DNA of 64,000 nt from NCBI GenBank assembly GCA_018389105.1, contig JACATO010000591.1, positions 1,846,501 through 1,910,500 of the forward strand, read 5' to 3'. The stretch's first letter is position 1. Every line of letters begins with the position of its first letter. The position numbers and the translations under genes were made by a program. This DNA is from Nautilus pompilius. Its lineage: Eukaryota; Mollusca; Cephalopoda; Nautilida; Nautilidae. Below are positions 1-64,000 of the stretch, one piece after another. The notes beneath the pieces were generated by a model. The model made no database searches. It was not told where the DNA came from and saw only the letters and a list, made by a program, of their open reading frames with translations.

Positions 1-1863
1 TTTTTTTTTTGGCTTTGGAAGAAAATCGCAGTATCCAGAAAAAGTCCACATAAACAAGCTGGTACAGAAAAAAAATGTCTTATCTACAGCCATCCGCCAC
101 CTTATTTGAATTTTATGTCTTGATCCTAAGTTCCCCTGTTTGCTAAATTAGGTAGACGATGTCGTAACAAGCAGAAGGTTGGCTACATTTTTCAGGTAGT
201 ATTACAAAAAGGAACTTTATCATCGCCATTTGTTTGTTTGCTTTGAGTTTTTTCTATATTGTTTGATATTTTGCTTTTTGTTAAAATTCGCCAACAGCTT
301 ATGATTGTAAGGGACTCAATCATCTAAGGGACCCATGTTTACTATCTTTGAACAACAGCAGAGTTATTTAAGCATTCCGAGGATGTTAGACTGACGTTTG
401 TACTTATAAGTTGATTGATTTTGTTAAGAACTAATACAGGCACCGGTGGCGTTAACTAGTAATGGCAGACGTTCATACATATTGTTCATGGTTAACTAAA
501 AAATTACGGAATTTCTGTACTGTTTTCCTAGTTTTAGTCACAACAATTCAGTTTTTATCGAGAGACTTCATTTAACCTTCAATGACTGGATACATTTTTT
601 TTCCAAGTTATTCTCATCCCCTTTGTTTTTAGTTTTACGGACCAACAGCATTTCACTAATTACCAGTAACAAAGACGGGCCATCTTTAGTGAACTAAAAG
701 AGAATATAAGTAGCCTCCCCTTCCGAGGCGAACCGGAAGTATACATAAATTCTGCCGTTTTTTCAGGTATTTAATTCTGTGTAGGATTTTTATTAATAAA
801 TAAGACTTCGTGTTTGTCGTTACAGTATCCACGGCCTGGAGCCATTAACACATTTAAGAAATATGTTATTAAGGAGAGTATATTTCTCTCTCCATTTTTA
901 CCCTTCCATGTTAAGTACGGCTCCCTAGACGCCATCGTGACCGCAAGCCTCCATCTGAAACGATGGAACAGTTTGTTGTTAGGGATTTTACGGAATTCCA
1001 AAATCCTAACTTTTTTATATACATAATTTTTTGATGTATAATTTAGAGGGGTTACATAATCACACTCTAGTTACTGACTACATATCAGTTTTTACCAAAT
1101 ATGTCGCTGACCCGTTAACCAAAATTAATTTAATGTTTATTTTTGGTTTTCTCTAAATAGGAATGACCCCCTCCTTGACCCCTATATACTGATAATTGGC
1201 AAAAGGTTCCTTGCTGTGGTGTACAGGGGATTAAGATTTTACCGTTAACTGTGTGGAGCTTCATATGACTGGGTTACCACTTGTTATGTTTTTAAGGTAA
1301 ATTAGGACACAATTTAGAGGATCTTAGAGTCATCTGATATGATCTTCATCCTCCATCACTATAAGAGGGCCCTAGAGAATAGTAATATCGTTCATATGAG
1401 ACGGCGTTAGAGTTAATATTTGCTAGTTAGGAAAGGAAAATACATTTTTGGTCTTGGACTGTTTCAGTGAAAATGTATCTTTAACAGAATTTAGACAACC
1501 ATTTGAAAATGTATTTATATTTGCATTTAAATACTTTTTCAATTTAAAGCTCTGGTTTTTTTTTTGCATTATTATCGAGTATTACTCGGCTGTGAAATTC
1601 TATTACTATACAGGCCTAATATCCCCGAACGTAGAGCGGTCGCAAATAGTTTTACCTGCATAATGATGCATATGCATCATAACGTAAATTTAGATGCCTA
1701 AACTGAGGATTTTTAGCTACACCTGGTGCAGGTGGAAGGAAAGTGAGAAAGAGAAAAGCAGGGGATTTAGCCAACCTGGCAGGTTAAATGAATAACTTAT
1801 ACCACAGAAAATACTACATCAGCCATAGCACAGAAAGAAAGAAGAAGAAAAAACACTTTCAGT
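1..1863. other. No gene recognised
   Basis: AT-rich; frames up to about 75 codons in either direction show no family motif or splice structure. Begins with a T run at the window edge. Confidence 0.6.
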
Positions 1864-2398
1864 TGTTCCAAACAGTGAAGTGACTGCAAATGCAGACGAC
1901 AGCTGGGTTGGTTGTGTATGTGCGGGGAAAGCATCAGTTCTTAACCATTTAACGGTTGAAGTACAGGATTTCGTTGCAAAGACGAAATGTGATAATTTGT
2001 TAGGCAGCGCTGTTCGAGAAGTTCTAGAAGCTGGGTTGTGTGGTATGATATTGTTAGCTTATATAGCTCACGAAGTGCCACAGTTGCTGCCTACTTTGTG
2101 GATAAAGATGAAAATCCAACAGACCATCTTATTCAAGTCAAAGTGGTTGAGGCAACTGGTGAGTCTCTTGCTCAAGAAATCCTCTCATTTATTGCATAGA
2201 ACATCATCAACAGAAATATTATAAGAATCTAGACATATGGCAGTGCTTCCGGCGATCTTGGGAGCATACGTGTGTCTGTTTAGCTACAGCCATGAGCTCT
2301 GCAAGGCTCCGGATGATTTGTCGGTAACTGCGGCTAATATTCTTCAGCCCATCTGCGCCAAACCCGTGGGCAGCGCGACCAGAACGGCGGACCAGTAG
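1864..2398 (+). pseudogene. Coding-like relic of unknown family
   Basis: An open frame (1880-2224) reads VEVQDFVAKTKCDNLLGSAV and then changes: in the next frame TVAAYFVDKDENPTDHLIQV continues to KVVEATGESLAQEIL before a stop. A third frame from 2237 gives a 53-residue peptide (SHELCKAPDDLSVTAANILQ). The composition looks like real coding sequence with a frameshift near 2085. I cannot name the family. Confidence 0.35.
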
Positions 2399-4139
2399 AG
2401 GCCCTCAGAGTTAGCATCGCCACCAAGGACGTGACAGAGATACGCTCACTAAAGTATCGGGTCTTCTCCCAACCACACTTCGTTTAGATTTCATTCTTCC
2501 ATCCGTGTTTTCGATAAAAAAAAAATTTTTCATAGAAATGAAGATGATAAGGGAGATCTTGTGGGGAAAAAGAACTAAACCAGATGTTTCAAGAGCCGTC
2601 GGGACACCGAAACTAACTGACAAAACTCTACAGATGGTTAGGATCCGAAAGAGGTCTTTGTCTCACACCGGTGCCGACGTGACAGAGATGCAGCTGGCAC
2701 CATACACTAAACTTCACCGCCCTCTCAAAGTACCTGGGCGGGAGGGGGGGGAAATAAAAATCCTGGCACAACAGTACATTTAACAACGCATTTATCCTAT
2801 AAAAGGAAATTCGCTTCTGTCTTAGATTTTCTTTTAGCCAGAAATCCGTGACAAAATAGCAAACACTGGAACTGCTCGCACCATCCCTGGATGTGTGAAA
2901 TGTATCCAACTGAACCTCTATCGGCCGCTCCGTCTCATGTTGAAATAAGTAGTTCGCACATAAAAGAATGATGTCGCACGAAGCATCATCACGAACAGAC
3001 TATAACTTTAACAGTGGCAGACAGTCTACTATCGAGGGCTGCCTCACTGGGTGCAAAGATGAAAGAAATCTTTGCAAAGTAAAGTTTGTTAAATTTTACT
3101 GCAAAAGCTGCACGGCCAACGAACGGTTTGTTGCTCTAATGCTAGCAGCGTAGAGAAAGATCTAACTGACAGTATTTGTCCTGAAGACCTAGTTACAATG
3201 GGGACTGATATCAAGCATAGGCGTGTTGAAGTTCTGAACATCGTATGACTCATATTCTAGAACAGAATCTACCGCTGTTTTGTGCCAATCAAGTTTTTCC
3301 AGTTTTCACTTTGATAATTGCTTTTGTCTGACATGTGCAGGAGGATCAGATGGTCCACAGGTGCCCGCCCTTTATCGTTTGTTTGTTGTCCGAGAATAGG
3401 TCGAGATTAATTTTGCGTTTATATTTCTCAATACCCTAATAAAGCCTTTCCCGAATTTCTTTGGCCCTTCTCAATAATTTGCCATCTAGAGCATTTCTGA
3501 GCTCTGAGCGGTTCGCGATGTCAGCCCCTTTAGAGCGCACAAAATGGGGTCTTGTTTCCTGTTACGGAGGACGACGACGCCTGCTCTTCAGAGAAGGGCC
3601 GACTTCACAGAAACCCCCCCATTAATTAAATAAACTTAAATAAAGGGCTTTTTTGGCGAGGTAGGTAATGAAATCCGTAGGTGGGGAGTTCTGTGTCCTG
3701 CTTGTCGTCCATAACGGAACGAAATCTTTTAAAATATTAGATTAATTTCTTTTTGTCTTGATGATGGATTCTGTGAAGACATCTTGGAGCACCTGGAATT
3801 TCATTACCGGAAACAAACGACACCGAAGTGAAAACAGTAAAATAAATTCTGAGAACCAGAACAAACACAAGGGAAAGTGACCCCTTCCGTCGACGGCGGG
3901 CTGCCAGACTTCGCAATTGAAGCTCATCCCTACGTTCTCTTGCCTGTGTTCAGCACAAAACCGCACAGTTTAACTCAAATTCGGGTCTTAAGATCTCCGA
4001 ACAGCATCGAGTTCCACTCACTTATGAAATCCCTTCCTCAGATCCAATAATAATGTACAACTTATTCCCTAAAAATAACTCGTTTACCGAAAAGAAAAAC
4101 AAAAACACGAGAGAGATGGAGAGATGCTGTTTGTATGGT
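2399..4139. other. No gene recognised upstream of TFE
   Basis: Mixed composition with several frames of 60-95 codons on both strands (for example 2505-2783 and 2909-2628), none with recognisable motifs. It may contain distal promoter sequence or old repeats. Confidence 0.5.
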
Positions 4140-4231
4140 GGGACTTTCCCCGAGAATGACGACACATCTAAATAAAGCAACAGAAATCACGTGTAACAAA
4201 CCAGCCAATCGGAGCGCAAGCGCTGACGTCG
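4140..4231 (+). promoter_or_regulatory. TFE proximal promoter with four recognisable sites
   Basis: Within 150 bp upstream of the start codon lie a perfect kappaB-type decamer GGGACTTTCC (4140-4149), an E-box/M-box TCACGTG (CACGTG at 4188-4193), a CCAAT box (4205-4209) and a CRE-like TGACGTCG (4224-4231). No TATA box is evident. CACGTG is the binding site of the encoded family, so autoregulation is plausible, as described for TFEB. The kappaB and CRE-like sites suggest immune and cAMP/stress input. All are sequence matches only. Confidence 0.55.
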
Positions 4232-4286
4232 CGCGCGACAGCGAGAGAGAGAGAGAGACTCGCTCGAGTTGCGTAAAAAAGAAAAC

Positions 4287-4429
4287 ATGGATGAACTCTC
4301 CGATCTGTCCATGATAACTGGCATGCAAGACTCCGGAGTGGTGTTCGATTGGGAATTCCTGATGAGCCCAGAAGTCGAGACGGAGACAGAGCCGTTTTAC
4401 GAACTCAAGAGCAAGATCGTGGTCGGGAG
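4287..4429 (+). CDS. TFE/MITF: TFE exon 1 (start exon)
   Basis: ATG at 4287 in context AAAACATGG. It encodes 47 residues plus two bases of a split codon and ends at donor GTAAGA. The peptide contains MQDSGVV and, near its end, EPFYELKSK, matching the conserved SGIV...SFYELKS segment of TFE3/MITF-A first exons. The split AG pairs with T of exon 2, or with C of the candidate exon at 29053, and gives serine either way. A GA/GT-rich simple tract follows directly in the intron. Confidence 0.9.
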
Positions 4430-7400
4430 GTAAGAGAGAGAGAGAGGGAGGGGGTGTGTGTGTGTGGGTGGGCGGGTGACGTAGAGGCGGCATTCCGACC
4501 GACCGCCCGCGTCCCCTTCCCAGTCCCCTTCGGGTTACGTACGATTATTAGGTGGAGTTCCCCACCCGAGGAGGAAGAAAGCCGGGCCTTCCACCCTCCT
4601 CCGTCACCACCGGTCGGGAGGGTAAATAGCGATAATAGGCCTGCTGTTGCGTGTGAGTGTGTAGCGATGGCGGACGGAGCCAGCAGCACCCTTCCGAGGG
4701 GGGGGGGTGGCGGACTCGCTGGTTGGTCTCAGCTCCCTCGGGTCTCGTCCGTTGCTCTATGAAAGAAATCCCCGCTTGTCCCGGGTTTGAGGGATTTCGT
4801 CGCCCTTCTGGAGCCGTCAGCAGGGATGTTCAAACGAAGTCCGGCTGAAAGTAGCATCGCCGTAATGGTATCTGAGCTGGGTTTCATTTGAACGTCCCTT
4901 GTACGATTGCCCGGATTCCGGTGCCCCCCCCCACCCACCCAGATCAGCCTCACGATTTCGCCCACAGTTTCAAACTAAGTGAACGAAGGTATCTTCACTT
5001 GCCCAGATTTCACGCTTATTCTACTCCGGACGTTCAAATGAAACCCGGCCGAAAATAGTGTCACGGTTGTGGTATCCAGCCGAGTTTCATTTGAACGTCT
5101 TTATTAATAATAAATACTAACTAACACTTTGTCAGCTAGTAATAATATTTGCGTTTTTAAAAGCTACTGTCCTTCTGTCCAGTCATCTACTTTACCTCTG
5201 CCGTTTTCATTACCTCTTTTGCTGGTAGGAGGAGATGTGTGTCCTGAAGTGCTGTTAAATTCTGAAAAATTAACACTTCCTACTCCTGTTTTTCATAATT
5301 GTTTACTAATTTCGGTAATGAACCCAGTTCTGCTAAGTTTGTAATAACCCTGACAGAAACACAACTTTGCCTAAAAAATAAAAAAAAAATATATATATAT
5401 AAAACCAGATGATGAGAGAATCTTAAAAAGCCTAAGATACGACGACAAAACCTGTAATATTTCTCTCAGTGGAAGTAGATATGAATGATGAAATAAATGA
5501 TCTCACCTATGTTATTTTCTGTGCAGGATGATGCTTCTAATCTATTTTAGTACCAGACAGCACTGACTAGAAAAATCAATCTTTTTTAAAAATATTCATT
5601 TTACACTATGTGTTTATTCTATCAGAATAATCTGTAAATTGCTTGTTCTATGCAGGGTAGCATTTTCTTGTAGAGCTTAGCACCCAGCAACTAAACACTT
5701 CCTTAAAATCTATAATACCACTGATGTACAATTTAGAAATACTTTTTAGATGGAAATTAACTTGATAATAGCTGGATTTATCTCTAATTATTTAATATAT
5801 GTATGCTAGTTACTGTTCATTATGCCCCTCAGTGCTATCTATTTAATTGGAGGTAATTTTTTTTATTAGAATTAACACTTTAATTACTTTAAGCTGGATT
5901 TTTCTGGTCTACATTGTCTAGACCATAGTATCTCACTAAGTATAATAAAATATAAGCTAATACAAGTGAATAAACTAATACTTACATTTTTTTTAATGTA
6001 CACTGTGCTAATGTAAATCTAGCCTCATTTATTATAATTACAGTTGACTTGGTTAATGTATTGGAAGTAGACAGGCTAGTCTGATTTTAAAAGGTTTTTT
6101 TGTTTTTTAATGGTTATGAGAGTTTATTGCTTGAGTTAATAAATTTTACTTTATAATGTATAAAAAATTCCTATGATTTTACTAAAAGATCTACAGTAAT
6201 CAGTCTTGCATACCAAATTTCATCAGTGATACTTCACAAGAGCCTATCAACACATTAACAGTTTCTGTGGTAGTCAATTCTTATAGGCAGGGAGAAAAGA
6301 TAATAACTACAATAGGAAATGATGCAATATATTTTAGACATTTCATAAAAAATTACACCATGACCATCTCCTTGTCGTGCTTATGCTTAAATGTGGATTT
6401 TTAACTGCTATTTTTCATTTAGTGACAAGATTGCTAGTGGATTTGTAAACTTGAGATTTTAGCACCTATTCTATGTCTGTGGTTTTAAGTATCAAGGGAT
6501 AATGGACCATAATATTTGAGATTGATTACGTGCATTTTGTTATACAATACTTTTTTTGGTTGTTTTGTATATATATATTTAGTGATTATGTGTAATGGAT
6601 AAATACATCAAAAGAAAGATCACTCTGGTTGATCACCCTTGACTTCTGTCAAAGACAAGAAAGTTGATAATATGTTGTTCAGACGCTGTGTAAAAGATTA
6701 TATTGAGAAGAAAGTTCAGCATGGTCAGAGGACATATTCCATGAATTTACTGCCCTGACATGCAATTTAAATTAAAAACAGTTATTTGAGGTTTGTATGC
6801 TGCATTTTAATACATAAGCTGTTAGATCACTCAACTGGTATTCTTGTTCTCTAGGACTATTAGTTTTAGGTATCAGTTTTTCTTTGAGATTTTTAACATC
6901 AAAGAGCTAACCATGTTGAACAAACAGTAGCCTTCTTGGCTTTGACAGAAAAATGCCCATAGATCATCAACAACAGCGACATTAGACATACATAACTATA
7001 TTAAGCACATTGCTGAAATTGGTATATGTATGTGCATTAAAATTGTAATATATTTTAAATTGCATATATCTTTCATATGCTGATATTTATATATCTAGGC
7101 CCAGCATAGATTTGATTAGCTGATTCTCCACATAATTTTTTTGTACAAGTTTTAGAACCTGAAATTCAGTAATTTAGATGGAACTAACTGCAGGATTTTT
7201 CATTCTTTAAAATCTCTATATGTTAATGGTAATCAGTTTTAGTTTCTTTCTTTTTTTTATTAGGTCATTTAAATGCAGGATAAAGATTAGTGTAACTACA
7301 TGGGTCCTTTCTGGCAAAACCTAAATAATTGAACTATGAAAAGAAATCAGATTAATGTTCTAGAAGTATCACTACTGGGCTTAAAGTTTCAAAACTTTGC

Positions 7401-10400
7401 AAATGACTGCATGCATTATCAAATCTTGGACTTAGACAGTATAGATTGAGTGTAAACACAAATGTGGACAATTAAGTGATTATAGATTGGGGGGAAATGC
7501 ATTATATACACCGAGAGACCTAGCACATGCAGACTTAATGTAGGACAGCACTTGGCACAACAAATCAGAACACTTGAAGGTTCTATGATTTCAGACACGG
7601 TGGTTAAACAGCTTAAAATTTGAACATCTGGTTAGCTGCTTTGGAAGTTTTCATAATATAAACAGTGTAGGAGAACTTAGACGATCACACTGGAGAGATT
7701 TTTTCCAGAAATATGGATGTTTTGTGGTGGTACAGTCAGCTGGAGCCAGTAAACTTTTTGTGAGCATTAATTTCACTTTGAATGCTTTATTTTCCTGTTT
7801 TTCAAACTTGTAATTCTTTGCAAGTAATGTTTTAGAGAGTTTGTTTTTGTAAGTAAAATATAATTTAGTAACATTGCAATTCTGAATTATTTACATTTAT
7901 CAGTTTATTTTTAATAGAATGGATCCTCTACCTAAACATTTTTAAAAAAATTTACTTAGATTTGTAATAACAGATAGACCGATTCTTAAGACTGGAATGT
8001 TAAGATGTTAATGTGGAACGGCAGCTATTAAAGCTTTTGATTAATCGTTTCAGAGTTTCAAACTTAAGAACTTTATATACGCAAGGTATCTTGTCAGTCC
8101 AGTATTTTTTTTTTTTTTTTTTGGCAGATTGATTACTATAGAAATATGTTGCTTCAGAGTTCTAAAAAATGGTTTTTTATTCCTTGTCATAAGGAACTTG
8201 CAAACTGTAGTTTTGATTTCTCTTAATTTTTGTCTTGCAAAAGGAAACAAATAGATAATACACTGCTATTGTTATAAGGGTCGGTATACAAAAGATTTTG
8301 TTACAGCAAATTAATCAAATTTTAAAATCAGTTCACTATAGTAGTTTGTTTGTGTTATTAGCCTTCATCTTCAGAGAGAAAGAGCAAGCCTGTACCTGGT
8401 ATATCATCTGCATGTGTGTGTGTGTGTGTGTGAGAGGCCAACTGATGTAACAAGTGCAGCTCCTTGTTTTTGAAATAAGTTCTAGCAAAGAATGATTTGT
8501 GCTATATCTTACCTAAGTTTGTACAATAAGAGAAGACACTATTAATTTATTTACAAAATTTTGTTGGAAATAAAATTCATTCTCCAACTTTTTGTTTTTT
8601 ACATTTTCCTGTATGAAAAAACAAAACAAATTTAAGCAATGGGTAGGTATGATGACTCAGTCATTATATATAATTATGAAAAAAATCTGTACAGGTCTGA
8701 ATGTTATAGGGTGTTTGGGAAACGACAGAGTTACACCCCTGACTATTTAACCAAAACTGTCATTGGGCATAAATTAAAGAAAGACAGAAGTAAAAGATGA
8801 AGTGACTGGATAGTTTGTGATGCATGTTTGGATATTATCAACTATTATTAACTTACTGCACTTGTTAGCATCCATGGTTTGCTAGCAGTGCCATGTTTAC
8901 TAGCTCTAATCAAAACATTCATCACAAGACATCGACAGGCTCCTTTCTTCTGAGGATTTTGTCTCAGTCTATCCAGTCTTATATTAGATTTTTAAACATT
9001 AGAAAGTATTTTGTATATTTAATATTTTTATTTATTCACTTATGGTTAGTTTTTTTTTCTTAAATCTTTTTATTTTGTTTAACTTTCATATTAATGACAG
9101 ATCCACTTGGTAATTAATAGTATTTATTTACCTTCTATTGCAAATATTTCAATTCATTTTTACATACTGGTTTTAATGCTAGATCTTAACACATACATAC
9201 TCTGTCAAATTAATAATATTACTTTTTATAATTTTCTAATCTGCTTTTAAGGAAAACTTTATCTAAATGATTAAATATTGACTTGGAGATCCATTTTTGG
9301 TAAAATAACTTGTGTAAACAAGCCATTTGTTTCCTTACATGTTAATGTAAAAAATAACCTGTTGTGGCCACTTGATGTCAAAGGTTCATGTATAGAATTT
9401 TGTTGTTGTTGTTTTGTTTTATGTATTTTCCTTTAAGCTATGCTCTTCAAACTAACCTAATACAAACATTTTAACTGCTACTTCCTGGGGATAAGATATA
9501 TATATATGTGGGGGTGTAGAGAATTGTGGGTAATTATGCTTTTCTCTGGAAAGATTAAAGTCCAAAAAGTAGCTAGTATGACCTTGTAACTCCATTTGAA
9601 AGATATTCACAAAATCTGCCTGTACAGAATACCTTTGCAGTATAGAATATGTAACCTGACTACTATGTTGCTCTAACTCTGAATGAAATTTTATCTGTAC
9701 TGCACCCCTTTAATGACTGATATGAGAACTAGAAGATTGTGTATACATGGTATTTAAAGGATATTAAACTAGCTTGAAAGTAAATAGGGCATAATGATGG
9801 TTCTTTTTAGTACTTATGCACTTTATACCAATCATTAAAGATAATATTCTGTCTGATGTTAGTCTTTAGTCCCACTTTTCAAAATTTACGCTATAGCCAT
9901 ACTGTTTAGAAGTCTTATTACAATATATAGTTAGCTGTCCTTACACTACACAATGTGGTCTTTCAAGCAGTTATTGTTGTTGCAAACATTGGTTTCCCTT
10001 TATTTTTATGGTACTGGTTAAACTTCAAATTAGTACAAAGATTACAGCATTGATAGAAATGTGTAGGCACTGGGATGACCTATTTTGGGTCACTTGGTAT
10101 ATATTGGTTACAAGGACACCCCCCCCCCATTGCTTCAGTGTTAGGTTAGTAAATAAATGTAGCCATTAACTTGTTTTTCAATTAAATGTCTGCTTATTGT
10201 AGAATAATTAAAGCCTAAAAAGGTAATTGTAGATCAGTGACATTTTACAGGCCAGTACAGTGTAGCTGAGTGTGTGGAGTGAATTGTATTGTGCAAACTT
10301 GTAGACGGAGAGTTGAGACTCTGGGTGACTGGTGTGTTGGGAGTAGGATAGGACCAGCTTTATAGTAAAACAGGACTTAATTAATCTATCTATTCATGAG

Positions 10401-13400
10401 AAAATATTAGATTTTATAAAGACACTTTTAGAAAAAGAATTTTGCAATTTTTCATAGCTAGGGAAAACTACACATTTATATTCTGATAAAATTATTTGTC
10501 TGGTTGGTTTTTATTGTTTCTATTAGAGTTATCTCCCCTCATCTGCTACACACCAAAATCATTAGTCAGATTTTTTAAGTATTACCTTTTGTAAGAACAA
10601 AAGCTAAAAAAAGAAAGAAAATGATAAACCCATTAATAATTGAGGAACTGTATAGTCTGAGTATACTATTCTCATTGATGGTATTAAATTGTCTTTAAGA
10701 CATGTACATGTCACTATATGAAAATAGATACAGAATCGCTGAACAGTGTTACAAGGTTTTAAATTAGATTCTGATTTCCTGATATCATAATGAATAGCTG
10801 GAGTACAATGCAGTTTCTTGTTATATCAGAAAATATGATTAAGAATAATTTAAAGAAGTCACCCCTATAGTTATTTAAAAATATCTTTTCATTGGATCAA
10901 ATACTAAAACTGGTAAAAACTTTTCTTATTTCCAGAAAAGCTATCCAAGGGCAACACATCTGATTATGTATATGAGATAATTACCACTTTTTTAGATTTC
11001 TGTCTGTGAAGCATGCTGTCTTGGAAAACATAATAAAAGCCCACGTTTAATTTATATAATTAATCTTAGAATATTTATTTATAATCTTTTAATATTGTTT
11101 TTCTTTTTTATCTTTTATCTTGACACAAATCCTGAAATTATCGGGTGGGGAATAAAATATTTGTACAAGTTGGACCTAAATAAAATTCAAGAAATTCTAG
11201 CCACATTAATAGTTTAATCTTATTTGTTAGTTTCTTTAGGTATATTTTGTTACCTGTAATATTTAAACATCATTTTTAGAGGAAAATATTTGGGCAATCA
11301 TGCCACTTCTTGACTGAATCTCACTTTTTTATTGTTCACTATATTTATTGGTTTACAAAACTATGCAATTTTCTTAGTCTATTTTTATCTTTAAAATTAA
11401 TTAAATGTCAAATGTAATTTAAAAGCTACAAATTTTTTTTGTTTTGTACATTAAAAAAAATTCTGTTGTTGTGAATATTTCATCTTGATTTTTCTTTCTT
11501 TATTTTTTGTTTGTTTCTTTCTGAAATATGTTACTCTTGTTTGTGCTCTAGCCAAACACCGGTGTTGTCACATTATTTTGTATTTATAAACAGTAATATG
11601 ATATGAGGGGAAACAACACAAAACATCATTTCCAGTGAGTAATTTGATCTTTGACATGTAACCAAGGTTTACATAGCTTTCTTGGAATGCCAAACACAGG
11701 AGCAGGATCTAATTCATCCTTGCTTTCTAAAAACTAGTTTAGTAAAAGGAATCAGGTTGATTTTGAGTGAAAACATCTAGAGGCACTACATTTGAAAACT
11801 ATCAATTAAAAAAAAACTCTGTGAAGATCACTGCGTGCACTTACACATTAAGAAAAAAACATCAGATATTGTTGCTAATGTTCTTAATTTAAATATTGCT
11901 TTAATGAATGGAAAAATGTAAATAGCCTTACATTTCCTGGTTAGTTTTCTTAAAACTATTTTTCTGTATTATAAAGTATATCTAAAGATAATTATAATAC
12001 AGTGCCCTGCCTTAATAATTTGGTCACCTGTTGTTATTGCACCATCAGCAGTTTATTATGGAAAATCTCAAATAACGACACAAAAGAATTTTTTAAAAAA
12101 TAAATGTATTACCCTATTTAGCATTAAATTAATGGAATTTTATATATATCATGTTGATCCAGTTATCTCATACTTTTAAGAAAGCTTTCTTTCTTTCTAT
12201 CCTATTGGCAGGATTTCGATAGATTGTTCTGAGCTCCCATAGGTGCTCAATTAGATCCATTTTGGCTTTTGGGTACATAGGGAAGAAGTTAAATTCTTTT
12301 CTCTTCCAGATTGGTCTTTTAAAGAATATGGTAATTGAATCTTAGTATGCTTAGTTGGCACAATTGCAGATGTCTTTAAAATGGCAATATACTTGGCAAA
12401 ATTTAAACATCCTGTCTTTCCACCATGCCAGATTGCAGCCCATACCATGATAATGCTGCTTCTATGCTTGACCTTGGTTTGTTCATTAAACCTGCAAACC
12501 AAGGTGCAACCTGCCAATGTGAATCTTTATTCTGAGTAATGGTGTTTTCATCATAGTGTCGTTATCTGGATTGTTTCTGTTGCTGGGTGATGTCAACAAA
12601 AGAATCTTTGTGGCTAGTAATGACACGTTCTTGTTATGGTGTCACTGTTGAAAGACTCTGGTCACTTTGCCAGAGCAGGGACATCTATTTTGCTGAACTT
12701 CATGATAACATCTGCCTATACTTAGATGTAGCAGTCTCTCATTGATTTTGACCACACTTTGAATGGCCTTTAATACACTTGTTGATAAACAGAAATATCG
12801 CAAAAGCAAATTATTTTTGTCAAGGTGATAGTGCACACTGATTATCTTCCCACCTAGCTGTCCAGACATATCTATATAATTGCACTCACTATGTAAATTT
12901 TGTTTAGAAACCTTCCTTTATGGAGGTAGCCAAATTAATATTGCAGAGTATATTTTTTACATGTATAAATATATAATAGAGCTACAAAAAAAGTATAATG
13001 TACCATTATTTCTTGTGATACAAATATCCACTTCATGGAATTTTGATTAGTAGAAATGTTAAATTGTGACCACAAAATTTGCAGTACAGAATGTAAATTT
13101 GCATCTCAAAATTTTACATTTTTGGAGGATATATGAAAATATAGTATACACTGTACTTGTACTGTTGTAGCATGCATTTGATACTGTGCGGGGCTGTGCA
13201 TTTTGCATACTTAGGCCTTCATTTTGATTTTGTCAAATGCTTGGCTCTCAGTGTTTTGGTTACACTCTCTTAGATCTTACACTTTCAAGATTATGCAGCA
13301 ATTTACCCTTCTGCGAGATGTCTGGAAAGAGGCCAGTAATTGCAAGTGGTAGCAGTAGTCCTAAAAGAGCTCGTAAAGCAATTACCTTGGACATATCAAA

Positions 13401-16400
13401 CTGCCATAACATTTTCAGTTTTATGTGGATGAAAAACTTTTTTTTTTTTTTTTAGGTTCAAAGAAATTTTATTTAAATTTCGATTAGTAACAAAAATTGA
13501 TAATTTTTTTAAAATGAAAACTTATGGTCTTAAAGGATTTTAGCCAAAATCAGTTTACATTGAGACTGCGAGCCGGCTACCCAACCCTACTCCCTCTCTC
13601 TCTCTGGAGCAAGTTCACTTCACTGCAACAGTTGGCAAAGCGAGTGGCCAGAAAAACTGTAGATAGAAGCCATAAAAGAAACAATCAGTTCATCCACCCC
13701 CCCCTTTTCCCCCTTCAGTAAGCCCCAACTTTTCAACTAAATACTCGCATGTACTCGTTGCTCCCTTCAATAACGGGATGGCCAGCACACACACTATGTA
13801 ACTTCAGCATCGCACATCCACTGGACCACATGATCTCCGGGTCGGTCCTCTTCCTATCGATCGAGGGAGCCCTGCCTTAACCTGCGAGATAAAAAACACT
13901 GCAGAGACAACCCTTACCCCCTCACTTCTCCACAAATTTACATAATTTTTAGCATCTAAACTTTACGAAATAAAAAAACGCATCAGCTTTAATAAGGTTT
14001 TACAATTAAAAAACAAAGAAAAAAATTGCTGACAAACCGAGATTCAAATCAAAAACAGCCGCTGGGGGGGGGGGCGGGCAGACACCGCCTCACCATCCAC
14101 TCGATACGAGCCAGTATTCCTCTGAAGCCTCGTTAATTTCTACAAAAAAGACTAGAAAAGGGTTGGTTCCCCACCTGGCCAAAATAAGCGACTAACTAAA
14201 AATTTACATTATGAAAAACTTAGCCAGATCTAAAAATCATTAGGGCTTGCTTCCTCTACACTGGGGATAATGAGTAATGATAAAGACAAAATTATGGAAA
14301 ATGAATGTAGCCTTAAAGTTTCAAGAGGAGTTAACAAGAGCTGTACAAAGCGAAGATGCATGGTACAAGACAGGCATCTCTGGATGTGTTTTTTGCCTTC
14401 AGACCTCATCCATTACTGACAGCCTAAAGGAGAATTTGATTCACAGGGTGAGGCAGACGATTGTACTGCACCTCCCAGTAACACCCATTCTACCACGTCA
14501 CACACACACTACTGCCTCACATACCAATCACCATTGCTTCTGTTAAGTGGAGTTCGAGTATATCACTCTATTATTGATATTTTATCATCAAATATGTGCT
14601 TGAGAAAGGTTTGTTTCATAAATAAATGCGATTTTATTGCGTCTTGGGTTGAAACTTTTTTTCTTAGGAACCTATCTCCAATAAAATAATGGAAGTGAAG
14701 TCTGTAGAAAAAATAAGTTCACATTCCGGAATTTTAAGTGGCTGCCAAAAGAATGCATCCCTTCCGTAAAGGCATGCAGCAAAAAACGGGATGACGGCAG
14801 AAGACATTTAAAGAGCTAAAAAAATATTTTATCTTGAAAATTTTGTATTTTCCAATAAAATAAATACTTTATTTAAGGCTAAAATTAAAAATAAAATGCA
14901 TTTAATTTTCAGTAAAGAATACTCTTGTTTTTTTGCAATTTCATTATCGGTGTTGTTGGGAGCAGCTTTAGAAGTTCATTGGTAGTATCACGATAACCAT
15001 CCAGTATTGGTCACGTTACTGTTGTCATATGGACTGCAGTAAATATAATTTAATTTTGCTTTTTGCAAACAGAAAAGGATTGTTTGTGTTTCGTTTTGTA
15101 TATCTGTTGAAGTGTAGAAATCTAACTGGTAGAACAGAATCTCAGATTCTTAGTAATACAAAGAAATCTTTGAATAGGGGTTGTGACCCCTCTGAAATTA
15201 TTGTGTTCTCATTAAAAAAAAAAGATTAATACTGGGTATAAATATTTCTGATTATTAATAATGCAAAGATTACACACCAGTTTTATGTGTATATGGAAAC
15301 TATTTGTATAAACACACAAAATCACATTTGCAGAATCTCAAGACTGGATGCTGAGTTTTTTTCTGATTTTTAAAAAAAATGTGGAAGTTTAAAATACTTT
15401 ACTGGAATTTGAATTAAATATAGAGGCAATAAGTAATTTTTATAAATATGGGAGATTACTAGCTTATCTAACTACTGCTTTGAATAGGATTATGTCCCTT
15501 TTAAGCAGCAGAGTAAAGTGATTTCAAAGTACGTCTGTTCCATTAATTTGGTTTCATAATATGATAGCGGGTCATTGCTAAAAAAACTTAAGGAAACATT
15601 TGTTGGAAATTTTTTAAAATTTGATATTTGATATTTTATAATCATAATCTGCAAGCTGTTGTGTTGGTGGTTAGCAAATATGATAATCTACTAAGGTACA
15701 CAACTTCTGTCTACCAAGATTGTTTATTAAACGACCAGTTGGTTTTATATCATGATTAATAAAAAATATTAAAGAATAAATAAAACATAAATGATAAAAA
15801 TAAGTATTGAAACATCTATAATGCCTTTATTTTTTTGCTTTTAATAGTCTGAATTTAAAGTCCATGGTAGTCTTTTTTTTTAAAAAAAAAATAAAAGTTA
15901 TCTCTGCATGTACATGGCACGTAGCAGAGAATTAAAATACCTAATTTTTAAAATGTTTAGAGTATCATCTCTTTTATTAGAACTAGTAGTGCTTGGATAG
16001 GAAAAGTATTTGTCATAATTAAACTGCTATGCTAATGTTCAACCCTGTTTTGTTTGTGTAATAGTTAAGTAGCAGGAACTGTTATCCATTTCTAACAAAA
16101 AGATAATCTCTGGACCCATTTTATAATCCACTCTGGAGAAGCAGAGTTATTTAGTTCTGTGCCCAGAGTTTTATTTAACAGTTCACTACAAACAGTACAA
16201 AACATGGTGTGGATTCCTTGAAAGAAAAATGCATTTTGAGCAGATAAATTGCGCAGGTGTATAATACACCGTGCATTTCCTTAAAGATACGACACCATGT
16301 CTTTACTTTGGAGCATGAGTGTGATTAGTATCTTTTAGCTGTTTCAGACAGGACCTGGTGTTTCAATTAACTGTCCTGATATTGTGAAAAATCCCCATAA

Positions 16401-19400
16401 TGAAATGAGGCAGCCATCTTATTTCATTTATCGATTACAGGAAATATTTGTTTATTTTCTTTTCTTTGTCTCAAAATGATGTACAACTTATTTGAACACT
16501 TATTACCCGTACTACTAGGACTAACAAATCCCATAGCTGAGAATACCTTGCTTGCTATGTTTGAAATTGTCTGATCATATATGAAAGACTTAATGAGAAT
16601 TATGCAAGACAATTTAAACATAGCTGGTTTTCAGATTGTGCTCTTCAATCAGTGTATATATTATTTCTATTTATTTGAACATTATAAATAGGAAACAGTA
16701 TCCTTTATTTTTATAGGTTTAAATGTTACATCATTGATAATCTTCATGATTCACCATTGAAATGCTGAAATAATGAGATCAAACTACAAGCTGACCATTC
16801 TAATTAAAGTATATTATGACCATTATTAGTAATATTAGAAAAGAAAAAGAGACAGTTCTCAGTTGATAGTAGCTAATAAAAACCCAAATCTAGAATTTTG
16901 CCTTCAAGTTAATCATTTGAACATCCTGAATATTTCACTGATGGGTATATTTTCTGTGGAAAGATTCAAATTAATTAAAAACTAAATGAAAACTCTATTT
17001 TTATGTAAATAGCAACCTTCTCAAAGGCGTGCACTGCACCACACCACTTTAACTTAGTGCCACACTTGGATTTTGTGGAAGCAATTTGCATATGCATGAT
17101 AACTTTTTTGGGTGGTCCCAAAATGCAGTTCCTATTGAGAATGGATTGTTTAAACTAGTCATGAAGTCTGCAATAATGAATAATTGTCTGACAGCTTTAA
17201 GCTTCCCACAATGCAGTGCAAACCTACTAAATTATGTTGCTAAGTTCTATCCAATCAGAATGATCAACTTGTATAGCAACATGGGTGAGTCACATCAGAT
17301 TAACTCATGCATTGTTCAGGTATATTTGTTTGCAATGCCTTTAAAATGGAAATCTCAATCACCAGTGCTTGATTTTCTAAGGAAAATGCATAAAATAGAA
17401 GGAAACTAATCTCTTACTGTTGAGTTTAACATCAATTGATTTATTGTCAGTGTCCAAATTCAAGACACAAACACAACTACTAAAGAGTACGGGAAAACTT
17501 TCCGCAGATTTACTTTAATAACATTATACTTACAAATTTGGCACTAATTTGGAAAATTTTTTTGGGAAGAACCTTGAATAAATAATTTCTAAACTAATTC
17601 TCATGTTATTTGTGACATAACCATTAGCAACACAAAAATGTGCAGAAATGTAGTTTGAACTTAATTGAACAATCATGACAATTCATTATTTGCATCCATA
17701 TCTCTGAGTGATGTCACATGAGGCCAGAGTACATACAAGTCATTGTTTGACCACCTTTTATTTTGGTGCAAGCAGAAGAGCTTTTGTGATATCGTTCCAT
17801 TTATGTTGCGGTGTTGAGGCAAGCTACAGATGGGCATGTGAAACGATGTTACATTGGTGAAGATGACACCCTAGTTTGTAATAACACTGAAATCTGATCT
17901 AGATGGTCATTTAAACACATTGATATTATTCTGCCTTAAGAAAGCTTGTCATCCCTGCTGTGTGCGTGTGCATGTGCGTGCTTGTGGGTAGCCAGGGACC
18001 TAGTAGTTAGATTATACTTACTTGCCTACCATGATTGAGGGAGGGCCTGAGGTTGACTCCTGATTGTGACTTTAGTTTGGCATACTTCCTTGACTTTGTT
18101 TCTTCATCAGCCAGTCATTTGGGTTTCCTCTTGCATCTAAAAAATGAAGAGTTCTGGTAGAGTTTTCTGGGTACTTGTGGAATGTTTAGTAAGTTGTCTG
18201 GTCTTCTCAGATATTATTTCACTCCAGGTTGCACTTCTTGCTTTGTAGGTAGCAGTTCCTACACTATAAACAAAAACACCCAGGTGTGTGCATGTAATTT
18301 TTGAACATCTATCTACATTTACAAGAGTTTATTATTATTATTATGTGGAGGGGGTAATTGTACAAATTGTTGCTATGCATCACAATGCCATTCAGTCAAG
18401 ATTATCCCATAATGATCGGGATGATTGAATACACTTCATGTTCCCACTGTGAATCACTATACATTTGTATCTGCTTAACTTGATGCTGCCTGTAGTTACA
18501 TGACAGAATACAAAGGAACTTGTAATGTATGTCCAGTGAGATAATGATCTTTTTTTCGGAAAGCCTTTATCTAACATGCCTACTGGTTGGTCTCTCTCTA
18601 CTTGTTTCTGTCATACCATGGCAAGTTGACACTCTTTGGTAAATCATTGAAACAAGATTCATTTTATGTGTAACCATTTCACTTACAAAAACCTGTTGCT
18701 GTTTTTGGCAACAAATTCTAATACTGCACATACAGTGAACAACAAAGAAAATGTGCATGCTCTGCATAGTTAAAGACATCATCAAATCTCTTTGAACATA
18801 TGTAAAACACTATAATTTTATTTCATACTATAAGTAACTTCTCAGGTCTTTTTGTAACTTTTTTTATCCAAGCCATTTCCTCCTAACTTTCTCTGTATTT
18901 AAAATGGTGATAATTCACACATGGTCACAACATCTCTAATATATATTAAGGGTGCATCTCAAAAAATTAGAATATCATGGAAGAGTTCAATATTTTTTGT
19001 CAGTTATTTCAGAAAGTGAAAATTGTATATATTCCAGACTCATTACATGTAAACTAAAATGTTTAAAGTATTTTTTAATTTTAATTTTGAAAATTACGGC
19101 CTACAGCTAAAAAAAATTGAAAAAACGTATCTCAAAATATTAGAATATTCCATTTAGAGTTTGAGTAAATCACTATTTATGCAGTATGAATACCATGAAT
19201 CTCTCAGTCTGGTTCAGTACACACAACCACAATCATGGGGAAGACTGCTGACTTGACAGTTGTCCAGAAGACACTCATTGACACCCTCCACAAGGAGAGT
19301 AAGCCACAGAAGGTCATTGCTGAAAGGGCTGGCTGTTCACAGAGGGCTGTATCAAAGCATATTCATGGAAAGTTGACTGGAAGGGAAAAGTGTGGTAGGA

Positions 19401-22400
19401 AAAGGTGCACAAGCAAGAGGGATGACCGTGGCCTTGAGAGGATTGTCAAGCAAAGCCGATTCAAGAACTTGGGGGGGGGGCTTCACAAGGAGTGGACTGA
19501 GGCTGGAGTCAGTGCATCAAGAACCACCACGCACAGACATGTCCAGGAAATGGGCTACAAGTGTCGCATTCCTAGTGTCAAGCCACTCCTGAACCAGAGA
19601 CAACGTCGGAAGTGTCTTACATGGGCTAAGGAGAAAAAGAACTGGACCGTTGCTCAGTGGTCCAAAGTCCTCTTTTCAGATGAAAGTAAATTTTGCATTT
19701 CATTTGGAAATCAAGGTCCCACAGTCTGGAGGAAGAGTGGAGAGGCACAGAATCCAAGTTGCTTGAAGTCCAGTGTGAAGTTTCCACAGTCAGTGATGAT
19801 TTGGGGTGCCATGTCATCAGCTGGTGTTGTTCCACTGTGTTTTATCAAGTCCAAAGTCAACGCAGCCGTCTACCAGGAGATTTTAGAGCACTTTATGCTT
19901 CCGTTTGCTGACAAGCTTTATGGAGATGCTGATTTCCTTTTCCAGCAGGACTTGGCACCTGCCCACGGTGTCAAAACTATTAGTAACTGGTTTGCTGACC
20001 ATGGTATTACTGTGCTTGATTGGCCAGCCAACTCACCTGACCTGAACCCCATAGATTCTCTATGAGGTATTGTCAAGAGGAAGATGAGAGACACCAGACC
20101 CAACAATACAGACCAGCTGAAGGTCGCTGACAAAGCAACCTGGGCTTCCATAACACCTCAGCAGTGCCACAGGCTGATTGCCTCCATGCCATGCTGCATT
20201 GATGCAGAGATTCATGCAAAAGGAGCCCCGACCAAGTATTGAGTGCACAAATGAACATACTTTTCAGAAGTTCGACATTTCTATATTATAAATCTTTTTT
20301 TTTTTTATTGATCTTATGAAATATTCTAATATTTTGATTTTCATGAGCTGTAAGCCGTAATCATCAATATTAAAACAAAAAAAGGCTTGAAATATTTTAC
20401 TTTATGTGTAATGAATCTAGAATATATGAAAGTTTCACTGTTTGAATTAAATTACGGAAAAAAAATGAACTCTTCCACGATATTCTAATTTTTTGAGATG
20501 CACCTGTATATCTCATAGTAAATTAAAAAATCATTAGTCTGATTGATTTTCTTTTTTGCACAATTTCAGTTTTCAATATGTGCATTACATTTTTGTTTGT
20601 TTTTTCCTTCATTCTGAAAAAAGACTACATTTGTTATCATGAGAGATTAATTAGATCTATGAGTATTAATCTGTGAAACTACTTTCAAGTTTATGTCTTA
20701 TTAGATGAATTTAGTTTGACTTTTTTTTCATTTTTATAATATATTATGTGCACTAAAGTAAATGAACATGACTCCATTGATGTGATCTAAGAGTTTTCAG
20801 ATTTAATTATTTAGAGAAATCATTTTAAAAACTTGTACTTAATGTGTATATTATTTGCTGATGATGATATGATGATAAAGATTTACAAAACATAGGTTAA
20901 TTAGTTGATTTAGTTACCCCTAATAAGGTGATGGGAAATGTCTCAACTAATTCTTTAATTCCTGTGAATAATATATCATCAGTAACTTTCATTTTATCCA
21001 TGTAATTTCAAGCAAGCTGTACATAAAACAGCAAAGAACTAGTCCATTGTAGGGGTGTGATGTTGTTTTGATTGCTGTTAAACAACATATGAAATTAGGA
21101 ATTTTCTGCTGGTTAAATTATTAATTTTTCTTTAGTTTGTTATGAAAATAACATTTTATAGATTACTAACCTAGTTAAGTGTAAAAATAAATTACAGGCA
21201 ATTTAGAAATGATTGTGTTGGTGTTTTTGTTGTTCTATTCTATTTTATTCTTTTTTTTATCTCTACCTAGAGTAGTTAAACATTCTGTTGAAATTCTTAA
21301 TTACAAAATTCATATAGTATTAAAATGATGAATTTGGCCCATACTCTGAATAAACATTCTAGCACTCATTGCCATAGTAATGTCAGTAGCTTATCCAAAA
21401 AGATTTGTGATGTCTCTATTGATCCAGGGGTTCCCCCAATCTGACTTAGAGATTTACCTGCTGTTTTGAAAATCAACACCTGTATTCTTCTTATATCTCC
21501 AAAGAAATTAGCCAATAAAGAAATATTTTAACTCTACAACAAAATCATACTAGATTATTTTGTTATAAAAATTATCCCCATGTTAAAATTGATATTTTAG
21601 TTTTTACAGGTGCTAAACTTGTAAACATTATTTGGAAAAACTTAGGGAAAAGAAATGTATTGTTGTAGGTTATTTTTTATATTGGAGTGAATTTAATAAT
21701 TTAAGTGTTATCTTACATCAGACCTGAAAAGTAAGAGGATTAAAATATAGAAAATAATGCTCTATGTACAAATTCTTGCCATAATAATTTGAACACCATA
21801 GATTTTACATACATGTCCATTTATTCTGTAATGCATTTACAATAACTGTTTTAAAAGTGATTTTCTAATATTTGGTATGAGCACCTTTTACATCATATCT
21901 TACCAATGGTGACCTGGTCCAGAGACTGCAGGTATTTCATCATTTGTTGCTGTGAATTCGTTCTTTGATTGTTTAGCCATATTTGTGTATCAGTATCATA
22001 GGTGTTCAGTGGGGTTCATATATCCATTCTTTGTGGAGCCCATGAAAACAACTGAAGTTCCATATCAGAAGCTGTAATGGTTTTGGATATATAATTTTTT
22101 CTCCGTTTTCCTGCAGGAAATCGTGATTACAGTTGAAGATCTCTCGATCAGATACAGGCAGGAGGGTATTTCAAAGATTGGATATGCCTCCATCATTGAA
22201 TGTATCTCTCTCTTTCCAATATAAAATAGCCACCTGCCACTGCTCCAAATGTCAAAGCTAAGAGCCATTGGGCTTGTTAATGGTCACTGCAAATTTTATT
22301 GACAACAAACAACTTTTCAGTGCAAATAATCATAGCGGCAGCATATCCAAAATATTTGTCAGTGGTGACATTTTCATTCCTAAACAAGTGAATTGTTTGA

Positions 22401-25400
22401 TGCCCTCTGATTAGGAGCAGTGAGGCATGTGGATTGTTGACCAGTTTCAAAATTGGCAGTTACCCAGTCTCAGGAGAATATGACAATGTCTGTCTTCCTT
22501 GGTATGGACCAATTTACAAATATATAGCACAGATATGTATCTAAATCTTTAAAAAGAGATATCAGTGCAAAGTTTTAGTTTAATGAAAATTATATTTAAA
22601 ATGTGTGACTTAGAAGAAATAATTAACATTTTTTAGAAAATTAAATAAATGTTGATAATGGGAATCAACTCAAGAAGCTCCAAGAATCTTTATTTTTAAT
22701 TTCCAAGTTTATACTCATTTGATATATCATTTTGGCAGTGCAGTATTCTGATGTTTAGACAGCTGGACTGCTAAGATCAAGGCTTTTTTCCTAAGATTGG
22801 TTTTTTTGGCTGGGGAAGCGATCACTCCCAACTCGAAGCCTCGGCTTCAACTAACATGGGTCGCTTACGCAGCCCTAACCCTGGTCGCTTCGGCGGCCAG
22901 TTACACGAGGTGCTTCGGTGCCTCAACACGGCCTTTTAGGCCTACACCAGGAGCTTGCTCCACACGGCTTCGGCCTCCTCCATTCCCTTCTCCCCTGAGA
23001 TAAACACACACACACACACACGAACTTTACACTCGCACCCACACGCATGCACCACACAAAGAGAAAGAAAAAAAAGATCAAGGGCCCAAGTCCAGTTCAC
23101 ACTGTGAACCAGATTAGTTTGGTGTGCCTCCTTGGCTATCTTGTTCTTCTTTACCTGGTGGCTTTATCGCTTTCCTCCTGTATCTAAAAATGAATGGTTC
23201 TAGCAAGGACTTTAAGGTAATGCTTTAATGTAACCATCTTGGAAGGGCCAGGCCTTTCACCAAGCACCATTAATTACCAGCCAAGAATTTAGTGCTGAGA
23301 CTTTTTGTCTCATCATTCTCATGGCAGCCTTTCAACATCGATAAATAGCTATATCATTTACCTGAAAATGAGATTAAAAACTCAATAACTTGAATTTAGC
23401 AGGTTGGTTGTTTTATTAGTTAAGTACTTTTTAATCTGAAAATCCATGATGTGGTTTTGTGGGAAGAGGAAGAGAAAAGTGAAAGGTTTCTATTAATTCA
23501 AAGTCTCCCTCTAGCTGTAAATAAGCAAGACTAGTTAGCTGGCTGTGGTGTCAGCTGTCTATTAGGGAAATACTTTTCTAAACTTTTGCACTACAGAGCT
23601 GAATTATGGCAGTTGGTCTTGGATTATCTCTCTAATTTGGAAAAAAAAAGCCACTTTGACTGAATTAATCTGTTAATTACTTCAGATTATTTCTGAAAAT
23701 TTTAATTTTGATTTTGGGGAGAAAATCTGCTTCTGTGAGGCATAATTAATAAGATGTTTCTTTGTGGAAAAGGGATAATTTGCCAGAATAGGGGGCTTTT
23801 CTGAGAGGAGGGACTGGGTAGATAGAGCCCCTTGGGTCACAGGGCCAGCTCAGACGGCAAAGGAAATTGCCATCAATTTAGTTTTTGCACTACATGACTT
23901 GATGGCTAGTGGAGAGAAATTAAAAACAAGAAAAAAAATAGGAACTTTCTTTGCTCAGTGATGGTGTTGAATTAATACTCCTCTCTGATCCATAGCAGGT
24001 GAGAAAGGTGAAAGCTGATAAATACAAAGGTAATTAGTGGTCACCTCACCTTGATCATCAGGTTGTTGATGAGAGAAGAAAAGAAAACACTCGCGCACAC
24101 ATGTATATACATACAAGCTGCACTTTTCTGCATGACCTGTTTTATAGCCATTATGATGGTGACATCTGAAATTAAAAGTAGATTCTTAGGACTAATTCAT
24201 CAACCTAAAACTGTCTTTGTTCACTCTGCTTCAGTACTTGTATTTGTTTATCTGGCAGCCATTTCTCTAAATTACCTTCTTCCCTTTTTAAAAATTCTTT
24301 TTATTTTAAATGTACTTCAGTATTCAAAAAAGGCTAAGCTACATACAAAACATGTATGTTTTTGGAATAATATGATAGAAACTTAAATCAAAAGTGAATG
24401 GAAAGGAGGTGGGCTGTGGAAGACATCTGAAAAGTTTAATTGACATGGGCCACAAGAGACTCCAAGAATCCAAGGAAGTCTTGTTTTGGGATGGGCAGGA
24501 CGCCATCAAGGAAGTTATTTTAGCTATACCTTGCAGCATTTTGTTAATCAAACAAATGAGGACAGTTTTTCTTATATTTCATATACATCAGATATTAGTT
24601 GGCACCACATTGTTGTTTATTCTTATATGAATTTTTAAAACATTTTCATATTTTAGAAGTTAATCTTCTCAAATACTTTCATAAAGAATCCAGACCCATT
24701 TTCTCTATCTTTCTCAGCATTATTGGTAATTTATTTTTTAAAGAAAATGGTAATCTGATTGTATCAAGGGCTAATAATGCTGGTAAAAGTTACTTACTAG
24801 GGCTAGAAGTGATTATGCACAGATACTAATAAAAGGCTAAATAGAAAAATAATTACATCGAAGAAAGCATGCATGACTTTTTAATAAACCAGAATATTTT
24901 CAGAATACTTTAATAGAATCCTCACTTCTATCGCCCATGATTTACTTTAGTTGAAATAAGTTGGTAACTTTAGGTCTTTTTCATCACCACCAAAGTAGTA
25001 CTGTAGACTGTTCTTGGTATTCAAATATTAATTTTTTATTTTATCAGCCTGTGTTAATTTTACATTGATGCCTGCCGGTCGTGGATCCATGGCCTGTTGA
25101 TTGATTTCTGACTGAGCCTCAGCCAGGCTCATCAAATAACACATACATCACTGAAAATTTAGTTCTTTACAATACAGCAAGAAGTCTAGATTTTTATCTT
25201 CTTTGGACCCTTTACTGTTATATACCTTTGAACACTTTCTGATAATTCTATCCCTAGGGCTTTAAGAAATTTCATTTGTTTCTTTACAAGCAACAAAATC
25301 ATCTATAATGGTTAAAAGGGAGAGACAGGCACTAATCTGTTGTCAATAAAAACTGTACTGAAAAATGTAATTTTGTGTTTGTTTTTTTTTTTTGTATAAC

Positions 25401-28400
25401 AAGATAAATTTGAAGTTCACATTTCTATATTATTATTATTGTTATTGTTGTTGTTTTAGTCCAAACAAGGAATTCAAACATGCCTCAATGACAAATCGCA
25501 CCAGTTTGAAGCAGCAGCTGATGAAACAGCAGATGGAAGAGCAGGCTAAGAAGGAGCAAGCTCTATCAGACTGTCTAAGATCTTCGTTAGACCAGTCCCA
25601 TGCCATCCTAGTCCCTCCAAGAGCTACACCAGTCACAAAAGAATTACCTGTTAAGATTCTTCAGGTAAACTTATTTATTCATATTCTTTCTGTGAATCAG
25701 AACTTGTAGAATTTAATAGCCAAATAAGATAGATAGGATGTTATTTTTTTAAAATCTCATCCCACTTGCTAGCATCCTGGTTAATGAGTTTATATATATA
25801 CATCCCAGTATACAATTACTAGTCTCTCTGAAAGCCAGTAGCATTTTTCAAGATAATAATGGAAATATTCTCTCTTAAGTTAATTTGTTGTGTTTTTTGT
25901 TTGTGGAAAAAATTTTATAAAGTTATTTTATGCTTATAAAAAATCATATTATAGGACTAAATAATGACTCTTGGTAATGTTTGTGTGGTAAAATTATAGT
26001 GGGAAATGAAGTTTTGACAAACTACAATTTCTTTAGTTTATTCCAAAAATATTGGTAATATAAAGATGTGTAACTTTGATGAGATTGTTTTTATGTAGCA
26101 CCATAATTTTGGAAATGTCACAAGTCAGCCATATTAGAGACATTTGCTTTGTTACAGTTAATTGCACAAGTCCTCTAAGGGTTTCCTGTGACAACGACGA
26201 TAACTTTATGGTCAAATTACACAAATTATTTATCATATGGTGTTAATTTTGAATGTTTCTAGAGTGGGGACTTCATGTGGCGGGAGGGAGGCCCATGAAA
26301 GAAAGAACGTGGTGTATCTGATCTACTCAAAGGTCATTCCATAAATGAATGATTGTGGACCAAAGGATAAAAGATTCGTGACAACTTGGCAGCTACAATA
26401 CAGTACTAACAGGTCTCAAACCTCTGGTAGGATCAGAGTAAATACTGGATTGTTCACAAAGTTGGGGTTAGCCAAATTGGTGATATAGAGAAACTCTGTC
26501 AGACCAGCTGAAGCAGCCTCTAATTACTGATAATTCCACCTCAAAGTCAGTGGTGGGATCCAGCCGGTTCGTGCGAACCTGTTCTCGGAATTTCATGAGT
26601 TCCGCGAACCAGTTGTTAGCCCTTAACTTATTTTATCATCAAAATATAAGGCATCAGTCCAATTATTCTTGCTACACCTCGCATGATTCATCTTGGTGTT
26701 AGAAATATCTACGGTAACCTTCTACGGCTTCAGAAAATAGATAAAACATCCCTCCCTTATTAGTGAGTTGGATGTTCTATAATTATTGCACAGCCACTAG
26801 CAGACCTGAGGGGTGTGGCCCACCTGCTCCCCCCCCATAGGTCAATAAGGGGCAGCCCCCCCATTAGTCTTCAAATATGAAATGAGAAAACTGAAGAATA
26901 CATAAAATCATAAAATTTATCAACAGTAATATGTACAGTTAATAATAATAGTAATAATAATTCAAAAAAACACAAACAATCAAACATGTATACACATAGA
27001 TATACCTTCGTATATAGAGTCTCTTCGATGTTATTATAGTGATTCTTTAACCATTGTTTGGACATCTTTTTAATTTGGGAAATAAACTGTAGAACGCGGC
27101 GGCCCAAAGATCATCCTTTGGACCTATATGGGGCCAAACCGACAACGTGCTTTTTGAGAGAGAGAGAACCGGTTGTTAAAATATTTGAACCCCACCACTG
27201 CTCAAAGTGTATTTTCTCCACAAATTTGAAAACAAGTATTCAGTGTCTTTCTGTTCTGCCGCAATAATTTATTATTCCTAATGAATTTCAAAATACTCCA
27301 GTTATTAAATACTGTTTGTTTAGTCACTTATTCCACTTTACTTTCTACAATTGTATGATTATAATTCTTATTATTAATTTTTTTTTTTGTCGGTCCTAGC
27401 CTGGACACATTTTGCTGCACTTTGTTTTTTTAAATTTTTGATCAGGAAAAGATGCTAGAGCAATTATAAGTAGTCCCCTTTTTTTTCTCCCTTCCAGCAA
27501 ATTATTGGAAAGAGGGATTTTATATTTCCTTGGGGGGAATACATTATGAATAATTACCTTAAAGTGAATATTTACAAAAACAACAACAACAGCAACAAAT
27601 AGAAAATTTTAGTCTACTTGAAAGAAACAACATAATCAGATTTTGTATTTTCACCTTAGAACATTTAGAACTAAGCAAGTTATAACAAGTTTGTTGACAG
27701 AGAAAGTATATGGTACTGTGAGCCATCTGGCACATTACATGACCAACCAGTCTTGTTGATTTTGGTCACTTGATTGTAGATCTATAATGTAACCTAAGAG
27801 CAAGCACAGGTATTCCAACATGAATGCTACTGAACTATAAGCTGAGAAGATCACTCACCCACTAACAACAACAACAATAACAGAATTATCTTATAATTTT
27901 CCATGCATACATGCTTTACTTTGTGTGGTTGCTAAGTGTATTTCAAATTCTAGTTAGGGTGATTAAGATGAGAAATTATATATTTCTAGATAAGATAGTA
28001 ATAATATCTGTGGTTACTTACAGCTCTGTATTGCTTAGAAATTTGTATTTATTTCTCAAAGAATATCTGGAGAAGTGAGTTTACATTCTCCTTGTAAATG
28101 TAACAGATGTTCTGATCACTTTTACTCTACTTTAATAGCGTAATAACTAGGTGCTTACCAATTTTAAAAGTGGGCTCCTTCAGAAGTGCATGCCAAGAAC
28201 GAGGTAGAATTCTTCTGTAGTTAGTACACGTTATATGTCGTAAAAGAAACAAGCGACTACTGTAAAAGTTCAAAACAAAAACTTACAAAATTGGCAGTAA
28301 CAACAACAACAAGGAAAAAAAAAGCAACAACTTGTTTCGAGTTTGTTTGGAGAATAAAAAGAAGAGGAAGGAAAGAGCCTGGCAGTAGTTTGTAACCATT

Positions 28401-31400
28401 GTGGTTTGAAGTAGCTGGAGATAATTTCTAGTCACTGCCTATTTCTTTGTCTGTGAAAAAATTACTTCTTGTATTTTGCCTAAGCGGGGGTTGTCTAGTA
28501 CTCCGGCTATTATCACTGTTGATATTATCGGCACTTGCAGTAGAGGGGTTATTTCCATGTTGTGTGCTGCTGACTATAATCATGGGATCATATTTACGTC
28601 TCCGTGGGGACTGTCAGGCCTTTTGAAATGTTACAATTACTGCTGAGGCTAAGCTGTTAGCACACAATGGCTTGAACTAATAAGCGAAGCTTAATGATGC
28701 TGCATCACTTGTCAGCTCCACTTCTACCTTGCAGGCCTGAGTTGAAAATCACAATACCATTGTCTAAATGTGTTATTAAAATAGCTTCTGTATTTAAACT
28801 TACATGTAAGTGTTAAAATTTCACCGCACCCTGGGAATGGCTATTCAGGTGCAGTGAGAGTGAAAGAAGTTAGTGGCATACGGTTACGGTTTCAGTCTAC
28901 CTGGGGCCTCGAGGTTGCGGCTACAGATATTGTGGGGGGGTACTATTGAGCATTGTTCCTGGATCAGCGTGTGCCTCACAATAATGGCATCTTGGGAGGT
29001 GTTAATAAAAATGAAAGCTGACTAAAGTCACTGAACACTTTCCCCTGTGCAGCACAGACGGTCAGCTGCAGGACCAGCCTGGCATGATGGTAAACCACAG
29101 CTCACATGACTATGGATACACATACTACTACAATCAGAACTGGCCCTATCCCAGGGACTCTGCTCAGTACTCTTGCTACTCCAGTTGTCAGTATGCACCG
29201 TGGACAGAGCCCTTTGTAGGTTCCTTATTTTACTTTTTTAATATTTAACAATGGAAGTATTTTAACTATCAACATTGCACACCTTATACCAAGAAGCAAT
29301 TAAAGCTTTCTTTAAATGTTAAATAGTAAAAAAAAGGGTTGAAATTATTAGAGAGTAATTTATTCTTTAAAATCTTCGTATTGTATATTTAATTCTGGAC
29401 TGATTTTATTATTTAGATTTTTGTTGTTTTTTTCTTTTCTGTTTACCTTTTATGAAAAATTGCAGTATCAACTTTCAGAAATTGAGGTTTTTATTCCAGG
29501 ACAGAACACTGGTGTGTGGGGTTATTTTTAAGGCATAGCGATGAAAATTTCTAGAAATCAGGATTAGGAAATAGGATGAATCTGATAGAAGGTGGACTGT
29601 TTTTGTGTGTGTGGTGACAGAGCAAAGTTGTGAAAAGACACCTTGATTATTTATTCAGGTTGCTAACTGTTGGGTATATCTTAAGTAATCTGTCTTCAGC
29701 ATCTCGATGTTCTACTATTTGGTCTGTTTATGAGCATTCAATTCGTAATTTATAAAGTTTACTTGCATATTTTCTTTTTACATAAACATTAGACATTTTT
29801 AAAAATTAAAAAATAAAAAGTTATTTGTGTATTTAAAATTTTTTTTGTCTTTTTCTCAATATTGATACCTGTGTGTGGCATTTTGATTTTGATACACACT
29901 TCTGGAGAGTCTGTTTAAAACATTATATTTCTGCATTAGGATGTAATCATTAGATTATTCAGGTTTTTAAGAAAATTGAAATCACCTTAATGAGAAATTT
30001 AAAATCATAAATGTTATGAATATTTAAAAGAAGAATTATATTAGTACATAAAGGAGAGGTGGCTGATTTTTCTTTTTAAGCCTAACATTAGGCTTGATAC
30101 CACAAAGTTACTTTTCAGTATTTGGATTAATGATTGTAAAACAAAGTTGTTCTGTGTATTCAGTGTTTGTTGATCAATTCAAGAACCAGGTACAGGGACA
30201 ATTCTTTAATCTGTGCACCTTGTATAAGCTGTTACTGTAAACACTATACAGTATTATGCTATGTAAAGACATGTGTGTTTCATGATATTTAAAATACTTA
30301 ATCTTAAGTGAATATATTTGTGTTTTTAGATATTAACTGGGATATATAAGTAACTAGTGTATAAATTAAATGTATATGCATTTGGAATTAAAAGGTTAAA
30401 TCTTTGAAGTGAACTCCAAAGTTTTAATAGGAAGTATGTGTGTCAGTATAAATTTTATACCTCAGAATCTCTTTAGGTATGTGGGTTTAAAATCTTTTTT
30501 CTGCATTTAACAAAAGGCATAATAATTAGATGTATACAAGTTTACAAAAGTACTATACCAGAGAAGTGCAGAATTTTACTGATATCATTGTATACTTTGT
30601 GTTATGTGATATAAAAGAACAGTAACAAATGTTTTTTTTCTTTAAAAAGTAACTACTGAGCTTTTCCAACACTTAGAACTGTTCTAATACTTAAGAAATT
30701 TCTTCCTAAAGTCAGTTCTAAGTACAAACATAGAAAAATGCTGTATTTTCTATAGAATTTGTAGTTACCTGTGTAGAATTTGCTCGATTTGTTAGAGGTA
30801 AATTGTGTGTTGAGTTATATTAATATAAATTAGAGCTAAGGTGATGAGTTAGCATGAGCAGACTTGCTGTTAGTCGTTGTGGCTTGGTTCTCGCCACCCT
30901 CACTAATGTTGGAGAATCAGAATACAAACATTTTTAGTAGAATCTGGAAGGTAGTCTGATGCACAATGTTTAACTTCGTTTCAAATTGGAAAGGTTTGTT
31001 GTGATCAACCTTAATTGTCATTTTGCATACATATTAATCATGAGTTAGATTTGATCAAATATGACTCAGCTATATCTATGAAAAAGTTATAAATAATAAG
31101 AAAGGGAAATCAATTTAAATCTTTATTTTGTTTATCTTATTTCTGGTTAGTATCTCTCTCTTTTTCTCAAAAATTGTCTAGCTACCTACCAGTTTTCTCC
31201 CACATCTAAAAAAAATTAAAGGTTTTAGTAGGGACTTTCTGTACCAAATGTAGGACTAATGTCTGTACCCTGCCACTTGCTTTGGGAAACTGACACCAAG
31301 GGGTTTACTCTGGCGGATGCCTTGGGTGCTGACATCAGCAACTGAATTTGAAGAAGAAAGATTTAATAAGCATCTGAAAGAAAAAAAAATCAGATAACTA

Positions 31401-34400
31401 ACTAATATTACAGCACAAATTAAAATATTATTGAAGTGCAGTATATATACAAAATATTTTCTAAACCCAGCATATTTGTTCAGATGAAAATAGTTTAAGA
31501 TTGAAATTAGTCTTTCCTCCTTTTAATAATATTATTGTTTTATTTTATAACAATTATAAATAATGTAGTTTAAAAATAAATTGACAAAACTGTTTTAGAA
31601 TATTGTATTTTGGGCTTTTTTTTTTTTTTTTTCTTTCTGCATAGTTATTTATTGCTCCTTAGTATAGTGGATTACCTGACATTGAAACTATGTTGTTAAT
31701 TAAATATTTGTTTTTAGATCATGCACATATACATGCACTTTCTCTTTCGCTGACTACTGATAATTTTGTTTCCATTACAGGTGAAAACCCAGCTGGAACA
31801 TCCAACAAAGTATCACATCCAACAGAGTCAGAAGAGACAAATCCAACTGTTCCTCACAGAATCTGATGGAGCCCGAGTCACAAATGCTCAGTCTTTACCA
31901 AATATGCTTAACACTGCATCACTGGGTCCCGGGGAGACTCTGCACCCTGGGAGTGCCCCTGCTGACCCAGACAGCCCCATACACATGGGGAATGGTGGCA
32001 CCAATGGTATATCTGAGGTAGGACAGCATTTTATCATACCAGTTTAGAATCATCCACAGACTTCTGATAAAATACTCTTACCAAGCCGGATATGTGAAAG
32101 TCAGAAGTATTGCTTTACACATTCAAACCATTTTCTGCAATTCACTCCTTTTGCATTGTGAAAAAAATCAATATACCAGGGACATTGATCAGCATTTAGT
32201 CAAGCACTTAACATTTCCAGTCTAGCATTTAAAAATTCCTCACTTCTGTTTTTGGTTATATCTTTAAAAAAGAATAAAAAGAATCCTTAGATAGTAGATA
32301 GTTTAAATTGTTGTAGGAAAAGTTCATTGAAGCATCACATTATAGTTTATTTAAGAGAAGTATCTTATATATCCTACCTGAGCCATTCAAGATTTGGATG
32401 GAAATATTTGCTTTTACTCGAATATATGTTCAATTAATTTTGTATTAAAATTTCTGTCATCAGTCAACAGTGATTCAGAGACAAGTTTTAAGGATTTTCT
32501 CTTTTTGTCATTAGAATTACCTAATAATGTGCTCTGGTCTGTAAATCTCAGCTATTCTGTTGGTGAAATCCTGTTTTCATGTACCTCAAATTTCACAGCT
32601 AAAATCTATTGAGATTTATTGCATTTGTGGATAACTAGTTTTAGCTTTCAGCTTTTCAAGTTAATAATTAATAAATTTATATTAGATGGGTTTGCAATAC
32701 ATAATATTGTTGGCATGGTGATTATGTGTGTTCTAAAATATAGTTACTAACACATGAAAGGATAACATCCATTTCCTAAAATGCTTAAAGATGCCAAAAT
32801 CTGCCCTTACAAATATTTCAGACAACTTGCAATTTATATTCATTTGAAGATAAGCAAAACAAAAAGAAATGTTTTAAAAAGTGTCTAAATGTAATTATCT
32901 AATTAGAAATGTAAAATTTTGAAAGTTTCTTAATGTATAAATTATACACAAAAAATAGATATTTCTTAGATTTTTTGTTGGAGAATTAAAAGGCATTAAT
33001 TTGGACTGTAAATACCTGTATGCATACTCCTAATGTTTGTAAAAAATCTTCCTTCAAGGTTGATCACTTGCTTGGAGACATGATCAGCCTGGAGTCTGTA
33101 GATGCCACAATAGACAATGATCTCAACCTCATAGAACCAACCCTCAACCAGATGTCTGCAACAGTAAGTTATAAGTTGGCTATTAACTCTTTTTAGACCA
33201 TGAATTCCACACACAATTTTACCTCTCTTACATGGATTTTTATTTGAATAGTGTAAAAGACAATCATTTACTGCCATAAATTGAAATCATTTTTACTCTT
33301 AGTAATTATATTTGAAGTGTAAATCACTGACCACAAATTGTCTTCTGAATTTGGATAACCTACATTTGCTAGTACAAGTGATTGATTTACTGAATTAACT
33401 GATACACAGATAGGAGGATGGATAGCTCACTTTATTTTGAAGCATGTATTAGAACCTGCTTGGTCCCTGTAATTAGATGATGTACTCCATTTTTTATTCA
33501 GTCAAGGAAAGTATAGTGTTATTTGTGTTTAAACAAATATCTATCAGCTAAGCAAATGTGAGAATTAAGATGCTACTGAAATGTAAATAACACACTATAG
33601 ACCATCACAAAGGGAGCTGCTTGTAGAATTACCATCTCCCAAATATTTTTCTGACAGGTGAGACACTGTTAATTACATGTTGTCCACCCAGCACAGCCAG
33701 CTGCCATAAATAAGATGCATCATCTGTGAGACAAAGACTGATATTATAACTCCCCTTTGTACCTTGTTTTTGGTGTTAAGCCAATACAATAAATTACCTG
33801 ATAATCAACATGAAAGACTGTAACAGCATTACAGGGTCACTAGGTATAGTTATTACCTGTGTCCCTCTATGAAAATCCTTCAGGTGAATTCCTCAAAAAT
33901 GATACTTATTGTGTTTAGCACCTTTCATCTCCTTTTTTGAGAGAGAGTTTTAAACAGACAGATTAAGCCCCCTACTCATTGTTTGGAGGAATAGTTCTAA
34001 GTACATTGATACTTGATTATCTGGAAAGCAAGTACAGGAACTAATCGAAGTTATCTTTATAGACAGGATGTTTTTAAGCATGAATCATTGTTCTGAAAAA
34101 GACTCATCACTAGATTTCATCTTCATGCTGAATCAGAAATGTTTCTGTTTTACTTTTCATGAGCCAAGAAATCATTATAAACACACACCAGGCCTACCAG
34201 CACCTAGCCAGCCCTAAGTTGTTTTATATAGTGCTATTTAAAATTTTTAGTTTTCTTTTAAAATTTCTGAATACTTTCTAGCTTTTATTTTTCCTACAAA
34301 GAAAATATCTAACCAGATATTAACTGTAGTTATATTTAGATTAATCATAAATCTTTATATCTGCAAGTGCTTTAAATGGGGAACTTTGTACTTTTTAAAT

Positions 34401-37400
34401 ATATAATAGACCCTATACTCTCTTTATCTTTAAATGTTTTATTGATTTTTAATTTTATTTTTATTTTTTTACTATGACATTTGAAACAGTCCATATACTA
34501 TATCACTCATCAGCAGAGCTCACTGTTCATGTTGTCACAGAGCCAACATCTATTTAATTAAGTTTTAGTAGATGTCAGTAGAGTTTGAGCAAGGTCCTTT
34601 GGATAGAGATAAATACCTATCAGTTCAAACTTCAGATTGATTAATGGGTCTACTATTGGCAGCTTTATTCCACTTATCCACAGTTTTATAACACTAAACT
34701 GGTGTGAATTGGTTTCCTTCTCAACTTCTTCTCCACAGGAAATAACTTGCTATTCTACATGGAATATTTTTCCTTTAATCATGAGGGTACAACTTTACAA
34801 GCCATGGTGGATTTTACACATTATTTTGTCTGAGCAGAATACTTGGAAAACTTCTACACCTTAACTATCTTTCTATCTACTTTTATTGTGGCAAAGAATG
34901 AAAGGTTTCTTTTTGTAGAATGAGTAGGTATCATGAATCTCACTTGTGTTGGGTCTGAAAACATTTATGTTTACATGTACAATTACTTGTGTACGAAAGT
35001 CACATGGCTAGCCAACCGTGCTAGAAAAGAATTGCTGTACACCAGACCAATCATCCCTGTTTTAGGGACCTGTAATCAAACTAATTAGCTTTTTAAAAAA
35101 ATCAGGGGATGTATAATGTACTGACAAAAAAAAAAACTGTAATGGTTTTATTACAATAGCATGCAATTGAAGTTACTCTACTGATAGCCATCTGAGATTT
35201 TTACAAATAAGAGATTATCAGTTTTGAAATTCAGGGGAATACTGATAGGTTACCTTCACCCTTTATTACATTTTAGAGGAGGCTCTCTCTAAAACTTATA
35301 CATAGGATAAAATACAAATTTTGAAACAAAACAGATTAATTGATTTTGTGACTGGTTTTTGTTTTAAATAATCTGAAGAAAATAATTGATATGGTTTTTA
35401 TTTTTCAATGTAGATTTTCTCTGGTAGTTTGTTAACCATTTAAAATAATGATGATTGGTTTTTAACTTACTAGTAGAACCAAGCTAAATAAAATATTAAT
35501 TTTACTAGCATTACATAAACATGTTTTTAATACCCTTCACTGATACCTGTTTGGAGTACTTTGGTTTCTTGTCACCCATCCTTACCAGCCAACCCCGTGG
35601 ATGTCCTCAAAAATGAAGAGTTCTAGCAGGGACTTTCGCTCCAAACCAAGTAACTTGGGCAGTGTACAACAATAATGACCTACTTATTTAAAGCAAATCT
35701 GCCAATTACTGTAGGAAAAACCAATTTTTCCTCCTATTATCTACCTCTTCTTATCTGTGATGGATGTTTTCTCTTTATTTTCCCTTCAGCTTCCACAGGC
35801 ACCAAACCTGATGAGTCTGTACGACCAGAGGTCAGACAGCAGCAGCTCATCTTGTCCAGCAACGTTTCGAGCTAAAGTTGATCCGCCACCTTTTCTTAAC
35901 CAGGATGATGCACGGAATTGGGCTAAAGAACGACAGAAGAAAGACAATCACAACCTAAGTAGGTTTAACCATACTAATAGAGAGCTATTATGATCATATC
36001 GTATGACTCTACCTTGCTGATGACTGGTTAATATAAACAGTCTCTCTTTTTAGTTTGACTTAGACTGAACAAAATACAAAAGTGGCCAAAATGACTACAT
36101 CATCTGAAATAAGTCTGATTTTAAAATTTTTTTTAAGGGTAATTATTACAATGAAACACAGTGTTTAATAAGCATTTTTGTTTGAGATGTCATTATTTTG
36201 TTAGAATAATATTTTTAGTCAAAAAAATGTTGCATATGTACATTTACTGAAGTTTACTGCTGCTGCTTTGATACTCTACAGATACATCTCCACAAGGACG
36301 CTACTACATTAGAGGGACATGTCTAGTACAGAGGCCCTGTGAATACCAAAGCACAGCATAATTGCTCTAATATGTAATAATGTATTTTTGCATTTCACAT
36401 CATGGACAGTCAAATACTGTATTTTGTTTAAAAACTAAGTTGTGCAATAATTTTGTCCATTAATGTACATATACATTTTAGAAGATATTTCTTTCTTGGG
36501 TCATGTGTGAATATTAAAATCAGTTGTTGCTTTTAGAAGTTGACATGTTTTCAAAAACTGTTAATTTTTTTATTTCTATTTATTTTTCCTTATTACTTGA
36601 GTTTTTGAACGGTAATAACTTTGTGTATTAGTAGCCTTTTGTTTTTTTGAAAATCTGGATTACAAGAATCTCTCTCTTTCAGTTGAAAGGCGCCGACGAT
36701 TCAACATTAATGATCGGATAAAGGAATTAGGAACACTACTGCCCAAAATCAGTGATCCGTAAGTAAATTGTGGATGTTAACTTATCGTCTGCTAAGACAA
36801 ACTGGAGGAGTTGAGTTAAACAAATTTCCCTGTTATAATAAATTTAAAAATTACCATCTTGTGTAGGTCTGAAATAGCTTTACTTTTTCTGCAGCCTTTT
36901 TTAAAACTGTCAATTAACTGCTTACCAAGAACCTTTCTAAATGAAAGCTGGGGGGTTTTTTGTTGCCTAGTCTACCCCCCCCTTTTTCTTTTAACACTGT
37001 GCGTTTTGCTTTACTTCTGCATACACCTGGAATTTGTGGGCATACCTCTACTCTAGCATCAGCTTGCTCCCACACTCCAACATCAAACTTCACTGATTAT
37101 GCTGGTAGATATTTGCCTGAAAGATGTCTCCCCTTGAAAGCAATCATTCTCCCACCATTTGGTTAATCAGCAAATGTTTTTTCTCATCTGTCTCCCATTT
37201 AGTTCAGCACTAAATCAATTGTGAATTATTAAGATCAGCAAAGTTTTCAGTTTCCACTTCATTTAAATCGCTTTCATCAAATGTAACTAAAGACTTTCCT
37301 CTCTTTACCATGTTGACAACTTGGCTATCTCAAGAAAATGCTATATTTTTTTTCAGTTTAGATATTCAATTAAAATAGCTTGGCCACTAAATAAACAATA

Positions 37401-39424
37401 GTTTCATTATTTTCTGTTGGTTAGAAAAGCTGACATCACACCAAAGGTTAATTATCAGGTTAAATCTTGCTTGATATTTTGATGCATTTCTATGGTTACT
37501 GTGGTTGATGCATAGCTGTATCAAGCAAAATTTTTGGTGTGACTTCCTTGACCAATGTAGAGAATAGTGAAGTCATTACCTGAAAGAGTTTTTTACCCGC
37601 TAACTGGAGAATGTCAGTTTTTCAGAGATTAACATATTATCTTGCTTTTGGTGGTTTTGACAACTCTTCAGTATAATTCAGGAAATTATCTTTATATCAT
37701 CATATATTTAGAAAACTGCAGGTTTTCAAGCAATAACATGAAGAAACTTAAAACAGTTCAGCTTCAGCGTGGTTCATATTTGTCTTGTTTACACCATAAT
37801 GTACATAATAAACATCATCATCACAGTGTAGCTATTTTATATATTTTGGTTTATGAGCTGCAGTATGAGTTGGTGGTATTTATTTACAGTTCTAGTGTTT
37901 GTGCAGTGGATCATCTGGATCAGCTTTAACATTGAGTTTTTAGAGAAAGTTCAGCATAGATTTACTATAATGTTTCTAGGTCTTAAGCATTTGGAATATT
38001 CCGAATGATAAATAACCATGAGTTTTGAGTGAACAGACAGACAAATTTTTCAGCTATCTGCGTTTACTATGAGTCAGAGTTTCAAATTAGCCAACAGGTT
38101 ACATATCAGAACAGATGCAGTTAGTAGTTAATCCCTTTAAGAAACACATTGGTTGACTTTTTCTCTAGGGTGCTTGGATAAACCTTGTCTCCTTGTAACT
38201 GCTAGACTACAGCACTGGAAGAGTGAGCTTTGTTCACTGGTCCGTGATGTTTTGTTATCCACAAGTGGCTGTGACTGCTGGAACTGTAGCCAGTATATCA
38301 TGCATTCTAACTTAATCCTTACTGATGCTTTCACACAGCTGCATTTGTCTGTCTGTCTGTGTGCGCATAGTAAAAAAATCACTTGTTCTGTTGTGTGTAG
38401 GTCAGCAGTAGACACTTGGATAAGCACCTAGAGGGATGAAAATAAGTAAAACACCACACCAAGTCACGGTTAATGTTCATGCTAAGTATTTATTTGCAAA
38501 TGAAACTCTGTATTTCCATTTTATTTATGATCTTTACCAAATGCTTAAATGAGTTTTCTGATTTTCAGTAATTAGGAAGCTACGGTAGAATATTTTATTC
38601 AGATTTGTCATAAACAGTCTGGTGAAGTTTTTCTTTGTTTACTGCTGTATAGTTGTATTTTTCAGTTTTAGTATTTCTTGTATTTATGTGAAATATTTTC
38701 AGAGATGCGAGACAAAACAAAGGCTCTATCTTAAAGGCATCTGTTGACTACATTCGAAAGCTGAAGAAAGACCAAGAAAAAATGAGATGTTTTGAAGAGA
38801 AACACAAACTGCTGGAAGTGTCAAACAGGAAAATGCTGCTTAGGATTCAAGTAAGAGCACACATTTTATACACTGATGAATTATCGTCAATCCACATCCC
38901 TTTAGTCCTTTGCATGTGCAAAACTTTGTTTTCTAAATACATTTGTCTGCAGCGACAACATGGTGTGCAGACCAATTCTGAAAGATTAGCAAGGGTGAGT
39001 CAAATGATATACTCACCCGTTTGAGGTGTTAGAATTTAACTACAAAAGTATAATTTAGCAGTGATTATTTTGCTCGCATTTTCACCCCCAACATTGCTGT
39101 TGTTTAAGTTTTTTTTTTTCCAGTTCAACTTTATTAACATAATTAAAAATATTCTTCATGTTTCAGCATCTGGAGTTGATAATGAAAGCTCATGGACTTT
39201 CTTCTGGACTACCAGAAAAAAGTATCTGTCTCTCAACCATGGTACAACCTGACTCAATCACAGCACCTTCAGATTCTTTGCTCGACCAGTCTAACAGCCT
39301 GACAACCAACTACAACCTAATGGATGTAATTATGGATGACTGTTCACCCGTCAGTGGGGATCCAATGATGTCTTCAGCACCAGTCAGTCCAACAATGGAT
39401 GATGATATTCCCGAGTCATTATGA
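4287..39424 (+). CDS. TFE/MITF: MITF/TFE-family bHLH-leucine-zipper transcription factor, complete, nine exons
   Basis: Exons: 4287-4429, 25460-25664, 31781-32017, 33059-33163, 35790-35958, 36683-36758, 38703-38850, 38953-38994, 39167-39424. All introns are GT-AG, phases agree, and the total is 1383 nt, giving 460 residues. Family members are nuclear-cytoplasmic shuttling factors that bind CACGTG/M-box sites and drive lysosome, autophagy, stress or pigment programmes; mTORC1 holds them in the cytosol. Visible in order: N-terminal FYELKS motif (exon 1); Rag-binding type motif [11 protein letters not shown] from about residue 63; conserved HPTKYHIQQ block at about 124; SP site at Ser181; activation-domain block DMISLES in exon 4; SSSCPA context at Ser251, matching the 14-3-3 site of TFEB; basic region [17 protein letters not shown] from about 276, then helix-loop-helix and zipper; acidic C-terminus. 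The vertebrate serine-rich C-terminal cluster is not present. Invertebrates usually have one such gene, so assignment to MITF, TFEB or TFE3 individually is not meaningful. Splicing is inferred without transcript data. Confidence 0.95.
4432..4473. repeat. GA/GT simple tract at start of TFE intron 1
   Basis: (GA)n followed by (GT)n directly after the exon 1 donor. Frames across it are not genes. Confidence 0.8.
4822..4899. repeat. Short palindromic element, copy 1
   Basis: 78 bp. The left arm GGGATGTTCAAACGAAGTCC pairs with the right arm GGGTTTCATTTGAACGTCCC; the centre is GTAGCATCGCCGTAATGGTA. Same architecture as the copy at 5029. Confidence 0.8.
5029..5099. repeat. Short palindromic element, copy 2
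   Basis: 71 bp with almost perfect arms: GACGTTCAAATGAAACCCGG on the left and GAGTTTCATTTGAACGTC on the right. The spacer contains GTGGTATCCAG. It would fold into a long hairpin. Confidence 0.85.
6625..6972. repeat. Imperfect inverted repeat, possible fold-back element
   Basis: TTCTGTCAAAGACAAGAA near 6644 is matched on the other strand by TTCTGTCAAAGCCAAGAA near 6950. The wider arms of about 55 bp (TTGATCA... and TGTTGTTCA.../TTTGTTCAAC) also agree in part. The interior of about 230 bp shows no gene. Target duplication not identified. Confidence 0.4.
8413..8432. repeat. (GT)n microsatellite
   Basis: Short GT run in TFE intron 1. Confidence 0.8.
12000..12948 (-). mobile_element. Degenerate Tc1-like remnant, internally deleted
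   Basis: Ends are related inverted repeats: TTAATAATTTGGTCACC near 12011 and, on the other strand, TTAATTTGGCTACC near 12937; TA dinucleotides flank. On the - strand the ORF at 12517-12251 contains [12 protein letters not shown] and TKHTK, like Tc1 MVWG...DPKHTSK. In another frame just downstream [19 protein letters not shown] matches the PxxPDLNPIEHLWxxL motif, which shows at least one frameshift. Much of the N-terminal half is missing or unreadable. Confidence 0.7.
13318..14546 (+). pseudogene. Possible Tigger/CENP-B-like transposase relic split by the retrocopy
   Basis: From ATG 13318 the frame reads [13 protein letters not shown], then [13 protein letters not shown], like the basic start of pogo/Tigger and jerky-type transposases (MSGKR...KKRKAITLE). 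The frame is then interrupted by the retrocopy at 13440-14210. Beyond it an 89-codon ORF (14277-14546) may be a further piece, but I cannot align it. Similarity is short. Confidence 0.35.
13440..14210 (-). mobile_element. Polyadenylated retrocopy with 11-bp target-site duplication
   Basis: ATGAAAAACTT occurs at 13429-13439 and again at 14211-14221. Between them is about 770 bp that starts with a T run (13438-13453) preceded on the - strand by AATAAA (13473-13468). This is a reverse-orientation cDNA insertion with poly(A) tail made by LINE machinery. GC content is higher than in the flanks, and no protein is recognised, so it may be a 3' UTR retrocopy or an unrecognised SINE-like unit. Confidence 0.8.
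14550..17984 (+). other. TFE intron 1, middle part
   Basis: Non-coding, AT-rich. The frame at 17086-17409 (107 codons) has no recognisable motif and no splice context, so it is not called as a gene. Confidence 0.6.
17985..18356 (+). repeat. tRNA-derived SINE, copy A (full length)
   Basis: The head has an A-box-like segment CTAGTAGTTAGATTATA and a B-box-like GAGGTTGACTCC. The body has TTGCATCTAAAAAATGAAGA, a second part GTCTTCTCAGATAT, then TCCTACACTATAAACAAA, and a (TTA)n tail near 18330. Copy B at 56518 shares head, body and tail order. Confidence 0.7.
18949..20506 (+). mobile_element. Tc1-like DNA transposon, nearly complete, IR/DR type
   Basis: 1558 bp flanked by TA on both sides (18947-18948 and 20507-20508). 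The outer inverted repeats start [AG/CA]GGTGCATCTCAAAAAAT and match for about 40 bp. Inner direct copies of the motif (TCTCAAAATATTAGAATATT near 19131, and its counterpart near 20316) make long IR/DR ends of about 200 bp, as in Sleeping Beauty type elements. It encodes one transposase reading frame, now broken. Confidence 0.93.
19235..20242 (+). pseudogene. Tc1 transposase, inactivated (nonsense and catalytic change)
   Basis: Reading frame of 335 codons from ATG 19235 to TGA 20240, the usual size for Tc1 transposases. An in-frame TGA at 20063-20065 cuts it after residue 276, at a place where the family has Trp (NLWG). N-terminal paired-like helix-turn-helix region (about 1-110), then the DD34E core: Asp149 (FSDESKF), Asp239 (QQDLAPAH), and position 274 in NPID, where Asp stands at the expected Glu with the correct 34-residue spacing. 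A G-run at about 19470 adds glycines. It therefore cannot encode a working enzyme as it stands. Confidence 0.93.
21775..22540 (-). mobile_element. Possible further Tc1-like remnant, heavily decayed
   Basis: The left edge reads TGCCATAATAATTTGAACACC, similar to the terminal repeat of the remnant at 12000. The stretch near 22000 (GTGTTCAGTGGGGTTCATAT) resembles reverse-strand Tc1 sequence. The right edge is not clear and no long frame survives. Confidence 0.35.
22831..22976. repeat. GC-rich array of six short hairpins, several with TTCG loops
   Basis: Consecutive perfect or wobble-paired palindromes: GAAGCC-TC-GGCTTC (22835-22848), CTGGTCGC-TTCG-GCGGCCAG (22881-22900), GAGGTGC-TTCG-GTGCCTC (22907-22924), GGCCT-TTT-AGGCC (22930-22942), GGAGC-TT-GCTCC (22950-22961), GGC-TTCG-GCC (22966-22975). 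The surrounding intron is AT-rich. A weak 68-codon frame runs through it (22797-23003) but resembles nothing I know. Confidence 0.65.
23085..23270 (+). repeat. SINE body fragment, copy C
   Basis: Contains TTTCCTCCTGTATCTAAAAA, then TGGTTCTAGCAAGGACTTTA, the same body block as copies A, D and E; the head is replaced by GC-rich and CA-repeat sequence. Confidence 0.5.
23271..25459 (+). other. TFE intron 1, last part, with possible conserved non-coding block
   Basis: 23400-24010 is less biased in composition and rich in TAATTA/ATTAAT-type homeodomain motifs (for example TAATTAATAAG near 23744), as often seen in enhancers. The 111-codon frame at 24051-24386 is hydrophobic and unrecognised. No gene supported. 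Confidence 0.35.
25460..25664 (+). CDS. TFE/MITF: TFE exon 2 (Rag-binding N-terminal segment)
   Basis: Acceptor TTGTTTTAG, donor GTAAAC, 69 residues completed in frame. It contains [17 protein letters not shown], which corresponds to the vertebrate exon carrying the (S)xxLRxQLMREQ motif by which MITF/TFEB bind RagC/RagA on lysosomes. It ends with LPVKILQ, comparable to VPMEVLK before the next conserved exon. An internal ATG (SMTNRTS) corresponds to the start of TFEB-type isoforms and could serve as an alternative start. Confidence 0.93.
26548..27200. mobile_element. Non-autonomous hAT element with perfect 8-bp target duplication
   Basis: 653 bp with terminal inverted repeats CAGTGGTGGG...CCACCACTG, each followed by a GGTT.../AACCGGTT-containing subterminal part. 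The flanks are exact copies of CTCAAAGT (26540-26547 and 27201-27208), the 8-bp duplication that defines hAT insertions. No transposase frame. It lies in TFE intron 2. The termini resemble hAT families that I recall as widespread in animals (OposCharlie type), which needs a search. Confidence 0.92.
27209..29052 (+). other. TFE intron 2 upstream of the alternative exon
   Basis: Mostly AT-rich. From about 28440 to 29040 the composition becomes more balanced with fewer simple tracts, compatible with a regulatory region or an alternative promoter for the exon at 29053. No ORF or repeat recognised there. Confidence 0.3.
29053..29215 (+). CDS. TFE/MITF: Candidate alternative TFE exon, phase-equivalent to exon 2
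   Basis: Pyrimidine tract and acceptor TTTCCCCTGTGCAG, 163 nt open in one frame, then donor GTAGGT. The entry phase (one base, C) and exit phase (0) are the same as those of exon 2, so exon 1 can splice to it (AG+C = Ser) and it can splice to exon 3 in frame. It also holds two adjacent ATG codons (29084 and 29087), so it could be an alternative first exon. The peptide is rich in Tyr, Ser, Gln and aromatic residues ([18 protein letters not shown], then [15 protein letters not shown]) and lacks the Rag-binding motif. In vertebrates the MITF-M first exon sits at the same place, directly before the PTKYHIQQ exon. Coding status is inferred from the open frame and signals. Confidence 0.6.
29216..31780 (+). 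other. TFE intron between alternative exon and exon 3
   Basis: AT-rich, no gene seen; SINE body fragment D at about 31185-31350. Confidence 0.6.
31185..31350 (+). repeat. SINE body fragment, copy D
   Basis: TTTTCTCCCACATCTAAAAA, then AGGTTTTAGTAGGGACTTTC matches the shared SINE body. It lies in TFE intron 2. Confidence 0.45.
31781..32017 (+). CDS. TFE/MITF: TFE exon 3 (PTKYHIQQ block, SP site)
   Basis: Acceptor TTTCCATTACAG, donor GTAGGA, exactly 79 codons. It begins [20 protein letters not shown], the strongly conserved block that opens vertebrate MITF exon 2. The later Pro/Gly-rich part contains [10 protein letters not shown]. This aligns with PNSPMAML, the ERK/mTOR phosphosite region (TFEB Ser142), and keeps the Ser-Pro pair (Ser181 here). 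Confidence 0.95.
33059..33163 (+). CDS. TFE/MITF: TFE exon 4 (acidic activation segment)
   Basis: Acceptor CTTCCTTCAAG, donor GTAAGT, exactly 35 codons. The peptide starts [16 protein letters not shown] and aligns with the IDDVIDDIISLES core of the MITF/TFE activation domain, the segment that recruits p300/CBP in vertebrates. It is followed by an acidic stretch ([11 protein letters not shown]). Confidence 0.93.
35565..35670 (+). repeat. SINE body fragment, copy E
   Basis: ACCAGCCAACCCCGTGGATG, then AAAAATGAAGAGTTCTAGCA and GGGACTTTCGCTCC. This is the best-preserved copy of the body block. It lies in TFE intron 4. Confidence 0.5.
35790..35958 (+). CDS. TFE/MITF: TFE exon 5 (14-3-3 site context and start of basic region)
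   Basis: Acceptor TTTCCCTTCAG, donor GTAGGT, 56 codons plus one base. [12 protein letters not shown] matches the SSSCPA context around TFEB Ser211/MITF Ser173, the mTORC1-dependent 14-3-3 site. It closes with [12 protein letters not shown], the first half of the DNA-binding basic region, identical to vertebrate TFEB over this stretch as I recall it. Confidence 0.95.
36683..36758 (+). CDS. TFE/MITF: TFE exon 6 (basic region and helix 1)
   Basis: Acceptor TCTCTCTTTCAG, donor GTAAGT, 76 nt. The split codon gives Ile, then [20 protein letters not shown]. The Glu and Arg residues are those that read CACGTG. The sequence is almost invariant across the family. Confidence 0.97.
38703..38850 (+). CDS. 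TFE/MITF: TFE exon 7 (loop, helix 2 and first zipper heptads)
   Basis: Acceptor AAATATTTTCAG, donor GTAAGA, 148 nt. It encodes [20 protein letters not shown], the loop and helix 2, then the first part of the leucine zipper, ending [14 protein letters not shown]. Vertebrate proteins continue at this point directly with ELE(M/L)QA..HGL, which is encoded here by exon 9, not exon 8. Confidence 0.96.
38953..38994 (+). CDS. TFE/MITF: TFE exon 8, 42-nt microexon, probably a cassette
   Basis: Acceptor ATTTGTCTGCAG and donor GTGAGT frame exactly 14 codons ([14 protein letters not shown]) with phase 0 at both ends, only 102 nt after exon 7. Including it lengthens the zipper by 14 residues, two heptads, between LLRIQ and HLEL. 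Skipping it restores the vertebrate-like order [16 protein letters not shown]. Alternative use is inferred from this alignment; the exon itself is supported by both splice sites. Confidence 0.7.
39167..39424 (+). CDS. TFE/MITF: TFE exon 9 (end of zipper, C-terminal region, stop)
   Basis: Acceptor TTCATGTTTCAG, 85 codons and TGA at 39422. [18 protein letters not shown] aligns with ELEMQARVHGLP, the end of the zipper. [20 protein letters not shown] resembles the LEDILMDD...DPLLSSVSP C-terminal activation motif of vertebrates. The chain ends in acidic DDDIPESL, without the SSRRSS(F/M)SMEE cluster of vertebrate proteins. Confidence 0.93.
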   Translation, partial: HLELIMKAHGLSSGLPEKSICLSTMVQPDSITAPSDSLLDQSNSLTTNYNLMDVIMDDCSPVSGDPMMSSAPVSPTMDDDIPESL

Positions 39425-40153
39425 ATACTGAAATAAGCAGTTCTTCAAAACATTCTAGATTTGTAAATTTTGGGGGTCAGTGGTACATTTGCAGTTGGTT
39501 CTACATAGTTTTTATTTTTTTATTATTTACTGCATTACTCTCGTTTGTTTGTTTTTTAAAGGAACAAAGAATACAGGAAAGAAAGGGTTTTGTTCTGGTT
39601 ATTATTGCCATCTTAGTTATTTCCTTCTAGATGTATATCACTGCAACAACAGACAGACAGACTGAATTTTTATTTGCCATCTTTTGTTATTTTACATATA
39701 TACACAGCATAATGTTTCTTTTGTTTGCTTATGTACCAAAAAGAAAGATATATAATGCTCTTTGGGGTGATAACTTGGCTTTAGCTGAGTTAAGCAGAGA
39801 GAGAGTGAGACCAGCTTTGGTAGCAGACAGTGGCTGGTTGGGCAGGGAGAAGCTGTTATCTACAGTTTTATGACTTTGGTGCTTTTATTTGAGGAATTAA
39901 CTTTAGAGTGTTAGTTGGGCGCAGTTTTTTGCCTTTCTCTCAGGAAGTCTCAAAAGCTTGTTTGTAGATGACAGAGTTGACAGGTAAATAGTAAAAACTA
40001 GTACCTAATTTTATATATAAATATATATTTCATATAAATTGTCATGTTTCTGATCAGCATGAAAACTTTAAAACAAAAGGTCAATTAGAAAGAGGTGATT
40101 AAATACCAAATTTCAGATGTTTTTTTGGCTATGTTACCTTAAACTATAAGTTG

Positions 40154-40217
40154 GAGATGTTCAGATGAAACCGGCTGAAATAGCACCACCATCTGTCATG
40201 TTTAATTTGAACATCTC
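40154..40217. repeat. Short palindromic element, copy 3
   Basis: 64 bp. Left arm GAGATGTTCAGATGAAACCG, then GCTGAAATAGCACCACCAT; right arm AATTTGAACATCTC, partly eroded. It lies in the TFE 3' UTR. Confidence 0.75.
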
Positions 40218-42044
40218 TAGTAATATAAACTCTGTACATTTAAAATCTGCTTTGTTATTATAGTAATAGCTATGCTGGTAAATTATTAACAGCAATTTAA
40301 TTTAATCTTTTCTTTTTACACCTTTATGCTAATTTGATAGGCCTTAGAATAAAGGCTGACAAATTCTTGTAGAGTATATGTATTGTTTACTGTTTAAAAC
40401 CTTGTTCACCTATCCTGTCTGAAGTGACAGGCACATCCTGTTCATTTGTCTTGTACCTTGGGGGCCTTACAGAGCCACATAAATGTACAGTGCATTTTTT
40501 CACAAATCTGGGACTTTTAAAGTTTTTATCTCAGTTTTTCTAAACACAACAACAAATGTTTACCATATTCTAAACAGTCCAAGTTTTTAGCTCATCTAAT
40601 CGTATTTCTTCAGCACACAGGATTCATCACTATCTTCATTGTTAATGGCAACAAACAAATGCTTGTTTAGAAAGTCCATGAAAATGAATACTATTGTTTT
40701 GGGGTTTTTTATTATGATTCATCAAAACACCGCTTTAATAAAAGCTTTAAAGAAATTTTACTTTAAAAGAAAATTTTTGCAGTTTCATTTGAGTAAAACA
40801 ATGGATGATATAAAATTAATGGTCTGGTTATTTCCAAAGCAGAAATTTTTCTTTCTTTTTATCTATTTTAAATCTTGGATATCTGCGTAGCAGTTTTTGT
40901 TGTTGTTGTTGTTTAAATTCCTGAACAAAAAGATTGCTTATTATCAAAACAGAAATTTATCACCCTGTGGTCAGAGTTTAAAATTATAGAGGGTTCTTCT
41001 GTATAGACGAACTGGAGAGAAAGTTGATTTGTCAGTCCTATTTCTGCGATGGCAGCATATAGTAGCCTAGTAATTATTCTTAGGGGCTGTCGTTGTTGAA
41101 AAAAAAATGTAGCCTAATACGATGTTCATGTAGAAAAGACATTTTTCAATATGAGTGCTGATAACCTGCACACTGAAGTTGTTTTGTGTAGAGAATAGCA
41201 GTAGTAAAACCTGCTCAAACTCTAGCTGTGCACTTAAAGTGTTAATGACTTAATTCATTAGAGCACGGGACTCAACGAGATATCATATAAACGATGCATA
41301 TGCACAGAACTTTGTTGTTTTTATTAGATATATGTAAGATAAACATTGTAACAAGGACAGAATAAGCTAAATGCACACTTTTCCTGTAATTTTGATTTTT
41401 GTATATATTAATGGCAAAAAAAAAGAGAAACTTACCGTTATTGTACAGTGTGTGTGTTTTTTTACTTGTGCCAGATAAATCATTATATGCAAAACAGATA
41501 TAAGCTGCAGCATACTAAACCTAACTGCCTGGAGATAACTAGTTTGTAAATAGTGTACAGTTCTATTAGATAGCTTTTTTTGTTTCAGTGATCCCTTGAT
41601 TGTATTTTTAAAAATTTTGTACCACCGATTCACTAACTTTATATTCCACTTCTATAGCACAGATGTTTTACTCTATCAGAAGACCACAATGTAGCTTTAA
41701 GTGCGATATATATCCAACAACCTGTACTGCCGTTTTACGTTAAAGTAATTACATAATACTGTAATGAGTTAAAACGGTAAACATTCACAGGTCACACAAC
41801 CCATTTAACAACTTAGAACTAGTCCAATGATTATAAGAAAAAACTGTCAGGTGTTTTTGTAGTGAGTGGAGGGTCATATTTTGAGTATGTTGTAGGTGTT
41901 TTTCCAATTTTGTGAAGGCTACAGACCTGTAAGAGATACCATGCTCCTAAAATTCAGATACTGAACTACACTAAGAAAAACTGTCTAAATTCATTCACTG
42001 AATGTACTGTGCTGCAGAGTGTTGGTTCTATTGTGTACCATAAA

Positions 42045-42050
42045 AATAAA
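42045..42050 (+). terminator. Candidate polyadenylation signal of TFE
   Basis: AATAAA on the + strand, followed within 30 nt by a T/GT-rich element typical of cleavage regions. A second AATAAA at 42677-42682 is an equally possible distal signal. Confidence 0.35.
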
Positions 42051-42700
42051 TTTCTGGTGGTTTTTCTGTTGTACTTTTGACTAACAGTTACCAATCAAAG
42101 TTGGTCTGCCTTTACTCTTACAGAGTGGCAAAAAGACTGCCTGCCTTTAAGCAACGTTTACATGACAGCCATCTAAAGACTGCTCTTTTTTGTTCTTTAT
42201 GGCATTCACAGAAGATGTCCAGCACAAAGAACATCAACTACCCAAGTCCAGTTTCAATCAAGGGTTCACTGCAGTAATCTCTCTTGATACTTTTGAATAT
42301 ATTGGGCCAGACATAAGGCAAGGCGAACTTTTTAAGATATTAACAGTCCGTAACACTTATTTGTTCTTGCTTTCAACCTGCTGCTCCTGGAAATTGTCAG
42401 AAACAAATTATCCTGTTTTGACGTCATGCTGTGCATGCGCCATAAGGCTGTGATTTGGATATACATGTACATATTGTTCGACAAATGGGTTCCAATGAAA
42501 ACCGCAGGGCTGTAGGAGATAACTCACATCATGTTAAGTGAGTTGTCTGTCCTACTTAAAGAAACTCTTGCTGTGCTACCCAGGTGGAACAGAGACATGG
42601 GGGAAAGATTGGTCATGACCAGTATACTGTATGGTAAAAGTGCCTTGGAAAACCAGCTAATGGCTGTAACGTTGTAAATAAAGAAATTCTTAAAGAAGTA

Positions 42701-45700
42701 AGTCTTGTCTCTCTTAGATCTAGATTCGCTGTGGTGAGATGTAGTACAGCGGATAATAATGGAAATTGTAGGTGAAGGAGTAAGTTTACTATAGTTAACT
42801 TTGATGATAATCAGTATAAAAAATTGTTATTGGGTAAAGTAACGGGAAGGTAAACAGTTTTCTAACCACAAATTTTCATTGGAATTAAAATCTTGATTTA
42901 CTGGTCTTTCTGCTCTACCCCCACTTTTTTTTTTTTTGTTTTACAATGCTGCTGGCTCTTACACATTTGGAATACAAAATGTTTTTTAAATTTTGCATCT
43001 GCCAGCTTTTAAATCTTAGATTTTAAGAAACCTAACATTTTCAAAATAATTAGAGATTTTGCGTGTGCAAGGACAGTTTTTGTTTATCTATCTACACTTA
43101 CTGGGGATCATAATTATAAATAAGCTAATAGTTGGATGACAGAGAATACTCTCTTTCTAGTAATAATTATTAATGAGAGGGATAAATTACCAGCGAGTGT
43201 ATCTACTACTGATAACATTAATTCAGGAGTCGTTTCTCTTACCTGAAGGGTTCCTGCCTCTTGGTTACAACCCCAAATAAACGTGAGCAGCATTTTTTTA
43301 AAAATATTTCTTTGGAACTTTAATCTGGCAGATTAACTTGTAAAAATAGTTCTTTAAGGTGTCTGTCTGTGACTTCCTAGCAGGTGTTTGCACATTGGTG
43401 CTAGACTGGTCCAGGATTCTCAAGAGACTGCAATGGTAACAGTAACATCACAGGTTCTTTTCATGCATTCAGGGTGCTAGGAATATGAAAATTAACTGAG
43501 TTGTGTGTGTGTGTGTGTGGAGATTTGGCCGGCCATGATGTCTTGTCACAGAGAGTTAATTTTCGTGCTTTTTCCCCCTGTGAAGCTGACAAGTGGAACT
43601 TATTTTGCTGTTTTGTCAAATCATCTTAAACTCTGCTAAATTATTGCTTCCCTTAACTAAAAGAAATGAAAAACAACAAAGAGAGTTTCCATCTTTTGTT
43701 TTCATTACTTGTATGTTTACTAACAAATGGACTGACTACTAACTGTATAAGGACTAATTTCTAAAAATATATAAGTGAACAAGACCTATGGGTAGAGTAT
43801 AAAACATACTTTTAGGGAAGATAAAATTAAAATATGTTGAATGGACCACTTTCACATTAACTCCTTAAAGTATTTTATTGTGGCTGCCAGATTCCAGAGG
43901 TTTTGGTGAGGGGAGATATTTTCATAAAAATTCCATGGCAGCATAAAGGTTCTTTAGATTAACAATATGGAAGCAATGTTCTAGATTATCATAGCAGTGT
44001 TGCTCACAGGGGAGGTGTGGATGTACCTCTAATTACCATGCGAACTAGGTCTTAATGATACCTGATATATTTGCTAGAGGCACCCATCCCCTCGAACTCT
44101 ACCTGCTTGACTCCTAAGAAAAGGATTGGCTACCTTCATGGGTGTTTCCTATAACCATAGCAAGAGAATTTTGGCCAGCATATCTAAATTCAGCATGTAT
44201 TATCCTCATGCTATTACCCCCTCTGGCTTCTAGGACTATAATTATGCCGCACCTTTGTAAAATACTTCTACTGTTACTTTTTGTCAACATCTTTCACACT
44301 GGTTGATCTGCCCCCTTTTTCACAAATTCTGCTTTTTGTTACTTTGACCCCTATCTGGTCGGAAGGACATCAGATCATAATAGGTCAGTACGGACAACCT
44401 CTTGAAGAAGCTTTACTCTCACATTGCTTAGCACCTAACTTCACTGTCTTTTTCTAAAGAAGAAAAATAAAATTCTTGAAGAATATTATACGCAATATCT
44501 CTGCACTATATACAAATTTTGTAAATTATGAATTGACACTTTCAGAAGCTATGGATGATGTAGATAATGCCAATTTTTGTCAAGATTTTAATTTTCAATT
44601 AAAACAAATCAGGTGACAAGAATTTAAGTCCTACAAAATTAATAGCATAAAAGGAAATCAATTCTAAACATCTCCAGTGTGTACAAGTGTAAAAAATGGT
44701 TTAACTGATTGGGATGTAATTTGCAATCATTTTTGTATTTTAGAGTAAGATAGCCTAAGGGAAAATAAATTATTAAATGTGTTGAAATGTATAATTTATA
44801 TGTATTTAATAATCTGAATGTGTCAAATATTGAGACTGACATTTAAACAAACTGATTAACATTTTTCATAAATTACTGTGCATTGTTTTGCCAGACGAAG
44901 TCTCCAACAATCGTGTGTAAAACTTGATTGGTTTTAAATGATGGGTGATGCTAGAGAAAAACAAGTGAAATGCTGCTGTCAGTGCTGAGATTTTACATCA
45001 TGTGGATGGAAAGTAAACCCTGGCCATCCTGACAGATGTAAATCGAATTATTAGCTACTTGTGCACTAGATGACTGCTCTGTTTAGGATGGAGATCATTT
45101 TCGTTACCTGTCCATTATTCAGCTGATCATTAAAAGGAACTCCACAGGTAATGAACTTAAAAAGGGTGTCAACATCATAGTCTCTGTTGAGCAGAATACA
45201 GGATCCGTTTCTAGCTCAATGTGTTAAAGAAATTTTCTCTTCCCACCTGACAATATTTTTCAATTCTGGGATCCCAACTCTACACTGATGAGTTGTTAAG
45301 TCACTTTTGCCTTGTATTTTTTACAAATACTTTGCTCCCATTATAGAGAGAATTTGCTGTTCAGTTGACAACGAACTTGTAATCTCTAATGATATTATAG
45401 CTCAATTGTCACCTGTTACTTTATAGTTGTGTGGTATATTTGATCGATAAGGGAGTTAACTGTTGTAGTCTTCAGTAAGCTTGGTTCACACATCTTAATT
45501 TTATAATTTTACCTATGAGCCGACTTCTGAAACGGTTGAGAGACCTACAAAAGAACAATGAAGAAAGGAATGTTACAATGGTAATGGTTCAAAAAGCTTT
45601 TGGATGTGGCCCAGAGAAATTCTGATACAACAGATTTAGCAGCCAAGAATTGGGCATAGATTTCTGTTACTACAGAGGCTCAAGTGATTTTGAAGAGCAG

Positions 45701-45850
45701 GGGGAAAATAGTCTGCCAGGCAGGTTTTTCCGTACCGTTTTGGTTAGCTTATTGACTGACCGCCCTGTATAATAAATACGGACATAAAGTTTGTCTTTGT
45801 ATTATTATTTGGAGATATCGAAACCGCTAGATTAAAGAAGGATCACATTA
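42701..45850. other. Intergenic, nothing recognised
   Basis: AT-rich, only frames below 70 codons, one (GT)n run at 43502. Confidence 0.6.
43502..43520. repeat. (GT)n microsatellite
   Basis: Short GT run in the TFE-ATP5F1C intergenic stretch. Confidence 0.8.
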
Positions 45851-46291
45851 TCAACGGGGAATTTTTCTTCCTGTAACTGTGGCGGCCAGAACTTTCAAGG
45901 TGTCTTTCCGAGTCATTTTTCTGTTCTTTTTAGACTGGAAGTAGAGCAAATGCTTTGCCCAGAGTAAGACATGGTCAGGGAAAAAAATCACCTGGTTGCT
46001 TCTGAAAATGGCAAGCAAACGGAAGAAATGCCGACTGCTATAGATGCAGTAAACTTTGTGAAGAAAGGTAGAAATAACTGAGAAACCATCGAGCAGATTG
46101 TGGATTAAGCTTGGAAAAGGTGGAACGTAAAAGAGGTAATGGACAGGGCCACTGGGTGCATAGTGATGGTAAACACCAGGAGAACTTTGATCGGGATCTA
46201 AGCTGAAGACAGACTGTGAAAAGAGTCTGTCTGAATTCAGGAATGTCCTCGAGCTCAAAGTAACAGCACTGAGTACATCTTCTGGATCCAT
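45851..46291 (-). CDS. Hypothetical 146-residue ORF between TFE and ATP5F1C
   Basis: Single open frame from ATG 46291 to TGA. The product has a polar Ser/Pro-rich N-terminal third, a hydrophobic and aromatic middle (VHYLFYVPPFPSLIHNLLDG through VYCIYSSRHFFRLLAIF) and a basic end (KKNRKMTRKD). No family recognised. Splice sites and a poly(A) signal are not obvious, and it may be a chance frame in a locally GC-richer stretch; its length is the only strong point. Confidence 0.25.
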   Translation of the reverse strand: MDPEDVLSAVTLSSRTFLNSDRLFSQSVFSLDPDQSSPGVYHHYAPSGPVHYLFYVPPFPSLIHNLLDGFSVISTFLHKVYCIYSSRHFFRLLAIFRSNQVIFFPDHVLLWAKHLLYFQSKKNRKMTRKDTLKVLAATVTGRKIPR

Positions 46292-47915
46292 TCAGATATA
46301 TTTACCAGAACTTTGGCTCAGAGACATCTGAGTGACAATGTAGCAGTCAGGAAACCCATACACACGCACACACCTACCTACATAGACACACACGCGAGAA
46401 GTCAGCTTGGGACGACGTTACACACAATTCAAGAGGACAAAACTCCTAAGTTAAACAGATGGAGGGGGGTGCTGCTGAGAGGTCTCCCAGAATGATGACA
46501 GATCAGGGTGTGTTGGGAGAATTTCGGGGGTTTTAAGGATGCTGCCAAACACAAATCACTTCAAACCCGATGAGTCTGAAGAGGTGCAGAGTTGTTCAGC
46601 TGACTGGACGTCCTTATACAAATTCTTCACTATTGTTTAATGTTCAGCCATTTCCATGTTAATTTTCTAATGGTGAGAAGTGCGAACCATCTCATTATTC
46701 CCCGAGTTTGTCTCTAATGTTACTGCTGCTTTCAGATACTGGGGCAAGGGAAATAACTCTTTCAAAATAATATATTACCGAATGGATGCAATCATTTTTG
46801 ATGTACACTTTCAACTTTTAGTGTAAGAATTTTCGAAGGAAAAGAAGTTTTAGCTTTAAAACAAGAACAAACTTTTAAAACCTTCACAGTTACTCCTCCA
46901 ATTTTCTGTTGCCATGGTTTCTTTCTTCAATTCTCCCTCCACCAAAAAAAATAATAAAATATATAGTCTCAAAGAGTTTGCATCATGGGACTAATAAAAA
47001 AGGGTTGTCCAGAATTAGATAAATTCATCTGTGAACTAGAACCGAGAACGCCCCCCACCAACACTCGTCGTACCTGCGATCGACCATAAAACCACGTGAT
47101 CATCATCCTACCTCGATGGGTGCTGCTGTAAACTGAAAGTATGTGTCGAAAGGAAGCTGGGCTTTCTTATTAATATTTCAATTGTACCCTATCTTTTACA
47201 GTTCCATAAAATGTGCTTAGTATTGGAAAAAAGAGGGGATTTTTATAAGTTAAATCTCACATTATCTGTTGATTTTACTTGAAGAATATGGTATATCTAG
47301 GGGTCATAAGCCACCACTATGAAATAAGGAAAATGTTTAATTTATTGAAAAATAAGAGTCTGCTATAATATCCTGCAGTTTCAAATGAAAAGCTTGAGAT
47401 TCCATCCACATCCATGTGCGGATTGTACCACTAATCCAGAGTGGGAGCCCTCAAGAGTTAACTTATTATTTGTGTTCACTGGCTAGGGGTAGATACTGTT
47501 AATCAGTAGTTTATCTAACTTGCTTCAGGTGAGTTAGTTTACTGTTAGTTTTCATCTGTTTTTCCTTAGACCTAGTGAAACAATCAAACTTGTATTAATT
47601 AATTAATATTGAAAAATTAACCCTACGAGTTAACAGGGCCAAGTTATAATAAATAACCTTTATAACAATTATTCGTAAGTTGATTAGTTTTATTTGAATC
47701 CGGAAAAGCTACTACATATTAGGTACTAGCAAAAGCTTTGAATTAACTATTAACTTAATCCATCTGATTAGTGGAGTGACTATTATTAAATTATTACTGT
47801 ACTACAAGCAGGGATACTTAAATAAATTGTGTGGCTGCAGCTGATCTCAATTTGAAGCTAAAGTACCAGGGATATCACCACAAAAGTAAATTATAAAAAC
47901 ATCAACAGTTTACTT

Positions 47916-47921
47916 TTTATT
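47916..47921 (-). terminator. Candidate polyadenylation signal of ATP5F1C
   Basis: TTTATT on the + strand is AATAAA on the coding strand, about 105 nt after the stop codon. Spacing is suitable for a short 3' UTR. Confidence 0.4.
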
Positions 47922-48025
47922 CTGATCTTACACAGCAATCAGTTAACTTCATCCTATTATTGTTACAAACAAATTCTATTGATCGCTCCTCTCGACAAAA
48001 AGGATGTTCCTAGGACCAGGTGGAC

Positions 48026-48126
48026 TCATAAGGCTGCTGCACCAGAGATGATCTCAATGAGCTCCTTGGTGATAACGGCCTGCCTGGTTCTGTTGAATGT
48101 CAGGGTTAGCTTATCGATCATCTCAC
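48026..48126 (-). CDS. ATP5F1C: ATP5F1C exon 7 (C-terminal helix and stop)
   Basis: Acceptor CTTTTTTCAG, 101 nt, TGA at 48028-48026. It encodes [20 protein letters not shown] and [12 protein letters not shown], nearly identical to the human C-terminus. The minus-strand AATAAA at 47921-47916, about 105 nt downstream, is a likely poly(A) signal. Confidence 0.96.
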
Positions 48127-51100
48127 CTGAAAAAAGTTGGGTGCAACATCAAGGTAAAAATCAAACTTGATTTATAGTTTATAATGCACCTTTTGTTAAA
48201 AAAGATGGATTACAACTAACCCCCTAAAAACCATTTAATTTACAAAGGAACTCAACCACCTAAAGAGTAAAAACCCAAACAGGTCACTCTACTGTGTTGT
48301 GGAGAGAGAGATGGAGATATTATAGATTTTCATACCTAAAGTGTATGATACCAAGAAACTAAGCAGCGCAGAAAAAAAACCACTAAAGATTTTCATTGTT
48401 CAAATGTCAGGATAATAGATGTTTATATACTTTTTAAGAAGTTTATTCATCACTAGAACATAAAATGATGCAGTGAGTGTGCTACTCTGTAGAGGGAGTA
48501 ATGAAAGTAACTAGAATTTAGAAAAGCGATTACCATAAAGTACTTGATAAAATGCATTTTCACAACATATCTTTCATGATTTAGAAACAGAAATTAAAGA
48601 TCAAACAGGCATCTTAAAATGAAAGCATTAGTGCTTTTAGATTTATGGTTTTTTAAGTTTTTATTCTGAGCGCCGTCTGTGTCCTAGAAGTGTGTGTGTG
48701 TGATAGTCAGACCTGCGTTCTTGCTGGCGCTGTCCATGGCAGTCATCCTTGAACTCTGCTCGCTTGTTGCCGACTCCTTCAAGGCGAAGTAAACCAGAGT
48801 GGCGAGAGCAAACTCATTGTAACACTGTAGGATTTCTTCATCCAAGCTGTCGTAATTTGGAAGTTTCTCCGCTTGGCTAATGCTGTCCACGGAAAACAGG
48901 GGCATTTCCTTGGTTCTGTATGAAACAACACTCCTGAAAGAGGACAGGTTACTGTCAGGAGGGCTTTGCGCTGTGGTACCAAAAGGATGGGCCAGCTTCC
49001 CCTTAAAGCTGAACTTAACAGTCCTTTTCCTTTTCAATTCCAAATCAAACAAACAGCAGTGTCAATACCCAAGTTTCTTCTCCCCCGATAAACAAATTAC
49101 AGGGCGAGGAGAGGGGAGAAACCCTAATTGCCTTCAAGATTCATTCTAAAATGCTTTTAAAGTTTCTCTAGATCTCAATAAACGGTAATGTGACCGAGTC
49201 ACTTTTAAAAAATGTAACACAAGAAAGTAAAATCAAGTTTATTCAAATGCAAAAAGAAAACAGAACAAAGTTTTTCTGTTGCCACTCTATCAGTCATTGT
49301 TTTAACCCTTCAAAAAATTTGGAAATATAAAGATAAAAAAAGAAAAATATAACAAAGCTACACTAATGTGTAATGTCTGTTATTGATAAAGTTAAAAAAC
49401 AAACAAACAGAAAACCCATTTTTAAAATCAACATTAACCCGCAGTGGAGCCCAGTCTGATTAACGGGGTCACGTGGTCGGAACCATTTCGGACATCTCGT
49501 CTAAACAACCATCCTGCTCTTTTGTCTGCCCTTTTCAGGCTGTAAGAACTGTTATACTAACAACCAACAACAACAAAGCAAGCAAATTCTAACTGCAGCA
49601 GTCTGAACGACCCCAGCCACTCTGGCCATAGTAGGCAGGCTGCTGCTGCTGAACATGTCTGTCTGTCTGTCTGTCACTTAACAGAGACAAGTGGACGAAC
49701 TGCCGAGGACTCACCTGAAAACATTGTAAAACAAGGAGCCATAGTTAAACTTGTAGTCAGAAGCCATTACGTATTCTGCTATTCTTGAAGCATCTTGGAA
49801 AGTTGGTGCTTTCTTTCCAATTTCCTGAACAGTCAGTAAAATCTGGTCAGCATAAAGTCTGCAAAAACACAAGCAGAGCCTAAGTTTTAAAAAGAAAATG
49901 TTAATCTCAGAAATTCTTCAATTTTAAGAAAGAAAGATAACATTTAATTTATGAGAGATTTGCTAAGTTTAATTATTATAAACATCACTTTAGTACACCA
50001 TAAGTTTCCTTACTATTTATACACAAAATCCATCTTTTTAACAGTTCCACGTTCTAAAGACTCTCAACACCTTCACTATGCAATTTGTGATTTCATGCTC
50101 ATGGTTATCGGTACGATACCTGGCAAAATTAGTAACGTTTTAAATCTGTATTTCACTCAGGCGGCACTGATATTGTAGAAATTCATCCAGAGAAAGATAA
50201 AGCGCAATTTATCCAAGCTCCCTGACAGCGTTCCTTGTTACACCATTGATCAAACCCCACAGACAGAACTGAAAAACTCACAGAGGCCAACGATTTCTTC
50301 ATTTAAAAAAAAAAAAAAAGAAACAGCACAAAAACAGAGTAAACCCAACTGTGTTTTCAAACTTTTACGAGTTCCATGGGGCATTGAGATCTGTTTGACC
50401 CCCACTAACCTTCCAGCAGAGGGGGCTGTGACCCATAGTAACAACAACAAATCTGTATATTGCTCCATGCATCTCGCATTACTGGTGTGTTGACTAAATA
50501 TACAGCTAAAAATGCCCCCCTACCCCCAGGTGGTATAAGTCAGGTAAAATAAAACCTAACCAGAGGGTGTCTCGTGATAGCTTAATGAACTGGTGCTGAT
50601 AATCACTGAGTCTGGAAGGTCAGCCAAGCAAGCAAACCAACCAGTGCAAAAATGTTGCCTAACATAAAAATGACGTGCGAGCCTACTTCCGCAACATGGT
50701 CCTGGCTTTGTCCCCAATCAAAACTAGCTTCGTTTCGATTCCATCCTTCTTTCCTGCAATTGCTGCTTTGACCGCTTTGACGACACTAGAGTGGACCGCC
50801 CCGCAAAGTCCCCTGTCTGAGGTGACTGCAATGACGATGTGATTAGGCTGGGTTTCGTCCCTCTTGGCCTCAACCTTTTCAAAGAAAGCTGGAAGAGACG
50901 GGGAAATCTTTCAACTGCTTTTACATACTGAACATTGCTGAAAGTAGCTCAAACACAGCGTAGGCCAAAAGTACTGCATCACCTGAATTAATTTTATTAA
51001 TTATACCATTTCTAATGCAATGCTGAAATATTTGTTTTGTTTCCAATTGATTACACAGGTATGCAACACATCTGATGTTTCAACATACATAGCTGTTTTT

Positions 51101-54100
51101 TTTTAGTGTGCTGAATCCATAAGTGACAGTTTTCTATCCATACCTATCACCTATTTTGTATGGTGGTATATAGACATACATGCAGTTATGCAATACATAC
51201 ATAGAATATATATATATAATTTTTTCCAGACTTGTTCTACATGAAAACAAGAGGTTGTATAAAATAACCCTGACATATTCTGTTATATTTGTGGTAATTC
51301 TATGTTGCAGAAAGAAAGGCAGATGATCACATGTTTTGTCAAGAAAGTGTATCCTGCATATTTTGGAATGGAGCTTGGAGATCAAGATAAGCCAGGGGCT
51401 CCACATACAGTTTGTCGAACTTGTGTTGAGGCTTTGAGAAACTGGAGTAAAGGTAGAAAGAAGTCACTGAGCTTTGGAATATCAATGTTATGGCATGAAC
51501 CTAAAGAACCACACAATGACTGTTACTTTTGCACTGTTAACACTGAAGGTTATAACACACACACAAAAAGAGAGATATTTCCTATCCCAACCTTCAATCT
51601 GCACTGAGACCTGTACAACATGGCCCAAATGTGCCTATTCCCTCACCACATCAGCTTGAAGTGGACATTACCGAAGCTGAAGATGATTGTGATTGCTTCA
51701 AACAAGATGAAGCACTTTGTGAACCACAACCTTTCACACGAGGTGAGCTAAATGATTTGGTTAGAGATCTGGATTTGCCAAAAGACTCAACAGAAATTCT
51801 GGGATCTAGACTCCAAGCTAAAAACCTACTTGCTCCTGGAACATCATTTTCTTGGTACAGACATCGTGAAAATGAATTTGTGCCATATTTTTCTGTGTAC
51901 AACACACCTGTATACTGCAGTAACATTTTGGAAGGAATAGAAAACTTAGGAGCTGCATATCAACCAAGTGACTGTAGACTGCTTATTGATTCCTCATAAA
52001 CAACTATCTTCACAATGGCAACAAATATGCTTCAGTACCTATTGCGCATTCAGTGCATCTGAAGGAAACATGAGAATCTGGAGCTTCTTCTGGAAAAGGT
52101 TGGGTATAGTGAACATCAGTGGGCTGTGTGTGTGTGAAGATTTGGAGGTTTTGAGTGTGCTTGTTGATCAGCAGTCTGGGTCTACAAAAATACCCTGTGC
52201 TTCTTATGCTAATGGAACAGTAGAGCGAGAAATCAACACTGGAACAAGAAGGTATGGCCACCAAGAAACACATTTACACCAGGTTCAAAGAACTTCATCC
52301 ACGAAAAGCTGATTGAACCTAATAAGGTTTTGTTACCAGCACTCCATATAAAGCTGGGCTTGATTGAGCAATCTGTCAAAGCATTAGACAAGGAGGGAAA
52401 CTGCTTCAAACAGATTTGTAGTAAATTTCCAACACTCAGCTATGAAAAAGTAAAAGATGGCATCTTTGTTGGGCTGCAACTCAGAAAATTGACACAGGAT
52501 GAGCAGTTTGAAGGAACGATGAACAAAGCAGAGAAAGGAGCCTGGACTACATTCAAGAATGTAATTCAGAACTTTCTGGTCAACCACAAAGATCCCAACT
52601 ACAAGGACATTGTCAGTGAAATGCTCAGCAAATTCGAAAAGCTAGGCTGCAACACGAGTCTAAAAGTTCAATTCCTTCACTTGCATTTGAACCATTTTCC
52701 AGAAAACTTTGGTAGTGTGAGTGAGGAACAAGAAGGGGTACCACCAGGATATCAAGTCTATGGAAAAACGATACCAAGAAAGGCGGGAATGTCAACATGA
52801 TGGCAGACCACTGCTGGCCCCTGAAATGGAAAAGCTCGAGAGAAGTGCAGCACAAGGAGCTGGCAAAGAAATGACGATTTTGTCCTACTGATCAGTCATG
52901 ATTGATTAATTATGTATCGGTCAAGTATCAAAGACAAATTTACTTTGAATTGTATTTTCTCTGTATTCCATAATAAAAACATTTTTTGAGCAAATTGTAA
53001 TCAGAGTATTATAATTTTGTACCCTTGAAGTACAAACTATGAATATGTCTGACATTTTTCATGAAAAACCCTGACATGATGCATGAAAATGGCTGTGAAA
53101 TTTGAAACCAGCTGGAAAAATTGTATAAGATCATTTAATAGAAAGAAAACATCTTGTCCCTTGTTTTGTAAACCAGTGTTATCTATTTCTTTTGAAGTGC
53201 GCATTTATTAGAGTTTATTGATGCATTCCACAAGAAATTAGTTTAGACTATTATTTACAAGGTAGCAGGAAGCCATCAGTATAATTTTTAAAATGATCAA
53301 TAGTGTCATCCCTGTTAACTACATCGGTCAGTAACTCATTCCATTCATTAACAATCCTATTACTGCAAAAATATTTTCTAAAACCTAACTACTGAAATTC
53401 TATCTAATTTATAATTACAAGCCCTAGTAAATGTAGATAGCGCCCAAACATTTGTCCTAAATCAAAACCCCTAACAGGTCTCTTAAATATCTAAAATTCA
53501 AACTTGATAGTCTACCATTTTAAACCGATCAGTGTATTCCAAATACTTAAGACCTGCAGACATTCTAGTAAATCTGCTGAATTCTCTCTAATAGATCAAA
53601 ATTCTTTCTCAAGTCCTCACCTACACAGCATTTTCAAGGTGTGGATGAAGTAAGGAATCATACAATTTTGCTAAAACTTCTTTATTTTTATGTTTATTCT
53701 CCAGTTATCCTATTTGCTCTGAGATTTTGTTTAACAGTTACTGCTAGATCTCTCTCAAATGAAGAGACTCAAACATCAGAGAAGATATTTGTGCTCTCTC
53801 ATTGTGCATTGTAACATAAATGCGTTTTTAACACAACAGCATCAATTAAGCATTGCTCTTATGTTCCAGAGACTTTGTAATGCCATCCTTGATGTAGTAA
53901 TTCCTCATGGATATGCGACTTAAAATATTAAACTTCAATAAACGTGCACTTGGAACATTATTCAAGATAAAGTTATTATTTTAACAAATAATAAATCAGA
54001 ATTATTTCAAGTAATTCCAGAATTCTGGCCAACACCATAAGCACTAAACTGCTTGCTTTCTAAGATTCTAACCATTACTAGAGAAAGATTTAGCACTTTT

Positions 54101-57100
54101 ATTAAGAAAAATAAGAATCTACAGAAACAAATTAAACAGAAAAAACAAATTTGGATCCAAAGCACATAACACAACAGGCCAATAGTAACCAGAGAATTTC
54201 TATTAACGACTTGTGGCTTTACAGACCACCAAGGTCAATAATGTATTAAAATAACTGCCAGTTTGAGTGTCTAATTTTCAAATTAAATCATACAACTGAG
54301 TCCATTAATTGTTAATTCATTTTATAGGCCTCTTAAAGAGAAAATGTGTGCTCTACTGACCACTTGCACCTTGACCATAAGGACGGGCTACCCTCAATTC
54401 CCTCTCGGCCCTAGCAAACTTTGCTGCCGACACCATCTTCATGGACTTGGTGATCTTCTGGATGTTTGTGATGGATTTTAGACGAAGGCGAACTGAAATG
54501 AAAGTATGCTAACTCTAGCAATATGTCGACAACAACAGAGATGTCAATTTGAAATGCTCGGTAAATTCTGCCAGGTCTGATTTATCGTTTAGCTGCCAAC
54601 TGAACTTACAAACAGCCTGAGCAACTCGGGCCAAAGGTCTCAATAAAAACCAAACTGTGTTCTTCATGGCGATGACCAAACATAACCAAGATTTTTTTTT
54701 AAAAAAAGGGGGGGATCTCTTCTTTAAAACAAAATGAGAAAGAAAACCAATGTAAACTTTTACATTTCACAATTTTAAAAATCTTGATAAACTAAAATTA
54801 TACTAATTACAAAATGATTTTTTAATATTCTCATTTTTACTAAGTATTAAACTTGGTTAAATATATCTATTTTAATAAATTAATAAGCCAAATTCTTACA
54901 ATGTTATATCCATTTTATTGTGTTTTTACTACATATTTTAAAGTTTATAACAATTTAGGGGTTTTTTTTTCTGCTCAAGTAAAACAAATTTAACTTAAAT
55001 TTTTAAACAGTCAGTAAATGCTGCTGTATTAATAGCTGCCATGGAATAGCGATGAGAGGCAGCCGACGGACCATGGGTGCAAGACCAGCTCTAGCCAGGC
55101 ATACTATCCAAAAAAATATAAATGCCTACTACCAATTAAGATCATTGTACTCAAAAAGCCCGCTTGGGATTATAAAACCCTATTAATGGTGGTAACAAGT
55201 AAAGATTTCCAAAAAAAAACAACAGGTTTTCTAGTCAGTCCAACAACATGGTGGTGGGAAGTTCCTGAGTTAAACAGTCCAGCTTCGCCTTTACAAATAC
55301 CATCAACGTAACTAATTTTTGTTTTAATTCTGACAAAATTATTACATTTTAATAGGACAAAATACTAAGCATGAATTATGCTGCCCATTGGCTAGACACC
55401 CAATTCACTTTGAACAGGTAGACAGTAATATCTAACAGCAGCATGTGTAAAACAAAGAAGCTGTAGGAAAGTTTCTCTTTGTAACATGCATTTGAAAGCC
55501 AACATCATTGTAAAATCTGAATCTAGCTGATCTTTCTGAAAATAAGGCAACAAGCCCAATCTTGTCCAGGTACCCCACTGCTACAACAAAATATCCTGCA
55601 CCTGTAATTAATTATTTTTTTTAGTCATGCTAATTGAAAAAAGATATTTTCAATCTAACTGCCGCAAAAGACCAAGGTAAGGATGATTTAACTTTTATAA
55701 AAACTCTTGAGTCAACTATCTGTTTCTTTTTTTCAAATGAGTAAACTAAATCCATGTACATCAATCACCATCTCATTACAAAGTGGCTTGTTTCGGGTTT
55801 ATATTAATAAAGAGCTGCAGCCGAAATTCTGGTTGTATATTTAGAATTTCTCTGTTTTTCATTTTTGAGTTGAGGTACATTCAACTTTCCCAGAAATAGC
55901 CTCCTGCCCACAGAAAATGTTTCATTTTTAAACTGGTTTACATCATGGTAATTTATTAATCTGTTCTTTCAACACAAAATACTAGATCTAAAACAGTCCG
56001 GTTTGGCTTAAGATAAAGAATTCCCGTAAAACCTTACAATGGTCTACAAGCCATTTTTTGGAGAACACTGTAAACATTAAAAATAACTTCAGTAACAGAT
56101 GTCAAAAAAAGAGAGAGAGTGAACTGGAAAATGTTTGAGATGCACTACACTAAACATCTCAGAACAATGTTTCTGTACTGTAAAACTCGTGCAAGAAATG
56201 AAGCAGCACAGAAAAAGAAAGACACCCATCTTTAAAAAGATGAGACCAGCTAAATAACACTTACTGTCCTTTAAGGTGGCCATTCCTCGTGTCTGCACAC
56301 TAAAAAAACAATAATTACAGAGTCATTTCAAGTGCTCACAACTAAAATGAAACTAAATGAATTATGCGCAATTCTTTTTGAAGCAATGGTAACTTTGGCT
56401 CAACTTTAGATAAGGAATAAGTATGAAAATATACAATGGTATACAAGTCTTTGCTTGCAATTTTTAGCAACTAACAAAAGTACAATGTTGTCATTAGTTA
56501 TACTTTAGCACATCAGGGTAGTATTATGGCCCAGTAGTTAGTCTACTGGGCTGCCACAGTTGAGAAGGCTGAATACCGGTTGGGACCTACTCAATTTGCC
56601 ATTACCTCCCTACAATGGCATCTGCTCACTCTTCTTCACCAGCTGGTTATGCAGGTTTCTCCTGGGTACTTGCATAGGTCAGGTGTCTAGTCTTCTCAGA
56701 TAATCCCTTACACCAAATTACACTATCCTAGTGCATTTGTTGTGTGGGGAGCAGCTCCTACACTATAAACAAATTTATGCAACAGTTGTTCACATGTGAT
56801 TTGTGAACGACCATCTTTGGTTATGAGGGGAACAGTTATTATTTAACATATAAGAGCATTTTAAAATATTTTGTTGTTTTTTTTTCCAAACAAAAAAAAT
56901 GATATTACATCTTTAATTATTTTGAAACTAATTTACACTGTGCTAAGGTAAATATAGTAGTAAAGTACGCAGTCAGATGCTGGTATACAGACAAAAATAA
57001 AACAAAGCAAAGCAACAAATGTGTCAGTAATTTTCTATGATGCCCTAGCACCTGGAGGCCCCAAATTTTGGGTGTAGGTACTTCAGAATCTGGGCACAGT

Positions 57101-58567
57101 TTCAAGCTATCAGGCTGGCCTTGAAGGCTGCTTTTCAAAAACCTTATAGATTACACTTAGTTCATCACGCTCATTCAAAATAGGTGAGCCTCAAATTATA
57201 ATGAAGGTACCTCAGGATCAAAGGTAGGATCCAAGGTTACCAGAGTTACTAGCTTCAAGGTACTCATTCAATTCAGAAGCGACCACAAATTTCAATTTTC
57301 AACAGTTGGTCTTGAAGGCTATTTGAAAGGCCATCAAAGACAGGTTGTGATATATCACACACACAGTATAACTTTGAAAACTAACAATAACAGTTCATTT
57401 TGTAATTTGCTACAGGACTGCCATCATCTTATAAGCCAGCCCTATATTGGTCAGGTACTTTTTCAGATTTCTAAACAAGTCAGCCGAAACACGACCATTA
57501 TGCCATTTTAAAAAGTCTCCTTCCTCGTGATTTTTCTTTTCAAGATAAACATAAACTGGACTCTTATGGAACAAAGTTAATTTAAGTGTACAGCTTATAG
57601 ACTGTTAAGAAATATATCATTAGCATCAATTCAATGTTCATTCAATGATTGTGTGTTTAAACAAACAAAATTTCTGTTTTTCAAATTGATATAAAGCCTT
57701 TTTTGTAATTAAAGCCTTTTTTTTTCCCCTGTGCAGCTCTGGGTTTCCAAGCTGGTATATTTACAATAATTCTGGTACTGATAGCAACTAAGGAAGCTAC
57801 AAGCTCTGGTAGTCAGTTGTAATTGGATGTTACAAAAGGGCATAATCTTACATTATCCAAATGTGAAAGTAGATTGTCATATGGTCGTAACCAGATTTTA
57901 AGACATTTAAGAGGGAACCCAGGGGCAAATTCTTGGGGCTATCTACAGTTACTTATACTACAGATCGTAACTATAGATAATCTATGATTCCAATACAGTT
58001 AGATATATAAATGACTGACTAACCGTCACTCCCCACCTGAAAGAGAAGATGCAGCAGCATCTCTAATCTTGAGAGAACATCTATCAGATTATCGATCCTT
58101 GTAAGTTACAGATTAAAGCAAACAATTTTATACATATAGCTATTTTAAAAATACAATAATATAAAAAAACGGATTCAGTAGAGTCCAGATAATCTGATCT
58201 GGTACATAATTCAATATTAACTATAAAAACAGAATATTCTTATTCGTTACTTTTGATATCCACTATTTGTTTTTTACTTTTATAACCGTAACAACAACAG
58301 ATGTCCAGTCCAATCAGCCCCTGTGAAGTAGGGGGAGGATCGATGGAGATCGATGCTAACTGATCAGTTCGACCTTCTCTGAGCCTTGGACTTAACATCC
58401 TCACTCAGCAGTGTTCTCATTCTGAACCTCATTTTCACCAGTATCTCAGTCCTGTATGTGCAATGTTATTGTTATTATTACTATTGGTATTGTTAATATT
58501 ACTATTGCTATTATTACTATTGTTCTTGTTAATATTACTATTGTTCTTGTTATTATTACTAATGTTA

Positions 58568-58616
<49 letters not shown>

Positions 58617-58896
58617 TGTTGTTATTATTATTGTTATTGTTATTATTGTTGTTATTATTGTTGTTGTTGTTGTTGTGTCCTTTAATTCTAGAAAAGGGAT
58701 TTATGAGAATCTAACAAACAACAAACGTCCTTAGGGTCGGGGGATAATGGGAGCCAGGGCAGAAATTGGCTGGTCACCAGCACCGAGACGACCGGACCCT
58801 GGAAAGGGTCCGCGCACTTCTAAGGGGCCAACAGCCATAAATAGGGCGGTAAACTTACCATTTTGGCGTGAAAACCCGGACAGATCGGTGGAACAT
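48026..58896 (-). CDS. ATP5F1C: Mitochondrial F1 ATP synthase subunit gamma, complete, seven exons
   Basis: Exons on the - strand: 58896-58859, 56299-56265, 54492-54361, 50888-50687, 49858-49715, 48933-48713, 48126-48026. All are GT-AG with matching phases; the 873 nt give 290 residues (human precursor 298). The gamma subunit is the rotating central stalk of complex V; its N- and C-terminal helices form a coiled coil inside alpha3beta3 and couple proton flow to ATP synthesis in the matrix. Seen: short basic, aromatic presequence [12 protein letters not shown], then MATLKDIRLRLKSI and [20 protein letters not shown] (N-terminal helix), [12 protein letters not shown] (nucleotide-fold core), and [18 protein letters not shown] with the C-terminal [20 protein letters not shown] helix ending SGAAAL. 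An in-frame TGA lies upstream of the chosen ATG, with no other ATG between. Divergent neighbour: the IRAK4-like gene. Confidence 0.96.
48713..48933 (-). CDS. ATP5F1C: ATP5F1C exon 6
   Basis: Acceptor TCCTCTTTCAG, donor GTCTGA, 221 nt. It encodes [19 protein letters not shown] through [20 protein letters not shown], the start of the C-terminal helix. The intron after it begins with a (TG) run. Confidence 0.94.
49715..49858 (-). CDS. ATP5F1C: ATP5F1C exon 5
   Basis: Acceptor TGTTTTTGCAG, donor GTGAGT, 144 nt. It encodes [20 protein letters not shown] through YGSLFYNVF, aligned with human EVGRKPPTFGDAS...GSIIFNKF. Confidence 0.93.
50687..50888 (-). CDS. ATP5F1C: ATP5F1C exon 4
   Basis: Acceptor GTCTCTTCCAG, donor GTAGGC, 202 nt. 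It contains [20 protein letters not shown], the family signature in the globular domain, and ends at DKARTMLR. Confidence 0.95.
51309..52891 (+). pseudogene. Broken copy of a probably repetitive, transposon-related gene
   Basis: A coding-like block on the strand opposite to ATP5F1C, inside its intron 3. Frames change several times: 51302-51607, 51631-51999, 51968-52312, 52330-52800, then another frame to TGA at 52891. Motifs: [27 protein letters not shown] (paired CxxC-like), [39 protein letters not shown] recall very similar multi-copy uncharacterised proteins in many invertebrate genomes (LPxLHIKLGLMKxFVKAL...), probably spread by a mobile element, but cannot name the superfamily. TTGCAG at 51303-51308 looks like a retained acceptor, and AATAAA follows at 52972. 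Not functional as it stands. Confidence 0.75.
53190..53800 (-). mobile_element. LINE (CR1/L2-like) 3' end, degenerate
   Basis: On the - strand, fragments [28 protein letters not shown] and [20 protein letters not shown] match the C-terminal end of non-LTR reverse-transcriptase ORF2 proteins (LxxRRxxGDxIxxYK... RxxFFSxRVVNxWNSLPxxVV). Stops and frameshifts are present. It lies in ATP5F1C intron 3 next to the broken gene. Confidence 0.65.
54361..54492 (-). CDS. ATP5F1C: ATP5F1C exon 3 (N-terminal coiled-coil helix)
   Basis: Acceptor CATTTCAG, donor GTCAGT, 132 nt. It encodes [18 protein letters not shown] and [18 protein letters not shown], almost the same as the human N-terminal helix. Confidence 0.95.
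54500..56264 (-). other. ATP5F1C intron 2
   Basis: About 1.8 kb, AT-rich, no repeats or frames recognised. Confidence 0.6.
56265..56299 (-). CDS. ATP5F1C: ATP5F1C exon 2 (processing-site region)
   Basis: A 35-nt exon between acceptor TTTTTTTAG and donor GTAAGT. It encodes [11 protein letters not shown]; the human protein has VRNMATLKD at the presequence/mature boundary, so cleavage probably occurs near here. Confidence 0.9.
56518..56850 (+). repeat. tRNA-derived SINE, copy B (nearly full length)
   Basis: The head GGCCCAGTAGTTAGTCTACT contains the A box, with a degenerate B box ATACCGGTTGGGACC. It then shares CTGGGTACTTG, GTCTTCTCAGATAAT and CTCCTACACTATAAACAAA with copy A, and ends in a TTATTATT tail. 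It lies in ATP5F1C intron 1. Confidence 0.7.
57050..57325. repeat. Degenerate tandem duplication in ATP5F1C intron 1
   Basis: GAGGCCCCAAATTTT...GGTACTTCAG (57055 on) and GAGCCTCAAATTATA...GGTACCTCAG (57186 on) are related, and each is followed by a CTTGAAGGCT block. The second copy is longer. No coding content. Confidence 0.4.
58463..58677. repeat. Compound TTA/TTG microsatellite
   Basis: Long run of TTA, TTG and related triplets. It lies in ATP5F1C intron 1, close to exon 1; overlapping Leu- or Ile/Val-rich frames are artefacts. Confidence 0.92.
58859..58896 (-). CDS. ATP5F1C: ATP5F1C exon 1 (start and presequence)
   Basis: 38 nt from the ATG at 58896 to donor GTAAGT. It encodes a short basic and aromatic peptide of 12 residues, suitable as the start of a mitochondrial targeting sequence. 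Identified by phase and by its position before the [11 protein letters not shown] exon. Confidence 0.75.
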
Positions 58897-58940
58897 GACG
58901 GCAACCTTGGGCTGCTTCTCGCCGAGGCTGCTGGGGAAAG

Positions 58941-59040
58941 GTCACGGCGAAGGGGGGGATAACTCTCCCTCCCCCGGTATTCAGAACAAACGTCACGGCG
59001 AAGGGGGGGATAACTCTCCCCGGTATTCAGAACAAACGTC
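58941..59040. repeat. Tandem duplication just upstream of ATP5F1C
   Basis: Two copies of a block starting GTCACGGCGAAGGGGGGGAT and ending GGTATTCAGAACAAAC (58941 and 58992). The first has five extra bases in its C-run. It lies 45-145 bp upstream of the ATP5F1C start codon, so in the promoter or 5' UTR. Confidence 0.85.
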
Positions 59041-59348
59041 TCCGCTGGAGAATAAAAACGCAGTAAGTTAGGGGGGGGGAGAGAGAGAAACCCCCTGAAA
59101 AGTAGTCGGGGTTTAGGGTTTCGTTTTAGCTCCGCATCTTAAAGTCCTTTTTCCGTCGTTTGTTGTTGTGTTTTTTTTTTGCTTCCCACGGAAAAGATTT
59201 TACAGGTTTTATGCTGCAGCGAGAAGCGTAGGGAGCCAGCCCCCTCACCTGACGGCCCCACCCACCCCCGGGGCAGGTGCTTTGGGAGAAACTCGGACCG
59301 ATGACTGATTTAGTTTAATATTTTCAGGGTATCCAGAGTCATGGTTTG

Positions 59349-59656
59349 ACACACACACACACATACATACACCTACACACACACACACATACATACACCT
59401 ACACACACACACACATACATACACCTACACACACACACACATACATACACCTACACACACACACACATACATACACCTACACACACACACACATACATAC
59501 ACCTACACACACACACACACATACATACATACATACACCTACACACACACACATACATACATACATACACCTACACACACACATACATACATACACACAC
59601 ACCTACACACATACATACATACATACACACATATACACACACACACATACACACGA
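59349..59656. repeat. CA-rich minisatellite (unit about 26 bp)
   Basis: About six regular units of (AC)n-ATACATACACCT, then less regular ATAC/AC runs. The 147-codon His/Thr ORF across it is an artefact of the repeat. Confidence 0.9.
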
Positions 59657-60296
59657 TGCAATTGCTCTTATTTATCACTTGTCGGACCGTTTTTCTTTTA
59701 TTATAATAATAATAATAATAGTGATAATAGAACATCTGGTTTATGCCGCCTTCTGGAGGAGGAATCAAGGTACTGCACAGGTGATATAGGTACAAATCCA
59801 CAAGAGATACTAACATCTCGGTAAGGTGTCCTTTGGTTTTGCAAGGTAAGCCATCTAAATGTGTGCCCCAGGCTCTCTCCCTCTTAGTACCTTAATGGTA
59901 CAGAACACCTGAGGCCTCAGTCTGTCTTAAGATGGAAACTGCGACTCGGGTTTTTTAAAAACAACAACAACAACAATAGACCCGGCGACTGGCGAGACCG
60001 CTTGCAAGGACGAGTTGTCTACCTTTACTCCCGGTTACTTCCGTGTTCCCTCTATGTAAGGAGCTGAGAAACGGCTGGTTCCGGGAAGGTACAGTGTGTG
60101 CGAGAGTCTGCTCGGTTTTCGTTATCGGGCGGCGGGGCTTCGGGTTCCCACACCCACCGTTGTTTCAATGATGGGTTTGGGGCTTTGTTACAGCAGCTGC
60201 CCCTTTTGGCAGGAAGCCAGAAGACACTTCCCATCGGCAAACGGCTCTTAGGAGAATCCCGACCTCCCTGTTACTGTCGCTGAGTTTAACGAGACC

Positions 60297-60320
60297 TCCT
60301 CCTCCTCCTCCTCCTCCTCC
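60297..60320. repeat. (CTC)n trinucleotide run
   Basis: Eight uninterrupted CTC units, about 100 bp upstream of the IRAK4-like start codon, followed by a short (AT)n run. Probably 5' UTR or promoter. Confidence 0.8.
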
Positions 60321-60419
60321 ATCTAGTGTTTTAAAGAAAACATATATATATATATTTGCTTACTTTTGGTACAGCGGGAGAGAAGACTCGGGTAGCTTGA
60401 TGTGTGGCGGGATCTGAAG

Positions 60420-60595
60420 ATGGAGAGAAGAGCTGTGAATGCTGACAGCTTCATCCGCGCCCTCCCATTCTCAGCCGTGCGCAAGCTGGCCCAGCTGCTG
60501 GACCCTGACAAGTTTTGGGAAGGCCTGTTGGAATGCATACCACAAAACCCAGGCAGTCGGAATTTTGAGCCGAGATACTCAGCGATGCATGCGCG
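60420..60595 (+). CDS. IRAK4: IRAK4-like exon 1
   Basis: Start at ATG 60420 (GAAGATGGAG); an ATG at 60400 is in another frame and stops after five codons. 58 codons plus two bases, donor GTAAGT. It carries helices 1-3 of the death domain, with the family-typical RKL and DP-WE/G positions. Confidence 0.88.
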
Positions 60596-63500
60596 GTAAG
60601 TATGGGAGTTCAATCAGCAGTAACCCTTGTATAAGACCCCCCCCCACCACGCGGGCTCTTTAATTTGATAGCACATATTTACAGTTTACATAACAACACT
60701 GAATACATCTTCATGTTCAGCTGATTACATAATAATGTGTGTTTTTTTTGTAATTTGTACTGAAAGAAAATTTATTTCAGATTATTTGCTGAAAGACATA
60801 AGAAATATGATGGAAGTGCTACTCGATCCATTCTAGATGACTGGGGGACCCAGAATGCCACAATACAGAACCTTATTGATGCATTGTCGAATGCAAAACT
60901 GTATGCTGCAGCCAACTACCTGTCAGTCGAAGTTCTCAATGGTTAGTATTTTCAGATCGTCTACAAATAATTTGAGATTAATTCTGTTTTCAACTGTAAA
61001 AAGAGATCCCAGTGACGACAAAATCAAAAGCTTCCAAAAGTAAGTTTGTTTATACACAAGATCGTAGCAGGGGAACTGTATGGAAACTTTTGGACAGTTT
61101 AGATATATTCATATCTTAAAAACACTCTGAACTACATTATTGTAAGCTGAGTGTTGACTGAAGAAAAGTCTGTTAATTGTCTAAATGAGTTGTCTATTTG
61201 CTGTTAACATTTAAAGTCTAGATTTTTGTTCTCTCAACATTCTTAGCTTGGTTGACACTGCCACCTATAGATGGAGTTTGATACTGATGTTTTCCCTATT
61301 TTTAAGATTGAGAGCACATTTTCCATAAATAACTTTAAACACACATTATTATTAATATTATTAGTTTTACGGAAGAACTCAAAAAAAAGTTGTAAAAGAA
61401 GTGCAGGCTAATTTGAAGTTTTCCCACCACATTAATGGTAACTGAATAGGCTAATGAACCTTACATTTTGGAAATAATTCCTTGCTGCCATCCCTGGAGC
61501 TAACTTGAGAAGGGATGGTGTTTTTACACTGGTGCACGCTGATTTCCAACCCGCAGTGTGTCAGTCACTAAGTTGTCTTGTCATTTTTTACCTGTTGAGC
61601 CAATGGGGCATCTACCTGATTTTGGTGATGATTTGGTGGATACCCAGATTTTACTGATCTCAACTCTGGATCTGGTCAGCGCAATATCATGTTTCACAGT
61701 ATGGTCATCCAAGTGCACATACTGATCAGAAACCATAACCAGTTCCCCTGCTGATCTGACAACCAATTTGTACAAAACTAACAAAAAAAACAAACTGGGA
61801 TGTAAAATGGTCGCCCCTTATTTCTCTTTACAGTAATCTGATGGAATTATGATTGAATACTCTTGTTTTTTAACTGAGGATATAGATTCCCCTTTTACAT
61901 TATATACAAGTTTATTTCTAGCAAAAAATTCTCCAGTGTCTTAATTGTTTTCATTTTCTCTCAGCATGGGCAATTTTTAATTTGGGCCAGGTGTTTGGAA
62001 GTTCCTCTGATGTGTGGAATTATGCATGTTCTTTTGCTCTTCTGCCATTTTCACACTGATTTGTTCGGCACTAACAAATTGTGCCAGATAGCCATTCTTC
62101 CAGTCTTAATTTGGAGTCAGCAGGCACAGACAACGCCATCTCTCAGTGTATACCAGTAATCAGAACTAAGACTAAAGTGCTTCTCGGGGTTCTTGCTGTA
62201 TCCAAATAAGCAAACAAACAAAAACGTTGTCATTTTGTTAAGTAAATTATTTACAAACCTTACATTTATACACACACTGTATGGCGACCCATTGCAAGAA
62301 GATAGCAGTGACTTAAATGAAAAACAAAACCAGCAACAAAAGGTTTTTCAGAAAGAATGAGAAGTGAATTCATAGCAACGTATGGATATAAAAATCTATC
62401 TTCACGGGTACTTTTGCTTGTTTTCAGGGTCCCCAGTTCCTCGAAATTCTAACAACAACGAGGCATACAGAAATGTGTCTAATCTGGAAAGCATAGGTAA
62501 GTTAGTTTGCGGCAGATAACAGAGAGAGATTCAGATTCTGACGCCATAGGTGAAAAAGAAAACAAAATGGTACCGAAGAAGTGTCTTGTGTTACTTGAAA
62601 ATATTATAAACTGCACAGTCCAAGAACGAGTGGTGTGTTTGTCTCTCTCGACTGGATGCTGCAGTGGCCTCAGGGGCTGGGAATGTTTTCTTTGGTCAGT
62701 AAAGCAGATAACTGATAAGGTAGAACATTTGACTCCTGTCCGATAAATATGAGACTGGATAATCATTACAATAGAACAAGGGCTGCTGGATAGGATAAAA
62801 AGTTCTGTAAATTTTTTATCTCCTGAAAGCCCTCCCTCCCCCCTTTTTTTTCAGTCTCAGTTACACTTTCTCCCTCTTTGCAGTTTGGGTATAGATCTTT
62901 TGTCTGACAAAATAGTCACTGAATTCTCTTCACCTAGTAGTGCGAAGCATGCAACTTAAATATGTGGGTTGAGTGGCTATGAGACAGGTGGTTGAGATAA
63001 GCTGATGTTAATCAACCAGTCCTCAGTTCCTAACAAACCTCGTGCATGTTTCTGTGTGACAGTTACACACACGCGGGGGCCATGTCCGTCAGGCATGTGT
63101 ATGCATAGTGGTAACAAATGATGGTGAACGATATGTATCGTGTGTGCGAGTGAGCATTGGGAGGTTCGAAATGATGTTCAGATAAGTATAACAGTTGGAA
63201 TCTGAGCAGGTTTCATCATGGGACTTGTTGCTTTGCTTAACTTGAACTATATACCAGGGACATACCATTACAATGATGCTATTTCAGCTGGGTTTCATTT
63301 GAAATGTCTCTACTTGCTGGAATCATTATGATATTTTCTTCTTCAAATATTTCTGCTTCCCAGCACAGAATACCGAATGGAAAAGTGATCAGCATATAAC
63401 ATTAAAGCAAGAATCATTTAAAGTTTACTGAACTTTGAGGATTAGAGTAATCTCTTAATTTAAAATCCACCAGTTTCTCCCAGAACACCAGCACTGGCAC

Positions 63501-64000
63501 AGCGTCCATGTGCAGTTTGCAAATAACAAACCGTGTACATTGCTACAGCAGCGCTACCCTTGATGTCATGATTAGCTGAATAAAACAAAATGTATTCTCA
63601 GTAGACCTCGAGTTTGAGTTAATCGTAATAAAATGCCAGCTTATTGTATTTTTAGTAACAATTCACTTTCAGCTTCTGTCTGTCTGTCCCTTCATTTTCA
63701 GAGTAAATGGTAAATATCAGTTTAAATAAAACAAACATTGTGCATTTTAGAGGCTGTACAAGATTTTGTCATTGAATTTCAGAATCTCATTTTAGTGCGA
63801 ATGTGAACAAGCAAAATGATTATTTGTTTAATTTGTACATTACTTCTGTACTTATCCTTTTAGATCCAGACCATTTTAATAAAACTGAGATGTACAAACG
63901 ACAGTCAAAGGCTAAAGAACAAGATATAGTGCAGGCTGATGTTTCAAATCAGATCCATTTCAAGTCAGATGATGAAAGATTTGTTAATACCTCACAAAGC
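60420..64000 (+). CDS. IRAK4: IRAK4/Pelle-type death-domain kinase, 5' part only
   Basis: Exons 60420-60595, 60781-60941, 62428-62496 and 63864 to the window end, all with GT-AG borders and matching phases, give 181 residues before the sequence runs out. IRAK4 joins MyD88 through its death domain at Toll/IL-1 receptors and then activates IRAK1/2 and TRAF6, leading to NF-kappaB. Seen: NADSFIRALPFSAVRKLAQL and LDPDKFWEGLLE correspond to IRAK4 STYVRCLNVGLIRKLSDFIDPQEGWKKL; SATRSILDDWGTQNATIQNL and LIDALSNAKLYAAANYL correspond to SPTSELLFDWGTTNCTVGDLVDLL. A low-complexity polar linker follows (exons 3 and 4). The kinase domain must lie beyond the window, so kinase identity is inferred from the death domain alone; a Tube/Pelle-like product without an active kinase cannot be excluded. 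Confidence 0.88.
60781..60941 (+). CDS. IRAK4: IRAK4-like exon 2
   Basis: Acceptor TTTATTTCAG, donor GTTAGT, 161 nt. It encodes the second half of the death domain including DDWGTQNATIQNLIDAL, the WG-T motif typical of IRAK/Pelle death domains. Confidence 0.9.
62428..62496 (+). CDS. IRAK4: IRAK4-like exon 3 (linker)
   Basis: Acceptor GCTTGTTTTCAG, donor GTAAGT, 69 nt with phases fitting exons 2 and 4. Polar linker peptide VPRNSNNNEAYRNVSNLES. No motif; assigned by phase and splice signals. Confidence 0.65.
   Translation, partial: GPQFLEILTTTRHTEMCLIWKA
63257..63310. repeat. Short palindromic element, copy 4 (half)
   Basis: 54 bp. ACCATTACAATGATGCTATT, then TCAGCTGGGTTTCATTTGAA matches the right half of copy 1 and the reverse of copy 3; most of the left arm is gone. 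Confidence 0.65.
63864..64000 (+). CDS. IRAK4: IRAK4-like exon 4, cut by window end
   Basis: Acceptor TTATCCTTTTAG, open through the last base (45 codons). Charged, Asn/Gln/Ser-rich linker (FNKTEMYKRQSKAKEQD), presumably leading to the kinase domain. Confidence 0.65.

Follow-up and report, generated by a model that had tools for sequence, protein, structure and literature searches.

Can a single invertebrate gene of the TFE family yield two proteins, one held under lysosomal Rag control and the other free of it? Through Rag binding, TFEB and MITF proteins couple lysosome genes to nutrients, and in vertebrates melanocytes express the isoform MITF-M, from which the Rag-binding segment is missing. 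The locus that raises this question lies in a 64,000-nucleotide stretch of Nautilus pompilius DNA (the window), itself part of a 3.79-Mb contig in a genome of 727.6 Mb. There, an original prediction had placed a candidate alternative exon of 163 nt and 54 codons (29053..29215, + strand; hereafter X) inside a TFE gene and had proposed that it could replace the exon encoding the Rag-binding segment.

By its matches to PF15951 (1.1e-25) and to the bHLH domain PF00010 (2.1e-14), the host gene is a member of the MiT/TFE family. When rebuilt, its nine coding exons (E1 to E9), all on the + strand, join without interruption to encode 460 residues. The first coding exon, E1 (4287..4429), starts with MDELSD and is left in phase 2; E2 (25460..25664, 205 nt) encodes the Rag-clamp helix, with entry phase 2 and exit phase 0; and E3 (31781..32017), entered in phase 0, is the PTKYHIQQ exon that would be common to both isoforms. 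The end of E1 at 4429 and the start of E3 at 31781, on which the original prediction relied, hold in this reconstruction. Downstream, E4 (33059..33163) was found among the listed open frames, and E5 (35790..35958, donor GTAGGT) carries SSSSSCPA, which we take to be the equivalent of the TFEB Ser211 site, together with the start of the basic region. The bHLH domain is encoded by E6 (36683..36758) and completed by E7 (38703..38850), which presumably also holds the start of the zipper. The short E8 (38953..38994) lies 3' of the bHLH, and the last coding exon, E9 (39167..39424), ends with the stop TGA at 39422-39424. A genome search with the E3 peptide returned a single match, so that by this search the TFE gene is single-copy, and it found no second TFE gene.

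Several other features were noted along the way. Vertebrate TFEB and TFE3 have a serine-rich C-terminal tail, which the protein end encoded by E9 seems to lack. The first TFE intron holds a Tc1/mariner-like transposase frame of 288 codons (19199-20065, +; PF13358 4.3e-11, PF01498 3.5e-8). Beyond the gene, an exon of an ATP synthase gamma subunit gene, presumably the mitochondrial one, lies at 50683-50910 on the - strand (PF00231 2.6e-13). Further on, 51263-52800 (+) contains open frames of 114, 147 and 195 codons, the first with a sub-threshold zf-AD match (0.00013) and the third with none; these frames are possibly a transposon-derived gene.

The Rag clamp of this protein is encoded by E2. 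First, the PF15951 match begins in E2 at profile position 1. Second, the joined E2 and E3 peptide matched TFEB chain 7ux2_P in the PDB over residues 1-152 (E 4.1e-8), and the E2 helix aligns to the first residues of human TFEB, MASRIGLRMQLMREQ, as found in the Rag complex entries (7ux2_P). According to PMC9931586, helix 1 of TFEB (residues 2-18) sits in the Rag cleft of the megacomplex through R4, I5, L7, R8, L11 and Q15, and residues 76-83 make a second Rag contact. Among the clamp contacts, R4, L7, L11 and Q15 are kept in E2, while R8 is replaced by K and I5 by T; E3 aligns with the second Rag-contact segment.

X has the sequence parts of a putative internal exon. Its acceptor, ...ctttcccctgtgcag immediately before CACAG at 29053, scores 6.0 and is as strong as had been claimed, coming third after E3 (7.7) and E5 (7.4) among the nine acceptors of the gene. 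Reading from 29054 gives the 54 open codons that had been announced, whereas reading from 29053 itself meets a stop in frame. The donor GTAGGT is present after 29215, where CCCTTT is followed by gtaggt, and so is the tandem ATG (ATGATG, 29084..29089, starting at 29084 and 29087), from whose two starts 44 or 43 codons are counted. The second ATG has an A at -3 and a G at +4. Both X and E3 are preceded by a CTGAC, at distances of 32 and 28 nt respectively, and no TGCATG, a splicing-regulator motif, occurs within 500 nt of X.

The frame makes the relation between E2 and X tighter than the original prediction had it. As that prediction stated, X has the same phases as E2 (entry 2, exit 0), and both E1-E2-E3 and E1-X-E3 stay open to the end of the protein. 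The lengths of the two exons, 205 and 163 nt, are both 1 mod 3. When E1 is joined directly to E3, without E2 or X, the product ends at IVVGR followed by a stop; when E2 and X are both included (E1-E2-X), a stop is reached 18 codons into X. Thus the frame permits exactly one of the two, because skipping both or including both hits a stop. This two-way exclusion is an addition to what had been claimed before.

How easily could such an arrangement occur by chance? Splice sites were scored with general matrices rather than with ones trained on this species. Over the 27.4 kb between E1 and E3 (4430-31780), only 21 of the 1,594 AG sites score at least as well as the X acceptor, that is one per 1,302 bases. 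In contrast, the X donor, at -1.7, is the lowest of nine (the other eight range from 0.3 to 7.0), and 271 of the 1,534 GT sites in the same interval are as good or better. X thus combines a strong acceptor with a weak donor. GTAGGT is also used by the E5 donor at 35958, which scores 0.5, and on the exon side both sites are poor (TAA for E5, TTT for the X donor at 29215). The weak donor, ordinary among GT sites, is the first point in favour of reading X as no exon at all, namely as a GC-rich intronic stretch (about 28822-29224) in which chance placed an open frame between a good acceptor and an ordinary GT. We regard this as a serious possibility, somewhat short of an even one.

Candidate counts bear on this reading in both directions. 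With strict criteria, whose thresholds were taken post hoc from X itself, X is the sole sense candidate in the 27.4 kb and the antisense strand holds none. Local dinucleotide shuffles yielded at least one candidate in 3.5% of cases (n = 200), and in 0.25% when the E2-E3 intron alone was considered (n = 400); these small percentages flatter X because the thresholds came from X. With two looser criteria on summed scores, there were 2 sense candidates (X and 24062-24353) and 1-2 antisense ones, and the shuffles often satisfied them: 22% and 58.5% held at least one candidate (2.75% and 11.5% for the E2-E3 intron). The second phase-compatible candidate by summed scores, at 24062-24353 (+), is probably due to chance; its stop-free frame has a negative codon score (-0.42 bit per codon). 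The strict criterion was also applied to both strands of 26 other 10-kb stretches of the same genome (520,000 bases), where 5 acceptors passed it. However, none is left once a GC contrast, also set from X, is required as well, so that X has no equal in 520,000 strand-bases. Together with phases that match at both ends, this speaks against a chance assembly. The anatomy of X is unusual, yet not conclusive.

Base composition separates the two sides of X. Its GC content is 0.52, whereas the flanking introns have 0.36 (upstream) and 0.28 (downstream); windows with a GC content at least as high make up 0.27% of the 5,628 windows in the E2-E3 intron and 2.4% of those in intron 1. On the 3' side, the GC content falls sharply at the donor, with the best change-point at 29224, 9 nt away; the 3' edge of X looks like an exon edge, and both this fall and the place of X at the top of its intron's GC range count against X being mere intron. 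On the 5' side, the best change-point is at 28821, about 230 nt before the acceptor, so that the GC plateau begins elsewhere than at the acceptor, as expected if X were no exon. The 5' side resembles either an unmarked first exon or a GC-rich stretch into which X falls by chance.

This 5' side raises the second alternative, in which X would serve solely as an alternative first exon, as exon 1M does in vertebrate MITF-M, with transcription starting near 28800-29050, translation opening at ATGATG, splicing to E3, and the acceptor unused. We consider this unlikely. In its favour, the GC-rich stretch from 28821 continues into X (its part 28822..29052, +, could be a 5' untranslated region if X also served as a first exon) and the ATGATG stands in a good context; TATTTAAA is found upstream at 28791, a weak hint because it occurs 10 times in 27 kb. 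As signs of a promoter belonging to X, both the GC plateau and TATTTAAA are weak. In addition, the position of X matches that of MITF exon 1M. Against it, a good acceptor lying 31 nt upstream of the ATG, and in phase with E1, would be a coincidence, given that acceptors of this quality come at one per 1,302 bases. Moreover, the CpG observed/expected ratio is low (0.31-0.35), compared with 1.04 in the E1 region (4000-4700), and three upstream ATGs lie between 28821 and 29084. X itself is CpG-depleted (0.19), as are E2 (0.20) and E3 (0.13).

The coding signal of X does not decide between these readings. An open frame of 54 codons alone arises in 8.3% of 20,000 dinucleotide shuffles of X, as would suit an intronic origin. 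We trained a codon model on the nine other exons of the gene, which is a small set, and X is unusual in make-up, with 9 Tyr among its 54 codons. Open frames from elsewhere in the genome stayed out of the training: 324 kb (260 kb plus the window) held 86 with 120 codons or more, and many of the 70 that were listed looked like transposon or simple-repeat frames. With this small model, the Tyr-rich X scores 0.03 bit per codon, its other forward frames score 0.02 and 0.02, and one stop-free antisense frame, at 0.05, exceeds it. The frame of X is thus not singled out, which again fits the absence of an exon. For comparison, the exons of the gene, each left out in turn, score 0.08-0.37 bit per codon, except E7 (-0.11). 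Among stop-free intron windows, 3.3% of 1,575 score at least as well as X, and 33% of the 132 with a GC content of at least 0.45.

Searches for relatives of X returned little. In the genome, X matched once by DNA and once by protein, counts that are lower bounds, the DNA search skipping very common words; on these single matches we rejected a high-copy repeat or transposon as the identity of X. The upstream stretch 28400-29052 had no match in the window or in six further genome stretches. X alone had no match in Pfam, and its 5 matches in the PDB were at chance level (best E 0.58). Pattern matches in the prokaryotic contigs of GTDB (38) and in viral contigs (23) included 0 confirmed relatives in either set.

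As a third alternative, X could be part not of TFE but of an independent small transcript or gene inside the TFE intron, for example the 54-codon ORF at 29084-29248. The frame of X does stay open past the donor as far as 29248, and an ATTAAA lies 3' of it at 29299. Even so, we hold this to be very improbable: X has one genome match and lacks any family match, the GC change-point at 29224 is nearer to the donor (9 nt) than to the stop (24 nt), and the phases of X fit those of the TFE gene.

Taking the alternatives together, we slightly favour the view that X is a real alternative TFE exon, which takes the place of E2 and so does away with the Rag clamp. It would enter the transcript in one of two ways: spliced between E1 and E3 as an internal exon (E1-X-E3), or as a first exon whose transcript starts locally and whose translation opens at ATGATG. 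Our confidences overlap, since this explanation covers both modes of use, the first-exon alternative among them. Between the modes, we lean towards the internal exon over a pure first exon, because a pure first exon would leave it to coincidence that so good an acceptor has the fitting position and phase. Of the proposed replacement of the Rag-binding exon, the in-frame fit of the swap and, if X is used, the removal of the clamp stand, while the donor, the worst of nine, weighs against it.

What would the swap do to the protein? In the E1-X-E3 product, PF15951 is matched only from profile position 61 onwards, no longer from position 1, and PF00010 is kept. The predicted isoform would thus be without the Rag clamp, because the match starts at position 61. 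If X is used, the isoform is predicted to keep the second Rag-contact segment, the Ser211-like site and the bHLH domain, and both X products would do without the helix by which TFEB is held in the RagA-RagC cleft. In its place, the Tyr-rich segment would form a new N-terminal part, probably unstructured. According to PMC9931586, TFEB carrying I5D, L7D/R8D or M9D is constitutively nuclear and defective in Ser211 phosphorylation. By analogy with these helix mutants, the X protein would be neither recruited to lysosomes in a Rag-dependent way nor phosphorylated by mTORC1, and may be mostly nuclear and Rag-independent.

Vertebrate MITF exon 1M carries an ATG and about a dozen codons, and exon 2 of that gene starts at the PTKYHIQQ segment. 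The likeness that had been drawn to exon 1M holds for place: X lies between the Rag-binding exon E2 and the PTKYHIQQ exon E3, and joins E3 in frame. Just as exon 1M skips the Rag-binding exon of its gene, X would join E3 and skip E2, and like exon 1M it has an ATG of its own. This likeness is one of position and predicted product. Exon 1M differs from X in being a first exon driven by its own promoter, whereas X encodes 54 codons and is preceded by a good acceptor in phase with E1.

X can also be set beside two other kinds of exons. Classic mutually exclusive exons are duplicated exons. E2 and X resemble such cassettes in their equal phases, in their lengths of 1 mod 3 and in that only one of them is usable without a frameshift, but compared by eye they bear no obvious sequence relation. 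Hybrid internal/first exons also exist as a class, and X resembles them in that an acceptor is combined with an ATG and a possible upstream start.

The literature documents the vertebrate case. According to PMC7470386, MITF-M, whose exon 1M is spliced straight onto exon 2 so that the Rag-binding exon 1B1b is left out, is constitutively nuclear. The accessible parts of two family reviews name alternative transcription starts for MITF, TFEB and TFEC (PMC9363479) and amino termini that differ between human MITF isoforms (PMC7815692), and in these parts neither describes a Rag-free invertebrate isoform. No invertebrate Rag-free exon swap appears in the titles and abstract openings of the MITF-isoform literature matches listed, which leaves its absence from print unproven.

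It had further been suggested that, if X is real, the isoform logic of MITF would be older than vertebrates or would have evolved twice, a claim for which one genome is too narrow a basis. In its fullest form, our proposal is that one invertebrate TFE locus may yield both a Rag-controlled and a Rag-free factor by a frame-enforced swap, driven by splicing and a local start both, with a Tyr-rich segment replacing the clamp; in that case, the split between MITF-A and MITF-M would be matched outside vertebrates by a counterpart that is either older or of independent origin. We put this forward tentatively, with distinctly less than even confidence. If true, it would suggest that the release of TFE from lysosomal control is an older solution or one that evolved repeatedly, and this locus would offer a simple system for testing what a Rag-free TFE is for.
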